Shown here: piece by piece, positions 1-64,000 of the stretch
How positions within the stretch are numbered: the first letter of the stretch is position 1
Layout: the number at the start of each line of letters is the position of its first letter
NCBI GenBank assembly: GCA_037576195.1
Contig: CM075101.1
Coordinates: 31,992,001 to 32,056,000, forward strand
Source of the DNA: Phytoseiulus persimilis
Taxonomy: Eukaryota > Arthropoda > Arachnida > Mesostigmata > Phytoseiidae
Direction of reading: 5' to 3'
DNA: 64,000 bases
Program-made: the position numbers and the translations under genes
The notes under the pieces: model-generated
Told to the model about the DNA's origin: nothing
Seen by the model: only the letters and a program-made list of their open reading frames with translations
The model's database searches: none

Positions 1-1529
1 AGCGATTTGAGCCAGAAAACACCTGGTACAAAATGTGTCATGCACAGTTCAGTAAAAACAGACGAGCTCACGCGCCACGTGTGACATGAGCGTGGGTGAC
101 CGAAGCGATGGAAATCGTGCGAATTGACATGCGCGAAAAGATCGGGAAAACGGGAGTCTGGCGATACATGGGGGAGTTGTAGACATTTCCGCATATGGCA
201 CTTTGCTGACGTCTCCTCGATGTTCCTCTGGTGGGTTCAAATTATCGACGAGGAGACTCAGTCTGTTGACAACAATGAATCATGATCATGATCCTTCACG
301 ACTTTGGTTGCGCCCGCTGGATACCGAGTCAGCGGAACGTGCGTCGATCCCGATATGCAGGACCGGAATCCCTTCTTGTGTACACACTTGACTTGGCGGT
401 CCGATGATGTATCCATATTGGTTGTATGCACTTCTACCGAATCTGAGTTGATCTTGATTCAGCAAAACGAGGTGAGCTGAAAGCCCAACGATGTAAGCCC
501 GGGTTCACGGAGTTCATCATCATCGGTGCTCCTCCAGTTGTATTTTGAGTCGTCCTCGTCGCCCTAGGTATTTAGTAGCGAGGATCGTATCGGCGCGAAG
601 GCGTGGGTGTTCTGAATCGATTTTGGCGGTCCCGGGCAGTTCTCAAAGCTAACGTTACTTCAATCACACCGCAAACAGGCGAAGCCCTGGAGGCGCCAAG
701 TCAGCGTTTCACTGCTTCAATCAATCCTCGCCTGCATTTATTATTCCCCTTTTATCCCGCGGTCGCTCGCCCTTCGTGCCCGGACGGCCAGCTTTCTCGC
801 TGTACAGGCGTGTCTTTCCCCTGAGTCCCGCTTTTCGTTGAATTCGCGTTCATTTGTTCTTCCTCCCTTTCCGTCTCCTGCCGCTGTCATCAAGGGATTC
901 GCCGACTCAGCCGCTTGGCTCCTCTGTCGAAAACTAGCTTTCTGATCAACTACCTCCCACAGACCGAATCCCATCCAAGTGACGGCTCTCAGATGTCGTA
1001 AAGTTACGCTTCGGATGATCGAAGGTTGCAGAGTTCCTCGAGGATGTGGCGATGAGAGTGTGAAGTGGAAACGACCTCCGCACCAACGGATGTGTGCACA
1101 GAGTTCGAGACATTTTTTGGATCCGAAACGATGATTCTACGGTTGCGGGCGTTGATACATGTCGGGCATCCATCCACTACGGCCCTGAATCACAGCTCAA
1201 TGCCGCTATTCCAAGCCAAAGTCTAGTTGCGAACTCTTCTGCTCAGTTCCTACGCGTTCAAACTCTCTCCATCGGCTCTCGTAGGCCGAAATCGCCCCGG
1301 GGTGGTCAGGAAAACGGACTATGATCGGTTCTCTTCATGAATCTGTGCATTTGGAGTCTGGCACTTTCGTCCTGATTTAGCAGACGATACCATGAACTGT
1401 TTACAAACAAAGTCAGAACGCACACGGAACTCATGTATCTTCATTAATCTGGAACTCTGTTGGAATGTTTTCATCGCTGGATTGAAACGTTTTTCACTCC
1501 GTTGTCGGCATCAGCATTCGAATGCCATC
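1..1529. other. Noncoding stretch upstream of MTG2
   Basis: No exon, RNA gene or repeat was recognised here. The open frames are short and none has a familiar motif or a convincing start and splice context. The frame of the MTG2 gene is open back to 1392, but that extra N-terminal part looks like read-through into the 5' leader. The MTG2 promoter and leader should lie in the right-hand part. Confidence 0.5.
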
Positions 1530-2669
1530 ATGCTCGGGCGGCCTTCGACTGTGTTCCGTCCTGTGGCGCTCTTCGTTAGGTCCCTGTGCACGCCCGTGGC
1601 ATTGGAGCCTGTGAAGATCAAATCCGCGCACGACAGAAAGAACACATTCTCCGACTGGAGGAAGATCAGAGTTGCCGGAGGCAACGGTGGCAGAGGCTGT
1701 ATATCTTTTATGAAACTGTTCTGCAACCCGAACGCGGGACCAGACGGAGGTGATGGAGGTAACGGAGGACACGTTCTGTTGGAAGCTGATCCCTCCGTAA
1801 ATTCGCTCGGGCATGTGCCTGCTGCAAGCATACGAGCTTGGGACGGCCAGCCGGGGCTTGGGAAACACTGTCATGGTGCAAAAGGTCAACATGTGATCGT
1901 TTCCGTCCCACTGGGAACAGTTGTCCGCAAAGATGACGGTACAGTACTCGCAGATTTGGATTCGCCAGGTGTGAAGTTCCTAGCCGCAAGAGGGGGAGCC
2001 GGTGGTCGAGGCAATAACTTCTACTTGAGCAATGAGAATCGACATCCGCAAGTGTGTCAAATAGGTGCCCTCGGGGAAGTGAAGTCTTACGTACTCGAGA
2101 TGAAAACCATGGCGCACGCCGGTATGGTGGGCTTTCCTAATGCGGGGAAGAGCACTCTTCTGCAAGCCATCTCCAGGGCGAAGCCCAGAGTTGCAGCGTA
2201 CCCGTTCACGACTTTGAGGCCCCATGTTGGCGTCGTTGAATACGACGACTACGAGCAGATAACCGTGGCAGATCTTCCGGGAATTATACAAGGAGCTCAC
2301 GAGAACCGCGGCCTGGGCATAGACTTCTTGAGACACGCAGAACGTTGCGAGTGCCTCCTCTACGTCATCGACGTCAGCGTGGAAGACTACGAGCGGCAAT
2401 TGGAAGTTCTTCGAAACGAGCTAGAATGCTACCAGAGAGGATTCTCCGCTAAAATTTCGATAATTATCGCGAATAAAATCGACATTGTGGAAAAATCCGT
2501 ACTGGATGAACGGGTCCATCGGCTGGCATTGAATTGGAATCTGCCGGTCATTCCCACAAGTGCAAAGTTCGGCAGCAATGTTTCGGCTCTGTTGAAATCT
2601 CTCCGGAAAACATACGACGACATTAAAGGGAAGAGACCCGCGCCAGTTTCTGATGTGATCATCGGTTGA
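1530..2669 (+). CDS. MTG2: Mitochondrial ribosome-associated GTPase 2 (Obg family)
   Basis: Intronless gene for a 379-residue Obg-type GTPase, the MTG2/GTPBP5 family, which acts in late assembly of the large mitoribosomal subunit in the matrix. The glycine-rich Obg fold comes first (GGNGGRG, GPDGGDGGNGG, ARGGAGGRG). The G domain follows with G1 GFPNAGKST, G3 DLPG, G4 NKID and G5 TSAK. I chose the start at 1530 because the next residues (MLGRPSTVFRPVALFVRSL) form an Arg-rich, acid-free amphipathic presequence as expected for mitochondrial import. An in-frame ATG at 1392 would add 46 residues that do not look like a presequence. The length is near the human protein (about 406). All GTP-binding motifs are intact. 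Bacterial-type ObgE is the only real alternative and the presequence argues against it. Confidence 0.93.
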   Translation: MLGRPSTVFRPVALFVRSLCTPVALEPVKIKSAHDRKNTFSDWRKIRVAGGNGGRGCISFMKLFCNPNAGPDGGDGGNGGHVLLEADPSVNSLGHVPAASIRAWDGQPGLGKHCHGAKGQHVIVSVPLGTVVRKDDGTVLADLDSPGVKFLAARGGAGGRGNNFYLSNENRHPQVCQIGALGEVKSYVLEMKTMAHAGMVGFPNAGKSTLLQAISRAKPRVAAYPFTTLRPHVGVVEYDDYEQITVADLPGIIQGAHENRGLGIDFLRHAERCECLLYVIDVSVEDYERQLEVLRNELECYQRGFSAKISIIIANKIDIVEKSVLDERVHRLALNWNLPVIPTSAKFGSNVSALLKSLRKTYDDIKGKRPAPVSDVIIG

Positions 2670-2728
2670 TGACTCTATACCTGTGTGACAGCAACAATGT
2701 ATATATTGGTCTGAACCGGTAGAAGTGA

Positions 2729-2734
2729 ATAAAA
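2729..2734 (+). terminator. Poly(A) signal of MTG2
   Basis: AATAAA about 60 bases after the MTG2 stop codon, in a T-rich context. Confidence 0.7.
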
Positions 2735-3957
2735 TATTTTGCAGCGACCAGAAATTCAGACTTGTTAGGCGCCCCATTCGATGACGGTCCAATATGAGGC
2801 GGGTCCACTACTATCTCTGATTCTTCTTACGAATGTCTTACGGAAGAAGGTTCCACCCACTCAAATAACGGGAGCTCGGGAAGACACCGGAGGCGATCTC
2901 CCGCTCATTTTCCATTATATAACGTCCGTTGCACAAGATTGAGGAATAATTTTTGATTAGATTCCCACACTCATATTTCTTGCAATATACGATCCCGCTC
3001 GGCTCTCGGGCCTGGCTCCAAAAAGATCTTTCTGGTATATTGATGGGCTTTTAAGGATTTTCTATTGGTGAAGGGCCACCTACAAGAGAGTTGAGATGTA
3101 AATGAGCCGCTTGGTCAGCGTTTTGTCTGTTTCTCTCAGAGGGGAAAAGGTGAAGAAATAGTAAAGCGTCGACTTTGAGGGAAGACGAAGGTGTCTTCTA
3201 CATTCTATCGTTCTCCAAAGTGAATTAAACATGAGGCTAGCTCTGCCTCCTTGTCTGCCAGTCCCTCTGGCTGCGTCTCTGTCCTCGGTGTTGGGCTGCG
3301 TCTATCACGCTCTGCTGGGTTTTAAGGAGACCCACCGTTGCAGCCGCGTCCTGGGGCCCCGGCTTGCATTGTTTCGAACTTTCTGTTTGCTTAGCTTTTC
3401 ATTTATCCGCGCGAAAGAACAGATAAAGCGTTTCTAATTGACTGAACGGGCCAACGATGGGCTGATATCGAGCCACTGAGGCTGCTGCCGCTAATTCTTT
3501 GAGGGTGCGCTCTTCGCTGGGAGCTTGTTGTCAACTCGAATCGAGCAGCCAACTCTTCTCACGCGAGCGCTCGACTGTGTCGGGAATCGCTTCCCTGAAC
3601 TTGGACTTTGGTTTGATGCGACGAGTGGACGGGGGGGGGGGGGGGAGCGAACTCATTTTCCGCGGTGTGGCTCAGCGCAATGGTCGAGTAGGATATTCGG
3701 TCATTTCACGGGGATTAAAGCCGAACTGGACGAAAGCAAAACGCCGACCAGCGCGATGATGGCGACTGCCCGCCGACGGTTGATCTCTCGGTTGACGCAA
3801 TTCATACGAGGTCTTCGCTCTCGGGGGAGTGAGAGAATATCGAGGGCTTCTGAAGTTTGCGAAACTGTTCACATTCTCATCCATTATCATTCCTACTTCG
3901 TTGGGGACACTCTCGACCTCACCACAAGTATCTAACTAGGAGTTTTGACGCTTGCAG
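2735..3957. other. Intergenic; MARCHF5 leader region and missing first exon
   Basis: A G homopolymer of about 15 bases lies near 3632-3646. The first coding exon of MARCHF5 must lie here or further left, because the first recognised exon (from 3958) begins in mid-codon after an acceptor (cttgcag). I could not choose a convincing ATG and donor. The ATGATG at 3755 is a candidate only. Confidence 0.4.
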
Positions 3958-6900
3958 ACGCAGTTGCTGGGTTTGCTTCGCAACTGACGAAGATGATCTT
4001 GAAGCCTCATGGGTGGAGCCGTGCAAATGCAAGGGAACGACAAAATGGGTTCATCAACAGTGCTTACAGCGATGGATCGACGAGAAGCAGCGAGTGAATC
4101 ACACCCAGAGAGTCAATTGCCCTCAGTGCAACACGGAATACTTGATTTTCTTCCCAAAGTTTGGTGAGCGGCGACGTTTAGGCCCGGGATTCCCCGAAAG
4201 CTGGCATGAGCCGGCCAGTGTGCTCATCCTCGATTTTGATTTCGCAGGGCCTTTCGTTTACGTCTTGGATCTTGTGGATCGTCTTTTGTATAGGATTTCG
4301 CCTCTGTTGACGGCCGCAGTTGTTCTCGGGTCCGTGTATTGGTCGGCTTTGACGTACGGTGGGATCACAATACTGTTGGTGAGTTCTCGCGAACGCGGTG
4401 GGGAAGAAAAAAGCCGAAAGGTCTCCGATTCGAGTGAGACGAGAAATCAAGAAGTGTTTGTGTTCTCAGACTTCAGGGCAAACGGAAGGGGCGCGTATAA
4501 TGGAGCAAGCTGACCCCATTTTCCTTTCGGTTACCCTCCCGACCATTCCTGTCATGCTCATTGTGGGCAAAATGGTTCGCTGGGACAGTTATCTCCTCAA
4601 ACTCTGGTGGAGACACGCATCGAGGTGAGTAGGGAGAGCTTCGCAGGGACTTCAGCTGGCTTGGCACTCTCGACTCGCGGGAGGGAGGCATTGAAGAGTT
4701 CGTACTAGATTGACAGGTTCGACTAATTTGCAGATTACCCGACATGAAGGACTTGTACAGCTCTTTACGAGGAGAATTGCCGGGCAATACGTTCGTCGCA
4801 CCGCCAGAGACTATCAATCGGCTGCTTGATCAACCATTGTTGAACGATAGCTACACAGCTACGCGAGTGTTTGTTTCTGCTCTACTGCTCCCACCCGTGG
4901 CCGTTCTCGTGGGGCGAACATGCTTTTCAGGGGTGCGAAGTCCCTTTCAGAGAACGTTGCTGGTAAGTTTCATCCCATGGGAAGCCCTACGAGCGGCTCC
5001 TGAGCATGCTTAGCTAATCTCCCGTACTTTAATGCTGCCACTTTGAAGGACTCTCGGTTCAGGGAGCGAAAAAGAGCCACGCGGGGCCGAGTGCAGTCCG
5101 AAGTGCGGCGGGTGCACTTTTATTAGCCCAGAACGCATTTCAGCGAAGCTCGTCGCCCTCCTGAGTGAGGAGTCGGTAATACTGGTCTGAGAAATAGTCT
5201 TGGTGAGCGAGCTGCTCAATTAACTGAGGCATAGGAGAAACGGAGTACTTGGCAAAAGTAGAGAATACTCTTTATTAACTTTCCATAGCTCACTTAGTAC
5301 GTAGGTTGCCTATTCATACCCCTCGTGATCAGAAAGAAGGGAAATTTCGTTTTTAGCTCCGTCTCCGACACCAGCTCGAAAAGCTTCCACTCTAAAATTT
5401 GTTAAGATTCCAACAACAATATCCGGCTCCAGGGATCAATTACCCCTTATTTAGCTCTGCCTCGTCCTCTTGGACATACACAGCTTCACCTCGTCAATAT
5501 TGGTGATCCACCAGCCACTCAATAAGTCAGACAGTCCATCGGTACATCACTCAATTATTCGATTTATCAGGCAAGCATGCAGACAATCCGGATCTATCAC
5601 ATTAGACGCTGTATTCGTCTTGGTGCAGTCGCGCTATTTACAGTACGGAGTGACTCGATGGATTCGTCCTCCTTGAAATGTCTCATGTTCGAGCAAATCC
5701 GCTTCGACATAAACAATTGTATTTGAAGAATATATATTTCAACAGTTTCTGCTCGGTTCAGGCTTGACAGTCAAGAACAATTGACAATTCGCTACGATTT
5801 CGGACCGGCTCATCCACTATGAGTCTCGGAACGACTCTGGTCCTCCCCTGGCGTACTCACTCAATGGTTCTACCTATGTTCCTTGTGTACATCTGGTTGC
5901 TCACTTCGAAGAAGCGAGAATAGCCGATTTGGTGAGGCTGCAAAGCTTGATGCTAGTTTTTCACGTTGGCGTCGTCGCTTGATGCCGTTCGTCTCCGAAC
6001 AGATGGTATTTCTTTACGGTAGTTGACTAGACAAAGAAGTTAACGACGGGAGTATGCGACTCCGTGGACGGTGTTGTCGACACAGGTCACTCGGAGATAC
6101 TCGTCTCTTTTGGTTCTGAGTCTACATGGCATCGAAGTTGAAGCGATGGGCTTGCTGCTGCCTTTCGATCTTATCCGCTTTCTTTTCCATCATGTGCAAG
6201 GCAAGAATGATTATGACATTGACTATCACCACACCAAAGAGCGTGATCCCGGTCACTAACATTTTACGTGACGGTGTGATGAACAGTTTGTTCTGCCACT
6301 GCGAGGGATCAATCGTCGGATTCGGGATGACAAGCATTTGAGAATTAGGGATGATTTGTGTCCATTGATGACTTTTGTTAAGACCGGGCATCCGGACGTC
6401 CAGACTCTCAACGAAATTAGGTGAGAGTCCTATACCGAACAGTATGTAAGGCAGTTGAAGGGCGCCATGACTCGTTTGGTAGAGTTGGGCAGCCATGGAA
6501 GTCCTCATTTTGCCCTCGGAGTCGATGATGCTGTAGGTCACAACTGGCCCGGGCTGATTATATCTGGAATGTAAACCAGGACAGCTCTTAAGACGCGCAC
6601 TTCGAGGAATGACGAAATGGGAGGGGGCAGCGTTTCGCCAGTATGCCCCAATGTTCCGGCTTTCCACTCACCCGTACTCGATGACATTCTTCTTCTCACG
6701 GCAGCGATCCTTGGCACAAAGTCCGCTGACGGTGATAACTTTGATGAAACATGCGTCTTCGGCGTACGGATTCTCCAAGGCGGAGATGCTCCAGTTCGCA
6801 TCGTTGAGATCCCCGCTGGAGATCAAGACATCCATCTTGCCGTTTTCACGGATATCAAAGAATCCCAAGTTCGTCACTTTGGAGAATGCTTTCAGATCCA

Positions 6901-9900
6901 CTTGATCGAACTTGGGTTCCAGTTTTCGGCCGAGAACACAAGACGCGCCCTCGCATCGTCTATTCAGCATGTTCACGACGCCTCTTCTAGCGCTCGCAGA
7001 ATCTTCGTAGATTGCCATGAAGTCCGGAAAACCGTCTTGGTCCACGTCGGCTGATTTCAAAGACATCATCGCGTTCACGCCGTTCTGGTATTTAGTGTTC
7101 ACCCAGAACTTCACGTTTTTGCTCAATGTCAGAACCCTTTGCCATACGCCGGCACTCGAGCCGTCCGCCACGGGGACCCAAATGAGAATTTGGTCTCCTC
7201 CGTTCGATGACACCGTAACCAAGTGCGAGAGCTTCCCCGTCGAGTCGAAATCCACGAACACAGACTGACCAAGTTTTTCCGCCGCCAAGCCGTCCGGGTA
7301 TTTCCGATGAACTTTACTGAGCTCCCAGACTGCTGTGCCCTTCCACAGCCAAATTTCGTAATGGGTTTCAGTGGAAACCAGCAAATCTGGGTTGAGGTCT
7401 CCATCCAGATCTACGAATGAATTTGAATGAAAGGAAGCCATCGGCGTCAAACCCACTGAGCTATTACTCAGAGGCTTCGGCTGGCATAGGCGCCTCCCAC
7501 AAGAGATCACTGTCCGAGTCTTCCGCGAACTGTCTCCGCACGTGAGAATGTCGACGAGGCGGTCTCCGTCGAAGTCGAACAACGTAGGCTCGGCGAAAAC
7601 GTTCTTCTCCGTGACCGCTGCTGACTGGAAGTTTTCGATTGCTTTTATTTCTCGGACAGCGTGTTTCATCCAGGTTTGTGAAACGAATTTCATAGGAGCG
7701 CATACGAATTCGCAAATTGCAGTAAGTGTCTCACCAGATTTAGCAGGTTGGTCGCGTTGGCGTAATCTCCCGTACCCCAATAGATGGTAAAGCTCGCTGA
7801 CTCTTTCGAGTAGAGGAGGATGTCCTGTATCTGGTCTCCATCGAAGTCAGCCGGTATGACCGAATCCACTCGGAAGGGCAGGTCTTTCAGTAGTGTTGTC
7901 CTCTGTGAAGTGTCAATGGAATTAGTACCCTGCGCCGCTTCTCGACAAGAGTCTCTCTGCTGTAAGCTTCCGTCGTCGCACCCGAAACAGCGGACGCAAA
8001 TCAGAATGGGCAGAACGAGTCACGAACGCGTCTTGTGAAGTGACCGCTCAGTTTATATATGGGAGCTATCCAAACTTCCAAGGCCGCTGAAGGTTCTCAC
8101 ACCGAAATGGTTCTCTTCGCGATTGCGCCAGGCAGTGTGCCAAAGCGTTCTAAGCTGCAAATGAGATTCGATTTACAAGCTATTCTCTACCTCCAGAACC
8201 CTTTCGTGTTCGGCTGTTCCGTGGAGCGATGGTGTTCCGAGTTCCTGATCCACCCGATCTCCGCAGTGACCGCCGAAAGTCAACTCTTAGCTCCACCGCG
8301 AAATGTTATTGTATTGCTTTCTGGTTTTCCGGTTCTAACGACAATGTCTGTTTTGACGTTGATATTGACTGATAGATCCACTACGACAGTTGATAGATGA
8401 GTCATGTTTGACACACTGAGATTCCAGAAACAACGCAACTTGAGCAAACATCAGCGGAGTCAAGCGTGACATTTCGTATTCATGCTTGAGCTACTATAGA
8501 TTGTCGTACGCAGTACGAAGTTGACACCAGAACTGAATGATCCACCCCAACGGGGGACAACGCGGTTGATTCATCTGCGAGTGATCAGAGCACCGTTCGA
8601 AAGCTGTCGGTCAGAAGACGGCCAGAACGAGCCCCAGTTTCCAAGATGGCCAATCAGTTGGATGGACGTTCAAACGGCACGATGAGAGACCGAGCCGATA
8701 ATATTCGTCAGTGTCCTTGATTCACCCACGTAACCGGATCACACGTCCGCGTCAAGATGGCGAATTCTGTCTCTGTCCGGTGTTTGGCGTGCAACTGTTC
8801 CCAGTTTCCGCCCGAACCTACCAAGAACTGCTCCTCGGTGAATCTTGAGATGAGGGCCTGATTCACGTCGAGTTGCGTGAAGCCTTTGCTTGGATCCGGA
8901 GCTAACAGCACAAATACGTCGATTGATTTATCACTATTGAAGTCCGCGAACGCAGCCAAGTATCCGCTGTTGTTCTTGAAAACTGATGTGGTGATGTCTC
9001 TAAAAGGGTCATCAGCTGCCCAACACAAAGGCAAGACGAGTAAAAGCAACAAATCCGGGCCCAGCATTCTGACAATCGCTTGCTTCGAACGCACAGCCAT
9101 ACTTGTTTGCTTCGGAATGGCTTGCTCGTATGAATGCAGGCTGGCTGACTGCTAAGTGCGGCTGCTGCTGTCTCTAGCGCTGCCGTCACTGAGTGGTCCG
9201 GTCGGTTCTTAACGGCCCATACACGAGTCGACAGGCGGCGGGTTGATTCCAACTTGTGACGCGGTCGAGCACCGTTGGAGTAGAGAACCCTGTTTCGTTG
9301 GGTCATCCTGATTTTGGAAGTTGATCGAGATCTTCTGAATTTCGGTCGACGTCCTCTCACTGCCCGGGAGGGGGGCGGCGGACTGACGATTCAACTGGGC
9401 GACGAGTCTTTCGATCTACCCGGTGAGGGCTGTGAGCGATAGCTCAGGATTTAGCGCTCGAAACTCTGGCGCTCAGCTGTTCGGCGAAAGTACCCTTGTT
9501 CAATCCGATAAAGGAGTTAGCTGGAAGTTCAACTTGATTCGGAGTTGGATGGATTCGATGTGAGCATATGAGCATCCACTACAAGACGCTTTCAAACCGA
9601 CATGTCAGGATAAACCTATTCAGGAGGGAGCGTAGCAGTGCAAAGCTCAGGAAACCGAGTCAGAGAGAGGTCGATTCGCGCATTTGGAACGCTTTCGTCC
9701 CTTGGGCAGCAAGGCCCGAAATAATTGAGTGAGCTGCGCTGCGCATGAAACTTGGCATCGGGAAGAAGATGTTGGCATCTGTGCTCCGAGTGTCGACGCG
9801 CCGACAATCCTCGTTTGGTGCAATGAACGTTTTCGATAGAGAAGCCAAGAGAAGACATCGAGATCGTTGGGCGACGGATCCCGAAGCGGAGAAGAGCGAT

Positions 9901-11488
9901 TATCTGAAAGAGGAAGTGGGTTACCGGCTCGCAGATAGGCTGTACGACGTTAAAAGGAAATTCGACACCATCGTGGAACTCGGCTGTGGACGAGGCTATA
10001 TCGCTCAACACCTCGACCAGGAAATCGTTGAGAACCTCATAATGTGCGATTTTTCTGCTAAAGTGCTGGAAGTTGCGAAGGGAAACGAGAAGATCAACAT
10101 CCGCAGACAAGTGGTTGACGAAGAGCTACCTCTACCTTTCGAAAAGGACTCCATCGACGCCATAGTTTCCAGCATGAGCTTACACTGGGTTAACAATCTG
10201 CCAGGACTGTTTTGTAGCGTGTACGACGTTCTCAAACCTGACGGAATGTTCACGGGAAGCTTGTTGGGGAATGACACGCTATATGAGCTGAGAGGAGCTA
10301 TTCAAACAGCCGAAACAGAGCTCGAAGGAGGTTTTGGCATCCACATTTCTCCTTTCGTTCAACCTTCGGATTTGGGAGGTCTATTGAGAGCTGCAGGGTT
10401 CAACATGCTCACATTAGATTCGGACATGATCTGTGTAGGATATCCCAGCATGAAAGAACTCATGGGTGATCTGAAGTCAATGGCGGAGAACAACTGTGTC
10501 TTGAACCGGAAGACGCACCTCCATCGCAAAACTCAGGAGCTAGCGGTCAAGAAATATAGCGAGATGTACGGTGATGAGAAAGGGAATATCCGGGCGACAT
10601 TTCACATTTTATCCTTCATCGGCTGGAAGCCACACGGTAGCCAACCAAAACCCGCCAAACGGGGTAGCGGCACGGTATCATTGAAGGATCTTCACAAACT
10701 GCAAGAGAAGCCTACGAAATAAATCCAGTTTTAGAAACTTGTATATTTGTTGTTTATTGCAATAAATGAGAAGTTCCAGTTTCCCGTCAAGGAACTGAGA
10801 GCAATCCATCCGGTCTATTGATTGGCTCACGACAACACTTGTGGTAAACGTCATGGTCAGAAAACACCCCTTTAGAGACGGAGGATCATCTCAGCCTGGG
10901 GGAAGTCAGCCTGAAAAAATTGAACCAAGTCAGCAGAAGCAGTTCGCTGCTCGGGCTCAAGTTAGATGACCTTGAGCAACGGGTGTTTTTTTTCAAATTC
11001 ACCGTTGGATAATTATAGAAAGCAGCGCTACTCAGGTAATATTCCAAAATGCCGAGATCCCGACGAATTCTTACTGTGTTGCCACCAAGTTTCCATGGCC
11101 TTGACCCAAGACCAGTACCTGACCGATATGAGGCCCGCCTGCGTCTGCTCTCCTTGAGGTTCTTGAGAAGTTTCATGGGAGACATGATTTTACCTTTCCC
11201 GAAACGGAACGAGACACGGGTTCGGTGTAATCCTGGCTCCAATGGCTCGTCGAAAAACTACCGAGCGCCCTTCAGGGCGTTCAGTCCAAAAGGAAGTTTC
11301 TGATTCCTAACGTGGAGCATTCCGTGTCTTTGCAGGGAGGACTCTCGTTCATCATGGTTAAAGGTTTCTTCAAGATATATTTGCGACGGAAACAGTTTCT
11401 GCGCCAGCTGAGGCGCAAAGTGCTCAACTATGGCGAAGACCTCAATGAAAATGAAGAACTGGCGCTCTACGGAGATGATCAGGAATAA
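3958..11488 (+). CDS. MARCHF5: E3 ubiquitin ligase MARCHF5 (MITOL), spanning a gene nest
   Basis: RING-CH ubiquitin ligase of the mitochondrial outer membrane, known to act on fission and quality-control factors. Exons seen: 3958-4163, 4248-4378, 4470-4624, 4734-4962 and 11336-11488; all phases join. The first exon carries the RING-CH finger (SCWVCFATDEDD, CKCKGTTKWVHQQCLQRW, CPQCNTEYL). The next encode the membrane segments after FGPFVYVLDL, including LPTIPVMLIVGKM. The exon ending in QRTLL at 4962 has a perfect donor (gtaagt). The matching C-terminal exon, GGLSFIMVKGFFKIYL to the stop, is 6.4 kb away after a good acceptor (tttgcag) and corresponds to the family C-terminus (GG+AF...KGAFKVYFKQQ). 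The N-terminal exon is not located. The ending at 11488 rests on family similarity and phase. Confidence 0.88.
5145..5328 (-). CDS. 3' end of an unidentified minus-strand gene
   Basis: Reading leftward, a frame ending DQYYRLLTQEGDELR-stop precedes a reverse AATAAA near 5121-5126. A T-rich acceptor (tttctcag) just before DQYYRL joins in phase to a short upstream frame containing WKLFELVSETELKTK that ends at a GTATGA donor near 5325. An alternative acceptor further upstream would instead give LIEQLAHQDYFSDQYYRL. I do not recognise the protein and found no further exons between here and ITFG1. The stop codon and the poly(A) signal make a real gene end plausible; the upstream exon is speculative. 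Confidence 0.4.
6122..9100 (-). CDS. ITFG1: ITFG1 / T-cell immunomodulatory protein homologue
   Basis: Type I membrane protein with FG-GAP (integrin alpha-like) repeats, the TIP/ITFG1/LINKIN family, linked to cell adhesion. Exons in transcript order: 9100-8726, 7902-7735, 7624-6672 and 6563-6122, which join in phase to 645 residues (human about 612). A signal peptide follows the start (LLLLLVLPLCWA). FG-GAP calcium-binding repeats are visible as DFNSDKSID, DFDGDQIQD, DFDGDRLVD, DLDGDLNPD and DVDQDGFPD. The C-terminus has one membrane helix (TGITLFGVVIVNVIIILAL) and the diagnostic tail HRFNFDAM. The start could also be the second Met (MLGPDLLLL). The end of exon 1 is the least certain junction. 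The whole gene lies antisense inside the last MARCHF5 intron. Confidence 0.9.
9745..10722 (+). CDS. NDUFAF5: NDUFAF5, complex I assembly factor (Arg hydroxylase)
   Basis: Intronless gene for a 325-residue class I SAM-fold protein of the mitochondrial inner membrane. Family members hydroxylate an arginine of NDUFS7 during early complex I assembly. The presequence (MLASVLRVSTRRQ) is basic. The core begins FDREAKRRHRDRWA. The SAM-binding motif is VELGCGRGYIAQHL, followed by the acidic CDFSAKVLEV and the family block SSMSLHWVNNLPG, then GSLLGNDTLYELR. An ATG at 9769 is a possible alternative start. Length matches the family. It lies in the sense direction inside the last MARCHF5 intron, downstream of ITFG1, whose start at 9100 is 645 bases away; the two are transcribed divergently. 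Confidence 0.93.
   Translation: MKLGIGKKMLASVLRVSTRRQSSFGAMNVFDREAKRRHRDRWATDPEAEKSDYLKEEVGYRLADRLYDVKRKFDTIVELGCGRGYIAQHLDQEIVENLIMCDFSAKVLEVAKGNEKINIRRQVVDEELPLPFEKDSIDAIVSSMSLHWVNNLPGLFCSVYDVLKPDGMFTGSLLGNDTLYELRGAIQTAETELEGGFGIHISPFVQPSDLGGLLRAAGFNMLTLDSDMICVGYPSMKELMGDLKSMAENNCVLNRKTHLHRKTQELAVKKYSEMYGDEKGNIRATFHILSFIGWKPHGSQPKPAKRGSGTVSLKDLHKLQEKPTK
10761..10766 (+). terminator. Poly(A) signal of NDUFAF5
   Basis: AATAAA 39 bases after the NDUFAF5 stop. If MARCHF5 is transcribed through this intron, this signal must be bypassed or suppressed in the MARCHF5 pre-mRNA. Confidence 0.7.
10767..11335. other. Remainder of the MARCHF5 intron
   Basis: No exon I can defend. Minus-strand frames near 10870-11240 are open, and a candidate acceptor (ttttttcag) precedes a short frame ADFPQAEMILRL-stop ending near 10875. 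I could not link this to a protein. Confidence 0.35.
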
Positions 11489-13849
11489 TTCTCGAAGGGC
11501 TGATCTGAATCAAGGAAAACACTCCTGCAGAAGTCATCACCCCCGCTTGATCGACAGTACGGCTGCTGCGTTTGTGAACCAGGAAGCCTCAATTCGAAAT
11601 GACCAGTGTTTGTTACGTTTGCGGAAGCTTATACAGGCGAAAATATTGAAAAATATCAAATTGTGCGGCAGATTTCTGAGTAAATATAATCAGCACAGAA
11701 TCCATAAATTGTATTCGTTATCCAAAGCAGGAAGTTCGCCCTCCCCTTTTTCAGAACGCACCAGTCTTGACACTTGAAGCGGCCAATTGGTAGTCTCGAA
11801 ACCTCAGGAACGTTGTGGTGCGCTGAATTCGAGTTATGTGAATACGTATTTTTTACTCTGTGGAATGCTAAAGGCCAAGGACTTCGCAGCTCAAGGCTGG
11901 AACTCGAGATTCAACTGGAGTCTCATCAGCGAATAAGCTAGAGAAATTCCCGATCGAAAGGACAGCTACGAGCGGGGCCTGCGACGGGGTCGGCCACCGG
12001 GACACATCCCAGAGGAACTAGGAACGCTGCATTGAAAGAGAGACTCAATCGAATCCCGGCATGGCGTTGAAGAAGACCAGGTCTACTGATGGAGCGTAGA
12101 ACGAGCTTGAAAACCTGTGAAAAGAATGAAGCCTCCCGTCAAGGGGAAATGAAGATCGACCAGCTTTGCGCAGTTTTTGACAGCCGGTTCCCCCTCCTGG
12201 TTGCGAGGTGGATTCCACTCTGGGCATCATCGTTCCGACTCGGGTTAGAATACCTTCCGGAGGTCGAGAGATATTCCAAAATATCCGCCTTCATCGGGAC
12301 GCTGACTTCCAAACGAGCACGGAGGGATGAACAGAAGCATCTGGAGCAGGGGAGGGCAACTTGGTGCGGCCCGCGGGCCGCAGTGCAGAGTACCATCGCG
12401 GCCGTGCAAACTTACGGGCCGCCACAGAGAACGTATCTCAGCGAGCTCGGAGTATTCGTAATCCATATGAACTGTCTCCAAGGATCGACATTCGGCAAAG
12501 AAGAGGTTTCAAGCTCAGGAATCGTTTCCTTGGGGTCCATGAGAAACCTGAGCTCCATAAAAATCAAAACACTTCGATGTGAATCACGAAGGGTGAACAC
12601 TCGATTCACTCGTCCACCGAGTTGAGGAGACTCACTCAGGTTGGGGAAGATCGTAGGAAATGTTGGATCTCTTTTCCAAGGTAGCGATTTGGCGATTACA
12701 AACGCTTGAGTTGCGCAGAGTCCTGCGCAAACACAGTGGTCCATTCGCGGGCCGCACTTCGCCCACCTCTGATCTAGGGCTCCTCTCATAGAAAAGTTAC
12801 GCGTCGATCTTTTGAACGGTAATCGGAGCGGTGTTCTCGAACTGCACAAGGGGGACCTCAAGTTCTTTGCTGCGCAACATTCCGTAAGATATGTCGTCTC
12901 CGACGGAGAACTGACTTCTTGAAGGAGTGCTCCCTCGTCATCACCTTTGCTGCCTTTTGGCTGCTATTTTTCGTCGAACTCGCCGCTGTCTTCGGTGCTT
13001 GTTTAAAATCGATGGGGACTTAGTGCCGCACAGAAACCCGCCACCATGCTGGAGTTTTACCCTCGAGATCCGCAATCCTGCACGATCATCGGAGGTACGC
13101 GTGAGCTCGTTCTCGAAAACGTTCGTTGAGAATGAAAAATCACCCGGCCATATTTGGGAATATTTCGGCAACATCGATAGTAAAATCAGCTTTGCTGATT
13201 TCGTGACTTGGTGGCTCATCGGTATTGATTCAGTCACTTCGGCCCAGTGCCAGAGAAAATCGACCGTCCTCATAGGTGATGCTCGGTTCAGGACGTTCGA
13301 AGCGGGGTGCCGGTTTGCTCTGAATCCTGTCGCTTTTCATCCGATGTCGAGAGCTCATTGATTGACTGCGATGTGCTTCTTCGACCCCTGCGCATACGAC
13401 CGTTACATGTGGGTGCAATCTCGTTCATCCGCTTCAGGGGATGGTGGATCGATGATGATGACGTCACCAGCGAGACCCTCATGAGTGATTATTTGGTTCT
13501 TGTCTCAAAGTTCTCAACCGAACACTCGAGAGACAATTGCATGCGTTTCCGGAGACCACATGAATCATCCGAACCCGGGTATATTCTCAGCTCTTCAGTC
13601 CTCAGAGTTTCCGCAAATAGTTCCTGATATGATTTCATGACGAGTCCTGGATAGACGATGTCGATTTCAGGCTTCTCCATCCGTGCGTATCGACCTCATA
13701 GTAGTAGTGGTACCATGTGAGTTTCGCAAAAGCATGGATTCTGTGATTTTTTTCAAAAATGATCTCTCATTCTGGTGAAGTACTCAATTCATTTGGGGAC
13801 GGACACGATCTCATCTCACGACAGAGTTGTTGAGCAAACGAGATACTCG
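11489..13849. other. Gene-poor stretch after MARCHF5
   Basis: No recognised protein, RNA or repeat. Several frames of 100 to 180 codons exist on both strands but none shows a domain, a consistent codon pattern or splice support. A TGACGTCA box occurs near 13458, with no adjacent gene. Confidence 0.45.
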
Positions 13850-16160
13850 CTACCGGGAGCTATGGTAAGCAATATTACTCCTTGTGAGTTGTATAACATA
13901 GTGAAGCTCAGAGCGTGTTTGCTTGCGACGCATAACAAAGAAATTCAGGGTTGCATCGGAATTGAGCGGACAACCTGCGATCCTTGAGCTCGAGTGAATC
14001 TGAGATCGGCGGTAGATGAAGGCAGTGAGCATCAACATTACGTCTGTGCGCCACTCTACGGATGAAACTCTTCTGAATGTTCTCGAGGGCACGGGGATGT
14101 TTAGCAAGCCAGCGTCTCCAGACTTCCGAACCATCAGAAGAGAAGACAGTTTGAGCACATTATGGGCTCTAATATATACTCTAGGGAGTTTACAGTCAAA
14201 AGCACGGATAACAAAATTGGCAGTGCGGCTGGCACACATGAGGGCATCTTTGAGATGGCCCTCAGGGTTCAGATCAGAGGGAAGGAGATCTCCGAAATCT
14301 TTGAAATGATCAAATTCGGGAATCTTTCCCCTGAAGAGCACGTACTCGAATGAGTCTGTATGAAGTACATGGAGGGTGGCAGATTTCGAGGTGAAAATAT
14401 GTAGTTTCCGCCAGTCAGCCCGATCCCCAATGTTACGGATGCATTGCTGGAGGGCAACGCGGCCGTCGGGTCGAGAGTCGAGACGCATCAGCAAAGTTCT
14501 TTGTATCGTCGGCGTAGGAGCGATGAGAAACACCTCCAGGAAACTCGAATTTGAGGTGCGTAGTAAACAAGAGAAATAAAAGTGGGCCGACCACGAACCC
14601 TGGGACACTCCTGAAGGAGCAGGCTACCAATCAGAGGCGAACTCATCAATTCTGACGCAAATTGGCGATGGGAGAAGGAGTCTGCAAACCAGCGGCACAG
14701 CAAGGGCGGATGTCAAAGGCAGGAAGCTTCGAGACGAGCAGGCGGTGGTTTACCACGTCGAAGGCTGCACGAAAACCGATGGAAATGACATCGGTCCTCG
14801 TGGACCTGTCGTTTTAAGCAGTCAGCCATTCGTTGAGAGACTCAGCCCACTGAAGGGCTGTAGATCGCCTGGGACGGAATCCGAACTGATGATGGTCGAA
14901 AAGACCATAGTTTTCACAGTAGCTGATAATCCGATTTGCAAGTATCTTTTCCAAGACCTTGCTAGAGATCGCAGTGATCGTTATGGGACGATAGTTATTC
15001 ACGTCTGAGCGCTACCCTTTGCATTTTGAAAAAGGTGTGACGAATGATCGTTTCCATGAAGTAGGAACGGGGCCTTTCCGGGAAGATGCATTGAAAATGA
15101 GTTGAAGAGGTTTAGCAAGCCCAAGAGCCGATCTCGAGAAGAAGAGCGGTGGGAGTCAATCTGGTGTGACAGTGAGCTTGTTTTCAAGTGACTGCAGGAT
15201 ATTGTAGACAGACAACTCGTCAATTTCGCTATCGGGGAGGGACGGAACAACTCGCGGAGGCCCACAAGGGGTACAAAGCGAACCCTCGTCAAATACGGAA
15301 AGGGGCATGAAATGTCCAGCAAGTGCCTCAGCTTGCGAGGCGGCCGATGCGTGTACGGACCCATCCCATGTTTTGAGCAGGGTGACACTCTGTTTGCTCC
15401 CGATAAGATTTTGTGCATACCGGAAAAAGTCACGAGAATTCTTCGACGAAACAATACGGTTTCTAATGGCAGTGCGCTCTCGAGCAATCAGTTTCCCCTG
15501 TTTCGCCGGACGTTCGGTCAGGGCGTCATCTGGGACACGCTCATCTGCGAGGAAGTCCATGAGTCTGGAGATGTGAGCAGAAAATTTGTGAGGTCTCTCG
15601 AGGCCATCCCGCACAGGATCAAATGCCTCGCAGAGGCCTTCGAGCCACAGAGGAAGTTGTAGAGGGCGTTTATATCTTCACAGAGGTTGTCTGCAATTCC
15701 AGACCAGGGAACAGCAAGTAGGTGGCCCACGATTGCGTCATACCCGGCACGCCTAAAGTAACGGATCTGTCTGACGTTATGATCAACGAAGTGGGATGTG
15801 CAGATACAGAAACGTACACAGGAATGGTCGGACTTGGAAGGAGCAGATATGATTTGATGGTCATGGAGGCTGTCCACATAATTGGTGAGGACACCATCTA
15901 GGAGATTACCGCGCCGATGAGTTGGTTTGGTAATGAGTTGGGAGAGCCCATGCGATTGGAGTAGCTCACAGAATAATCCCTCTCTGGAGAGGGCCTCCTC
16001 AGAGTGCGTTGCTTGGCAGCTGAGTGTCGTCCAGTCAATGTCAGGGAGGTTTGAATCACCACAAGAGATGATGGCGGCGTCAATGAGCAGTAGCGCTTCA
16101 AGTTCGCTGAGAAAAGTATGTATTCGAGCGGCTGCAGGGAGGACAGAATGTTTCAACAAC
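13850..16160 (-). mobile_element. Degraded non-LTR retrotransposon (LINE), minus strand
   Basis: Minus-strand frames, broken by frameshifts and stops, carry the parts of a LINE polyprotein in order. The end of an apurinic endonuclease-like domain comes first (CGDSNLPDIDW, near 16040). A linker follows (FFRYAQNLIGSKQSV, near 15400). Reverse transcriptase comes next: NNYRPITITAISSKVLEK and HHQFGFRPRRSTA near 14850-15000, then VVGPLLFLLF and SYADDTKNFAD near 14480-14600. A downstream thumb-like region continues to about 13850. The YADD active-site box is still readable, but the frame is interrupted several times, so it is inactive. The motifs fit the CR1/Jockey-like LINE group; I cannot place the clade. 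Neither end nor any target duplication was fixed. Confidence 0.85.
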
Positions 16161-16399
16161 TTGAAGGCAGGGGAGGTCGGCGAAGAGACTACCGCATCGC
16201 CTACGATCCACGAAAACGGAATTCAGGAAGATTTTGTAACCTATGCCCTGCAAAACTCCGTAACAGTGGGTCAAGTGCCTGATAATCGGAAGGGCCATGA
16301 ACTCCGGAAATTCCTATCTTGTTGTGATCAGCCGCGTGGCAGTCTTTCTTGCAGTCGTCCCGGCCCTCATCTCGGTACCGCTCCGAATGTAAAGCAGCA

Positions 16400-17225
16400 T
16401 AGAAACTGGAGAAAAGAGATCAGTGCTCAAGTCCTTCCCCCGTCTTCTCGCGTACCACCTTCCATGACTTCGATTTCGTTCAAGCAGTCCTCGACCCGCG
16501 AAATTCTCAGTTACGTCGGTGTATCTATGGCTCCTGGCCCTGATGGTATCCCTGCAATAGTTCTCAAAAATCGCGCCCCCGAACCAACTCCTATCCTCTG
16601 TAGACATTTTTGTCTTCCCTTCGATTCCAGCATCTTCCCAGACTGCTGAAAGCTTGACCTAGTCCAACCTATCCTCAAGGAGGGTGTTGAATCCCTGCCC
16701 TCTAATTATCGTCCCATTCCACTAGTCTCCATTCCATCCAAGGCATTTGACAGAGTTTGTCAATCAGCTCTCCTCAACAAGCTCCCCTCCTTCGGGATCC
16801 AGCCGAGGCTCTGTGATAGGATTTCAAGATTTCTCAGTCACCGCTCCATGGAGGTTATGGCCGGTGGTACTCTCTCCAGCTATTTCTCATCGAATGCGGG
16901 CGTACCCCAAGGCTATGTACACTCTCCAACTCTCTCTCTGGTGCAAATCAATGATCTTCTTGTCTCCGCCTCGAACCCCATCCACAGCTTTGCGGATGAC
17001 AGTACGCTTCACGCTGCGTACTCTTCCAAAAAGTGCCCGACCCCTGCCCAACACCCCCATGCTGTCCCATTATTCACCAATCGTTCGGCTCAGCTAGGCT
17101 CTACCTTCTTCCCTCGCACATCTCGCCTCTTGAATGCCCTTCCCTCTAAAGCCTCCCCTCCAACCTACAACCCCGAACTCTTTCGAACTTCTATCCTTTC
17201 GCATCTTGCAGATAATGAGCCATAG
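16400..17225 (+). mobile_element. Second LINE fragment, plus strand
   Basis: Plus-strand frames with a reverse transcriptase distinct from the neighbour: MAPGPDGIPAIVLKN, LPSNYRPIPLVSIPSKAFD, AGVPQGYVHSPTLSL and HSFADDSTLHAAYSS. They are followed by a tail (RTSRLLNALPSKASPPTYNP) of the type that closes many LINE ORF2 proteins. A stop follows DSSIFPDC and the frame shifts in the middle. The catalytic box reads FADD and the thumb is largely deleted, since FADD is only about 40 codons from the tail. It lies 5'-to-5' with the minus-strand element. Dead copy. Confidence 0.85.
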
Positions 17226-18812
17226 GTTTTCTTCAGTGGGTATAATCCAAATGAGCCCCACACTCCAGCTGAATTTTGCATTCTTTTGAGTCGTGCGTGA
17301 AAGCATTTTCGGCGTGAAAACGTCGTTCCCTGCGGCTTTGGTGCACTCTGCTAGTACTTCGCCATTAATGTAACGGATCTTGAGGCTCCGGCTCGTCTGC
17401 AAACCTCGCTCGTGATTAACCGGAAAAGCTTCGATTTCGTCGAAAGGGTCACCAATTTACGGGAGAAGCCCTCATTCAATTTCCACATTCACTCGAGCAA
17501 TTTAAGATTGAGTCCGAGGCCGATATGTTCACCCCCTCGGAAAGCTCGGAAACCAGAATGGATAACCGTTCTTCTCGGGTGCCAAGAGACGCAATGGAAT
17601 AAAATTTGCAAAGAAAGGGGCGCCCATATGAGCTGCTCCCGGACCGCCCTTCATTTCTCCCCCAGGTTATTCAATCTATCATCTGCAACCCGATAATTGG
17701 CCGAATTTCGGGATATGGTCGGATGCAATCGGCGTGTCAGACGCTGTGGTGTGAATTTTTACCAAATTCCGAGGTCTCAGGACGTGAATTTATATGGGAC
17801 AAAATGGAAGCAAATTGATGAGTAGGGAAAAATTAAATCTCGAGGCAATTTGAATCACAAAGCTTAGCTGCCTGCACATAAGATGGCTGACCAAGAAACG
17901 AGGGCTCTACTCGAACAGTGGGGAGCCATTGATCTCGGGCTAGACATCTCAGAGTTTCGGTCAGAAATTTCGCATTCTCTGCCCACATCAAAATGGCGCT
18001 CCCGAGAACCTTAAGTGTTGCTCAGGCAACCCGGGGCGCTGGATGCTCAGGGTCACCGAAGGACCCGACGAAGATTTCAATGGATTGCTCCTGATATCGC
18101 CCCCTCGAGATCAAAAGAAGAATAATGACCGGTTCCCAGCTCCCCTCATTGAGGACCACACAGCTAATACAACACGTTTTCACGCAGAACAAGCGCAGTG
18201 TGTGATACTACCATTCCAGTTTCTTCCCCTATGGCTCTTCTGTTTCCTCATCTCGGGAAGAAGAAGATGCTGGCACAGATGATAGGGAAACTTACTCTCA
18301 AGGAAACTTCCCAATGGGCGCAACGCTCTTCCGTGAGTTTCCGGCATCGAGTCGTATGAGGGTGGGAGCGGGCAGTCTGTTCCGTATAAACGGAGCTCTC
18401 TCAATAGCGAGCCTTCTTCCTTCTGTTGCGGTTATATGCCCGTAACCCCGTTTCTCGTCGTAGCTTCCGAATGGAACGCTGACTCGGACTCAAATCCATT
18501 CATCTATTCATGAATCGTGTCTACACGGAAATCTCTGCAAAATATCTCACTCGGGCCCGGAAGTCGGATATGGCCCAACTGCTTTTGATTTCATATTACC
18601 GAACGCTGTGATCAGTGATCACTGTTCACCCACTCACGTGGTCTACACAGTTCCGCCAGCTCAGTCCCGCTCAAACCCTTGATATCGCCAACGCTGGCGA
18701 AATCGTCCCGATCAAAATTCGTTGGCCTCGTCATGAGTCGCTGCAGCTGCTCTCCACCAGCTGCGAGGCTTTCCTCTCAAATCGATTGACGCGCCGTCGT
18801 ATGGAGTGCCTG
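17226..18812. other. Gene-poor stretch between repeats
   Basis: Nothing recognised. Open frames are short and without motifs. Remnants of further repeats are possible, but no internal copy was matched within the window. Confidence 0.4.
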
Positions 18813-19436
18813 TTTGCGAGCAGACATCAATTTCCGTATTACGGAGTACGGAAATTCTTAGCCTTAGAAGCATTGAATATAGACGAAAAAGTCTTTGAGT
18901 GAAATTGTTCACCGCAATGAGCTTTAAAACATTGCTTCGTTGTTTTCACTTTTTCCTCTCCATCCCTTACGGTGCTAGATAGGGGAAAATGATGAAGAGC
19001 TTCTTTGTCCACCTCTTCGTGCTGAACAATTTCGGTTATGAGACTTTTCCGTCTATCTCAACTCGTTCCGATACAAATGAGGGAAACTCTCGCGAGAGTT
19101 CTCAAAAATTCCAAGTCCGATTATCGCACTTAGTCTTATGAGCCCAGTTGTGGAGCCCACGTTTTTTCGAGTTTCCGGCAGAATCGTTGCGAATAGACGG
19201 AAAATTGTCATGACCGAAATCGTTCAGAAAAGTGAGGCAGACAAAAAAGCTCTTCATCATTTTCATCTATCTAGCACCGTGAGGGAGTTGGAGGAAAAAG
19301 TGAAAACGACGAAGCGATGTTTTAAAGCTCATTGCGGTGAACAATTTCACTCAAGGTCTTTGTGCTCTATCGTCAATGCTTCCGAGGCTAAGAATTTCCG
19401 TACTCCGTATTACGGGAATTGAAGTCTATTTGCGAG
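18813..19436. mobile_element. Foldback MITE with 8-bp target duplication (hAT-like)
   Basis: A 608-base element at 18821-19428 is flanked on both sides by TTTGCGAG (18813-18820 and 19429-19436), an 8-base direct repeat expected for a hAT-type insertion. Its two halves are near-perfect inverted complements for about 250 bases, with outer ends reading CAGACATCAATTTCCG on the left and, reverse-complemented, TAGACTTCAATTCCCG on the right. The arms share long identical stretches, such as the block reading ACCGCAATGAGCTTTAAAAC near 18911-18930 and its complement near 19323-19342. About 110 bases separate the arms. No transposase is present, so it is non-autonomous. P-type elements also give 8-base duplications, so the superfamily is tentative. 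Confidence 0.82.
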
Positions 19437-21009
19437 AACGCTATCCGGAGTGATGATCGACGTCGAGTCACAATGGACTGATAGCCAGGGGATGGCAATG
19501 GAGCCCGACCCCCTCCGGGAGAACGAAAGGAGCATCCCGCGTCCGTTAAACCTCGGGGCTCGGGACACAAAGAAAGTCTTCGTCATGGGCTTTGGACGGA
19601 AGCTCCGAGAGAATGCAGATGGCCTTGCAGTCATTCCGAATAGTAGATGAGGTTTTGAACATCCGGGGAAATAGTAATTCTCATGATATTGATCGACTGC
19701 ACTTGCTTCACTCCCGAGTCAGAAACAGACGAGTGTGATTTTTTGTGCTGAATCAACAAACGGAAGAATACATCAACAACAGAGTCGGTTCGTTTATTTC
19801 GTCTTCCGGAGAATGCCAACGTCTCTCCAATATCGGAGTTTACCTAAAATAAGACTCTTCTGAGTCCAATTCCGAATCCAGAAAAAAAGTTTCCCGTATT
19901 AAAGTGACAAATTCGTTACATGCCGCAACATGGCTTCACGCTCTTTCACAATGAGCCCAACGTTGACTGACGCGCTCGTTCATCGCAGCTCTCGCACAAA
20001 AGCATAGTCGGTGACGATAAGTCGCAGATACTCTCCGCACTATTCCTATTCTATACTGAGGCTTGGCGCCACATTTCTGAGCAATGAAGGTTGTAAACGC
20101 TTCTCAACATCTGCTAACATTGCAACAAACCTGATGACAATGTGATTGATTCGACCAAGTCTCAGTTACATTATTCAAAGGTTCTATGTACAACATGATT
20201 GACCGACGAACGAAAGGCCAAAGACCTCCCCCGATGCATTGGGAAATCTCGTTCTTCCGTTCTTCGGCGGCCCGCTCTCGAAATGGATCCGGAGAGATGA
20301 ACTCAAAATTTCCCAATCTATATCTATGGCGTCTTTCTACAAATGTGATTTCGACGTGGGAGACTATCAGCGTCTAGATTTCGAGCTGCTTGCTTTCGAG
20401 TGACGGGTCTTCGGTTTGGACGACGTTGGACCCGCCGGCGCTCGTCTTCTCTGAAATCGGAATTAATCCTGTAGCGAGCCGTCTCACAACTTGTCAACGA
20501 ATCGACATTATATTTGTTCGAATGTCTACTTGGGTATGAGTCTCTCTCAGCATTCGTGATCAATTTCATCCATAGCACAGTCAACAGCGTCTACCCTAGG
20601 GAACAATTCATAACGAAACTCTGCGTCTCGACTCGATTCCCCGATTCCCGACGGAAGCGGTGGAAACACGACCCAATTTTCTACTCTATCTGTCTCAAGT
20701 CCCCGAGAATCGGAGCCGGGAAGTCTCACGCTCAACGATACGTATGTTCGCGAGGTTTTCGGAACGGATGCGTTCGATGGCGGATTCTGGGAGAGCGTCG
20801 TATTTTGTGTGCTCAAACGTGTTTCAGGATATCACAAAGCACACGAGATACAGGGTCGAACAAACTTTCGATATTTCTCGGGAAGGATCCCGTCAGATCG
20901 ATAGAAGGAGCTTTGCGCTCGTCAGAAATCGAGTGCAGAAATTCGGTCTGCCAACGAAGAGAGGGAAATCGGGGAAAGGCCACAAAGTCTTTACAGGTGG
21001 TTCAATCAG
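19437..21009. other. Noncoding stretch between foldback element and LAMMER kinase
   Basis: No firm gene. On the minus strand, a good acceptor (ccgatttcag, near 20451-20460) precedes a short Lys/Arg/Ser-rich frame (RRRAPAGPTSSKPKTRHSK) that stops at 20367. It could be an alternative 3' exon of the kinase or chance. Confidence 0.35.
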
Positions 21010-22371
21010 CTATCTGGAAATACTCCGCTTGGCTCGTTTAGGCCCTGTGGAAGAGCCTCTGCTGTCATCCGCTTCGGGATCTGCATCGAGAGACGTTCGC
21101 TTGAGAGTTATTTTCTGTCTATTGTCCAATTTGTCGAAGAAAGGATGATCGAGAGCCTTCCGTAGCGACAATCGCTCCTTCGGATCGTAAGCCAACATTT
21201 TCCGGATGAGGTCGAACAGGTCACGGACATTGTCGTCGCCGTTCGAAACATAGCGGTGAAGTGGTTTACAGTGGTCACGCACGTAGCGACCTGCAGAAGA
21301 CCGTTCGTCCCAGTCGAGGCGGCCGTTGTAGAAGTATCGCGTTTTCGTTCTCTTGGACATCTTGGACGGAATAGGGCCAAGGATTCGCTCCATCATAGCG
21401 AGATGCTCTCGATTATCGTGCGTTTGGAACAAGGTGATGCCCAAATATAGCTCGAAGAGGATGCAACCGATACTCCAAATGTCGCACGACTGGTTCCAAC
21501 CGAGTTCGAGAATCACTTCAGGTGCGCGGTAGTGCCTCGTTGAAACGATTGTTGAGTGGTACTCGTGGTCGAACGTCGCAGATCCGAAATCGATCAGCTT
21601 TATCGTCGTATCTCTGACCTTACGAACCTCACGTTTCTTTCGTTCGTTGAATTGGACGTCGAAGTCGGATCGAACAAAGAGAATGTTCTCCGGTTTGAGG
21701 TCTGTGTGCGTGAGGTTGTTCTTGTGCAGATAGTAAACCGAACAGATCAACTGATAGCCGATGTGGCGAACTTGCTCGATAGGATATGGCTGGTATTCGT
21801 TATCCTTGAGGAAATCGAACACCGACAAACCGAGCATCTCAAACACGATGCACATATGGCCATGATAGTTGAACCAGTTCAACATACGAACGCAGAGCTT
21901 GTGACCTGTCGCATCTTCCTGTCTGTTGAGGGTCTCCAGAACGTTTATCTCCAACTTAGCTGATTCCCTGTACTTGTCCACATTCTTGATGATTTTCAAC
22001 GCGAGCTTTTCTTTCGTATGATCGTCGACTACCTGAACAACCTTACCAAATGTGCCTTCGCCAAGAGTCGCAATGATTCTGTAACGACCCTTAATCACAT
22101 CGCCGATTTTGTAAACCAGATGTCCGTCCGAATCGTCCTGTATTGGAGTCCTCTTGCTGCTCCCGCGCGTTGCAGTGCTGCCACCCTTCGGAGAACGCGA
22201 CCGGCCCTCCTTGAGTGTTTTCTCGTTCGCGCGAGATCTCGACTGTTCCCGAGCCCTCCTTTTCCTTCGAGTTTGCGACGTGGATGTCGTCGAGTTCGTC
22301 GTCAGGCTGGCCGTAGTCGACGACGATTGCTTTCTCCGGTTGCTTGAGCTTTTGGATGAATGCGTCATCAT
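21010..22371 (-). CDS. CLK/Doa: LAMMER (CDC2-like) dual-specificity kinase, intronless
   Basis: Single-exon gene for a 453-residue CLK-family kinase; relatives phosphorylate SR splicing factors in the nucleus. The N-terminal 100 residues are Ser/Arg/Lys-rich. The kinase domain starts near [20 protein letters not shown]. Visible elements are the glycine loop GEGTFGKV, catalytic lysine ALKIIK, catalytic loop [21 protein letters not shown] and the diagnostic [12 protein letters not shown] box. The C-terminus is basic (KRAKRSISR). All key residues are intact, so the enzyme should be active. Animal CLK genes usually have several introns; the absence of any here suggests retroposition or intron loss. 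The start is supported by the ATGATG at 22371 and a stop-rich leader. Confidence 0.93.
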
Positions 22372-24170
22372 GTGTTTGTGAAGAAGCGTTCAGAATAATA
22401 CTCTGCTAAGGAATGTTCGAATGTTACCTCCACGAAGATACTTCTACCACCGTAGAGCTTGAGAGGGCGGACACCTGACTCTACGCCACAGCATGCTGAT
22501 ACCAACCGCTCATCGGAAGGAAATATATTGCCACACAGATATATGGAGGATCAAAATACAACTACGAAAACCACCTCACGAGGGGAAGACTGTATCAATA
22601 GGCAATTGAATATCAAATCCAAAACAGAAAGCCTTACGTGTTGAAGTTTATGTTTGAGTGCCGCCAGTTGTGGATTCTTAACTTAATGTCGAAAGTACAC
22701 AGCTGTCTCGTCCAAGAGCCGGTCGCATCAATACGGCGGCTATGTCTATCCCGTTTGTGCCTAATCGCAGGCGCTTCCCCGCTAAAAGCTTCTTCAGATC
22801 ACTAGCTCCAATAACTCGAAATCCGGCCCGATATTTGACTGATTGGCCTGTTCCTGCGTGCTCGCTGACGATTGCGGCTGCCGCTGGTGCTGCTGTTGTT
22901 GTTGGCTGAACGACTGCAACAAGGCACACAAGAACAAAGCTTGTTCTCACCTTAGAAACTTCGAGAATTCACCAGGCAAACTCATGTTGCGCAACGCTTG
23001 ACTTTGAGAATGGCTCTGGGTCGATTCTCAATCTCTGCCGCTATCGTTCCTTCCTCTACGGAACTGCTGAAGCGACGTTTACAACTCCCAGTTGTTCCTC
23101 TTCGATATCAAGAATCGAGTCTATCGGGGCACCGGAAGTTGACATGGATCCCAGAACGACGCGCGAATTTTCGAAAATTTCGGGGCCCAATGGAACTCCT
23201 GTTCACAATCAGTGAATGGCGTCCGGAGTCCGATATGCTGAAAAAATGTCCATTTCAGCTCGATGGAGGATGTTTGGGTAGTCCAGAGCAGCGCGTATGA
23301 CTGGAAAGGAGAGTTCGAGGATGATCCAGAGTCAGAGGCACGAAAGCTAGTTAGCAGACGATCTCATGTTTACATTCCACTGCCGCTCCTTCTCGTGAGT
23401 ACGTCGGGTACCTGAGAATTTCCTAGCTGCTGGTTGAAATCGCACCTGACGGTGTACAGGCGCTCTCTGTTTTTCCGAGAACTGTTGTCCCACATGAGTT
23501 GGGAAGTGAGTCCCCTAGATAGTCGAGTTCTCACGCTGCTGACGCAGCAAAATGTATTGCATTGAACCAAATTTGACATACGTTCCTCTAAGAAGGATAC
23601 TCCCTTAAGAATCCGTCAGATCCTCGACTGTCTTGCGGTGGATCGAGAGAGCGAATTGCGCTTGCGGAAATATGTATATTCCCCGGAAGGGAACGGAGAA
23701 GGAACAAAATATCCTGCCGTCCTTACGCAATGGCGGCATCAAATTTGAATCAGCTGTCTTGAACGAAACTATTCCTAAGACTCAAATGCACTGGCTGTCA
23801 ATCGTTCGTGGCGCGATCCGGGTGTCGAAACAGTGCTCAGGATGGTTTATAAACACGTTCACTTTCGCATGGCGGTTCATGAAATATAATTCACTGTTTT
23901 GTAGCTCGTGCTCAGAAAAGCTCTCACAAGCTTTCCACGATTATTGCTGGACGCATCTGGCGAAAATTCGCTGCAGGTCACTCTGTTGAACGTATCTATG
24001 AGACAATATATCAGACTCCAAGAAGCCAGGACCTCCGCGTCACTGAATGATCCAAACATGCTCCGCGATGCTAAGGAAAATTTCAACAACGTACTCTTTT
24101 TTCGTAACCCATGTTTCTTTCCGAACCAGCCCGTTACCGGAACGAGTTCTGACGAATCTTCTTGTTACAG
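22372..24170. other. Divergent intergenic region between kinase and dynactin p150
   Basis: The kinase is transcribed leftward and DCTN1 rightward, so promoters of both should lie here. The acceptor before the p150 ATG (cttgttacag, ending at 24170) implies at least one 5' untranslated exon to its left. On the minus strand at 22680-22990 a donor (AAG/gtgaga) and acceptor (ttgttgcag) could form a tiny two-exon frame starting MSLPGEFSKFL. I regard it as unproven. Confidence 0.4.
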
Positions 24171-24171
24171 G

Positions 24172-27100
24172 ATGGCGGAGAAAGCATTCAAAGTTGGAGA
24201 TCGCGTGGAGTTGTTGGGCAAAGATGTGCTGGGAAAAGTGGCCTACGTAGGGACGACGGAGTTCTCGTCGGGGATGTGGATCGGTGTGATCCTCGATGAA
24301 GCCAAAGGCAAGAACAATGGGACCGTGCAGGGGAAAGCATATTTCAGCTGTCCGGACAATTTTGGAATTTTCCTCCGCCAGTCCCAAGTGAAATCCCTGG
24401 AAGACATGTCATCATCGAGAACCTCGATCGGATCTTCTGCGTCCTCTACGGGGAGGCCATCCATCGGAGGCAGCAAACTTAAACCGCCAACTACCGGAGC
24501 TCCGAGGAAGATATCCTTGGGAACAGAACGAAAGACCAGCATAGGAATCCCAAGAGCGCCGAGTCGAACAGCGAGCACACTTTCTGTTGCGGCGGTGAGG
24601 AATCTCAATTCCGTGTTGGTGACTGCACTACTTCGAATTTACTTTGCTTCCTTGCTGAGCTTCTCACACAGAGCTCCATGCTCTCGGGGCAGGAAAGAAA
24701 TCACTGAGAGTGTATTTATCCATTCGCAGTCAGAGAAGTCCATTGAAGACATGTCAGCTTCGGTGACTTCAGTGAGTACTTCAACTATAGCCACCATTCA
24801 GCTTGAAGCGGAACTCACTTCATCCAAAGCAGAACTGATGAAGAAGGAGAAACTCATCGAGGACCTCCAGGAGAAGCTCGATACGATAATGGCTAAGAGA
24901 AGCGAGGACCGCGACAAAATTCGGGAATTTGAGAAGACGAAGCTCCAGCTTGAGCAGTTGCTAGAATACAAAGCCAGGATAACCGAGAGTCAAGCAGACC
25001 TCCAGAAACAGCTCGCTCTGGTACGACTGATACTGATTCCGAAGGACCCATGCTATATGCCCAGCCTGAGGCAGGGAGGAATCTCATGAGAATGATTCTC
25101 TTGCAGGCCAGGAAGGAGGCTCAGGATGCAATCGACGAAAGGAATCGCCATGCCGAAGAAATGAGCGACGTCAACGAAGCCATCGAGATGGCGACGCTTG
25201 ACAAGGAGATGGCGGAAGAGAAGGTATGATGCCCTTGGAACTCATCTGACCCATTAACGTTCCAGATATGCCGCCTAGCTTAGCCTGGGTCGGCAGAGGA
25301 CTCATCTTAAGAGGAATACTCGATTTTACAAGATGATCGCCTTCAATGTTTATTTACCATGTATTCAAGTAGCAAAAATAATGTCATATGTGCACAGACG
25401 CTGGGCGCCGAAATGAACAGGGGTTCAGCATCATTACTTCGTCCACGTACTCGGCGGAAAGACCTGGTATTTCCGATAGAAGAGGGGGTTGTACAGATAA
25501 CCGGGAAACGTACCGCCACCTTGGTATCCCATTTTTCTCAGCAATTTCTTCAATAAGAAAAAGCCTTGGGCTTCGACGAGCAGACTGGCCTGAAAGATGG
25601 CACAACCGAATATGAATTCCAAGATTATAGGAGTGCCGATGCCTAATCCTTTGGTCGTAGTCGGAAAGGAAGCAACTCTCGAGAACGAATATCACTCACG
25701 AACACAAAAACTGTCAAGCACAGTAATAGGGAACTTCGCGACAGCATCCCGGCGTAGGACGTGGTCTGGTTCCTGACTCCAGAGTCGCCCAGTGCGCTAG
25801 TTATATGTAACGCGCAAGTGGAGCAAGGCTGATCCTAACGGAGATGGAACCACGAACTGGCAAAGGTCGAGCCGTTACGCAACCCCCATTAATTCCTCAT
25901 TCCATCGGTGGCCGCGCGTAGCTGGAAGCTTGTGAGGTCCATGCAACAACGGGACTGCGCGCCGGAGACAGGATGGAAAATTATCGAGGTTTTTCTTTCT
26001 CCTGGGGTCGCCGCCGAGCTCTATACATCATTCATTAGCAAACGGTTGCGTGAACGGACTTGTATTCCCGAGAATTCGTGCTGTCGTGGTCAGTGGAGCG
26101 TGAAGCCGTCAACGGACCTGCCCCAAGGCTTCGATGCCATTAGGCGCCGGCTCCGGGTCGCCAACATGAGCTCTGACGACGAGCTGAAATATTACCACCT
26201 GATGATGACAAAATTGGCGTTACGGTTGTATCAAACATCATAACCGCACGTGCCGAAGCAACAAAATCAGGATTCTCGAGTGTTCAGCCGGCGCTGAGAC
26301 ATACCAATCCTGATTACGATCATCGATCTGTGCTCAACTGAGCCTCTCTAAATATCTTCCAGGCGGAGCAACTTCTGTCGGAGCTGGAAGACTTGAAAGC
26401 TCGCTACGAGCTGACGGAATCAGAACTGAACCTTCTGAAAAAAGAAATTGAGTTGAAAGGTCCCGAATCGGTCGGCGCTGACTACGAGAAGATGAATTAT
26501 GAGCAGACCATTCAGAAACTAAAAGATGCCGTCGTGAAGCTGCGCGACATCAACGCGACGGATCGGTAATTGCTTTCGCACAACGTTCGTGAAATGACGA
26601 TGAACGCAGATTGTCACTGTCTCCGATTCGATGATTCGCCCGAATCGCCTAACCGACATTCAAATTACAGGATCAAACTGACGGAAACGGTGAAGGAGCT
26701 TGACCAGGTCAAACAAGATCTGACAGAGATTCGGCGACTCAACTCGAAGTTGAATCAGCAGGTTGATCAGTACGAGGCTCAAATCGGGGAACTTCACGAG
26801 CAGGTATGGAACACGAGGGACGGATATCGAAGCTCCGCTGCTACAGGAATGATCATTCGAGTTTGTCAAGCTAGCAGATTACGAGACTCCCGACCAAATT
26901 CAGATTGACGCTGCTCTTGGAGCTGAAGAAATGGTGGAGAAACTCACCGAAAAGAATCTCACACTCGAGGAGAAAGTTCGTGAACTCCAAGAAGCGGTCG
27001 ACGATTTAGAGAAACTCCAGGAGCTCAACGATGAGCTACAGGATACAGCGAGGGAGACAGAGCAAGACCTTCGAGAAGAAGCAGAAACGGCGAATGCAAA

Positions 27101-30100
27101 GGTAGGGAAAATGCAACTTGTCCTCTGGCGTCACCCCAAAATCTAGCAGACTCTCTCGACGTAATCAATAACAACATTTCCCTGTTTTTCTTCCGAATTC
27201 CCAGCTGTTGGATTCTCACAAGAAGATCGAGGCAATGAACTATGCCATCGCAGACTATGAGCAAACCATCCAAAAATTCCGTGACCACACCGAGAATTTG
27301 AAAGACAAAATTGAGGTGAGCAGAGAACACATGAGAGGGAAACCGTAGGATTGAATATTTTCCCATCGACAACCAGCCAATGACGTCTTCGATTCTCCAG
27401 GAACTACAGAAGCGTCTCGCGGAGGAGACTCAGGACAGGTCGCTCCAAACAGCGACTGAATCTATCGACTACAAAGTCAGGTTCGCTGAAACGAAAGCGC
27501 ACGCTCGAGCGATTGAGATGGAACTCCGGAAACTTGAGGTGATGCAAGCGAATCAGCACGTTACCTATGTCTGTGCGTTCCTGCCCGACGCATTCCTCCA
27601 ACGAGGTGGGGATCACGAGGCCATCAAGATGCTTCTCCTCGTCCCTCGGATAATCGCCAAATGCGATATTCTCACTGGCCAGTTGAAAGAAAAGTTCGCA
27701 GCACCCGAGTACATTACGAGGGCCATGGTACTGAAGACGCACTCCGTTGAGCAATACACATACGGATGTATGATGCTCTTCTACTTGTACACTCTTCACG
27801 CGCTCCTGCAGCAATTCACGATGTAAGTCTGAGAGAAGAAACACAGGTTTCGAAGACGCACCCCCTCCAGTGAGAGACAGTCTGAAAGCCCTTGGAAAAT
27901 GATAGATAGAGCGATGGAGTTCTCATAACGTATCCTTTTTTGGCTTCGCAGGGCTTTCAATTCGTGTAGCGTGGACTTGTATCAAAAGTGCGCCACACTT
28001 TTCACTGAGATGCTCGTGCAAGAGAAACTCATCGATTTCTACATCGACCTTCTCCGGAAGGATCAACTGGATGAAAATGTGCCGCTTGACAAACTGGAGA
28101 AAGCGGTCAGCTACTTCGAAAGCCTCTACAGGTAAATTCTACAGATTTAGAATGTCTATCTGAGGACGAGCTCATCACGCTCTTCTGATGGAGCTCGTTC
28201 CGTCGATACGATCAGTGATCAGCATGATGATACGGCCTGACCACTCCGCCTTAGAGGGAAGATTGTGTTCCGATCAAGTTCTTTCGTACGTTTCAATGAG
28301 AATATTCGGCAGCCCACTTTCATTAGGGAAACTAGTTTTTCGAGAGTATCCGAAGCTCATCGAGATAAGATGTTGATGTCCCGAGATTCCGCAGCTTTCC
28401 ACGGAGGGGCGCGACATGTCGAGGGCAACTTGAGGCCCTGTTCAGATCACGAGGTTGGATTCGTTTGGAATCGGTGTTCTGAGGGCCATTGCATTCCGCA
28501 GTGTTCATCTGTCTTCGGAGAGAGTTGCTGGCTCCCAATTCATGGCTGATCGGCTCAAGGTCATGAGTGTTTGCTGTTATGCAATCCTAGCCTGCCTGAA
28601 AGCCATCAAAAGCCTGACGAAAGACAATCGGGACGAACTTCTGGCGCTTCTAGACGACGCAGTTGCTCTGACTGAGGAAGTTCAGCAGGTGCTCAAGAAA
28701 GTAAGTGTTGTGACCCTCACGGTCTCAGTCAAACCTCCGAGCCACGAATTTCAAATGTACGAGGCAAGGGCAAGAATTTAGTCAGACTACATGGAATTCA
28801 ATTCGACTGAAAATATTCGATTTTGCACGGCAAGAACTGAAATATTACCGGGCCCACAGATCAAGAGACGCGCTCCGCTCGATCAGAGCAGCGGGACGGT
28901 TTTGGAAACGAACAGCGACCTACAGGAGGAAGTTTTGGAATGCTGCCACAAGTTAGGCCGGGTTTTCAAGGTATTTTTGGGCTTGCAAAGGTCCGCGATT
29001 CAGACCACGATATCGCAAGGAGAGCAGAGCGAAGAGATCCCGTTAGAGAAATTGAAAGAACTCACTCATGAAGCTACGGACTCCATATACGGTAAAGACG
29101 ACAATGGGCCCGAATGCCTGCGCATGTCTCTGAAAGGAGTGCTGGACACCTTAAACTCTCTGAACGACAAAATACAAGACGGTTCGTTGGAGAGGGATGC
29201 GTCCACCATCATCAAGATCACTCCTCCGGTCCAGATTTGCGCTCAGACAGCCAAAGAAAAAGCCAAGGACATGGACCAAATGCGCGTTCGAATCGAGCAA
29301 CAAATGAGCGACATCCAGGAGTTGCGGAAAACAATCAAGATCAAGACAGAGGAAGTGAGAGAGATGGCTCTTCGCAAGGATATGGCAGAGAAGAAGATCG
29401 ACACTGCATACAAAGACATCGAAGACCAAAGAGACAGGCTCCAGAGACAGTTGGATGAGCTCCAGATTCAATTGAAGAAGAAAGAGAAGGAATTCGACGA
29501 GACCACCGAGGTCATGAACGCCGATTTGGCTCATCTCGAGAAGGAGAGACGAGAACTCAGGAATCAGCTCAAAGATCTGACCCGCAGGAATAGTAGCGGA
29601 CGGCCCGAGATGCGCAGCAGTCCGGTCCATTCGCCGCAGCTGTCATCGGTCTCTAATGCAGCTTCTACTGGATTCGTTCCCGTCGCAGGTAATTTTTCCT
29701 AGAGTATAATCCTTGTCTTTGTTTGTGGACCGGTTTCCAAGTTACCTCTTTCCATCTGTTCCCGGTTTTTCGAGTGTTCATAATGTCTCACAACATTTCC
29801 AGACGGTTACGTCGAAGCATTGCGAGACAGAGTTTTCACCCTGACGAAGGCGTTGGAAGTAGAGCGCTCCCACCGATCAACCCAGCAAGCGGACGCCATA
29901 TCCCAGCAGGCTTATCGTTTGAAACCGTTTGACGTACCGAAAAATCCCGGCTGGCTTCTGAAAGCAACCAACACGAAAGATGAAGATCTTCCTCAAGATC
30001 AAGCAGAGCAGCGCGCTAAACTGCAAGAGCTCTCGAAGAAGATCCACTGTACCAAAGCGCAGTATCTCATCGCACTTGCCGAGGGCGGGATTACGCCCCT

Positions 30101-30518
30101 CGGATCCGGCAAGAACCCCGTTACCACCCTCGCACAACACGCTGAACGCGAAGCTCGCTTGGGGCAACTCAGAGAGCAAAGCTTTAAACTCCAAGACGCT
30201 ATCCGTAATCTGGTTGCCAAAGTACGCCCTGAGCATCACATAAAGACGCACCTCAGAGAATTCCCTCATCCACTATTCACCAAGGTATTTGCACTCTCGA
30301 GCCGGAGTTGAGGCTCCCGATATTTTTGAGCACGGAGAGAATCGAATCGCGGCCGAAATACTGTTGTAGCTGATCTCGATTCCACATTTCAGGCTAAACT
30401 CGAAGGCGACGCCGGACTCGTGGGCAGAGTTACCGTACCCTTCTCGGAATCGAAGACTCAGTCCCTATATGTGGACTACCCGGCTATCCAGAAGATCCAC
30501 AGAACCATCCTGGCCTGA
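24172..30518 (+). CDS. DCTN1: Dynactin subunit 1 (p150Glued)
   Basis: Largest dynactin subunit, which links dynein and cargo to microtubules. Thirteen exons join in phase to 1,237 residues (human about 1,278): 24172-24594, 24730-25020, 25107-25223, 26363-26565, 26671-26803, 26904-27101, 27205-27315, 27401-27822, 27952-28131, 28502-28700, 28860-29688, 29803-30284 and 30393-30518. The N-terminus is a CAP-Gly domain ([42 protein letters not shown]) followed by a Ser/Thr/Arg-rich basic stretch. The first coiled coil comes next, with [10 protein letters not shown] and the p150 signature [20 protein letters not shown] central globular region, the second coiled coil ([20 protein letters not shown]) and the C-terminal domain complete it. 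The usual GKNDG box reads GKNNG. Intron 3 hosts an antisense gene. Confidence 0.95.
25349..25354 (-). terminator. Poly(A) signal of the antisense gene in p150 intron 3
   Basis: AATAAA on the minus strand, about 80 bases past the stop codon of the nested small gene. Confidence 0.55.
25434..25747 (-). CDS. Putative small secreted/membrane protein nested in DCTN1 intron
   Basis: I do not recognise this protein. Exon 1 (25747-25696) gives [15 protein letters not shown], a plausible signal sequence. Exon 2 (25648-25434) continues [18 protein letters not shown] and [18 protein letters not shown] and ends in an aromatic, proline-rich tail ([19 protein letters not shown]). The join is in phase and gives 88 residues. 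The 47-base intron is short and its acceptor (accaaag) weak, so the first exon could lie elsewhere. A minus-strand AATAAA follows. The whole unit lies in the 1,139-base third intron of DCTN1, on the opposite strand. Function unknown. Confidence 0.5.
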
Positions 30519-30694
30519 GGCCGTCGGTAGTAGTTTGGAGTCGACTTATAGATCCGTCGAAACGCCGACATCGCAATGATATTTATGATTTTCCTGATCA
30601 CCTGAACGGTGTAGGTAGTGGTTATACGGTTGGAGAGCTTCTTTATGAATGTTTGTGATGGTTTGAGTTTTCGAATAGCTCGAAGCGAGGAGAC

Positions 30695-30700
30695 AATAAA
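30695..30700 (+). terminator. Poly(A) signal of DCTN1
   Basis: AATAAA about 180 bases after the DCTN1 stop and 150 bases before the start of the next gene on the same strand. Confidence 0.65.
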
Positions 30701-30850
30701 GCCTATCTATGTATGGGACTCGCGAGTAGCGCTCTCTAGTCTCGATTGGAGGTTATCCGTTATAACTGGTGACGGTTGTGATAAGTGAGGCAATTAATGT
30801 CGCTAGAACGTTTTTTCCGATCAGTCGGTCGCTTCAGCTTAGAGAGCGCG

Positions 30851-32479
30851 ATGAGCCGTCCCTCATCTGGGACAGTAGCATTGATACTGTTGTCCGTCGT
30901 CTGGGTGTCTTCGAGCCAGGCGAAATGGATGCAAGGGGGCTTCGCAGCTCGACCGAACTTTTCTCTGCATGGAGCGGCTCGGGTCGCTTTCGACGTGATG
31001 CACCAAGACATCTGTTACGACAGCCATTCGGAGGTATGCGTTGAGTTCACGTGGTCGTGCTACGAGTCTACGGAGCTGACGCAAAGCCCCCTGAACAGGC
31101 TTGCGAGAATACCGAAAATGCCTCGCTGGTATTTCCTCGACGTCGAAAGTGACCGAGAAACTCTGAGGTTCGAAATGAGGAAGGCAACGAGCATGACACC
31201 GTCGGCCCGTCTGAGACCCTTCAAGAACTACACCGCCAGAGCGTACTCGATTTTCGACGAACACGTGACCCTGCTGAGGAACTTCACGTTTGAAACTATC
31301 ATCGCAGCTCCATCTCCCGTTCAACAACTCACGGTTGAAGTTCTGAACCGCAATGTGATGTACCTGCCTCGAGCTCGCAAGCTCAATCTAAGCTGGCATG
31401 CCCCTCAGGACATCGGGGCCAAAGGACTGGCAGGATACGTCGTGGGACTCTACAAGAAACCGGAGTTCAGTTTTCGTTCTACGAACAGCAAGAACCTCAC
31501 CGTAGCCGAAATCGAAACGAACTACACCTGGCATATAATCGAGCCGATCAACTTCTACGAGAAGAAGCTCTTCGTAAGAGTGATACCGTACAACCTGTTG
31601 CAGAACGGCTCGTTCGTTTACGGCCAGGAAGCCGTCGCGGATGTGTATCTCCGATCGCAATACGCCAGACAGCTGTCAGTGAATTCAGTTGGAGGTCAGA
31701 GCGTTGACATCGAGATCGATCACGATATATTCAAAGATGTGATCGACGCCGGTCTGGTCACGAATATCTCAGTTTTCGTCAGTCCCGTAGAGATGCACGA
31801 CCACCTCAGCTGGAAAGCAACAGACTTCTCCAGAGCAGTCGTCGAAGATCGAATGAAACGCAAGCAAATTAGAGCGGTCTACCGAGTTTCGCCACATGGA
31901 TGGGATCTGCAGAATGCCATGGACAAACGACGCGCCGATTACAACCGATTTCCTTGTTTCCAGGGTGGGGATAGGAGGAAGGTCGTGTGCTCGATTGGCG
32001 TTGATGAGAAATGCGACAAGCTGATGTACGTTCAGGTTTGCAACGCGCCGCTCATCGAGAACATGAACTATACGATCTTTGTGAGAGCTCATCTCAAGAA
32101 GAGTAACTACCTTCCTCGGTACGATGACAGCAAGCCTCTTCCAGTCAACCTCCATTCGGTTCTTGACAAATTCAGCAATCGGTTCGTTAATCAGTTCAAT
32201 GTCGCACGCGGCTCCCATCTTGATCCCATTAGACCCTACAATGGATGGAACGACCAGACAAGCAGACACGACAACAATCGACACGGGGAAGCACCCGGTG
32301 TTCATCGCTTCGATCCCAGATTCGACCCCAACACTGGCTCGATAGATCCCAACCGGTTCGACCCCAACTCGGGCAGATTCGGGAACAGTCGGCCCGACAG
32401 CAGGAGGGACGACGACGGCAACGTGCTGATCGGCCCCATCAATCCATACGGTCCCATGAACATTCCTGAACAACCCTGA
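30851..32479 (+). CDS. Intronless secreted FnIII-like protein
   Basis: A 542-residue protein with a signal peptide (ALILLSVVWVSSSQA) and no later membrane helix, so probably secreted. The middle looks like fibronectin type III repeats: a strand-rich part ending FKNYTARAYSIFDEHV and a second starting with SPVQQLTVEV and RKLNLSWHAPQD and including LAGYVVGLY. Near the end comes NYTIFVRAHLKKSNYLP, which resembles the segment before the membrane helix of receptor tyrosine phosphatases. Several N-glycosylation sequons are present (NFS, NYT, NFT, NLS, NIS). The last 70 residues are polar and repeat FDP units (RFDPRFDPN, NRFDPNSGRF). The start at 30851 places the signal peptide correctly; an upstream in-frame extension is not needed. 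A receptor-ectodomain-derived protein is one reading; family not established. Confidence 0.7.
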   Translation: MSRPSSGTVALILLSVVWVSSSQAKWMQGGFAARPNFSLHGAARVAFDVMHQDICYDSHSEVCVEFTWSCYESTELTQSPLNRLARIPKMPRWYFLDVESDRETLRFEMRKATSMTPSARLRPFKNYTARAYSIFDEHVTLLRNFTFETIIAAPSPVQQLTVEVLNRNVMYLPRARKLNLSWHAPQDIGAKGLAGYVVGLYKKPEFSFRSTNSKNLTVAEIETNYTWHIIEPINFYEKKLFVRVIPYNLLQNGSFVYGQEAVADVYLRSQYARQLSVNSVGGQSVDIEIDHDIFKDVIDAGLVTNISVFVSPVEMHDHLSWKATDFSRAVVEDRMKRKQIRAVYRVSPHGWDLQNAMDKRRADYNRFPCFQGGDRRKVVCSIGVDEKCDKLMYVQVCNAPLIENMNYTIFVRAHLKKSNYLPRYDDSKPLPVNLHSVLDKFSNRFVNQFNVARGSHLDPIRPYNGWNDQTSRHDNNRHGEAPGVHRFDPRFDPNTGSIDPNRFDPNSGRFGNSRPDSRRDDDGNVLIGPINPYGPMNIPEQP

Positions 32480-32616
32480 GTTCGGGTGGGCGAGCTCACG
32501 GATTCGTGAGCCAAGACCATGTCATCAGCGATATTTCATACCTTTCTCTTCATTCGAATCACCATCGGCTCTCCTTCTATCCCATCGGTGTCGTCTCCGA
32601 CTTCGAAGAATTCCGA

Positions 32617-32622
32617 ATAAAT
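32617..32622 (+). terminator. Poly(A) signal of the FnIII-like gene
   Basis: AATAAA about 140 bases after the stop, before the tail-to-tail neighbour PRRC1 on the minus strand. Confidence 0.5.
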
Positions 32623-32856
32623 CAGGTATGGGAATGTTACGGCATGTCGAAGATTAGTCCTTCGGTGTATCTCTATAACCATTTTATTCGAGAAGTGCGA
32701 TGAGCTCTAGGGTTTCCCGTCACGCATACTCATTAGGCGGTATCTGAATACGTGAGCTGATCCAGGAATATTCGAACAACACCATTTCTCAGAAAGAGGT
32801 GGATAATAACCAGTCGATCGGTGAATTACATATGCGTATATACAACATCACAAAAA

Positions 32857-35433
32857 TCACTGAGGGGCCGCCTCAGGTTGACTTTGAACGACGAGCGGTG
32901 AGACTTTCTCTTGCAGTTTCCGCTGGTACAGATATGCCAGGCTCTTGGCAGCTTGGTAAATGGTGGCACATCGTGGCATTCCTGTGTGCTTTTCATGCCA
33001 GTCCTCTCGCTCGCACTTCAGGGCTGCGGCAGCTACCTCCCCGATTGTTTTTGCGAAACCACACCAACTGGAACCGGAAAAGAAAGGATCGGATCATTGA
33101 GGGAAGAGCTGTTGCGTCGAACCGAGTCCACGGAGAAAGTTCCGTCAGCTTGTGCCGGGTTTTTAGAAACCCACCTCAGGGGATAGTCGGGGGGAGTTCC
33201 GTCTTTAATCAGGTTGATCCACTGCTCTTCCAGTGGAGTCGCTTGAGTGTAAATCGAGATGCTGATATCGTTTGGTTTATCGACTAGCAAGACGCAGGAG
33301 ATTTCGAACCAGCGGTCGGTGCTCAGTTCCGCAAGAAATCCTTCAACAGCGACAACCGGGCTCAGATGATCGACCTCGCCCGCGTTCTGCAAGCAGGCTA
33401 CCCGGTCTTCAGCCGCCTTCAGACCCGCAGTGAATCCGACGGGCTGAGCAGCCATCGAAGACGGCTGGGCTTTCACGCCTGTCGACGAATTTCCAGAATT
33501 TAGATCTTATGCGTTCTTTCCGAGCTGATATTCTAGCTCCTAGAAATGCGTCGCAATTGCAGTCAGAAATTCCGACCGGACCCACCTTCCACAGTTGCCC
33601 TCCCGAAAACATCCCAGAAAGCGTCTTGAATCGGCATAACTTTGCTTTTCTTGTCAGACGCCACGATAATACTGAGATCTCCTCCGGAGAAAATGATTGG
33701 TTTCATCTGAGGATCCAAAGTGGTGATGACTTTATCGACAGACTCCTTCGCCTTCTCTGTGACTTTTGACAGGAACGACGCTCCCCATTGCAGACCGGAC
33801 CAAACCATCTCAGCGTTGAGTGGCGTAGAGGCCGGCTCACTGAAATTCAGAAACAAGTCGTCTTTTAGAGTTCCTCTGGATCCCAAGTCTCAGACGGAAG
33901 CTTCACGGCACCGTTGTGCGGATTTCTCGACGACGATATCGGAAATTATCTCGGAAATGGCTCGAACATCAATCATCCCGTTCAACTCGACCGGGGTTCC
34001 CAAAACTCGGAGTCATGACATCCATCGTGTCGGGGCAGTGCGGGGGACGTAGGCGGGAGGGGGGGATGGGCAAGGAGAGTTCGACTATCTTGTAGACACA
34101 TTCCCATTTTCACACAGCCACAGCCGTAATGATTTGGGGACCGCTGGGAGTGAACGATGAATCGCTAGCAGATGCAGTGGTCGGAAGAGCGCCCTTCGAG
34201 ATGCCACGCGCCATACACAATGGAGCCAATGGAGATGTTTTGTCAACTGCGTTCGTAGTTTCATCAGCTGCTTCAATAACGGTGCATCTTCCACGACTGA
34301 CCGTCACGCAGCAGCGGGCTGGCGTAGCTTAACTCACCCTTGGTCATCATTTGTAATTCGCACTTTGGCAACATCAGGCACATTGAATTCAGGAGGCAGT
34401 GCAGTTCCAGACGGCATGGAATCTGTAACACGGATATATTTCCATTAAGAGCACTGATCACCTGTTGCGAGGTCTCTGCGGAGAGCCGACAGAGAAGTAA
34501 ACAGACAACTGGAGCTGTCAAAGCAAATCGTCCGAGTCCTAATTACAACTTTCAGCTCGGTACACGCACTAGAATTCGCTTGGAAACTCCGAACTGCATC
34601 GTACACGAGAAGCATCTCGGGAACACCGATATCGCCGCCAATGTTTCTGACGATACAGTCGACGGAAGCCTCGCACACAAAACAAACGGCGCCCTCAGAA
34701 GACCCAAAGTTCGTTGATCCCGTTTAGGCGAGGGAAAGGGTTTCAGACGACCGCATGGAGGAGAACCCTGTCTTTCCATACAGCGAAGAAGGCATTCCGA
34801 AACGAGACCATATGTTATCACATGCGGTGAATTGCAAGTATATTCAGCTGACTGAACTCAACAATCAATTTCCCTCGAAGGATCAAGGGGGTCACGCGAG
34901 GTCAACTCCGGAGTGAAGAGAACTAATCGGAGAACACCCATCAAACATTTCAGAGAAAGAACTTCAGAGCACCACTTTTGAAGTGAGAGGCCTTGGAGCG
35001 GGTCGACAGAATTCGAATGAAATGTCACGCGTGGCGAGAGCATATATGACATCGAGCAAGATTCCATGGCCTTGTTGAGTTTCGAGCTGCCTCTTCCAAG
35101 GATTTTTTTTCGTACAACGAAAGAAAAAAATGAAAGAAAACCGTCGATGAGGAGTGGATTCGCAGATTGGTCCGGTTCTTCGAGAGATGACTTGGTTGTG
35201 CAGAAACTGACCGGTTACGTACAAGGCTCACCATCGTTAGAAGGGACCGCAACCGAATCCTCGGAAGGTTTCATTCCAGCTGCGATGGGTTTCTGTTCAT
35301 CTTTCCTCAACAGATTCTGTTGTTTTTTCGGTAATGGAGTAGCCTTCGGCCTTGGAGGCGTCGCCGTGAGCTCTGATGGGTTCTCTTCATCCAGGAGCTC
35401 AAAACCGGTGGATCCTTCGTCTGTTTCAGACAT
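32857..35433 (-). CDS. PRRC1: PRRC1 (proline-rich coiled-coil 1)
   Basis: PRRC1 is a conserved cytoplasmic/Golgi protein whose C-terminal half resembles the Maf/DUF84 NTPase fold. The 3' exons are firm: 33839-33586 (SVDKVITTLDPQMKPI, SGGDLSIIVAS, AFWDVFGRATVE), 33478-33175 (AAQPVGFTAGLKAAEDRV, AVEGFLAELSTDRWFEI, YTQATPLEEQW) and 33067-32857 (TIGEVAAAAL, TGMPRCATIYQAAKSLAY). They join in phase and follow the family order to its end. The N-terminal half is tentative: exons near 34296-34110, 34422-34338 (PSGTALPPEFNVPDVAKV) and 34508-34462, a coding-like block at 34690-34540 and a possible first exon 35433-35241 (MSETDEGSTGFELLDEEN) before a gtgagc donor. Members of the family have a long low-complexity N-terminus, so little similarity is expected there. 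Confidence 0.8.
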
Positions 35434-35706
35434 CTGAAGTGGAATTTATTCCCATTATTCGAGCGGGATGGATTGCTGGAGTACGAAAACAGATTCGATT
35501 TCTGAATTCGCTCGGGTTTCACGGGACAAACGTTTGGATACACGGTTCCGAGGAGCTATTCCACAAGAAATAGCAGACCGCGTATCAATGTGCAGCGAGT
35601 GTTAAGTTTGCGATGTTGGTTTTCCCCACGCCGCGTCGATTTGTAAATATTGGAACCTCCGTCGCGTGGTCACTCGCTCCGGAGGACGGTGGTTCGATCC
35701 AAAAAC

Positions 35707-36314
35707 ATGAGTTCGATAAGCCGTTTTCGTGTGCAAGAATGCCAGCGGATACCGGCTGCGAATATTTTTGCCCTGGTCATCGAGCACACCGTGATTGTTT
35801 GTCATTACGAAAACGAGATTCAACTCGTTGTGGAGGAAATCAGAGATTGTGAAGAAATCACGGAACCTGTTTATTTTGTGGAAACGCAATCGATTCCCGA
35901 GACGGTAGAATTCATTGTGCCGAAGGATCGCGCGATCGGAGAATCGACAGGGGTCCCCGATTGCGGAATAGATCCAGAGACTGAGGTGACATCGAAAGTC
36001 ATAATAGAGAAAGATCAATCGCTCTCTTCGGGACTCAGCCGCGACGACACCAACAGATTGGTGAGTTTCTTCGATAACCACATAGGGACCTCACATGATG
36101 AGTGCCTGCGTCGACTCCGGGAGAGAGTCGAAACGGATAGCCGTGCAACAATTGTAAACTCATCGACGGCCTCTCTTCTCAGAGCTGCGTTGAGTGCCTG
36201 CGAAGCTACACTTTGACTGTGGGTGAAGTTGATCAGGCTTTGAGGAAACTCGAGAAGCACAGAAGAAGTTCAACAGTACATCAGCACTCAGAACAGGCGC
36301 GAGTCATGGATTAA
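35707..36314 (+). CDS. Unrecognised 161-residue protein, two exons
   Basis: Exon 1, 35707-36060, begins MSSISRFRVQECQRIPAAN and continues IFALVIEHTVIVCHYENEI. Exon 2, 36183-36314, begins SCVECLRSYTLTVGEVDQAL and ends ARVMD. The donor (gtgagt) and acceptor (cttctcag) are good and the join keeps frame. The protein is acidic in the middle (VVEEIRDCEEITEP, VETQSIPETVEFIV) and basic, helical-looking at the end (LRKLEKHRRSS). No signal peptide or known domain. It starts 274 bases from the candidate first exon of PRRC1 on the other strand, so the two may share a divergent promoter. Possibly a rapidly evolving protein. Confidence 0.5.
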
Positions 36315-37737
36315 AAATTCGGCCGGAAAAGTGGTTGTGGTCAATTCTCGGAAGTTGTTTTCATCGGTTCCCCAAGTTATGCGAGAGCTGCTGTTCAAGT
36401 CCTCACTTCAAGGCTTGTGGAGAAGCGGGTCGAAGCTAGAAAATCGCGCATGTCTTCGAAGTTTTCCAAGTGTGCTCCGGAATCTTATGACAGATACTAT
36501 CGGCAGCCGTTTTGTAGAGGCTCCTATGCATGACAATGTAGTATATGTCCTCGAATTAAATTGGATCGCTGCTTCGAAATCACAGATCGTCTAAATTTTC
36601 GTCGAGTCCTCGAGGGCGAATCAATCAACAGAGCTCACGCCGAGCAAGGGTTCCCAGATCCGCCCCTCCAATTCTAAGCTAAGGTAACGATACTTCTAAC
36701 TCGCGCGAGTCCATTCAGCTTCCCAGTTTCCACTTGTGTATCCTGAGGGAGCCAAGCAACCCAGATTCCGAAAACCGATGCCTGGATAGCCAAGTTCCTC
36801 TTAAACCATGAGTAAGAAGGGGTCGATGAATTGCGCAGGAGTTCAGAATTACAGAACTGTTGTTTATGCGACCGTCATCCTCTCCGTGTTACAGTACAAA
36901 ATGTCCCGATTCACGAGACCTCACCGAGTATCAGATTCGACTTCCAGGAGGGTTCATTCAGAGGAGCCTGATCGCAACTGAGTTCGATAGAATTGGCGTG
37001 GGAGCAAGGTGATTCAGACTAGATGGTCGTCGATTCGCTCAGGCCCGGGTCTCTCGCAGAGATCCTAGACTGACGTTTGGTCTGGTGACTCGAGTTCAGC
37101 TGCAGTTCGTTTGATGCGCACTTACATTTGAATACAGGACGGCTGTACGGGGAGTCTCAATCAGTTTTCTGAGATTCCCGCTCCGCAGTTCAGGTCCTTC
37201 GAGCTTTTAGAGATCGACTACGAAGATGAAGGTTGGCTTCCAAAACCGCAAGCAAGCGCACAGCTCGGAGACAGAAAGCACCAGGCTCCTTTCTCTCCTC
37301 TTCTCTTCTAACAGCTGGCCAGGCGGATGTTTAGGTACGGTGGCCTGTGAGCAGCCGATGGCCGGGGCGCCGCATTTGAAAACCCGTTTGACTGACGACA
37401 GCCACAGCTGATTGGATCGTGCGAAGATTCCATGAATGTCGTGGATAACTCCCCAGTGATCCACCTTCCGAGGGGAAGTCTGACGCATATTGTGGCTCTC
37501 GTCTAGGGTTGATATATCGTCGGACTAGCAGTACTTCTGCCATGGAGGTGGGTTGCTATCGCGAAGGAGAAACAAACAGCGGAACAAACTTACTGGAAAG
37601 AACTCCAGGAACCAATATTGATATCCATCTTCATTCGTTCTCATCATCAGACGAGCGTACTCTTGAGGAGGTACCGGGCTACCGCTCGGGATCATTTTCG
37701 CTCCCTTCACTTGAGTTTCTTTGGTCCACAGCTAGAC
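36315..37737. other. Intergenic region before CHID1
   Basis: An open plus-strand frame at 36331-36594 (LFSSVPQVMRELLFKSSLQG) has no ATG at its start and could be a missed 3' exon of the preceding gene. Nothing else was recognised. Confidence 0.35.
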
Positions 37738-39672
37738 ATGGAAGCACTTTGGGTCCTGATGGCTGCATGTCTCACGGGTGTCGCTCGGTCAGGAGGAGTT
37801 TCATCGTCGGACCAGGTCAGATCCAATGTGTTGACCCGTCTGAAGTCATATCTGGAGGTTCCTTTCTACGAACGCAGAGAGGGATACGATAACTCCTCAG
37901 CGAAGCTTTCTTCCCAAAGGAACTACAACCGAGTGAAAAGAGCGTATTCGAGCGAAACCTAGTTTCCGACATCGTGAGCTGGAGGGACATTGTCATGAAC
38001 CAGAAATCCTTCAGTACCTTGTTCCAGCACAACAGGAACTTCTCTGGGAGCGTACTGGCCTATGTCACACCTGTGGGTAACGAAATTAGGTCCAATACCA
38101 ACTTTGCTCCAGAGTCGAGCCAGGGGGTCGAATGACCCTTCCCGTGCCCGGAATTCTAAACTTAGATGATAACTACTTTGTTCAAAGCTCACGATGCAGT
38201 TCTGGAATACACTTGCAGTGGAATAACCATGGATACGATATCGCGAAAACGTTCGGTTCGAAATTCACACATGTTTCACCAGTCTGGCTACAAGTCAAAC
38301 TCGAAGGCCCGTCTTTTGTGATTTCGGGACAGCACGACGTTGATCGAGGATGGATTACAGAAGTCCGTGACACTGGAGCGAAAATGCGTAGGGACCATGA
38401 GTCGATCTAGTTTTTTTCAACCGATTTCGTTCGAAAATGACAATCGATTCGAAAGAATGTTCCCTCGCTGATTCGACATTGTATGTATTTCAGTACCACG
38501 TATCCTTTTCGAGGGCTGGACCCCACAGCAGATTCTTGATGTTTCCTCTTCTCCGGGCAAAATCACAGCTCTTGGGAAAGTTCTCACTAAACTTGCGCAC
38601 GAGAACGAGTTCGACGGCTACGTGTTCGAACTGTGGTCCCAATACAATTACGGAGGCAAACTGGCCAGGTAAAGTTCGCACTTTTACTTCCATAGTAGCG
38701 ACGGATCATGGGAAGGAATATTGCGACCCCTAACTACGGTAAGTTTGAAGGCATGAGAACTTCTGGTTTGGACATTGCGTTTCAGTGCCTTGATAAAGAT
38801 CGTCCGCGGTCTGTATCAACCTCTGCGCTCATCGGAGCTTGTTTTGATATTGGTGATTCCTCCACCGTTGTACGACGATGATATCAAAGGGATGTTCTCG
38901 AGAGAACATTTTGAGCAGCTCCGAGATCACGTCACGGCATTTTCCCTGATGACCTACGACTACTCAAGCCCGCAGAGGTTAGTTATCATCCACCGCGAGC
39001 TGAGGAGATTCGTTCCATGCGGACGTATCTGTTCCAATAGAGCTCCTCACGTACTGAATGAATAACCTCACTTAAGGCCCGGCCCGAATTCGCCAATCGA
39101 GTGGATTCGCAAATGCGTGGAGCATCTGCAACCTACAGCAGACGAGTACAGAGCCAAGATACTCATCGGTCTGAACTTCTACGGTTACGATTACACGGCG
39201 ACTGGCGGAGGACCGATCGTTGCGAATCGATTCGTGGAAATGTTGCAAAAACACAAACCGAAAATCGTCTGGAATGAAGAATTCGCGGAGCACTACGTTC
39301 AGATTCGAGGGTGAGTTCGTGTGGAGATGCAGAAACTCAAGGTGCGATCATACCGTTGATCTTTAGAAGCTGGTAAAACCCTCGGGTGTTCGCTGGATCT
39401 TGAGCTTCTCCCGTTCAAATTGCGAGCGAAGTTGTCATGATCTGAACTGCATCCGAATTATACAGTAATCTGAGCGGACTTCGCGCGGTTCTTCTGTCAT
39501 GCCTCATTATATTCGAGTATTTTGTTATTCTAGGAGTGAGGGACATCACGTGATGTTCTTCCCGACCTTGAAAGCCATCTCCATGAGATTGGCACTGGCA
39601 ACTGAATTAGGCTGCGGCATCTCTATCTGGGAAGTAGGTCAAGGAATGGATTACTTCTACGATCTCCTCTGA
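37738..39672 (+). CDS. CHID1: CHID1, chitinase domain-containing protein 1
   Basis: Glycosyl hydrolase 18-like protein of the secretory/lysosomal route (stabilin-1-interacting chitinase-like family). Exons: first from 37738 ([16 protein letters not shown], signal peptide; its 3' end is uncertain), then 37901-38072, 38219-38387, 38494-38668, 38786-38978, 39077-39311 and 39534-39672. Recognisable blocks in order are [85 protein letters not shown] and the family end [17 protein letters not shown]. The catalytic chitinase motif DGxDxDxE reads FDGYVFELW, as elsewhere in this family, so chitinase activity is not expected. All joins after exon 1 hold phase. Confidence 0.92.
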
Positions 39673-40591
39673 TATGCCCATATCCGAGTTGGTTTTCTGC
39701 GATCCTTGAACGATGGAGGAGTAGTCGATAAATTATGGGGAATCTCGGATGCTTTCTTGTTATCACTGGGAAGAAGGACACCTTTCATTGATTTATCGAC
39801 CAGTTCATCAACTATTTCTCATACATATACGCTTCGTTCAATTGGAGCAACCCCTTCCGCAGGGCGAGTATGCTCCGCTGGTAGTTCATGATTTCTGTCG
39901 ATCTGCGAGCGCGGTCAATCTTCTCCATCTTTCAAAACCGTCTGGTTGTGACTCCGTCTGGTTCGCTCCACAATCTTATCCGCTTGGCCTTCTTATAGGC
40001 CAGGTATTTGACGATTCTCCGGATCGTTTACCTGTTCTTCCATGCATTCCAATATAACGCGCTGCAGGGTTCCTTGAATCTTGCTATAAAGGAGTAAGCG
40101 CTGAGAATGCCAGCTCATCGTGAAGATGATCAATCCCGCCCCTATATTCTTCATGGTGCCTGTTTAGTTTCGGACTAGAGTTCCCAGTTTCTTCTCTCCA
40201 TTCCCTATCGCTGAGAGTTCTGATCTGTTCTCCCAAATTTTGACGGGAACTTCTGCACTCTCTCCGTATTTTACGATTCCAGTGATTCACAACCATATAG
40301 CCTTTCACGATGAAGTATCTTCTCTCATGCTGCGGTGAAGGTGTTGCAGGCTTCCATCGCATCCAGACAGGCTCTGGCCATCTACGCTCGGACTTCTGCC
40401 TCAGTCTTAATTCCACTTCCCGGCTGATTGGTCTGTGACCACAACTGTTTGATTTCCTCGGGTTGGAGACAAGCTTCAGCTCGCTGCCCACTTCGGTGGT
40501 AGTATGCTGCGGTTCCAGCAGTTTTTCCTTTCGTGAGCAGGAGTGAGCCATCGAAATTAGCTCGTCAGCGTAGAGTTTGCTTGGGATTACT
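39673..40591. other. Noncoding stretch after CHID1
   Basis: No recognised gene. A minus-strand frame across 40084-40857 is long partly because it reads through the CT repeat as alternating Glu-Arg; it has no domain. Confidence 0.4.
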
Positions 40592-40592
40592 G

Positions 40593-40641
<49 letters not shown>
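40592..40641. repeat. (CT)n microsatellite
   Basis: About 50 bases of CT dinucleotide with one interrupting G near 40601. It lies 60 bases before a coding-like plus-strand exon. Confidence 0.95.
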
Positions 40642-40647
<6 letters not shown>

Positions 40648-40701
40648 GGTGCAGCTCAAGGTTTGAACTTCCCGTTTTCTGAATCTCGGAGCGATCGCAG
40701 A

Positions 40702-40944
40702 ATGTCTCCCTCGTGGATGCAGCAGGAAGCCGTTCACCCGATCACGACGATGAGCTTTCTCTCGGAGGCGCGTCTCAATCTGCACTTGACCGGCGCTAAG
40801 ACCGAGCATATCCAGGAGTATGAACTGAGGTCCATTGGCGTCGAGCTGAATAACCATATTGTCAAATCAGCGCTCGAATCGCGACGCGAAGTTTCCGATA
40901 CGGAGTACGCTCGCGATGTGGGGACTACCGCGCGACCGCGGGAG
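40702..40944 (+). CDS. Coding-like exon of unknown gene
   Basis: An open frame from an ATG (MSPSWMQQEAVHPITTMSFL) with arthropod-like codon use runs through ARLNLHLTGAKTEHIQEYEL and SIGVELNNHIVKSALESRRE to a GAG/gtatct donor. It gives 81 codons in phase 0. No following exon was found with confidence before the convergent zinc-finger gene, and the protein is not recognised. If not read through the donor it stops at once (EVS-stop). Confidence 0.35.
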
Positions 40945-41888
40945 GTATCTTGAGTCGACGCGGAGCTCGGTGTGAGATTTCGTCGCGGCCGTCGAAGCAC
41001 ATGTTATAGAATGTGTCCTTCCGGCAAGAACGGCGGAATATGCCCTTTTCCCCCAGGATCTCCTCTAACTTCCCAGCTATAGCAATTAGCGACCTAGCCT
41101 CGACTTCAAGTTTTCTCCGTCTCAAGGTTCGAGTAACTGCTCTTCCGTGAGCGCGATTCAAGGGTGGTTCACAAAAGCCCTCAGCTCATCCAGCATCATT
41201 TCTTCGAGTATCATAGTCCGGTAACCTGATTTCTGGATATGACGAAATCGAACTGGTGATTCCCTCGAAACTATCCCGCCGAGCGTCCACTTGTTCCTTC
41301 ATTCCGAAATCCCAGATGATTGGAACTCACTTCTTCAAAGAAATTTCCCATAAAAAATCCTTTATTCCACATGATAGACTTATTTACAACCAAGATGTAG
41401 CAATCTCAACGAGGGACCTATCATGATAGGAACAGATTGGTGAAAGCCATGGCTAGACACGATAACGAGACCCACGGGCTCAGCCGTTCTCCTATGCGCG
41501 CAAACTTCCAAAACGTGCCTCTCAACCTAAAAAGAGAAAATATGATGTTTGGAAATCTTGACGACAGCTCGAATGTAGACACTCGAGTAGCGCGTTCAAT
41601 TTAATGAGACAGCCATGTTGGCCCCAGAGTATGACAACGACACTCACCCTTGCTTGTTCTTGTCTAGCAGCGATGGGTACAATGATCTGACGTACGCACA
41701 CGTACAAATCACCAGCAAGATCACGGTCAGAAGAGATTGGAAGTTGAATATGGCAGACTGTGGCGGCAAAATTGTTCTTAGAGGAGATTCGCCTTGGGAC
41801 TCAGTTCCGACAAGGCTGACTTCACAAGTTCAATAGCTCAGTACCTATCTGCACCTAATGTCATAATGTCATCGCTAGAGCCTAGATG
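40945..41888. other. Region 3' of the C2H2-MULE-SWIM gene
   Basis: No exon recognised. The reverse poly(A) signal of the minus-strand gene may lie near the AT-rich stretch 41340-41400, where AAAAAATCCTTTATT gives AATAAA on the minus strand near 41360-41366. Confidence 0.35.
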
Positions 41889-44393
41889 TCACTCGGCTTC
41901 CCTGGTGATCCGTATGACTTTGATTCCCCTAGACCCGCCTTCTTCTGTCGGTTCCGGAGATCGTTTGCCAAGCACGGCCAGTTTGGACTTCTCTCCATTT
42001 GACAACAGCAGAGCGGCAGTTTGCTTCCCGGGATTACTCAGGATTATCCGGATCAAGTCATTAGTATCTTCGATTGGCGTTTGGTTCTTGCTAACATTCA
42101 CGAGCCACTTAATGTAACTGCCGGCAGGTACCATATCGATCGATACAGCGCGGGGGACCATGATGGGGAGTTTCCCCTTCGGCTCTATGGAGAAAATCTG
42201 TGGGTTGTGCGTCATCCACTGAACAGTTTCGTCGTTCGAGCCGGGTTTATTTGTAGCACCGGAGAGAGCAGCTCTGTTGAGATTGCTCAGCATATTCTGT
42301 ACAGACTGTAGCTGTTGGCCGTACAGTTTCCTGATCTCCTCGGTTTCAGGTTCCTCCAGCAGCATCTGAAGATGCCTAATTTCGGTGGTGACCAGCTCAA
42401 GTTTCTCCACGTGCTGAGTTAGGCGCTCCTTGAGTGGTTTCGGAGGATGTTTTTCAGCTACAACGTCGACAGTCTCGGAACTGCTTTGTTTCCGGAAATC
42501 GTTGATCGTGTGTATGTGGTCACAAATTTGGGGCTGTTCGTGCCAGCAGCAACTGCACGTAAATTCGTGGATGCAGACCATACAGCACTGACAACGCGCC
42601 TCGCAGTCGGCTTCACATGCTTTTCCCGTGTTGGTCACCGTGAATAGCTCTTCGTTGCATTTCAAAACATATTCCTTGGCAGCAGTTTCAACGCTTTGTT
42701 GGCTATCGGTGTCCTCAGGGGTCGTTTCGGACCTGACATCGAGGCCCTCGATTTTGTATGGCGATGAGTACGATATCAAACTAGTGAGAATCTTCTGACC
42801 CCAACGATTCATGACCATATGATCCAGGAAGTGGAGCATCGTGCTGTGCTCTCGTTCAAATTCCTCGTGGATCTCAGCACTTTCTTCGCCCATGTAGCAG
42901 GGAGCCCAAAGCATGGTCCTATTCACGACCACTGTGTCAAAGTAATCGATGAATATTTGCGGAAGGCTATCAGTTGCGATCTTCTCTTGAATTAGCGCCA
43001 AATTCTTAGAGAATTCCTCAACCGAGATCGGACAACGGAAAATCCCATCGAGCAAGCTTCCAATGTTATATACTTTGTTAGGTTCCACTAAATGTTGGAA
43101 GAGAGCTAGTTCCATCATGTTTTTCATGTGCCATAAATTGACCTGTTTCTTAGGAACCTTGTCACCGCCGAAGGTGTGGATGAACTGTACAAAATACTCG
43201 TCGTGATCGTCAGAGTAGAAGTAATTGCAGTGAAATTTCCCCGTTTGTCCGACAACCGCGTAATAGAATGTCTGAATATGAATTTGCGGCTGTTTAGAGC
43301 TTGTGATGAACCAGGCTAGAGGGAACACAAAGTTCAGTCCATTCTTGCGCACGTAACAGTTCATAGTGACGATGCTGAAACTGAAGTGGCATACGGTATC
43401 TATGCAAACGGCCACTATGCTATCCGAATGTTCATGGAACGTTTCGAGTTGATTGGGGGTGATGAGTACTCCGTAAAACTCCGACGCATCCATTCCATCA
43501 GCCTCTAGGTCCGCTGGTTTGTGTACGAGAACCACATTCGGGTTACTATGAAGCAGGAGACCAACGGCTTCAAACAGATAACTCGCGACCACTTCGCTGA
43601 ACTGCTTTCCAAAGCACTGTTCTGTGTTCCGCACGTCTGCAGGGGCGATCCGAGCGAGAGGCGTGGTCGGATCGGCGAGTTGCTTCAACATTTCCGCGAC
43701 TCTGTGAGCGGGCTGACCCAAGTTTATGAAGCGTGCGATCCGACATCGATGCATTGCAAGGAGAGACGTCAGCTGCTCGTCGTTCGCATGACCATAATGA
43801 GACACGCAACCATCGACCTCGACGGACCCGTTCGGCTTCTCCACGGCTCTCAAATGCACGACGCATTGAATCCCCAGTTTCACAGGACCGTGCGCACGTT
43901 CTTTTCGCATGCGGACAGTTGTCGTCTTCCCGCGGCATTTTCCGCTACGATGGCACACGAAGTGCATACGAGTACCGGTCTTGACGAACTGTTTCGTGCC
44001 GCAAGTACGAACGAATCGAATCCCAGACGTCTCTTGGAACTCCTCCATCCAAGCATAGAATCTAGGGGCAGTGGGTAAGACGATTGAGATATGTTCGAAC
44101 TGAAGTCCGTGTTGGTTCTCCAGATGACTGCAGAGTTCGGCTTTGGTGTGGAAAGCCGCATCACAATTGGGCTCAAGACAGCTCTGGTCTTGCGAGGCCT
44201 TTTGTCTGATTCCCGTGTGAACTTTACGAACGTGAGTCCGCAAGCCATCCCGGGACTTATACTCTCTACCGCATTCAGTACAGTGGAAGACGTCGACGTC
44301 TTCCACTATTGCGTCTGACGCACAGACGAGGAGGTGATGATCGTTACCCTCGGCGAGTTCGAGACTTTCTAGTTGGACCGTTTCGTATTCCAT
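41889..44393 (-). CDS. C2H2 zinc finger / MULE transposase-like / SWIM protein
   Basis: One uninterrupted frame of 834 residues from the ATG at 44393. Two C2H2 fingers come first (FHCTECGREYKSRDGLRTH, then CLEPNCDAAFHTKAELCSH). A cysteine-containing block follows that resembles the DNA-binding part of MULE proteins (MHFVCHRSGKCRGKTTTV). The central region looks like a MULE-type RNase H fold: VAVCIDTVCHFSFS, FPLAWFITSSKQPQIHI and YSDDHDEYFVQFIH, with Asp residues at the first two expected acidic positions. A SWIM finger is visible near the end (FTCSCCWHEQPQICDH, CxC...CxH). This order is known from Mutator-like transposases and ZSWIM-type domesticated genes. The intact frame suggests either a recently active element or a domesticated gene. 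I found no terminal inverted repeats by eye. Confidence 0.75.
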   Translation of the reverse strand: MEYETVQLESLELAEGNDHHLLVCASDAIVEDVDVFHCTECGREYKSRDGLRTHVRKVHTGIRQKASQDQSCLEPNCDAAFHTKAELCSHLENQHGLQFEHISIVLPTAPRFYAWMEEFQETSGIRFVRTCGTKQFVKTGTRMHFVCHRSGKCRGKTTTVRMRKERAHGPVKLGIQCVVHLRAVEKPNGSVEVDGCVSHYGHANDEQLTSLLAMHRCRIARFINLGQPAHRVAEMLKQLADPTTPLARIAPADVRNTEQCFGKQFSEVVASYLFEAVGLLLHSNPNVVLVHKPADLEADGMDASEFYGVLITPNQLETFHEHSDSIVAVCIDTVCHFSFSIVTMNCYVRKNGLNFVFPLAWFITSSKQPQIHIQTFYYAVVGQTGKFHCNYFYSDDHDEYFVQFIHTFGGDKVPKKQVNLWHMKNMMELALFQHLVEPNKVYNIGSLLDGIFRCPISVEEFSKNLALIQEKIATDSLPQIFIDYFDTVVVNRTMLWAPCYMGEESAEIHEEFEREHSTMLHFLDHMVMNRWGQKILTSLISYSSPYKIEGLDVRSETTPEDTDSQQSVETAAKEYVLKCNEELFTVTNTGKACEADCEARCQCCMVCIHEFTCSCCWHEQPQICDHIHTINDFRKQSSSETVDVVAEKHPPKPLKERLTQHVEKLELVTTEIRHLQMLLEEPETEEIRKLYGQQLQSVQNMLSNLNRAALSGATNKPGSNDETVQWMTHNPQIFSIEPKGKLPIMVPRAVSIDMVPAGSYIKWLVNVSKNQTPIEDTNDLIRIILSNPGKQTAALLLSNGEKSKLAVLGKRSPEPTEEGGSRGIKVIRITREAE

Positions 44394-45479
44394 AATTCGA
44401 TACTTGTCACTGTTATCTGCCTCCACGGGGTCAGAATCTCTGTCGGCTCATCTAGATGGGCGCGCTGCGCTCTGGGAGCTCTTTCAAATATCAATGAAGT
44501 CGGGATTTAGCACGTAAACAGTTCGGAACTTAGCGACACTGGCCATCGCTTAGATCCGGTTCACAGCAGATCCGTTTGGATTTCGAGGGTATCACGGTGT
44601 CAGGTTCCACATGTACTGCTTCCTGTTTTCCCTAACGAGATTCCACGAGAATCCTTCAACCGAAATCACACAGCTGGCCGCTGCTAGCTCAACTTGCGAG
44701 CGACGCCATCTTGGAAAATGCTTCGGAGAGTACGGCGCGGCCATGACACACAGTACTACCGCCGCGGCACCGAATCCTGGGACGTCCGATTTTTCTTGAA
44801 GCTATCCGACATGAGTTGACGCATGCTGATGCAAAATTCATCCCGCGGCACCGAGGTGAACCCACGAATTTTGTTCAGGTTTCTCTTCCGACGGTTCGTA
44901 AATACGGGCGGCGAAATCATTCTCAGATTCTGACCGATAAGCGGTCGAACAGAAGCAATTAATGTCTATAAGGATGTCGAATGATAGAAATCGGCATCAC
45001 TTAGTGGAACACTCACCATTGTGGATGACTCGGAGATGGGCAGCAGTTGCGCCGGAGATTCAGGTCTTGCCCAGCTGACGTTTCAACTATCCCGCACAGT
45101 AGTGGAAGGCCTGTACCCGGAAGTACTTCAAAGCAACTAATTTTGTCGGATATCCAAGGAACCCGGAACTCTCGAATAGTTCGAGGCATCACATCGAAGT
45201 TTCGACACATAAAGCTCTGCGTCGTTGCTGGTTTCGGGTTACTGACGGGAACGTTTGCCAAGGGGTTAGACCGAATCCTCTGAAAGCCGTTTTCGAAATC
45301 CTTCGGGGACAGTATGGCTCACACGAATCAAAACAACAACGTTTGTGTGTTCTCCATCAAGCATTGTTATGGTGTGAGTTGATCTTGAAACTGTCAAGAG
45401 TTAAGAGCTAAGTGGTTCAGAATCTATACTCAGGTGAGGGGATTCTCATTGATCTGCGAGGCTACCCGATCGTGGTAGA
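44394..45479. other. Divergent promoter region of the MULE-SWIM gene and MBD2/3
   Basis: A GCCATCTTGG element (44707-44716), similar to a YY1 site, lies here. A plus-strand frame ending at 45283 (IKLCVVAGFGLLTGTFAKGL) has a hydrophobic segment but no supporting splice or family evidence. Confidence 0.35.
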
Positions 45480-46684
45480 ATGGCAGAACTACTCCTACCA
45501 AAAGGCTGGAGGCGGGAAGAGCAAGCTAGGAAGCTTGGGCTCTCAGCCGGTAAAGTTGACGTCTTCTACTATGGGTGAGTGTTGAACAGAACAGTGAGAG
45601 AGCCTCGTCAGCAATACGAGATCTTCTTTGCTTCGTATGGTCGGCTGTTGTGAAACGGAAGCATCTTGAAGAGAGGAACCTTTGATTCGACTCTCCGAAG
45701 ACAAAATCCTTGTGTGTCACTGAACGTGATCGGCTCCACAACATTCGAACTCACACGAAACTGATTTTGGCAGGCCCGACGGTCAACGTTATCGCAACAA
45801 GCAACAATTAGCGAAGGCTCTTGGAAAATACGTGGATCTGACTGCGTTCGATTTTCGCACGGGCAAGATCAACCCAGCGCTTGTTCGTAAATCCAAGCAG
45901 AACAAACAGAAGGGTTACCCTATTTACGAGTATCTACGGGGCTTGAAACCAGAAGCTTGCCTCGTTCCCCCTATCAGACAGACGGCATCGATTTTCAAGC
46001 AGCCCGTCACTCTGATCAACCACAGGAGTGACTCCACAACGAAACACGACACCAAACACGGCGTTCAAGAAAAAAAATCCAAACAGGTGAGTCTTGCGGC
46101 TGTTTCCTAGAGTGGCGTCGGCTCTCGTGGGAACGCTATTCGGGAATTTATTCATGTAACACGCTGCGATATTCTAAAAGCAAACGCTCCTCTGCCTCTT
46201 CAGCTATTTTGGGAGAGACGTCTTCAAGGCTTGAGTGCGTGTGATCCTCAGGGGAACTCAGTGCAGCCATTTGATTTGCCTCGCAATATTCGAGGAGTTT
46301 CCCAAGATCTCACTCAGGATACTTTGTTGCGAAGCGTGGCTACTTACTTGCATATTACTCAAGGCCCCATCGTCGGCCAGCTCAATGTGAAAGGTCAGCA
46401 GGATAAGCATCCTGCAGTTTACATGAACCCTGATCAACCACTCGTTCAGGTGAGACCGAGTTCGCCTGGTGTCGGCACATGATGCGCCCCCAGAATCAGG
46501 ATCACATCTGACATGGTGGAATATCCAAGCCAATCATAGGGAGTATTCAAATATTCTCAATGCGAAAATTAAAATTTCACAGACTCTCATAGTGACGGAT
46601 GAGGACATACGTAGGCAAGAAGAGCAGGTCGTATTCGCGCGGAAGCAACTCGAAAACGCTTACAAGGAGCTTCGGGAAATCTAG
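45480..46684 (+). CDS. MBD2/3: MBD2/3-type methyl-CpG-binding domain protein
   Basis: NuRD-complex subunit that tethers the deacetylase/remodeller to chromatin. Four exons, 45480-45574, 45774-46086, 46204-46449 and 46583-46684, join to 251 residues. The MBD begins at once (MAELLLPKGWRREEQARKLG, GLSAGKVDVFYYGPDGQRYR). The family blocks VDLTAFDFRTGKINPALV and PIRQTASIFKQPVT follow. The NuRD-binding region starts LFWERRLQGLSACD and ends with the coiled coil IVTDEDIRRQEEQVVFARK, which pairs with p66/GATAD2. The tyrosine that contacts methyl-CpG in MBD2 is phenylalanine here (VFYY), as in mammalian MBD3. The N-terminal Arg/Gly tract of vertebrate MBD2 is absent, also as in MBD3. Confidence 0.94.
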
Positions 46685-46895
46685 CTGCTTCTGTATCTGC
46701 ATTCTCGAACCGATGAATCTCTTCTGAATTGTATTTATTTGATTGGAGCAGGAAATATTGCAAAGCAGACTGATGTACTTGGGCTCTTCAGGTGATCCTT
46801 GGAGAGAACTCCAAATGTTTGACACGTCGAGGAGGAAGACATGTTGGACGGGGTTGTCATCAGATGATTGTATATTGAACTATATGACAAAAGCA

Positions 46896-46901
46896 ATAAA
46901 T
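46896..46901 (+). terminator. Poly(A) signal of MBD2/3
   Basis: AATAAA about 210 bases after the MBD2/3 stop. The convergent gene MIC10 ends 236 bases further on. Confidence 0.6.
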
Positions 46902-47136
46902 GTATCAACTTGGATCTTTTCGTAATCTTGCCTCCGAGGAGAAGCAGAGCTCACAGTGATGAGCAGCGGAGCAGAGGTATACGATAGTCCCGCAGAAAAG
47001 ACGAGTCATTTAGCGAAACTTCGCATAATCTAGGCTTTATTAGCTCCGGGCGCATCACTCTGAGTCGATTGCTCGCAACAATGTACATGGATGTCGTACA
47101 GTTTCCATTCAAAAGCTCTGGAAGCCGAATACTAGA

Positions 47137-47457
47137 TCACTTCTGCTTCTCCCTTATCTGAAACGCGCGCAGGACTACTGGCGACTTGAAATCGTGCTGG
47201 CAGTTGTTGTACCCAATACCTGGAAGAAACAGTTGCTCGAAACCGATCGATCTGTCGTCCGTCAATGTCCAGATCATCACATGAACGAGGTGCTTACCGA
47301 AACCAGTTCCAGTTCCGAAAATGATGGGCCACGATTTCCTCTTGAACAAGAGAAGCGATGCTACAATACCCAAGCCAAGTCCGGAGGCGGTTTTGATGCT
47401 CGTGTCCGTGATACAGCGGTCCCATTTTTCCGCAACGATATTTTCCGACCTAGACAT
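47137..47457 (-). CDS. MIC10: MICOS subunit MIC10
   Basis: Small inner-membrane protein that bends membranes at crista junctions. Exon 1, 47457-47298, and exon 2, 47219-47137, join in phase to 80 residues, the usual family size. MSRSENIVAEKWDRCITD matches the conserved start. The first helix carries the glycine motif GLGLGIVASLLLFKR. The second helix carries GTGTGFGIGYNNCQHDF, with the GxGxGxG series needed for oligomerisation and the family NCQHDF. The tail is basic. The frame is open upstream of the chosen ATG, but only the MSRSEN start gives the family length. Confidence 0.94.
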   Translation of the reverse strand: MSRSENIVAEKWDRCITDTSIKTASGLGLGIVASLLLFKRKSWPIIFGTGTGFGKHLVHVMIWTLTDDRSIGFEQLFLPGIGYNNCQHDFKSPVVLRAFQIREKQK

Positions 47458-48493
47458 GGTGCTCCTGCGTTGACGTTGCTGAAAAGTCGAGTCGTTGATA
47501 AGAAATCGGCATTTGTGGAGTCCGGGATCACAAAGTAGTTCCCAGGATGTCTGGGTTTCATATGCGTTCGAGTCCCGCAAGAGTTGTCTTCGCACACTGC
47601 ATGTGCACTGAATAACGGTATTGGACGGAAAGCTCGGAAAAGCAATGCAGGGCGACTTCTCCTTTCTCAGATTGATCTCAGAGTTTCATAGGAGGTTTCA
47701 GATGGTGATCGAGCGCACCCAACTCACAGCAGCTTTGGAACAGCACGCATGCGGAAATTCGATTCGATAGCTCGATATTAACTGCTCCAGTGGAGCTGGG
47801 CAGCGCGTCACCGACATACGAAAGAGAATACAAACGATTCATAGCGGTAAATCCGGCACTTCGGAAATCGTTGCGCGATGGAAAAGAAGCGTTAGCAGCG
47901 ATACTTCATGGCAGGTTCAAAGGATATCTCGAATGAACAGTTGTCGCGCTCAACCGGGCTGTCGACACTGGTTAACTGCTCAGGATAAAACTGCAGCTGA
48001 ATGACATGGTTTGGTTCAATCCTGGAGGAATCGACTCGACGATATCGTTACCAGTCTTACGGTCTGGCACGGATAGCGTACAGATGATGGTCGTCGGGAG
48101 CAACGCCATGAAGGAAACAATCCGCAAGCGACTATATCATTATCGCAGGCGCCATCGCGAGTTCACATTTGTGGAAACCATCAACTCACATCCGAAAGGG
48201 TGACCGGACTATTGCACGGAGAATGGTCATGCGGTCGAGCTCCTCCGTTATTCGTCGGAGGATTTATTTTCGCTCCAGCGGATTTTTCCTCGGAGGAGTT
48301 CTTCCTCGGCGGGAGAACGTATATTCTCCAAAGGAACAGTATAACCCATTCTCTTTTGGCTGCGCATGTTTTCCGAAGGAATGGGAGGAGAGAATCACTG
48401 AGCTGGGGTCAGCTTTCGAAAACGTGGGAGAGCCATGCTCATGATCTCTGCTGAGCGCGCAAACGAGCCCGACTCGGAGGGAGGCGGCCACAC
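47458..48493. other. Noncoding stretch after MIC10 start
   Basis: Presumed MIC10 leader at the left. Nothing else recognised. Confidence 0.35.
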
Positions 48494-48655
48494 GCACTCA
48501 AAAAGTACCCAATAAACGCATTACTTAAAGGGACTGTTAGAGCAGCTCTGCCGGACAGCGCCGAAAACCATCTGGGCGAAGCAATTTCGGCATAGAAGCT
48601 TGGCGATGAGCCGGACGAAGCGCAGACTCGAAAAGAAACCGATTCGGAGAGCTTG
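48494..48655 (+). repeat. Degenerate copy of the 49714-49947 sequence, inverted
   Basis: The stretch aligns with the reverse complement of about 49785-49947. Shared blocks are CTCAAAAAGT, AACGCATTA, TTAAAGGGAC and AAGCGCAGA. It reads INALLKGTVRAALPDSAE and then stops, against MNALFKGTVREALLDRAA in the other copy; the ATG has become ATA. It is therefore a broken copy, either of a gene or of an unknown repeat. Confidence 0.6.
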
Positions 48656-49713
48656 CCGAGGCTGGATACCCAACCTATTGGGAAATGAAATGGATATCAT
48701 CAATGCTCTGCTTCTTTTCTATGCGCATTCCCTGGCATTCACAGTGGAACATGCGTTCTGTAGGCGGTGTTCCAACGAGATCTTCCGAGCTGAGAAATAT
48801 AGCAATATGGCTCACAGAACATCGGACTCTGGCGAGAGTTCAGTGCGATCGCTTGGTCACATCGCGCGGAACGGAGGAGGCTGATGAATCAAGGAACCTA
48901 TAATATGAAGCCGTATGTGGAGCAGCCTACGAGGAACTTTCTGCGGCCCCGATGGAGACAACAGAGAGACTGCGCCAAGGCTGTCCTGCTACATCCCTTC
49001 TATTCCTGCTTCACATATTCTCATCATGAACTCGTCTACGGATCAGCGACGGTGCCTTCTAAGTGAATCAGAGAGGCGATTTTCGATGGCGAACAGGGCC
49101 GTCATGGTTGACCTGGGCTGGGATTCATTCAGAGAAAGGGCCCCAGAGCAAATGATATTTGAACATTATGAGATGACTTCGAGCCGGGATTGGAATCAAT
49201 ATCAGTGAGATGTGCAATCCTGGGGAATGGAGTTGACATGGAAACCCTAAGCCACTTGATCCGCCAATGAAGCGTTCGTCGAGGAAGAGTAGATATGGAA
49301 GCGACTTCGACTCGACTACGAACTATCCGCCGAGGGCATCTTGGATAACACACATATGAGGATTAATGAATATCACCAGCAACAGCTATACTTCCATTAG
49401 TTTGTACTCGAGAGATTCTCAGAGTAACTGGCCGCGCTCCTGCTGGAGGAGTCTAGTCATCGCTCAATGTCTCTCTCTGAGAGATTGGGCTTTGCTTCGT
49501 GTCTGCAGGCGACAGCAGTCGTAGATCGAGGAATGCAATAGAGTTTGACTGCAGCCGTGTCGATGGACCAGCCCGAATACGGTTCATTCCGAGCTTACTT
49601 GTAATCATCCGTCTTTCTCTTCGATCGTTTTCATCGAAGGCTCGAGAACAGCCCCGAAAAAAACTTCCTCTCGCGAGCTAAGGGTCGATTTTCCCATCAG
49701 TTGCTCAACTTAC
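48656..49713. other. Spacer between the two inverted copies
   Basis: No recognised gene or repeat in this roughly 1-kb stretch. Confidence 0.35.
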
Positions 49714-49929
49714 AGGTGAAGCCTCTTGGCTGGTCTGCAATACATCGCAATCCGTCGCGCGTTTCTCCGTTTTTTTGGCTCTGAAAGGGTTTCCATTTGC
49801 CTCTGCGCTTTCCCGCCACAGTGCCCAGACTCTCGGCTGAGATTCGTTCGCCAAGATGGCGGCCGGCTTGAGCTCTGCAGCTCTATCCAGCAGAGCCTCT
49901 CTCACGGTCCCTTTAAATAATGCGTTCAT
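49714..49929 (-). CDS. Possible first exon of an unknown gene (intact inverted copy)
   Basis: Starts MNALFKGTVREALLDRAAEL and continues KPAAILANESQPRVWALWRE to a consensus donor (CCT/gtaagt) at 49713-49708, giving 72 codons in phase 0. Read past the donor it stops after two codons. The sequence is helical and Ala/Arg/Glu-rich, without a signal peptide. Its sense-strand complement contains AAGATGGCGGC, a YY1-like site, so the similarity between the two copies could be regulatory rather than coding. No later exon was found. Confidence 0.35.
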
Positions 49930-49947
49930 TGTGCACTTTTTGAGCGC

Positions 49948-52900
49948 TTATGGCCTAGACGGTCTAGGCTAGACCCGACTCGGATACTAAACCGGGGAAG
50001 CCGTTAATTTCAGGCCCGATGTGCGAACGAATAATAACACATAGGTTCGACGCCGTAGAAAGGGCTGGGAGGGAAGAATCGCGTATATGATATCTGCAAG
50101 CGAGATCCGATGGTTGATGATGCTGGAGATCTCAATTCGATCGAGTCGGAGATCGTTAGATGCGATCACCTGTCTGATTTGCTACCCAGTGATATCTCAA
50201 TCGCCCCGTGGAGTCCATTCCAACGGCTCCGCCTTATGGAGAAGTTGACTCTGGTGCCATGTCGGTGGAGGGGCCGAAAGACCCAGATACATAAGAGCTA
50301 CGGGCTTCCCGGATTGCCTGTGCGCTCTCTTGATTTTATTTCATCCCAGCTCAGAAAGTTTCAGGAGTGACTGCGGCTGCTCTTCATATGAATCCTCCTC
50401 CAACGACGTAGATTGGGAAATTATAACTAATCCCCAATCTCAACAGCTCGGAAGACCAATTCATTGATTTCAGCGACTGGCAGTCTAGAAGTCAGAGTCA
50501 TCAAATCCCGCGGACAGAGAGTCGGCGGCGCTCATGATCTCCCATGTGGTTCTTCAGTCGGAACAGCGGCTCAGATGATCTGTTTGACAGGGTGGAGAGA
50601 TAATCATTCGGGACTCTGCTAATGCCGTCTTTGACTTATGCGCGGAGCCGAGGAACTCGAAAAGTACAGAGCTCGATCCCTAACCCGGGGCTCGGGAACA
50701 TTCCGGAGCCTCCAATCGCGGCCCAGGCTCTAGTCATACCCGACCGTAAGCATGTTTTCAACCAGCGTGGTACACTGAAAGCTCTTTCGGCGGCGTAGTT
50801 GGCACTGGTAAGACAGCGACGATCTGCAACAGCGGAAATTCTTCGAGCACTAGTTATTGAGCGCATCGATGGCTCTACTCGGTGTCTCGCGGGTCTGTGG
50901 AACGGGGGCGAACTCTCCGATCAACCCATTGGCATAAGGAAAAGGAAGAACGACTCGGAAATACTCTTCGATACTATTCGAAGACCAGTTTGCCCTTCAA
51001 GTCTGCTTGCCGGTCAGCCGGGCCAATCGAAGTTGATTTCAGCAGCGCACGAGGCTGAGGCTTCCAACAAAATCGTCTTGAAATCCGAGTCCGCAGTCTC
51101 CCTCGAAGCCTCTCTCAACTTCGCGAGATTTCCACCCCCCCGCACCTCGAGCTCATTGATAAGTTAGTTCAAGACAAGTAACCTGAACAGTAGGTCTACC
51201 TGGACCGAGGGTTCGTTGGGGCTCATAGTGAGACCGACAGGTCTCTTGTTTATTATTATAGGTAAACTCGGAATCCGGAGAAGTGTCTTTGCAGCTCAGG
51301 CTCTGCTTTTTCCATGGCATCCCACGGCTGTGATGGAGAAGTGCCTCGGGAATACGGGACCAAATCCGAAGGGTGCAACTGTTGCCGGTCTCTCGTTGTT
51401 CCGGAGCACCTAAGTTCCTTCGACTCCCGAAAGTTGATGGACTCTGTTTCGAAGTAGAACTGCAGATTTCCTGTTCTCTCCCAAATCTCTGGGCGACGGC
51501 GTGTCTCCTGGGAAGGCAGGAGCTGTCGAGTCCACATACGAGTGAATGTGGATAGGGGATAATCCTTGAGAGTGCTCATTAGTCATCCGTAGTCTGAGTA
51601 TTCGAACTTCAGTTTCTCCCGCGACACCCGTCGATATTGAATGATTCCGCGACTTTCCCTCATATTAAGGTGTTGGGCTCAAGGATGCGTTGGGCCGTCG
51701 AATAAAACGATCGCTAGGAATTTCTACACAAAGGATGGGGAAGAGTACATTGGAGCAAAATCGCCGTGGGACCGTTTGGAGGCGTGTTGATCACCGATTT
51801 GGAGGGTCTCGGGTCTAAAGAATTGATTCGGGGTTGTTCGTCCCTTCTCTCGTTCTCCCCTCACTCTGATGATTGTTTCAGTTGGAAGTCATACAAATCC
51901 TCACATGGCGCATCACCTCAGTCCCGCGTGCAGCTTTATTCTCTTCTGTATGACTTCTGAACTGCAAGCTTGCTCATTACGTTCCGTGTGAACCGTCCAC
52001 CCGGGGAGCGAACACAGGTCGTCGAGCTCGTTGGGAATTCATGAGCGAAGACAGTCACCACCGTGAGCGCTTTCCCAACGCCTGGAATCACATTGCATGC
52101 TCGCGTTCTTAATCGAAGGAGCCTCGAGCTCATGACTAACAGAACCCGGATGCTGCGAGCTCGCAAGAAGTTCTCACAGCTCCCTACGAATAATTCATGG
52201 AATACACCGAATGGATTCCGGAACAGTTAGAACAATTGAACCGTATCGACAGCCGCGGGAATACGAAGTCTAATCAGAGCACAACTATTGTTGAAACTGC
52301 CCGAATCTACAAAGACGTTCTCCTTCCACTTCCCCCCTCCCGCACCCTTCTTGTCGGAGAATGATTGGAAAACGGACCACAGTGGCCGCCTGCGTTCTCA
52401 TGTGAAGCTCCTCTCCAGTAGAGATCATCACCATCAGCATCGCATTCCGACTTGTCTGCTATCGACCATCACGCAACCTCGCGTCTGAATCCGCAAATAG
52501 TCTTTTTCTGCGTTTAGTTCATACCGCTCCTGTGAAACCTCGGGTGGATGAACCGTTCCTCTATTCCACGGGAAGCTTTCCAAAGAACGCCGTCACTCCT
52601 TTCGCCTGTTCCGACCCAAAAGTCGCAAGTCAAGGTAAGGAGGAACGCCGCGGCAGCCACCGAACAGACTCGAGCGGAGTGTAGCGTCGTCTGTTAAAGG
52701 ACGAAGAACAACAAACGCCCGAAGGGTGCCGCTGCAACTCCGTGATTTGTTCCCTCTCAAAAACGAAAGGTCTCCTGTTTTCATCGTTTTTTGTCGGAAT
52801 TCGGCAGCGTTCGACCGCTAGATCCTGGGCCATCGATTTCGAAATCGCTCCAAGGTATCTTGTGAGACGGAACGGAGGATCGTGTTTGGGTCAGCGGCAG

Positions 52901-53770
52901 CAGCATCAAATATCATCACAGATACTTGAGTCTCTCATCTTTGTTGCTGCCACTGTTTCGTTACTATCGCCACGGATCAACTGACGACGACGTCGCCGTC
53001 ATCGTCCTTCGCTTAGCCGAAAGAATCAATCGCTGCGAATGAGTGTGGTGAGTTGACATGTCTGACGTATTTCAATGAACCCGAAGTCTTCAATCAAGCT
53101 CCGCTTTGGACGTTGCCCGGGGTGAAAAATCAAATAAGGCTGCATGCGCATTATCATCCAAATCTGAGTCAGATATCCGAACGCAATCTATCGGAGGCGC
53201 CCTATCAATCTTTGATGCGTGATGAAACGACGATTTTTTTGGTCAATCTTCCATGCTCCACGAAACCGCCTATGGACATTGGGCTGTCGGTAGAGTCAAA
53301 GTCCGATGCTGGTGATCGTTGGATTGTTTCCGTAATCGCACATCGTAGCTTCACATCGACTATTTCGTATCTCGCGTTGTGCCCGCATTAGTGAGCGTTG
53401 GCTACTCCGATATTCAACGGCTCGAGCTCTGAATTTTCTACTCGGACTCGGACATTAGGCTCCATCTTTCAACTACCCGAAAAGCTTCCTGTTCGTGCTC
53501 TGGAGTTACGACCGCTGTCCCAAACATTTCACACGCTGAGCGTCAACGCGCAACCACAGCTGATTGCTTCCATCGATTTCTGCCGAATCGCGAGCTGTGC
53601 ATACATAATGCTCACCTCTGCCTATCATTTGGTCGGGCGCGTCGATGGGTGTCGTTTCGCCGTTCCCTTAACATCCGTTCTCCATAAGTTGAGATTCGGT
53701 GCCGAGGAATAGCTCTGCTTCGTTTTCAGGACTGATCATTCGGTTGATCGGACGGTGATCCTCGACCAGG
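49948..53770. other. Long region without recognised genes before RBBP6
   Basis: About 3.8 kb with no supported exon on either strand. A short frame near 51700-51785 (KTIARNFYTKDGEEYIGAK) is coding-like but isolated. Untranslated RBBP6 exons may lie in the right-hand part. Confidence 0.4.
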
Positions 53771-56700
53771 ATGTCTGTGCACTATAAATTCAAGTCCTCG
53801 AAGGACTTCGATACGGTGACGTTCGACGGATTGCACATCTCGGTCGGAGAGCTGAAGAAGAACATCATCCAGCAGAAGAAAATCGGTAAAGGAGCTGACT
53901 ACGAACTCCAAATAACCAACGCTCAAACAAAAGAAGTGTACACTAGTGACGATATCCCCGTACCGAAGAACACATCGGTTCTTGTGTCCAGAATTCCTAT
54001 CGTTGGCGCAAACAAGAAAAATTGGTGAGTCGAAGGTCCTGAACATCGTCTCTGCTCTCAATTCCGGAACTGGACTTAGATTCGGTTTCATACTCAGCGT
54101 GAGAACTTTCGTCGCTGGCATCTTCCATTCGAGTGACGCCATCGAAATGAATCTGTTCCATGCTCCACTTTTGCAGGCATCGCGAAACATCGGACGCCGA
54201 CGCACTCTTGGACGCCGAGGTTGCTGCTAGTAGCGTACGTATTCTGAAGGAAACTTGGAAATGGACGAACTTCGTTGATGAGAGTGGAAACGGTCTGGAT
54301 GTTGATGGAGAAGCACTTTATGTCCTTCTTTGTCTCGTTCGAAGCGTCACAGCACGTAGGATAATTTGTCACTTATTGCTAATGCCTCTGAGGCCGCCTA
54401 TTACTTGGAGCTCGTCTGGGTGAAGCTCAGGTCGTTTCGTTTATGAGCTCTGTGAATATCTCTCGGATTAGGAGGACTCGATAGATTTGACAACAGCGGC
54501 GGCGTGGACATGTTCTTCCCGCTAGAAAAGAGTTCGCGCGCGCGGGGGCGGGATTTCGGTGATCGACCGCACGGCAAACATCAGGTTTGGTTAGATCCGG
54601 TGGCCAACTTACGTAGCTTGCTCTGACCAAGGCCAAGGCGAGCAGCCGCCTGCTGACACAGGAACTTCCTGTTCTGGAAAGCAGCAAAGCCGGGAAACAC
54701 TTTCCCGCTCATGGAATCGAGACCGATTGTAGTCAGACGAGTTGACAGATTAAATCGACCGAATCTGCCGTGAACGAATTCGCAGTTTTGAGAGCTTGCT
54801 TCAAGACTGTTTTTGTACCCGCTTGTTCGCTCGCATTGATTCCATTGAGCTGGATATACGGAATGATCAAAGGAAAAATTAAGAACCATTCTTTGATCTA
54901 CTGATCTGCCGAGGAATCGAAAATCCCGAAATCAGCGGAGGAAAGAACGTTGCAACACTCCGGCATACGAATTTGTCCAGCTTCGGTCTGCTCGAAACTC
55001 GGATGAGAATAGAGGACGAGCGAACGAACCAACGAACGATAATTCGATGATAGCTTCTTCCTTTTTAAATTGAAAACAATAAACTGGAGGCAACTATTCC
55101 TGACGAGTTTTGTGTCGCCGCGATCAGACAGTGTGTGTTTTAGATCGGTGTCCATCAGCTCACCGATCCTCTGAGGCCCACCGAACCGAAATGTATTTCC
55201 ATAACCATTTTTAAATCGCAATGAATTGATTCTAGGCTAAAGCTGTCGAGGAGCGTGGGTGACGTCGTACAACGACCACCGCCATTTAACCATGTTCTCT
55301 TCCAGGGACTGACTCCCGGGTGTTTCGTTAGCCGAATTCTTATTTTCAAAGTATCTTGCTCATTTCGATTGTCTCTGTGTTTCACGTCTCCCATTGTTGC
55401 GGTTATATTTTTCTAACAGTCTTCGCACTGAAGGGACTGGAGTCTGTTTCATGCTTTCGGGGGCTGCGGGGGTACTACATATTTCATTGTTTCATACATT
55501 GTAGGCCGATTGTCATGGCGCAGCGGACAATCTCAAGGTTTGTTTGATTTCGTTCACCATCCTTCGACTTTGTTTCATTCTGCTTCGTTCCATTCTCCTT
55601 TTTCGGACTCGGTTGACTTTGCGAGATCTCCTGGTAGTTTGCCGCGCGTAGATGCGGCTGTTCAGCCTGAAAAACTGTAACGATTCTTCTATGTGCGTCT
55701 CCGTTATTAGGTGGCGGATATAACTGCATCGTCTGCATCGGAGGATGACAAGATCAAGGCTATGATGTCCCAGTCGTCAACTGAGTTCGATTCGTGCAAG
55801 TTTGTCAAGAAGCCTTACATTGGTCCCCCGCCTGCCTCATACGTATGTTTCAAATGCCTCAAGCCCGGCCACTGGATCCACAAGTGTCCGCATCCGGTGA
55901 GCAAATCCTCTGCTACGCTCATAGCTAGTCGCCTGATAATCTTCTCCCCGCGTAGCGAGAGGAAATACTTCACTGCCTAGACTTCGAATGCTGCCTTTCC
56001 TCAGCCTTCCGACAAGTCCACCATGCGCATTGAGGTGAAGCGCAGTACGGGGATCCCGAGGAGCTTCATGAAAACTGTGGATGATCCCACTCATAAGGGC
56101 GTGATGTTCTCGACTAATGGAGAGCTGGTCATTCCGGTCCTCGATGCGTGAGTAGTCTTCTGTTCAACGCTTGAATAGCCTTGCCGAATGGCGCGACGTC
56201 GAGTTGGCGCGCCAATCAATGTGGTTCCGATCTAATTGCAGTCAAGCTTACCAAGAGAAAAAGATAGAGAAGCCGCCGTTCGTGCCGGACCTGGACGCGA
56301 AACCGGTTGTGGAGGAGAAGACTCCCATTCCGGAGGATTTGCAGTGTATGATCTGCAAAGATCTGTTGACGGATGCGGTTCTGATACCTTGTTGCGGAAC
56401 TTGCTTTTGTGACGAATGCATTCGCTTCGCCCTGCTGGAGTCCGATCATCACGAGTGTCCTGTTTGCCAAGAGCCAGATCAAACCCCAGACAAGTTGATT
56501 CCCAACCGGTTCCTAAGAACTAAGGTGAGTCGGTTGAGGGGAAATGTGCAGAAGAAGAAAGAAGATCTTTTCGGTGCCAACGCTGCCGCGGCCGCTTCTG
56601 CGAGCGTTGAAGAGGCGAAGCAGTTCGTGAAAGAAGAGACATCTCAGTCTAGCGAAAACGATGCCGAACCTAAGGCCGTCATCAAGTCCGAACCGCTTCT

Positions 56701-59700
56701 CAAAGAGACAGCTGCCTCTTCTGTGCACAACGACGACTTGGCATCGTCACTCAGCCCTGACGATAAGTGAGTTCCTTCCTTGAAGTTTGGAATATCATAT
56801 CTATGCGTTTTCAGGCTGTTTTCTAACGTTCTTCCCTTTTGCAACAGGTCTCAGAAAGCGGCGTCACCTGAGCAAAATGACAAAGATAACTCTGACAAGT
56901 TCCGTGACAGAGAGAAAGTTGAAGTACTCTCTGGAGAAAGGGATTTTCGTGAGAGGGATGATAGATGGCCGCAACGTTGGAGACCAGGTGACGCCCGAGA
57001 TACCAGAGAACCTCGACCATTCGACAGAGACAGGAGGCGATTCGTGAGTATGGTTCCGAACGGAACTTGGGGAGCGGACGAATGCCTCCAGGAGAGCGCC
57101 ATCGATAACAGAAGGAGCTTACAGCGAATCAACATCTGAGCTTGTTTGCAGAACCCTGAATATCCTCCTCAAGATCGTTCCCCACCGAGATATCGTCGGC
57201 CGTACAGAGAATTCTCCCCTCCTCGACGAGGTATGCCAAGGCCCCCGGATCACCCTGGCGGAGACAACGGTCCTTATCAACCGTTGAACCCTCCACCGAT
57301 GCCTTTCCCTCAATTCGCGATGCCTCCCTCGGGCTACCCAGCTCAGCCACCCAGCCAACAACCTCCACCCCCAGGTATGTGGAGGCCTTCCTCATCGCGG
57401 GGTTCCGTGTGCCTTAGCCGAACCCCGAATAATCTTCGATGTTTCCGTGCTTCCAGGCCTGGGAGCCCCCATGATGCCCGCGTTCCCTGTTGGTTTCCCA
57501 CCTATGGGTATGATGCATGCTATGCCCATGCCGATCCCATCGAAGCAGGCTCAACGCGAAGCCCTTGAAGAATTCGAGAAGAAATTGAGTGAGATGCGAC
57601 ATGGCCGAAGAAGAAGATCTCCTTCTCCGATGCGTCGCAGGAGATATTCGAGGAGCAGAAGTCGATCGTTTTCGCCTCGAGGTGCGCCGCCAAGACGGAG
57701 AAGTCGATCGAACTCACGCGGTAGAATTCGAGGATCTCCTACACGACGACGGTCTAAGAGTCGCTCGCCGTACGGAAGGTACACGAGGACTCCTTCCAGA
57801 GAAAGGGAACGTGGAGAAAGGTTCCGTGGTGCGGCATCGCCCGAGTATACCCGACCACTCCAGCTGAATTCGCGAAGGTAAAACTGGGTTCAAATCTTAT
57901 GTTGGTAGAGACGCTTCAATCCTTTCTCCGGCCACCATCTTGCTAGCCTCGCTGGCGACGTTATGTCGCTCTCGTCGTCGTATCCGTCGTCGTTGTCGTT
58001 GTTGCCATGGACAAAAGGTCCCTTTGCATGGACTCGGACTCTCTCTTCCGCCCTCGCGTTCCGGTTTTCTACTCGGAATTCGTCCTGTACAATGATGATT
58101 CGATGGCAAATCCATTGTTAATATGTTTGCTGCCATCAGGAAAACGGTGTCTAACACATCGAAGAGGACGATTTGCAAGAGCGGATTGCGTTTCAAAGAT
58201 CTAAGTTTTGAGCCAAACACGTTCGGAAGTTATCTCCGGTTGTAAGTGTGTTTCTTGATTTGTGACCACTCTACGGCCGACACTCAAGCGACACCGCAGC
58301 TTCAGACCCCGGTTGCCTCATGCTCTTTCAAACCTCAGGCTTCGTTCAAGTTTGCTGAACGTGCAAATTCGCGTTGCAGGTTCTCCCCTGGCAGATCCCC
58401 TCCAAGGAGAAGATCCACTGAAAGAAACTTTGATTCCCCCTCGAAGAGGTTAGCACACACTCCGGCCTCGCTCGCACCTTGCAAACTTCCACACCTCGAG
58501 AGACCAAAGTCACTAAAGCGCAAATTGTTTCCTCCAGATATAGGGAGAGATCTCGCGATAGATCCGTTAGCCCTCGCGGAGTCAGACGCCGCTCGAAATC
58601 CATCGGACGCCAACGGCAAAAATCCGGAACGCCAGTCACGCTAGATGTGAAACGATCTTCGTCTTCTTCAAAAAGTTCGTTGATTTCTTCCATGTCGAAG
58701 AGAGCGTGTCCGTCTAGGATCTACGTCCGTCCAGTGATCAGTTCAGGAGCGTCAAATAACGTTGATCCTTTTGCAGGGAAATCATCCCCTATCGAAGCTT
58801 TGGCCGTCGATAAGAAGAAAAAGAAGCGCAAGAATAAAAGTGGCGAGGAGGACACCGATAAAGAACGAGAGGGCGGCAAGAAGAAGAAGAAGAAGGAGAA
58901 ACGCAAGAAGAGCAAGGATGTCCAGGAGGCAGACACCACCCAACCCGAGAAGGAAGACCGAGAAGGAAGTGTTCCTGTTGTGGCCAAGATCGAAGACTCA
59001 ATTGAAGAAGGAAAACTCCAAGACGAAACCGAAGAAAGTACGCTCCCCAACAGTCCGGACGAGGGCACGATGAGCGTCCGAGGGAAATCCACTGATCGGA
59101 GTCCGTTCATCGATCAAGATTCCGCATCGCATTCCAAGACCTCGCCAGGTCACCAGAAACCTCAGAAATCCTGTTCACCCGATCGACCTCCAGTCGAGAA
59201 ATCGAAGTGGGAACGCTCAAGCTCAAGTGAAAGAGAGTCTAGTCCCGTCGCGCCTCTGTCCGCACCGAAGAGCGAGCTCAAATCCCGCATCACTTCGGAA
59301 GTCATTCAGAAAGCCGAAACGGCCATCGCGTCAAAGCCGCCTCGAATCCAGCCGCCGCCATCAAGCAGTGGTGTGTCCAGTAAGATAATCTCATTGAAAC
59401 CGATCAGAAGTCGTCTCGGGGAGCAGCTCAAGGAGAAGGATGTTTTCAAGCATCACCAGCAATCCCATCAGCCGCAACATCATCAAGCACAAAATCAGCA
59501 AGACGCACATCATCAAGCGACTCCGCCGCAACCACATCATCATCAACCGAAGCCTCATCATGAGAAAGAGCAAGAATCGCGGAGCACACCCGAAACAGAC
59601 AACAATATACAAATAACAATCCACAACGATAAGCCCAAGCGGAAACCGATTCGGCCTCCGTCACCTTCTCCTACACGAGACAGTAAGAAAGCCGAACGCA

Positions 59701-60872
59701 AGAAAAAGGAAGAGAAAGAGAAAGACGACCGGCGACAACAGGAACGAGAAAAACAGCAACCATCAAGTGCAGATAGAGGGGGCAGTCGTTTGAGAAAAGA
59801 TCAAGGTGTACGAGACGATGGGAGGAGGCGGGAAGAGCCAGCTCGAAACGATCGGAAGAAATCCCCGGCCAGGGACAAAGACCGCGGCGCGATGCACTCT
59901 TCTTCGTCAAGAACCAGGAGTCGATCGCGCGAACGGGATCGACGCGACCGAAGCCGATCTTTCGAGCGTAGAGAGCGAGATCGGCTCAGAGAGCGTGAGG
60001 AGCAGCTGAGGAGGGAGCGAAGACGGCGAGAAGAACTCGAAAGGGAGCTTCAACGACAGAGGAAGTATGTACCGATTGTTCTACGGAAGATCCATTCATG
60101 AAGATTTTTTTCCTGATGCCGATCTAGATTTGTGAAAAGTTCCGCCTGGAAAGCTACAACGCGGCCTGGGTCCTCGAAACTCTAAAACCCTTTCTCCAAC
60201 GCAGACTCGCAGAAGAAATCGAACGAGAGCGACGGAGGAGGGAGCAGCTTGAACAAGAACTTGAACAGAGCCGTCGGGAAAAAGCAAGAGACTCTCGTGA
60301 ACCTCCAAGGCCCGTTGAGGATAGGGAAAAGAAGAGGAGGTATCGTAGTTCCTCGCCGAACAGTGAACGGGAACGATCATCCAAGCGGTCTCGAACTCCG
60401 AAAAGAGAGACAGAGGAGCGAAAACCGACGGCAGATCCAATGGGTTCGTATTATCCCAGAATCTATATCGGAATGAAGCATATATCGGGGTATATTGGGG
60501 TCGATTTCATCAAAAGCTTCATCCACTTCATCAGGTGACGCAGCGCCGGTGAAAAAACACGTCGAGGAGGAGATACAGAAAGCGTTGCCGGTCAAGGCGA
60601 GTTCGTCTCTCTCTGGTCACGATCTGGAACTCTCTTTCGAACCGGATTACGATCTCGATTTGGAGCCGGAGAGGAAATCGTCCCCCGTCGTCTCGGAGAA
60701 ACTGGAAGTCACTGCATCGAAGAGGAACGAGCGAGACGAAAGCTCAGACTCAAGTTCGTCTTCATCCGATGACGATTCGGACGGCGAAGACCGCAGCCGG
60801 CGGAAGAAACATCGCAAACACAAGAAGAACAAACACAAGAAAACGAAGAAGAGCAAGAAAGTCAAGAGTTGA
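53771..60872 (+). CDS. RBBP6: RBBP6 / SNAMA, RING ubiquitin ligase and 3'-end processing factor
   Basis: Nuclear protein that activates mRNA cleavage and polyadenylation and acts as a p53/Rb-linked E3. Twelve exons join to 1,392 residues: 53771-54024, 54177-54234, 55711-55896, 56005-56147, 56242-56766, 56848-57043, 57152-57374, 57457-57877, 58380-58448, 58538-60064, 60205-60443 and 60535-60872. The N-terminus is the ubiquitin-like DWNN domain (SVHYKFKSSKDFDTVTFDG). A linker with SEDDKIKAMMSQSS and a CCHC knuckle follow (CFKCLKPGHWIHKC). Then TGIPRSFMK and a RING (CMICKDLLTDAVLIPCCG, CDECIRFALLES, CPVC). Next come a Pro/Met-rich part, an RS/SR-rich stretch and a long Lys/Glu/Ser/His low-complexity tail ending KKTKKSKKVKS. 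Exon 2 (HRETSDADALLDAEVA) is small but keeps phase. Shorter than the human protein (about 1,790). Confidence 0.94.
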
Positions 60873-61567
60873 TTCGCGACACGAGCTAGCGTAACTGGAC
60901 TGGCGGAGCGTTCGGCCAGCGACAGGCTGACCCGCCGGCGGACAGGGAACACGACAAGCGGGCATCACTGACGAGGCTTGAGGGTTCGAGTTCGAGCGAC
61001 AGCTTGTGATGTAAATAATAATCTGAATACACTTCGAATACCACTGTTTGATGTATCTGATATGCCTAATTGTTTTGGTCTCAGACTGATGTCGATGGTG
61101 CAAAAATTTACGGTCATATGTCACGAGCACGCCAAACTTCGAGAGGAGTGGGTGAGATCCTCACATGGTTTTTTCTTTAATAAAATCCTAGTTCTGTGTC
61201 GTGAAAACCGCCCCTTTCATCTGAAATCGCAGGAACGCCATTCGAATACGTCGGCAGAGACAGTTCCCGACTTCCTCGAAAATGCTCTATCCGCGAAGCC
61301 TCGCACGGTTCAAGGATGATATCCGTCGCTGGTCGGGAATCGCAGTCGAAGTATTCGTGTCCGCGTGCCGCAAGTCCAATTTCCAACTCGAAACCGTTAT
61401 CGAACCGTCACAGCTGATGCTCAACTACGGATTTGATGAATTTGACGAGCGACGAAACCCGTGCAAACACCTGGGGTATGTAGGGCTCGGGGCAGGCACA
61501 ATGCGGGCAGATTGAGCTGGTCTCGCCATACGATGTGATCCCGACCTGGAACCCGGCTTATATGAGC
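60873..61567 (+). other. 3' region of RBBP6 with a coding-like exon
   Basis: AATAAA at about 61178-61183 may end RBBP6. A plus-strand frame at 61282-61475 (MLYPRSLARFKDDIRRWSGI, then ETVIEPSQLMLNYGFDEFDE) has good codon use and ends in a donor (GG/gtatgt), but no partner exon or family was recognised. Confidence 0.35.
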
Positions 61568-63013
61568 TCAAGCAGCCGGCGGAGAAATGTTCAAATCAGC
61601 TTCAGGTTTTCTGATCGTCTCTAGGATGTTAGTTGGGCGGTCGACTCCGTGGTCAGTCGATTGAAACAGGGAGCCACAGACCTGGTAAAAGCTTCCGTTC
61701 ACGATCTGCATCGCAGGCCCCCCGGAGTCTCCCTGCAAGAGCAGCGAACTCAAGTTCTTGGTTTACGTCGTCTTTGATCGTGTTTAAGTTCTGCCCGTGG
61801 GTGAAACTTACTCTACAAACACTTTTTAGGCCTTTGAATATGCACAGGTCAGTCTCTGCGCTGTTCCCCATCAATCTTCGACATTCGCTCTCCGATGGTG
61901 AAAGGATTCGGCTCAGAGTGTACTTCAGAGAAGGCGCGCTCACGGCCGGATCTCCTATGAAAAGCGTCTGCTTTCAGACTCCGTGACGTGGCTTTGAGAT
62001 CATGCTGTATCCTGCACTCTTCCAACAGGAATCGTCAAGGGTATTCTGTCATCGATGAATGTATCTGGAGTCGGATCCAAGCTCTCAGGGTGCGAGAATC
62101 GCGCGTCCGATCGCCTCGAAGAGAGCTTTGCCTCGTTGAAATGGTCGCGACGTCTTCGGATATAACAGGAAGCTCATGAACTGCTGAGAATACTTGCGCG
62201 CGACGAGGACGAATCACTCACCCGTAGCTCCAAAGCCCGCTATGATCACGGCTGTTTCAGGCTCAGCCGCGAATTCCTCTGATATGCATATCGGTTGAAC
62301 CCTCGGGCCTGTTCTGAGTTTTCTGGCGAGGGACAGTATCCAAACATCTCTATTAGTTTTGCCCCCATTGTGTGTTCCTGCGTCGTATTCAGGATGTCTG
62401 GGGAATGATTGAACACGTCAACGGCGTCGTTCGCACAAAAGTCAAGTTTTCAGGAAATGAGAGGGGAAAAGGCTCTCTCGTCAACGGACCACGGTAAATA
62501 TCCAAAACGGAAATCCTCACCGATGACCTGCTTCGACTCCCACCACGTGACCCCTTCCGCCTACTTTATTGGTTCCATACACGTCGGATAGCTCGTGAAT
62601 CCTGGAAGCACATCAACGTGGAGTTCAGAGGCCAGATGTCTGCTCCTCCCCAAGTATGTCCCGACTCGATTTCCGACTCGACTTCACTTGCTCCGGTCGG
62701 AACGAGGCTTCCGGGGGGTGCGGCCATCGAGCGGTCATCGTTCATCATTCCCTATTTCCTACCAGCAAAATGTTTGACTGCGTTCCGCAGCGCTTTATGG
62801 GCAACTTCTGAAGATGCCGATGGACAGATACTCTGGGACACACCACTCACGGTTTTTTGCAGTGACCCGCAGTCAGCACATGACGTGGTGTGATTAGAGT
62901 TCCGGTGCAGTGAACATCCCCGCGGTACAGAACGGCGACAACCCACGGGGACTGAAAGCTGCCTGCGTCGTCGCCTCCCCGCACCCGACCGCTCAGGGAT
63001 GGGAAACCACAAC
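61568..63013 (-). CDS. Chymotrypsin-fold serine protease (S1), partial model
   Basis: Extracellular or lysosomal-route protease. Exon 63013-62851 has CGFPSLSGRV, the activation site region (GRVRGGDDAG), and the histidine box (VLTAGHC). Exon 62397-62222 has HPEYDAG and the aspartate (NRDVWILSLARKL), then RVQPICISEEF and AVIIAGFGATG. Exon 61954-61812 has SPSESECRRLMG and SVCR, and 61732-61568 starts GDSGGPAMQIVNG and ends ISPPAA. The triad His-Asp-Ser is intact. The residue six before the serine is Ser (SVCRGDSGG), which in this fold points to chymotrypsin-like specificity. Two internal segments (62850-62398 and 62221-61955) and the first exon with the signal peptide were not resolved. The activation site reads R/VRGG instead of R/IVGG. 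Confidence 0.75.
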
Positions 63014-64000
63014 CTGAAATCATGTTTTTTCCGCATTCGAAGACTAGAAAAGTAGTGAGTCAGTCGACTATGAGGATCGTGTTGACGCTTGATCTCCGAG
63101 TGACTAGCTACCCTCGACGCTGAGCAGTTTCCCAGGGTGGCTCGCTGCGAACGGAACTTGATGTAAAGTTAGCTGAATCACACCGATCAAAATCACGCGA
63201 AGAAACATTCCTCGGCGATTTCTGGAATCATTTAATCATGAAATGAGGTGTTGGATAGGCGCATCCAGATCCTTCGAGGACAATCCGTTTCAAGAATCGT
63301 GACGCTCCTCTGATTCATTGGTTCCGAACAACGCTTAGTAATTTTTTTTTCTGTCAGGCCGAGATTCTCAATAGGAATGACAGTGAACGCCTGGTGGAGG
63401 ATGCTTCTCCATGAAAATTCGTCTCGAGGGAACCGGGTGGCCTCGGACTCCACTGCTCCTGGGATTTCCGGGCCACAAACACATTCCGCCATTGCAGGTG
63501 AATGAAAGTCACCTCTGCAACCCTCGATGAGGAGCTCATCTCACTGTTCCGAGCAAGCCTCCTATTCTGAGCAACGAGCCCTCTGTCTGGGCCAACAGAT
63601 CCACCGTGTCAAGGGTGCGCCCATGCTCGGCGCTTTTCTGCAGCAAACAGCCTCAAGATTCGGGGCATGGTGACCCGATTCATTCAAATCGGCGAATCAT
63701 TTCTTCTACAAGGACAGAGAACTGTGAGATTTCGGCCTGAAGCCGTGGATCAGTTTATGTTCAATTGGCTCGTGCTCGCGGCTGAGCGAGAAGAGCTTTC
63801 ACCTTTCTCGAACGTCACCTTTCTAAACCTTTTGCCAAAGGGACTAGGTCACAAGATAATGAGCTCGATGACGGAGAAGTCGAGTATCAATGCATGATTC
63901 TGAATATAGGTAATCGAGCGTCTTTATCTCTCCGCGTTTCAACATCACCGTTCGCTTCCCCTCCGAACGGTCAGAGGACCTCCCAACTGCCTTGCTCGGC
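63014..64000. other. Window end, possible upstream exons
   Basis: The 5' exons of the protease should lie here on the minus strand but were not identified. A plus-strand frame near 63545-63665 (LGQQIHRVKGAPMLGAFLQQ) is coding-like but unsupported. Confidence 0.35.

Follow-up and report, generated by a model that had tools for sequence, protein, structure and literature searches.

MARCHF5, a mitochondrial ubiquitin ligase (E3), is very probably encoded here in an ordinary intron-nested arrangement, in which the plus-strand host gene would carry the head-to-head genes ITFG1 and NDUFAF5 within a 6.4-kb intron. The window, the whole stretch of 64,000 nucleotides that was analysed, corresponds to G000:C1:31992001-32056000 of a genome of 181 Mb in 127 contigs. 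Exon order, reading frame, splice-site consensus, homology, the completeness of the inner genes and the absence of detectable second copies of them are directly observed, and the parts of the host gene are the following.

3958..4163, plus strand: MARCHF5 coding exon with the RING-variant domain; first base is the third base of a codon; gt/ag; identity to human MARCHF5 at 52/67 aligned residues
4248..4378, plus strand: MARCHF5 coding exon; gt/ag; identity to human MARCHF5 at 22/43 aligned residues
4470..4624, plus strand: MARCHF5 coding exon; gt/ag; identity to human MARCHF5 at 28/49 aligned residues
4734..4962, plus strand: MARCHF5 coding exon with the phase-0 donor CTG|gtaagt; gt/ag; identity to human MARCHF5 at 19/41 aligned residues
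4963..11335, plus strand: MARCHF5 intron of 6,373 bp between exons 4 and 5, holding ITFG1 and NDUFAF5
11336..11488, plus strand: last MARCHF5 coding exon with the stop codon; acceptor tgtctttgcag; homology to human MARCHF5 and to the C2 paralogue

Together the five coding exons, all with GT..AG borders, form a single open frame of 290 codons plus stop, and the three modelled introns other than the large one measure just 84, 91 and 109 bp. The spliced protein matches the Pfam family RINGv (PF12906, E 4.1e-13, 49.7 bits versus a cut-off of 21.6), is identical to human MARCHF5 at 143 of 263 aligned residues with the C-terminus included, and by eye appears to have kept the RING cysteines and histidine. 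With respect to the start of the gene, the weak point of the model, a scan of phase-2 donors over 200-3954 provided no convincing candidate for a start exon or start codon. Between 2700 and 3949 two candidates only, both weak, scored above threshold, namely 3687 (MV|E, 3.4) and 2718 (3.2); the former would end a short start exon at 3680-3687 on the plus strand (ATGGTCGA|gtagga, donor score 3.4). The donor at 230 (score 7.6) was rejected as the join creates a stop codon and the donor at 2051 (score 6.2, MRIDIR|K) as it falls within the coding frame of an Obg GTPase, while the other phase-2 donors listed for 200-3954 score at most 3.4. This Obg-family GTPase, one open frame at 1542-2669 on the plus strand just upstream of MARCHF5 (Pfam GTP1_OBG, 1.6e-46; TIGR02729 above cut-off), is presumably the mitochondrial MTG2/GTPBP5.

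The join of positions 4962 and 11336 across the large intron is in phase 0, with the acceptor gtgtctttgcag. The donor following 4962 has a score of 10.6, which is the second highest among the seven modelled MARCHF5 and ITFG1 donors (range 5.2-11.3) and the top score of the GT sites scanned across 4955-11334, so that the preliminary description of a phase-0 join with good splice sites is upheld by the GT..AG borders, the open frame and the donor strength. Its further statement that the C-terminal residues match the family holds equally, as exon 5 alone is 53% identical to human MARCHF5 over 34 aa (BLAST E 9.2e-9) and 50% identical to the C2 paralogue over 32 aa (BLAST E 3.8e-6; both searches with a set database size of 60 million), and the homology continues uninterrupted from exon 4 into exon 5. 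In a whole-genome protein search with the MARCHF5 query, which scores only its best candidates, ten matches were obtained, made up of the five window exons, the C2 paralogue and four others: a fragment on contig C3, a weak match at another place on C1 (E 0.036) and, on C4, two weak matches in the RING region. Among these best candidates the window exon alone accommodates the last 53 query residues (238-290), with the C2 match spanning residues 1-273, and therefore no rival last exon close to 4962, a possibility already considered in the preliminary description, emerged from the search.

The codon score of exon 5 (0.146 per codon versus 0.073-0.140 in eight coding sequences) is not an independent measure because the exon itself belonged to the training set. 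Between the window copy and the C2 paralogue differences lie mostly at silent sites, with pN 0.30 and pS 0.98 for exon 5 (32 codons) and pN 0.34 and pS 0.81 overall (268 codons), a comparison which, being between two paralogues, cannot tell whether the window copy by itself has been constrained recently. Judged by its sequence, the exon at 11336-11488 is a genuine coding exon of the MARCHF5 family.

Both inner genes run from ATG to stop within the single MARCHF5 intron (ITFG1 at 6122-9100, NDUFAF5 at 9745-10722).

6122..9100, minus strand: ITFG1, complete; coding exons 9100-8726, 7902-7735, 7624-6672 and 6563-6125; stop codon 6124-6122
9101..9744, no strand assigned: spacer of 644 bp between the divergent start codons, defined by its coordinates; candidate shared promoter
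9745..10722, plus strand: NDUFAF5, complete, a single exon and one ORF of 325 aa with a methyltransferase domain

ITFG1 starts with an ATG at 9100 and has four coding exons separated by GT..AG introns of 823, 110 and 108 bp; its product matches the Pfam families C2_ITFG1 (PF23122, E 5.1e-32) and FG-GAP repeats (PF13517, E 5.2e-13). A second ITFG1 copy was not detected, the ORF of the large exon matching itself alone in the genome. NDUFAF5 is a mitochondrial gene for complex I assembly. The ORF assigned to it matches Pfam methyltransferase families, is identical to a segment of human NDUFAF5 at 154 of 292 aligned residues, and over residues 56-295 gives a BioC-like match of 121 bits to the BioC model TIGR02072, below the equivalog cut-off of 185, while its PDB matches are other methyltransferases (best E 4e-9). 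In the genome search for a second NDUFAF5 copy, the single match besides the gene itself had an E-value of 0.14. The earlier claim of two complete genes inside one MARCHF5 intron is thus borne out by gene structure, by homology and by the lack of second copies in these searches.

ITFG1 and NDUFAF5 are arranged head to head, 644 bp apart, and the spacer may act as promoter for both. Its base composition (GC 0.54; CpG observed/expected 1.08, equal to the 1.08 of the window) is uninformative with regard to a shared-promoter signature. A search for recursive splicing in the MARCHF5 intron found a single ratchet-like site, at 6418 inside the last exon of ITFG1, which was given no weight.

A third gene end on the minus strand of the same intron, as also proposed in the preliminary description, was rejected as unsupported. 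The stretch 5223-5143 has a codon score of 0.022 per codon, a chance-level value, given that 21% of the 299 noncoding open stretches examined score as high, shows no Pfam match, has a lone PDB match (E 1.3) to a designed protein and matches only itself in the genome search; as it comprises only 27 codons, this is a weak test. The stretch may be a short exon, but a splice-like acceptor recognized by eye and an AATAAA at 5124 are all that favours this. On the strand of ITFG1, the sequence from the stop codon to 5277 is without AATAAA or ATTAAA and the first such hexamers are found at 5276 and 5124. These signals may consequently represent the 3' end of ITFG1 itself, with a UTR of approximately 850-1,000 nt.

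On the host strand, candidate signals for 3' end formation are located as follows.

10718..10723, plus strand: AATAAA overlapping the NDUFAF5 stop codon, putative poly(A) signal
10761..10766, plus strand: second AATAAA, putative poly(A) signal
11679..11708, plus strand: variant poly(A)-like hexamers, candidate 3' end of MARCHF5 (AGTAAA at 11679, AATATA at 11683, CATAAA at 11703)

That NDUFAF5 carries its own sense AATAAA, as described earlier, is seen at both 10718 and 10761, which are the only plus-strand AATAAA/ATTAAA between 4963 and 11488. Sense hexamers of this type, a shortage of which might have pointed to host transcription, are not significantly depleted in 4963-10717 (none versus 1.7 expected from 300 simulations, P 0.22). 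None is found in the 2.5 kb following the MARCHF5 stop codon (11489-14000), which tells against the host gene model, although no more than 1.0 would be expected there (P 0.34). With two AATAAA before the last exon and none in these 2.5 kb after it, a full-length MARCHF5 RNA must pass both and, it seems from the hexamers present, ends at one of the variants. The host donor is 5.76 kb away from the NDUFAF5 signal. Among the twelve best donor-like sites listed, those at 9422 and 9559 are the nearest upstream of the signal. As the protection by U1 in Drosophila melanogaster is given a median reach of approximately 500 nt (PMC5499120), some truncated MARCHF5 RNA would be plausible. The former conclusion that MARCHF5 has to be transcribed past an active poly(A) site can be kept for the full-length RNA as a fair deduction, while truncated RNA is also possible and the site is a predicted one. 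The idea of the preliminary description that NDUFAF5 and MARCHF5, both mitochondrial genes, may be co-regulated is a speculative one.

In the proposed course of events, transcription of MARCHF5 on the plus strand would traverse the entire 6.4-kb intron, in which ITFG1 on the minus strand and NDUFAF5 on the plus strand would each be expressed, presumably from an own promoter within the 644-bp spacer. The NDUFAF5 RNA would terminate at its own signal near 10718-10761. The polymerase transcribing the host would often pass these signals, upon which the strong donor after 4962 would be joined to the acceptor before 11336 and produce the full-length MARCHF5 RNA.

Of the alternatives, an unlikely one is that the window MARCHF5 is on its way out, with a second gene doing the job and most or all window RNAs stopping at the NDUFAF5 signals to encode a protein without the last 50 residues. 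This second MARCHF5-like gene, the C2 paralogue (contig C2, L003 1300-2352; match at 22762977-22763783), which does not figure in the preliminary description, is intact, with a single open frame over the homologous part and a contiguous C-terminus. It is identical to the window MARCHF5 at 134 of 268 residues and as close to human MARCHF5 (144/261 aligned residues identical) as the window copy (143/263). Its appearance is that of an ancient retrocopy or of a gene from which the introns have been lost. By eye, a Ser/Asn-rich N-terminal stretch was noted in its product. Besides this paralogue, a decay of the window copy would be in agreement with the two canonical sense AATAAA upstream of the last exon and the lack of such a hexamer in 11489-14000, and with the start exon not found by the donor scan over 200-3954. 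On the other hand, the window copy has five open exons with consensus splice sites, RING cysteines and histidine kept by eye, and coding-like codon usage in the last exon, even if the training set included that exon. How a copy free of constraint would differ is suggested by a stray 77-bp duplicate of part of MARCHF5 exon 4 on contig C3 (L002 1501-1577), either a relic or a small templated insertion, in which 69 of 77 bases are identical and six residues are changed over 25 codons. Redundancy with the C2 paralogue may relax the demands on the window gene and lower the cost of interference at the locus.

A decidedly improbable extension of the nested arrangement is that MARCHF5 is switched by the poly(A) signal of NDUFAF5, use of this signal leading to a truncated ligase and its bypass to the full ligase. 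In the truncated product, exon 4 would read into the intron up to a stop codon at 5011-5013, whereby a tail of 16 residues would replace the last 50 residues. If true, one 3' end would couple the output of NDUFAF5, with its role in complex I assembly, to that of the mitochondrial E3 ligase.

It is highly improbable that an assembly misjoin has wrongly placed the ITFG1-NDUFAF5 block in MARCHF5, as this requires two breaks in one intron that left both MARCHF5 parts ordered and oriented. Furthermore, neither inner gene has a second copy that could be found, the window does not contain any N, and the three intron stretches searched as DNA, 4963-6122, 7903-9744 and 10720-11335, match only themselves in the genome (E <= 0.001). 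That the exon at 11336 belongs to an NDUFAF5 read-through RNA or another transcript and is not joined to exon 4 is barely credible, since, while its frame is open upstream to 11231 (85 open codons), this extension is without an in-frame ATG, and phase and homology fit the passage from exon 4 to exon 5 with no gap at the join.

Gene-within-gene layouts are common in animals, so that the nested arrangement of MARCHF5 is, at the level of sequence, a real but ordinary example. Across seven vertebrates, 4.3-8.7% of the protein-coding genes are nested (Assis 2021, PMC8467205), with the proportions in human and mouse amounting to approximately half of those in Drosophila (PMC8467205). In the same source, 220 of 296 simple nested pairs in human and 193 of 248 in mouse, that is 74-78%, are on opposite strands (PMC8467205), which makes NDUFAF5 one of the rarer, though not new, same-strand kind. 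As in the metazoan intron-nested genes described there, complete inner genes are found in one intron, one of them short and intronless and one on the opposite strand, whereas the MARCHF5 nest differs from that description (PMC8467205) in having two inner genes in one intron, one of them on the host strand, and in a host whose other three modelled introns measure at most 109 bp.

The same-strand inner gene with an own transcription-end signal is a mildly unusual feature of the MARCHF5 nest. A counterpart from an arthropod is the tick papilin gene, an intron of which harbours a nested helicase gene on the same strand, as reported in PMC3160391; according to that report the inner and outer exons overlap in the tick, whereas there is no overlap in the MARCHF5 nest. 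In human, nesting on the same strand can lead to truncated or exonised host RNA, an example in PMC3192792 being KTI12, which like NDUFAF5 is a same-strand gene within a host intron, in this case of TXNDC12. There the interference was seen in RNA (PMC3192792), while for MARCHF5 it is a prediction. The lack of introns in NDUFAF5 would be unremarkable if the present genome is that of a relative of the predatory mite M. occidentalis, for which PMC7738191 describes high rates of intron loss and gain.

A literature search on MARCHF5, NDUFAF5, ITFG1 and nested genes, any two together, returned nothing relevant. The MARCHF5 nest provides a clean test case for how a host gets past a canonical same-strand poly(A) signal that lies far inside an intron, where protection by U1 does not usually extend, and also for whether an intact paralogue relaxes the need to pass such a signal. 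With respect to annotation, an automated gene prediction might terminate MARCHF5 with exon 4 and lose the last exon.

Beyond the nest, several other features were noted in the window. An ORF of 845 aa on the minus strand (41892-44426) contains one weak C2H2 finger just under the cut-off (PF00096, 4.4e-5), and an ORF of 564 aa on the plus strand (30785-32476), with no Pfam match at E 0.01, has by eye the look of a secreted or membrane-bound protein. A CAP-Gly protein is encoded at 23908-25086 on the plus strand (Pfam 6.5e-23), is dynactin p150-like by eye and perhaps extends to approximately 30.3 kb. On the minus strand, a protein kinase ORF of 453 aa (21010-22371; Pfam Pkinase, 4.2e-53) is CLK-like by eye, and between the nest and this kinase gene lies an endonuclease/reverse transcriptase relic (15521-16159, minus strand; Pfam PF14529, 7.8e-9), likely a LINE fragment.
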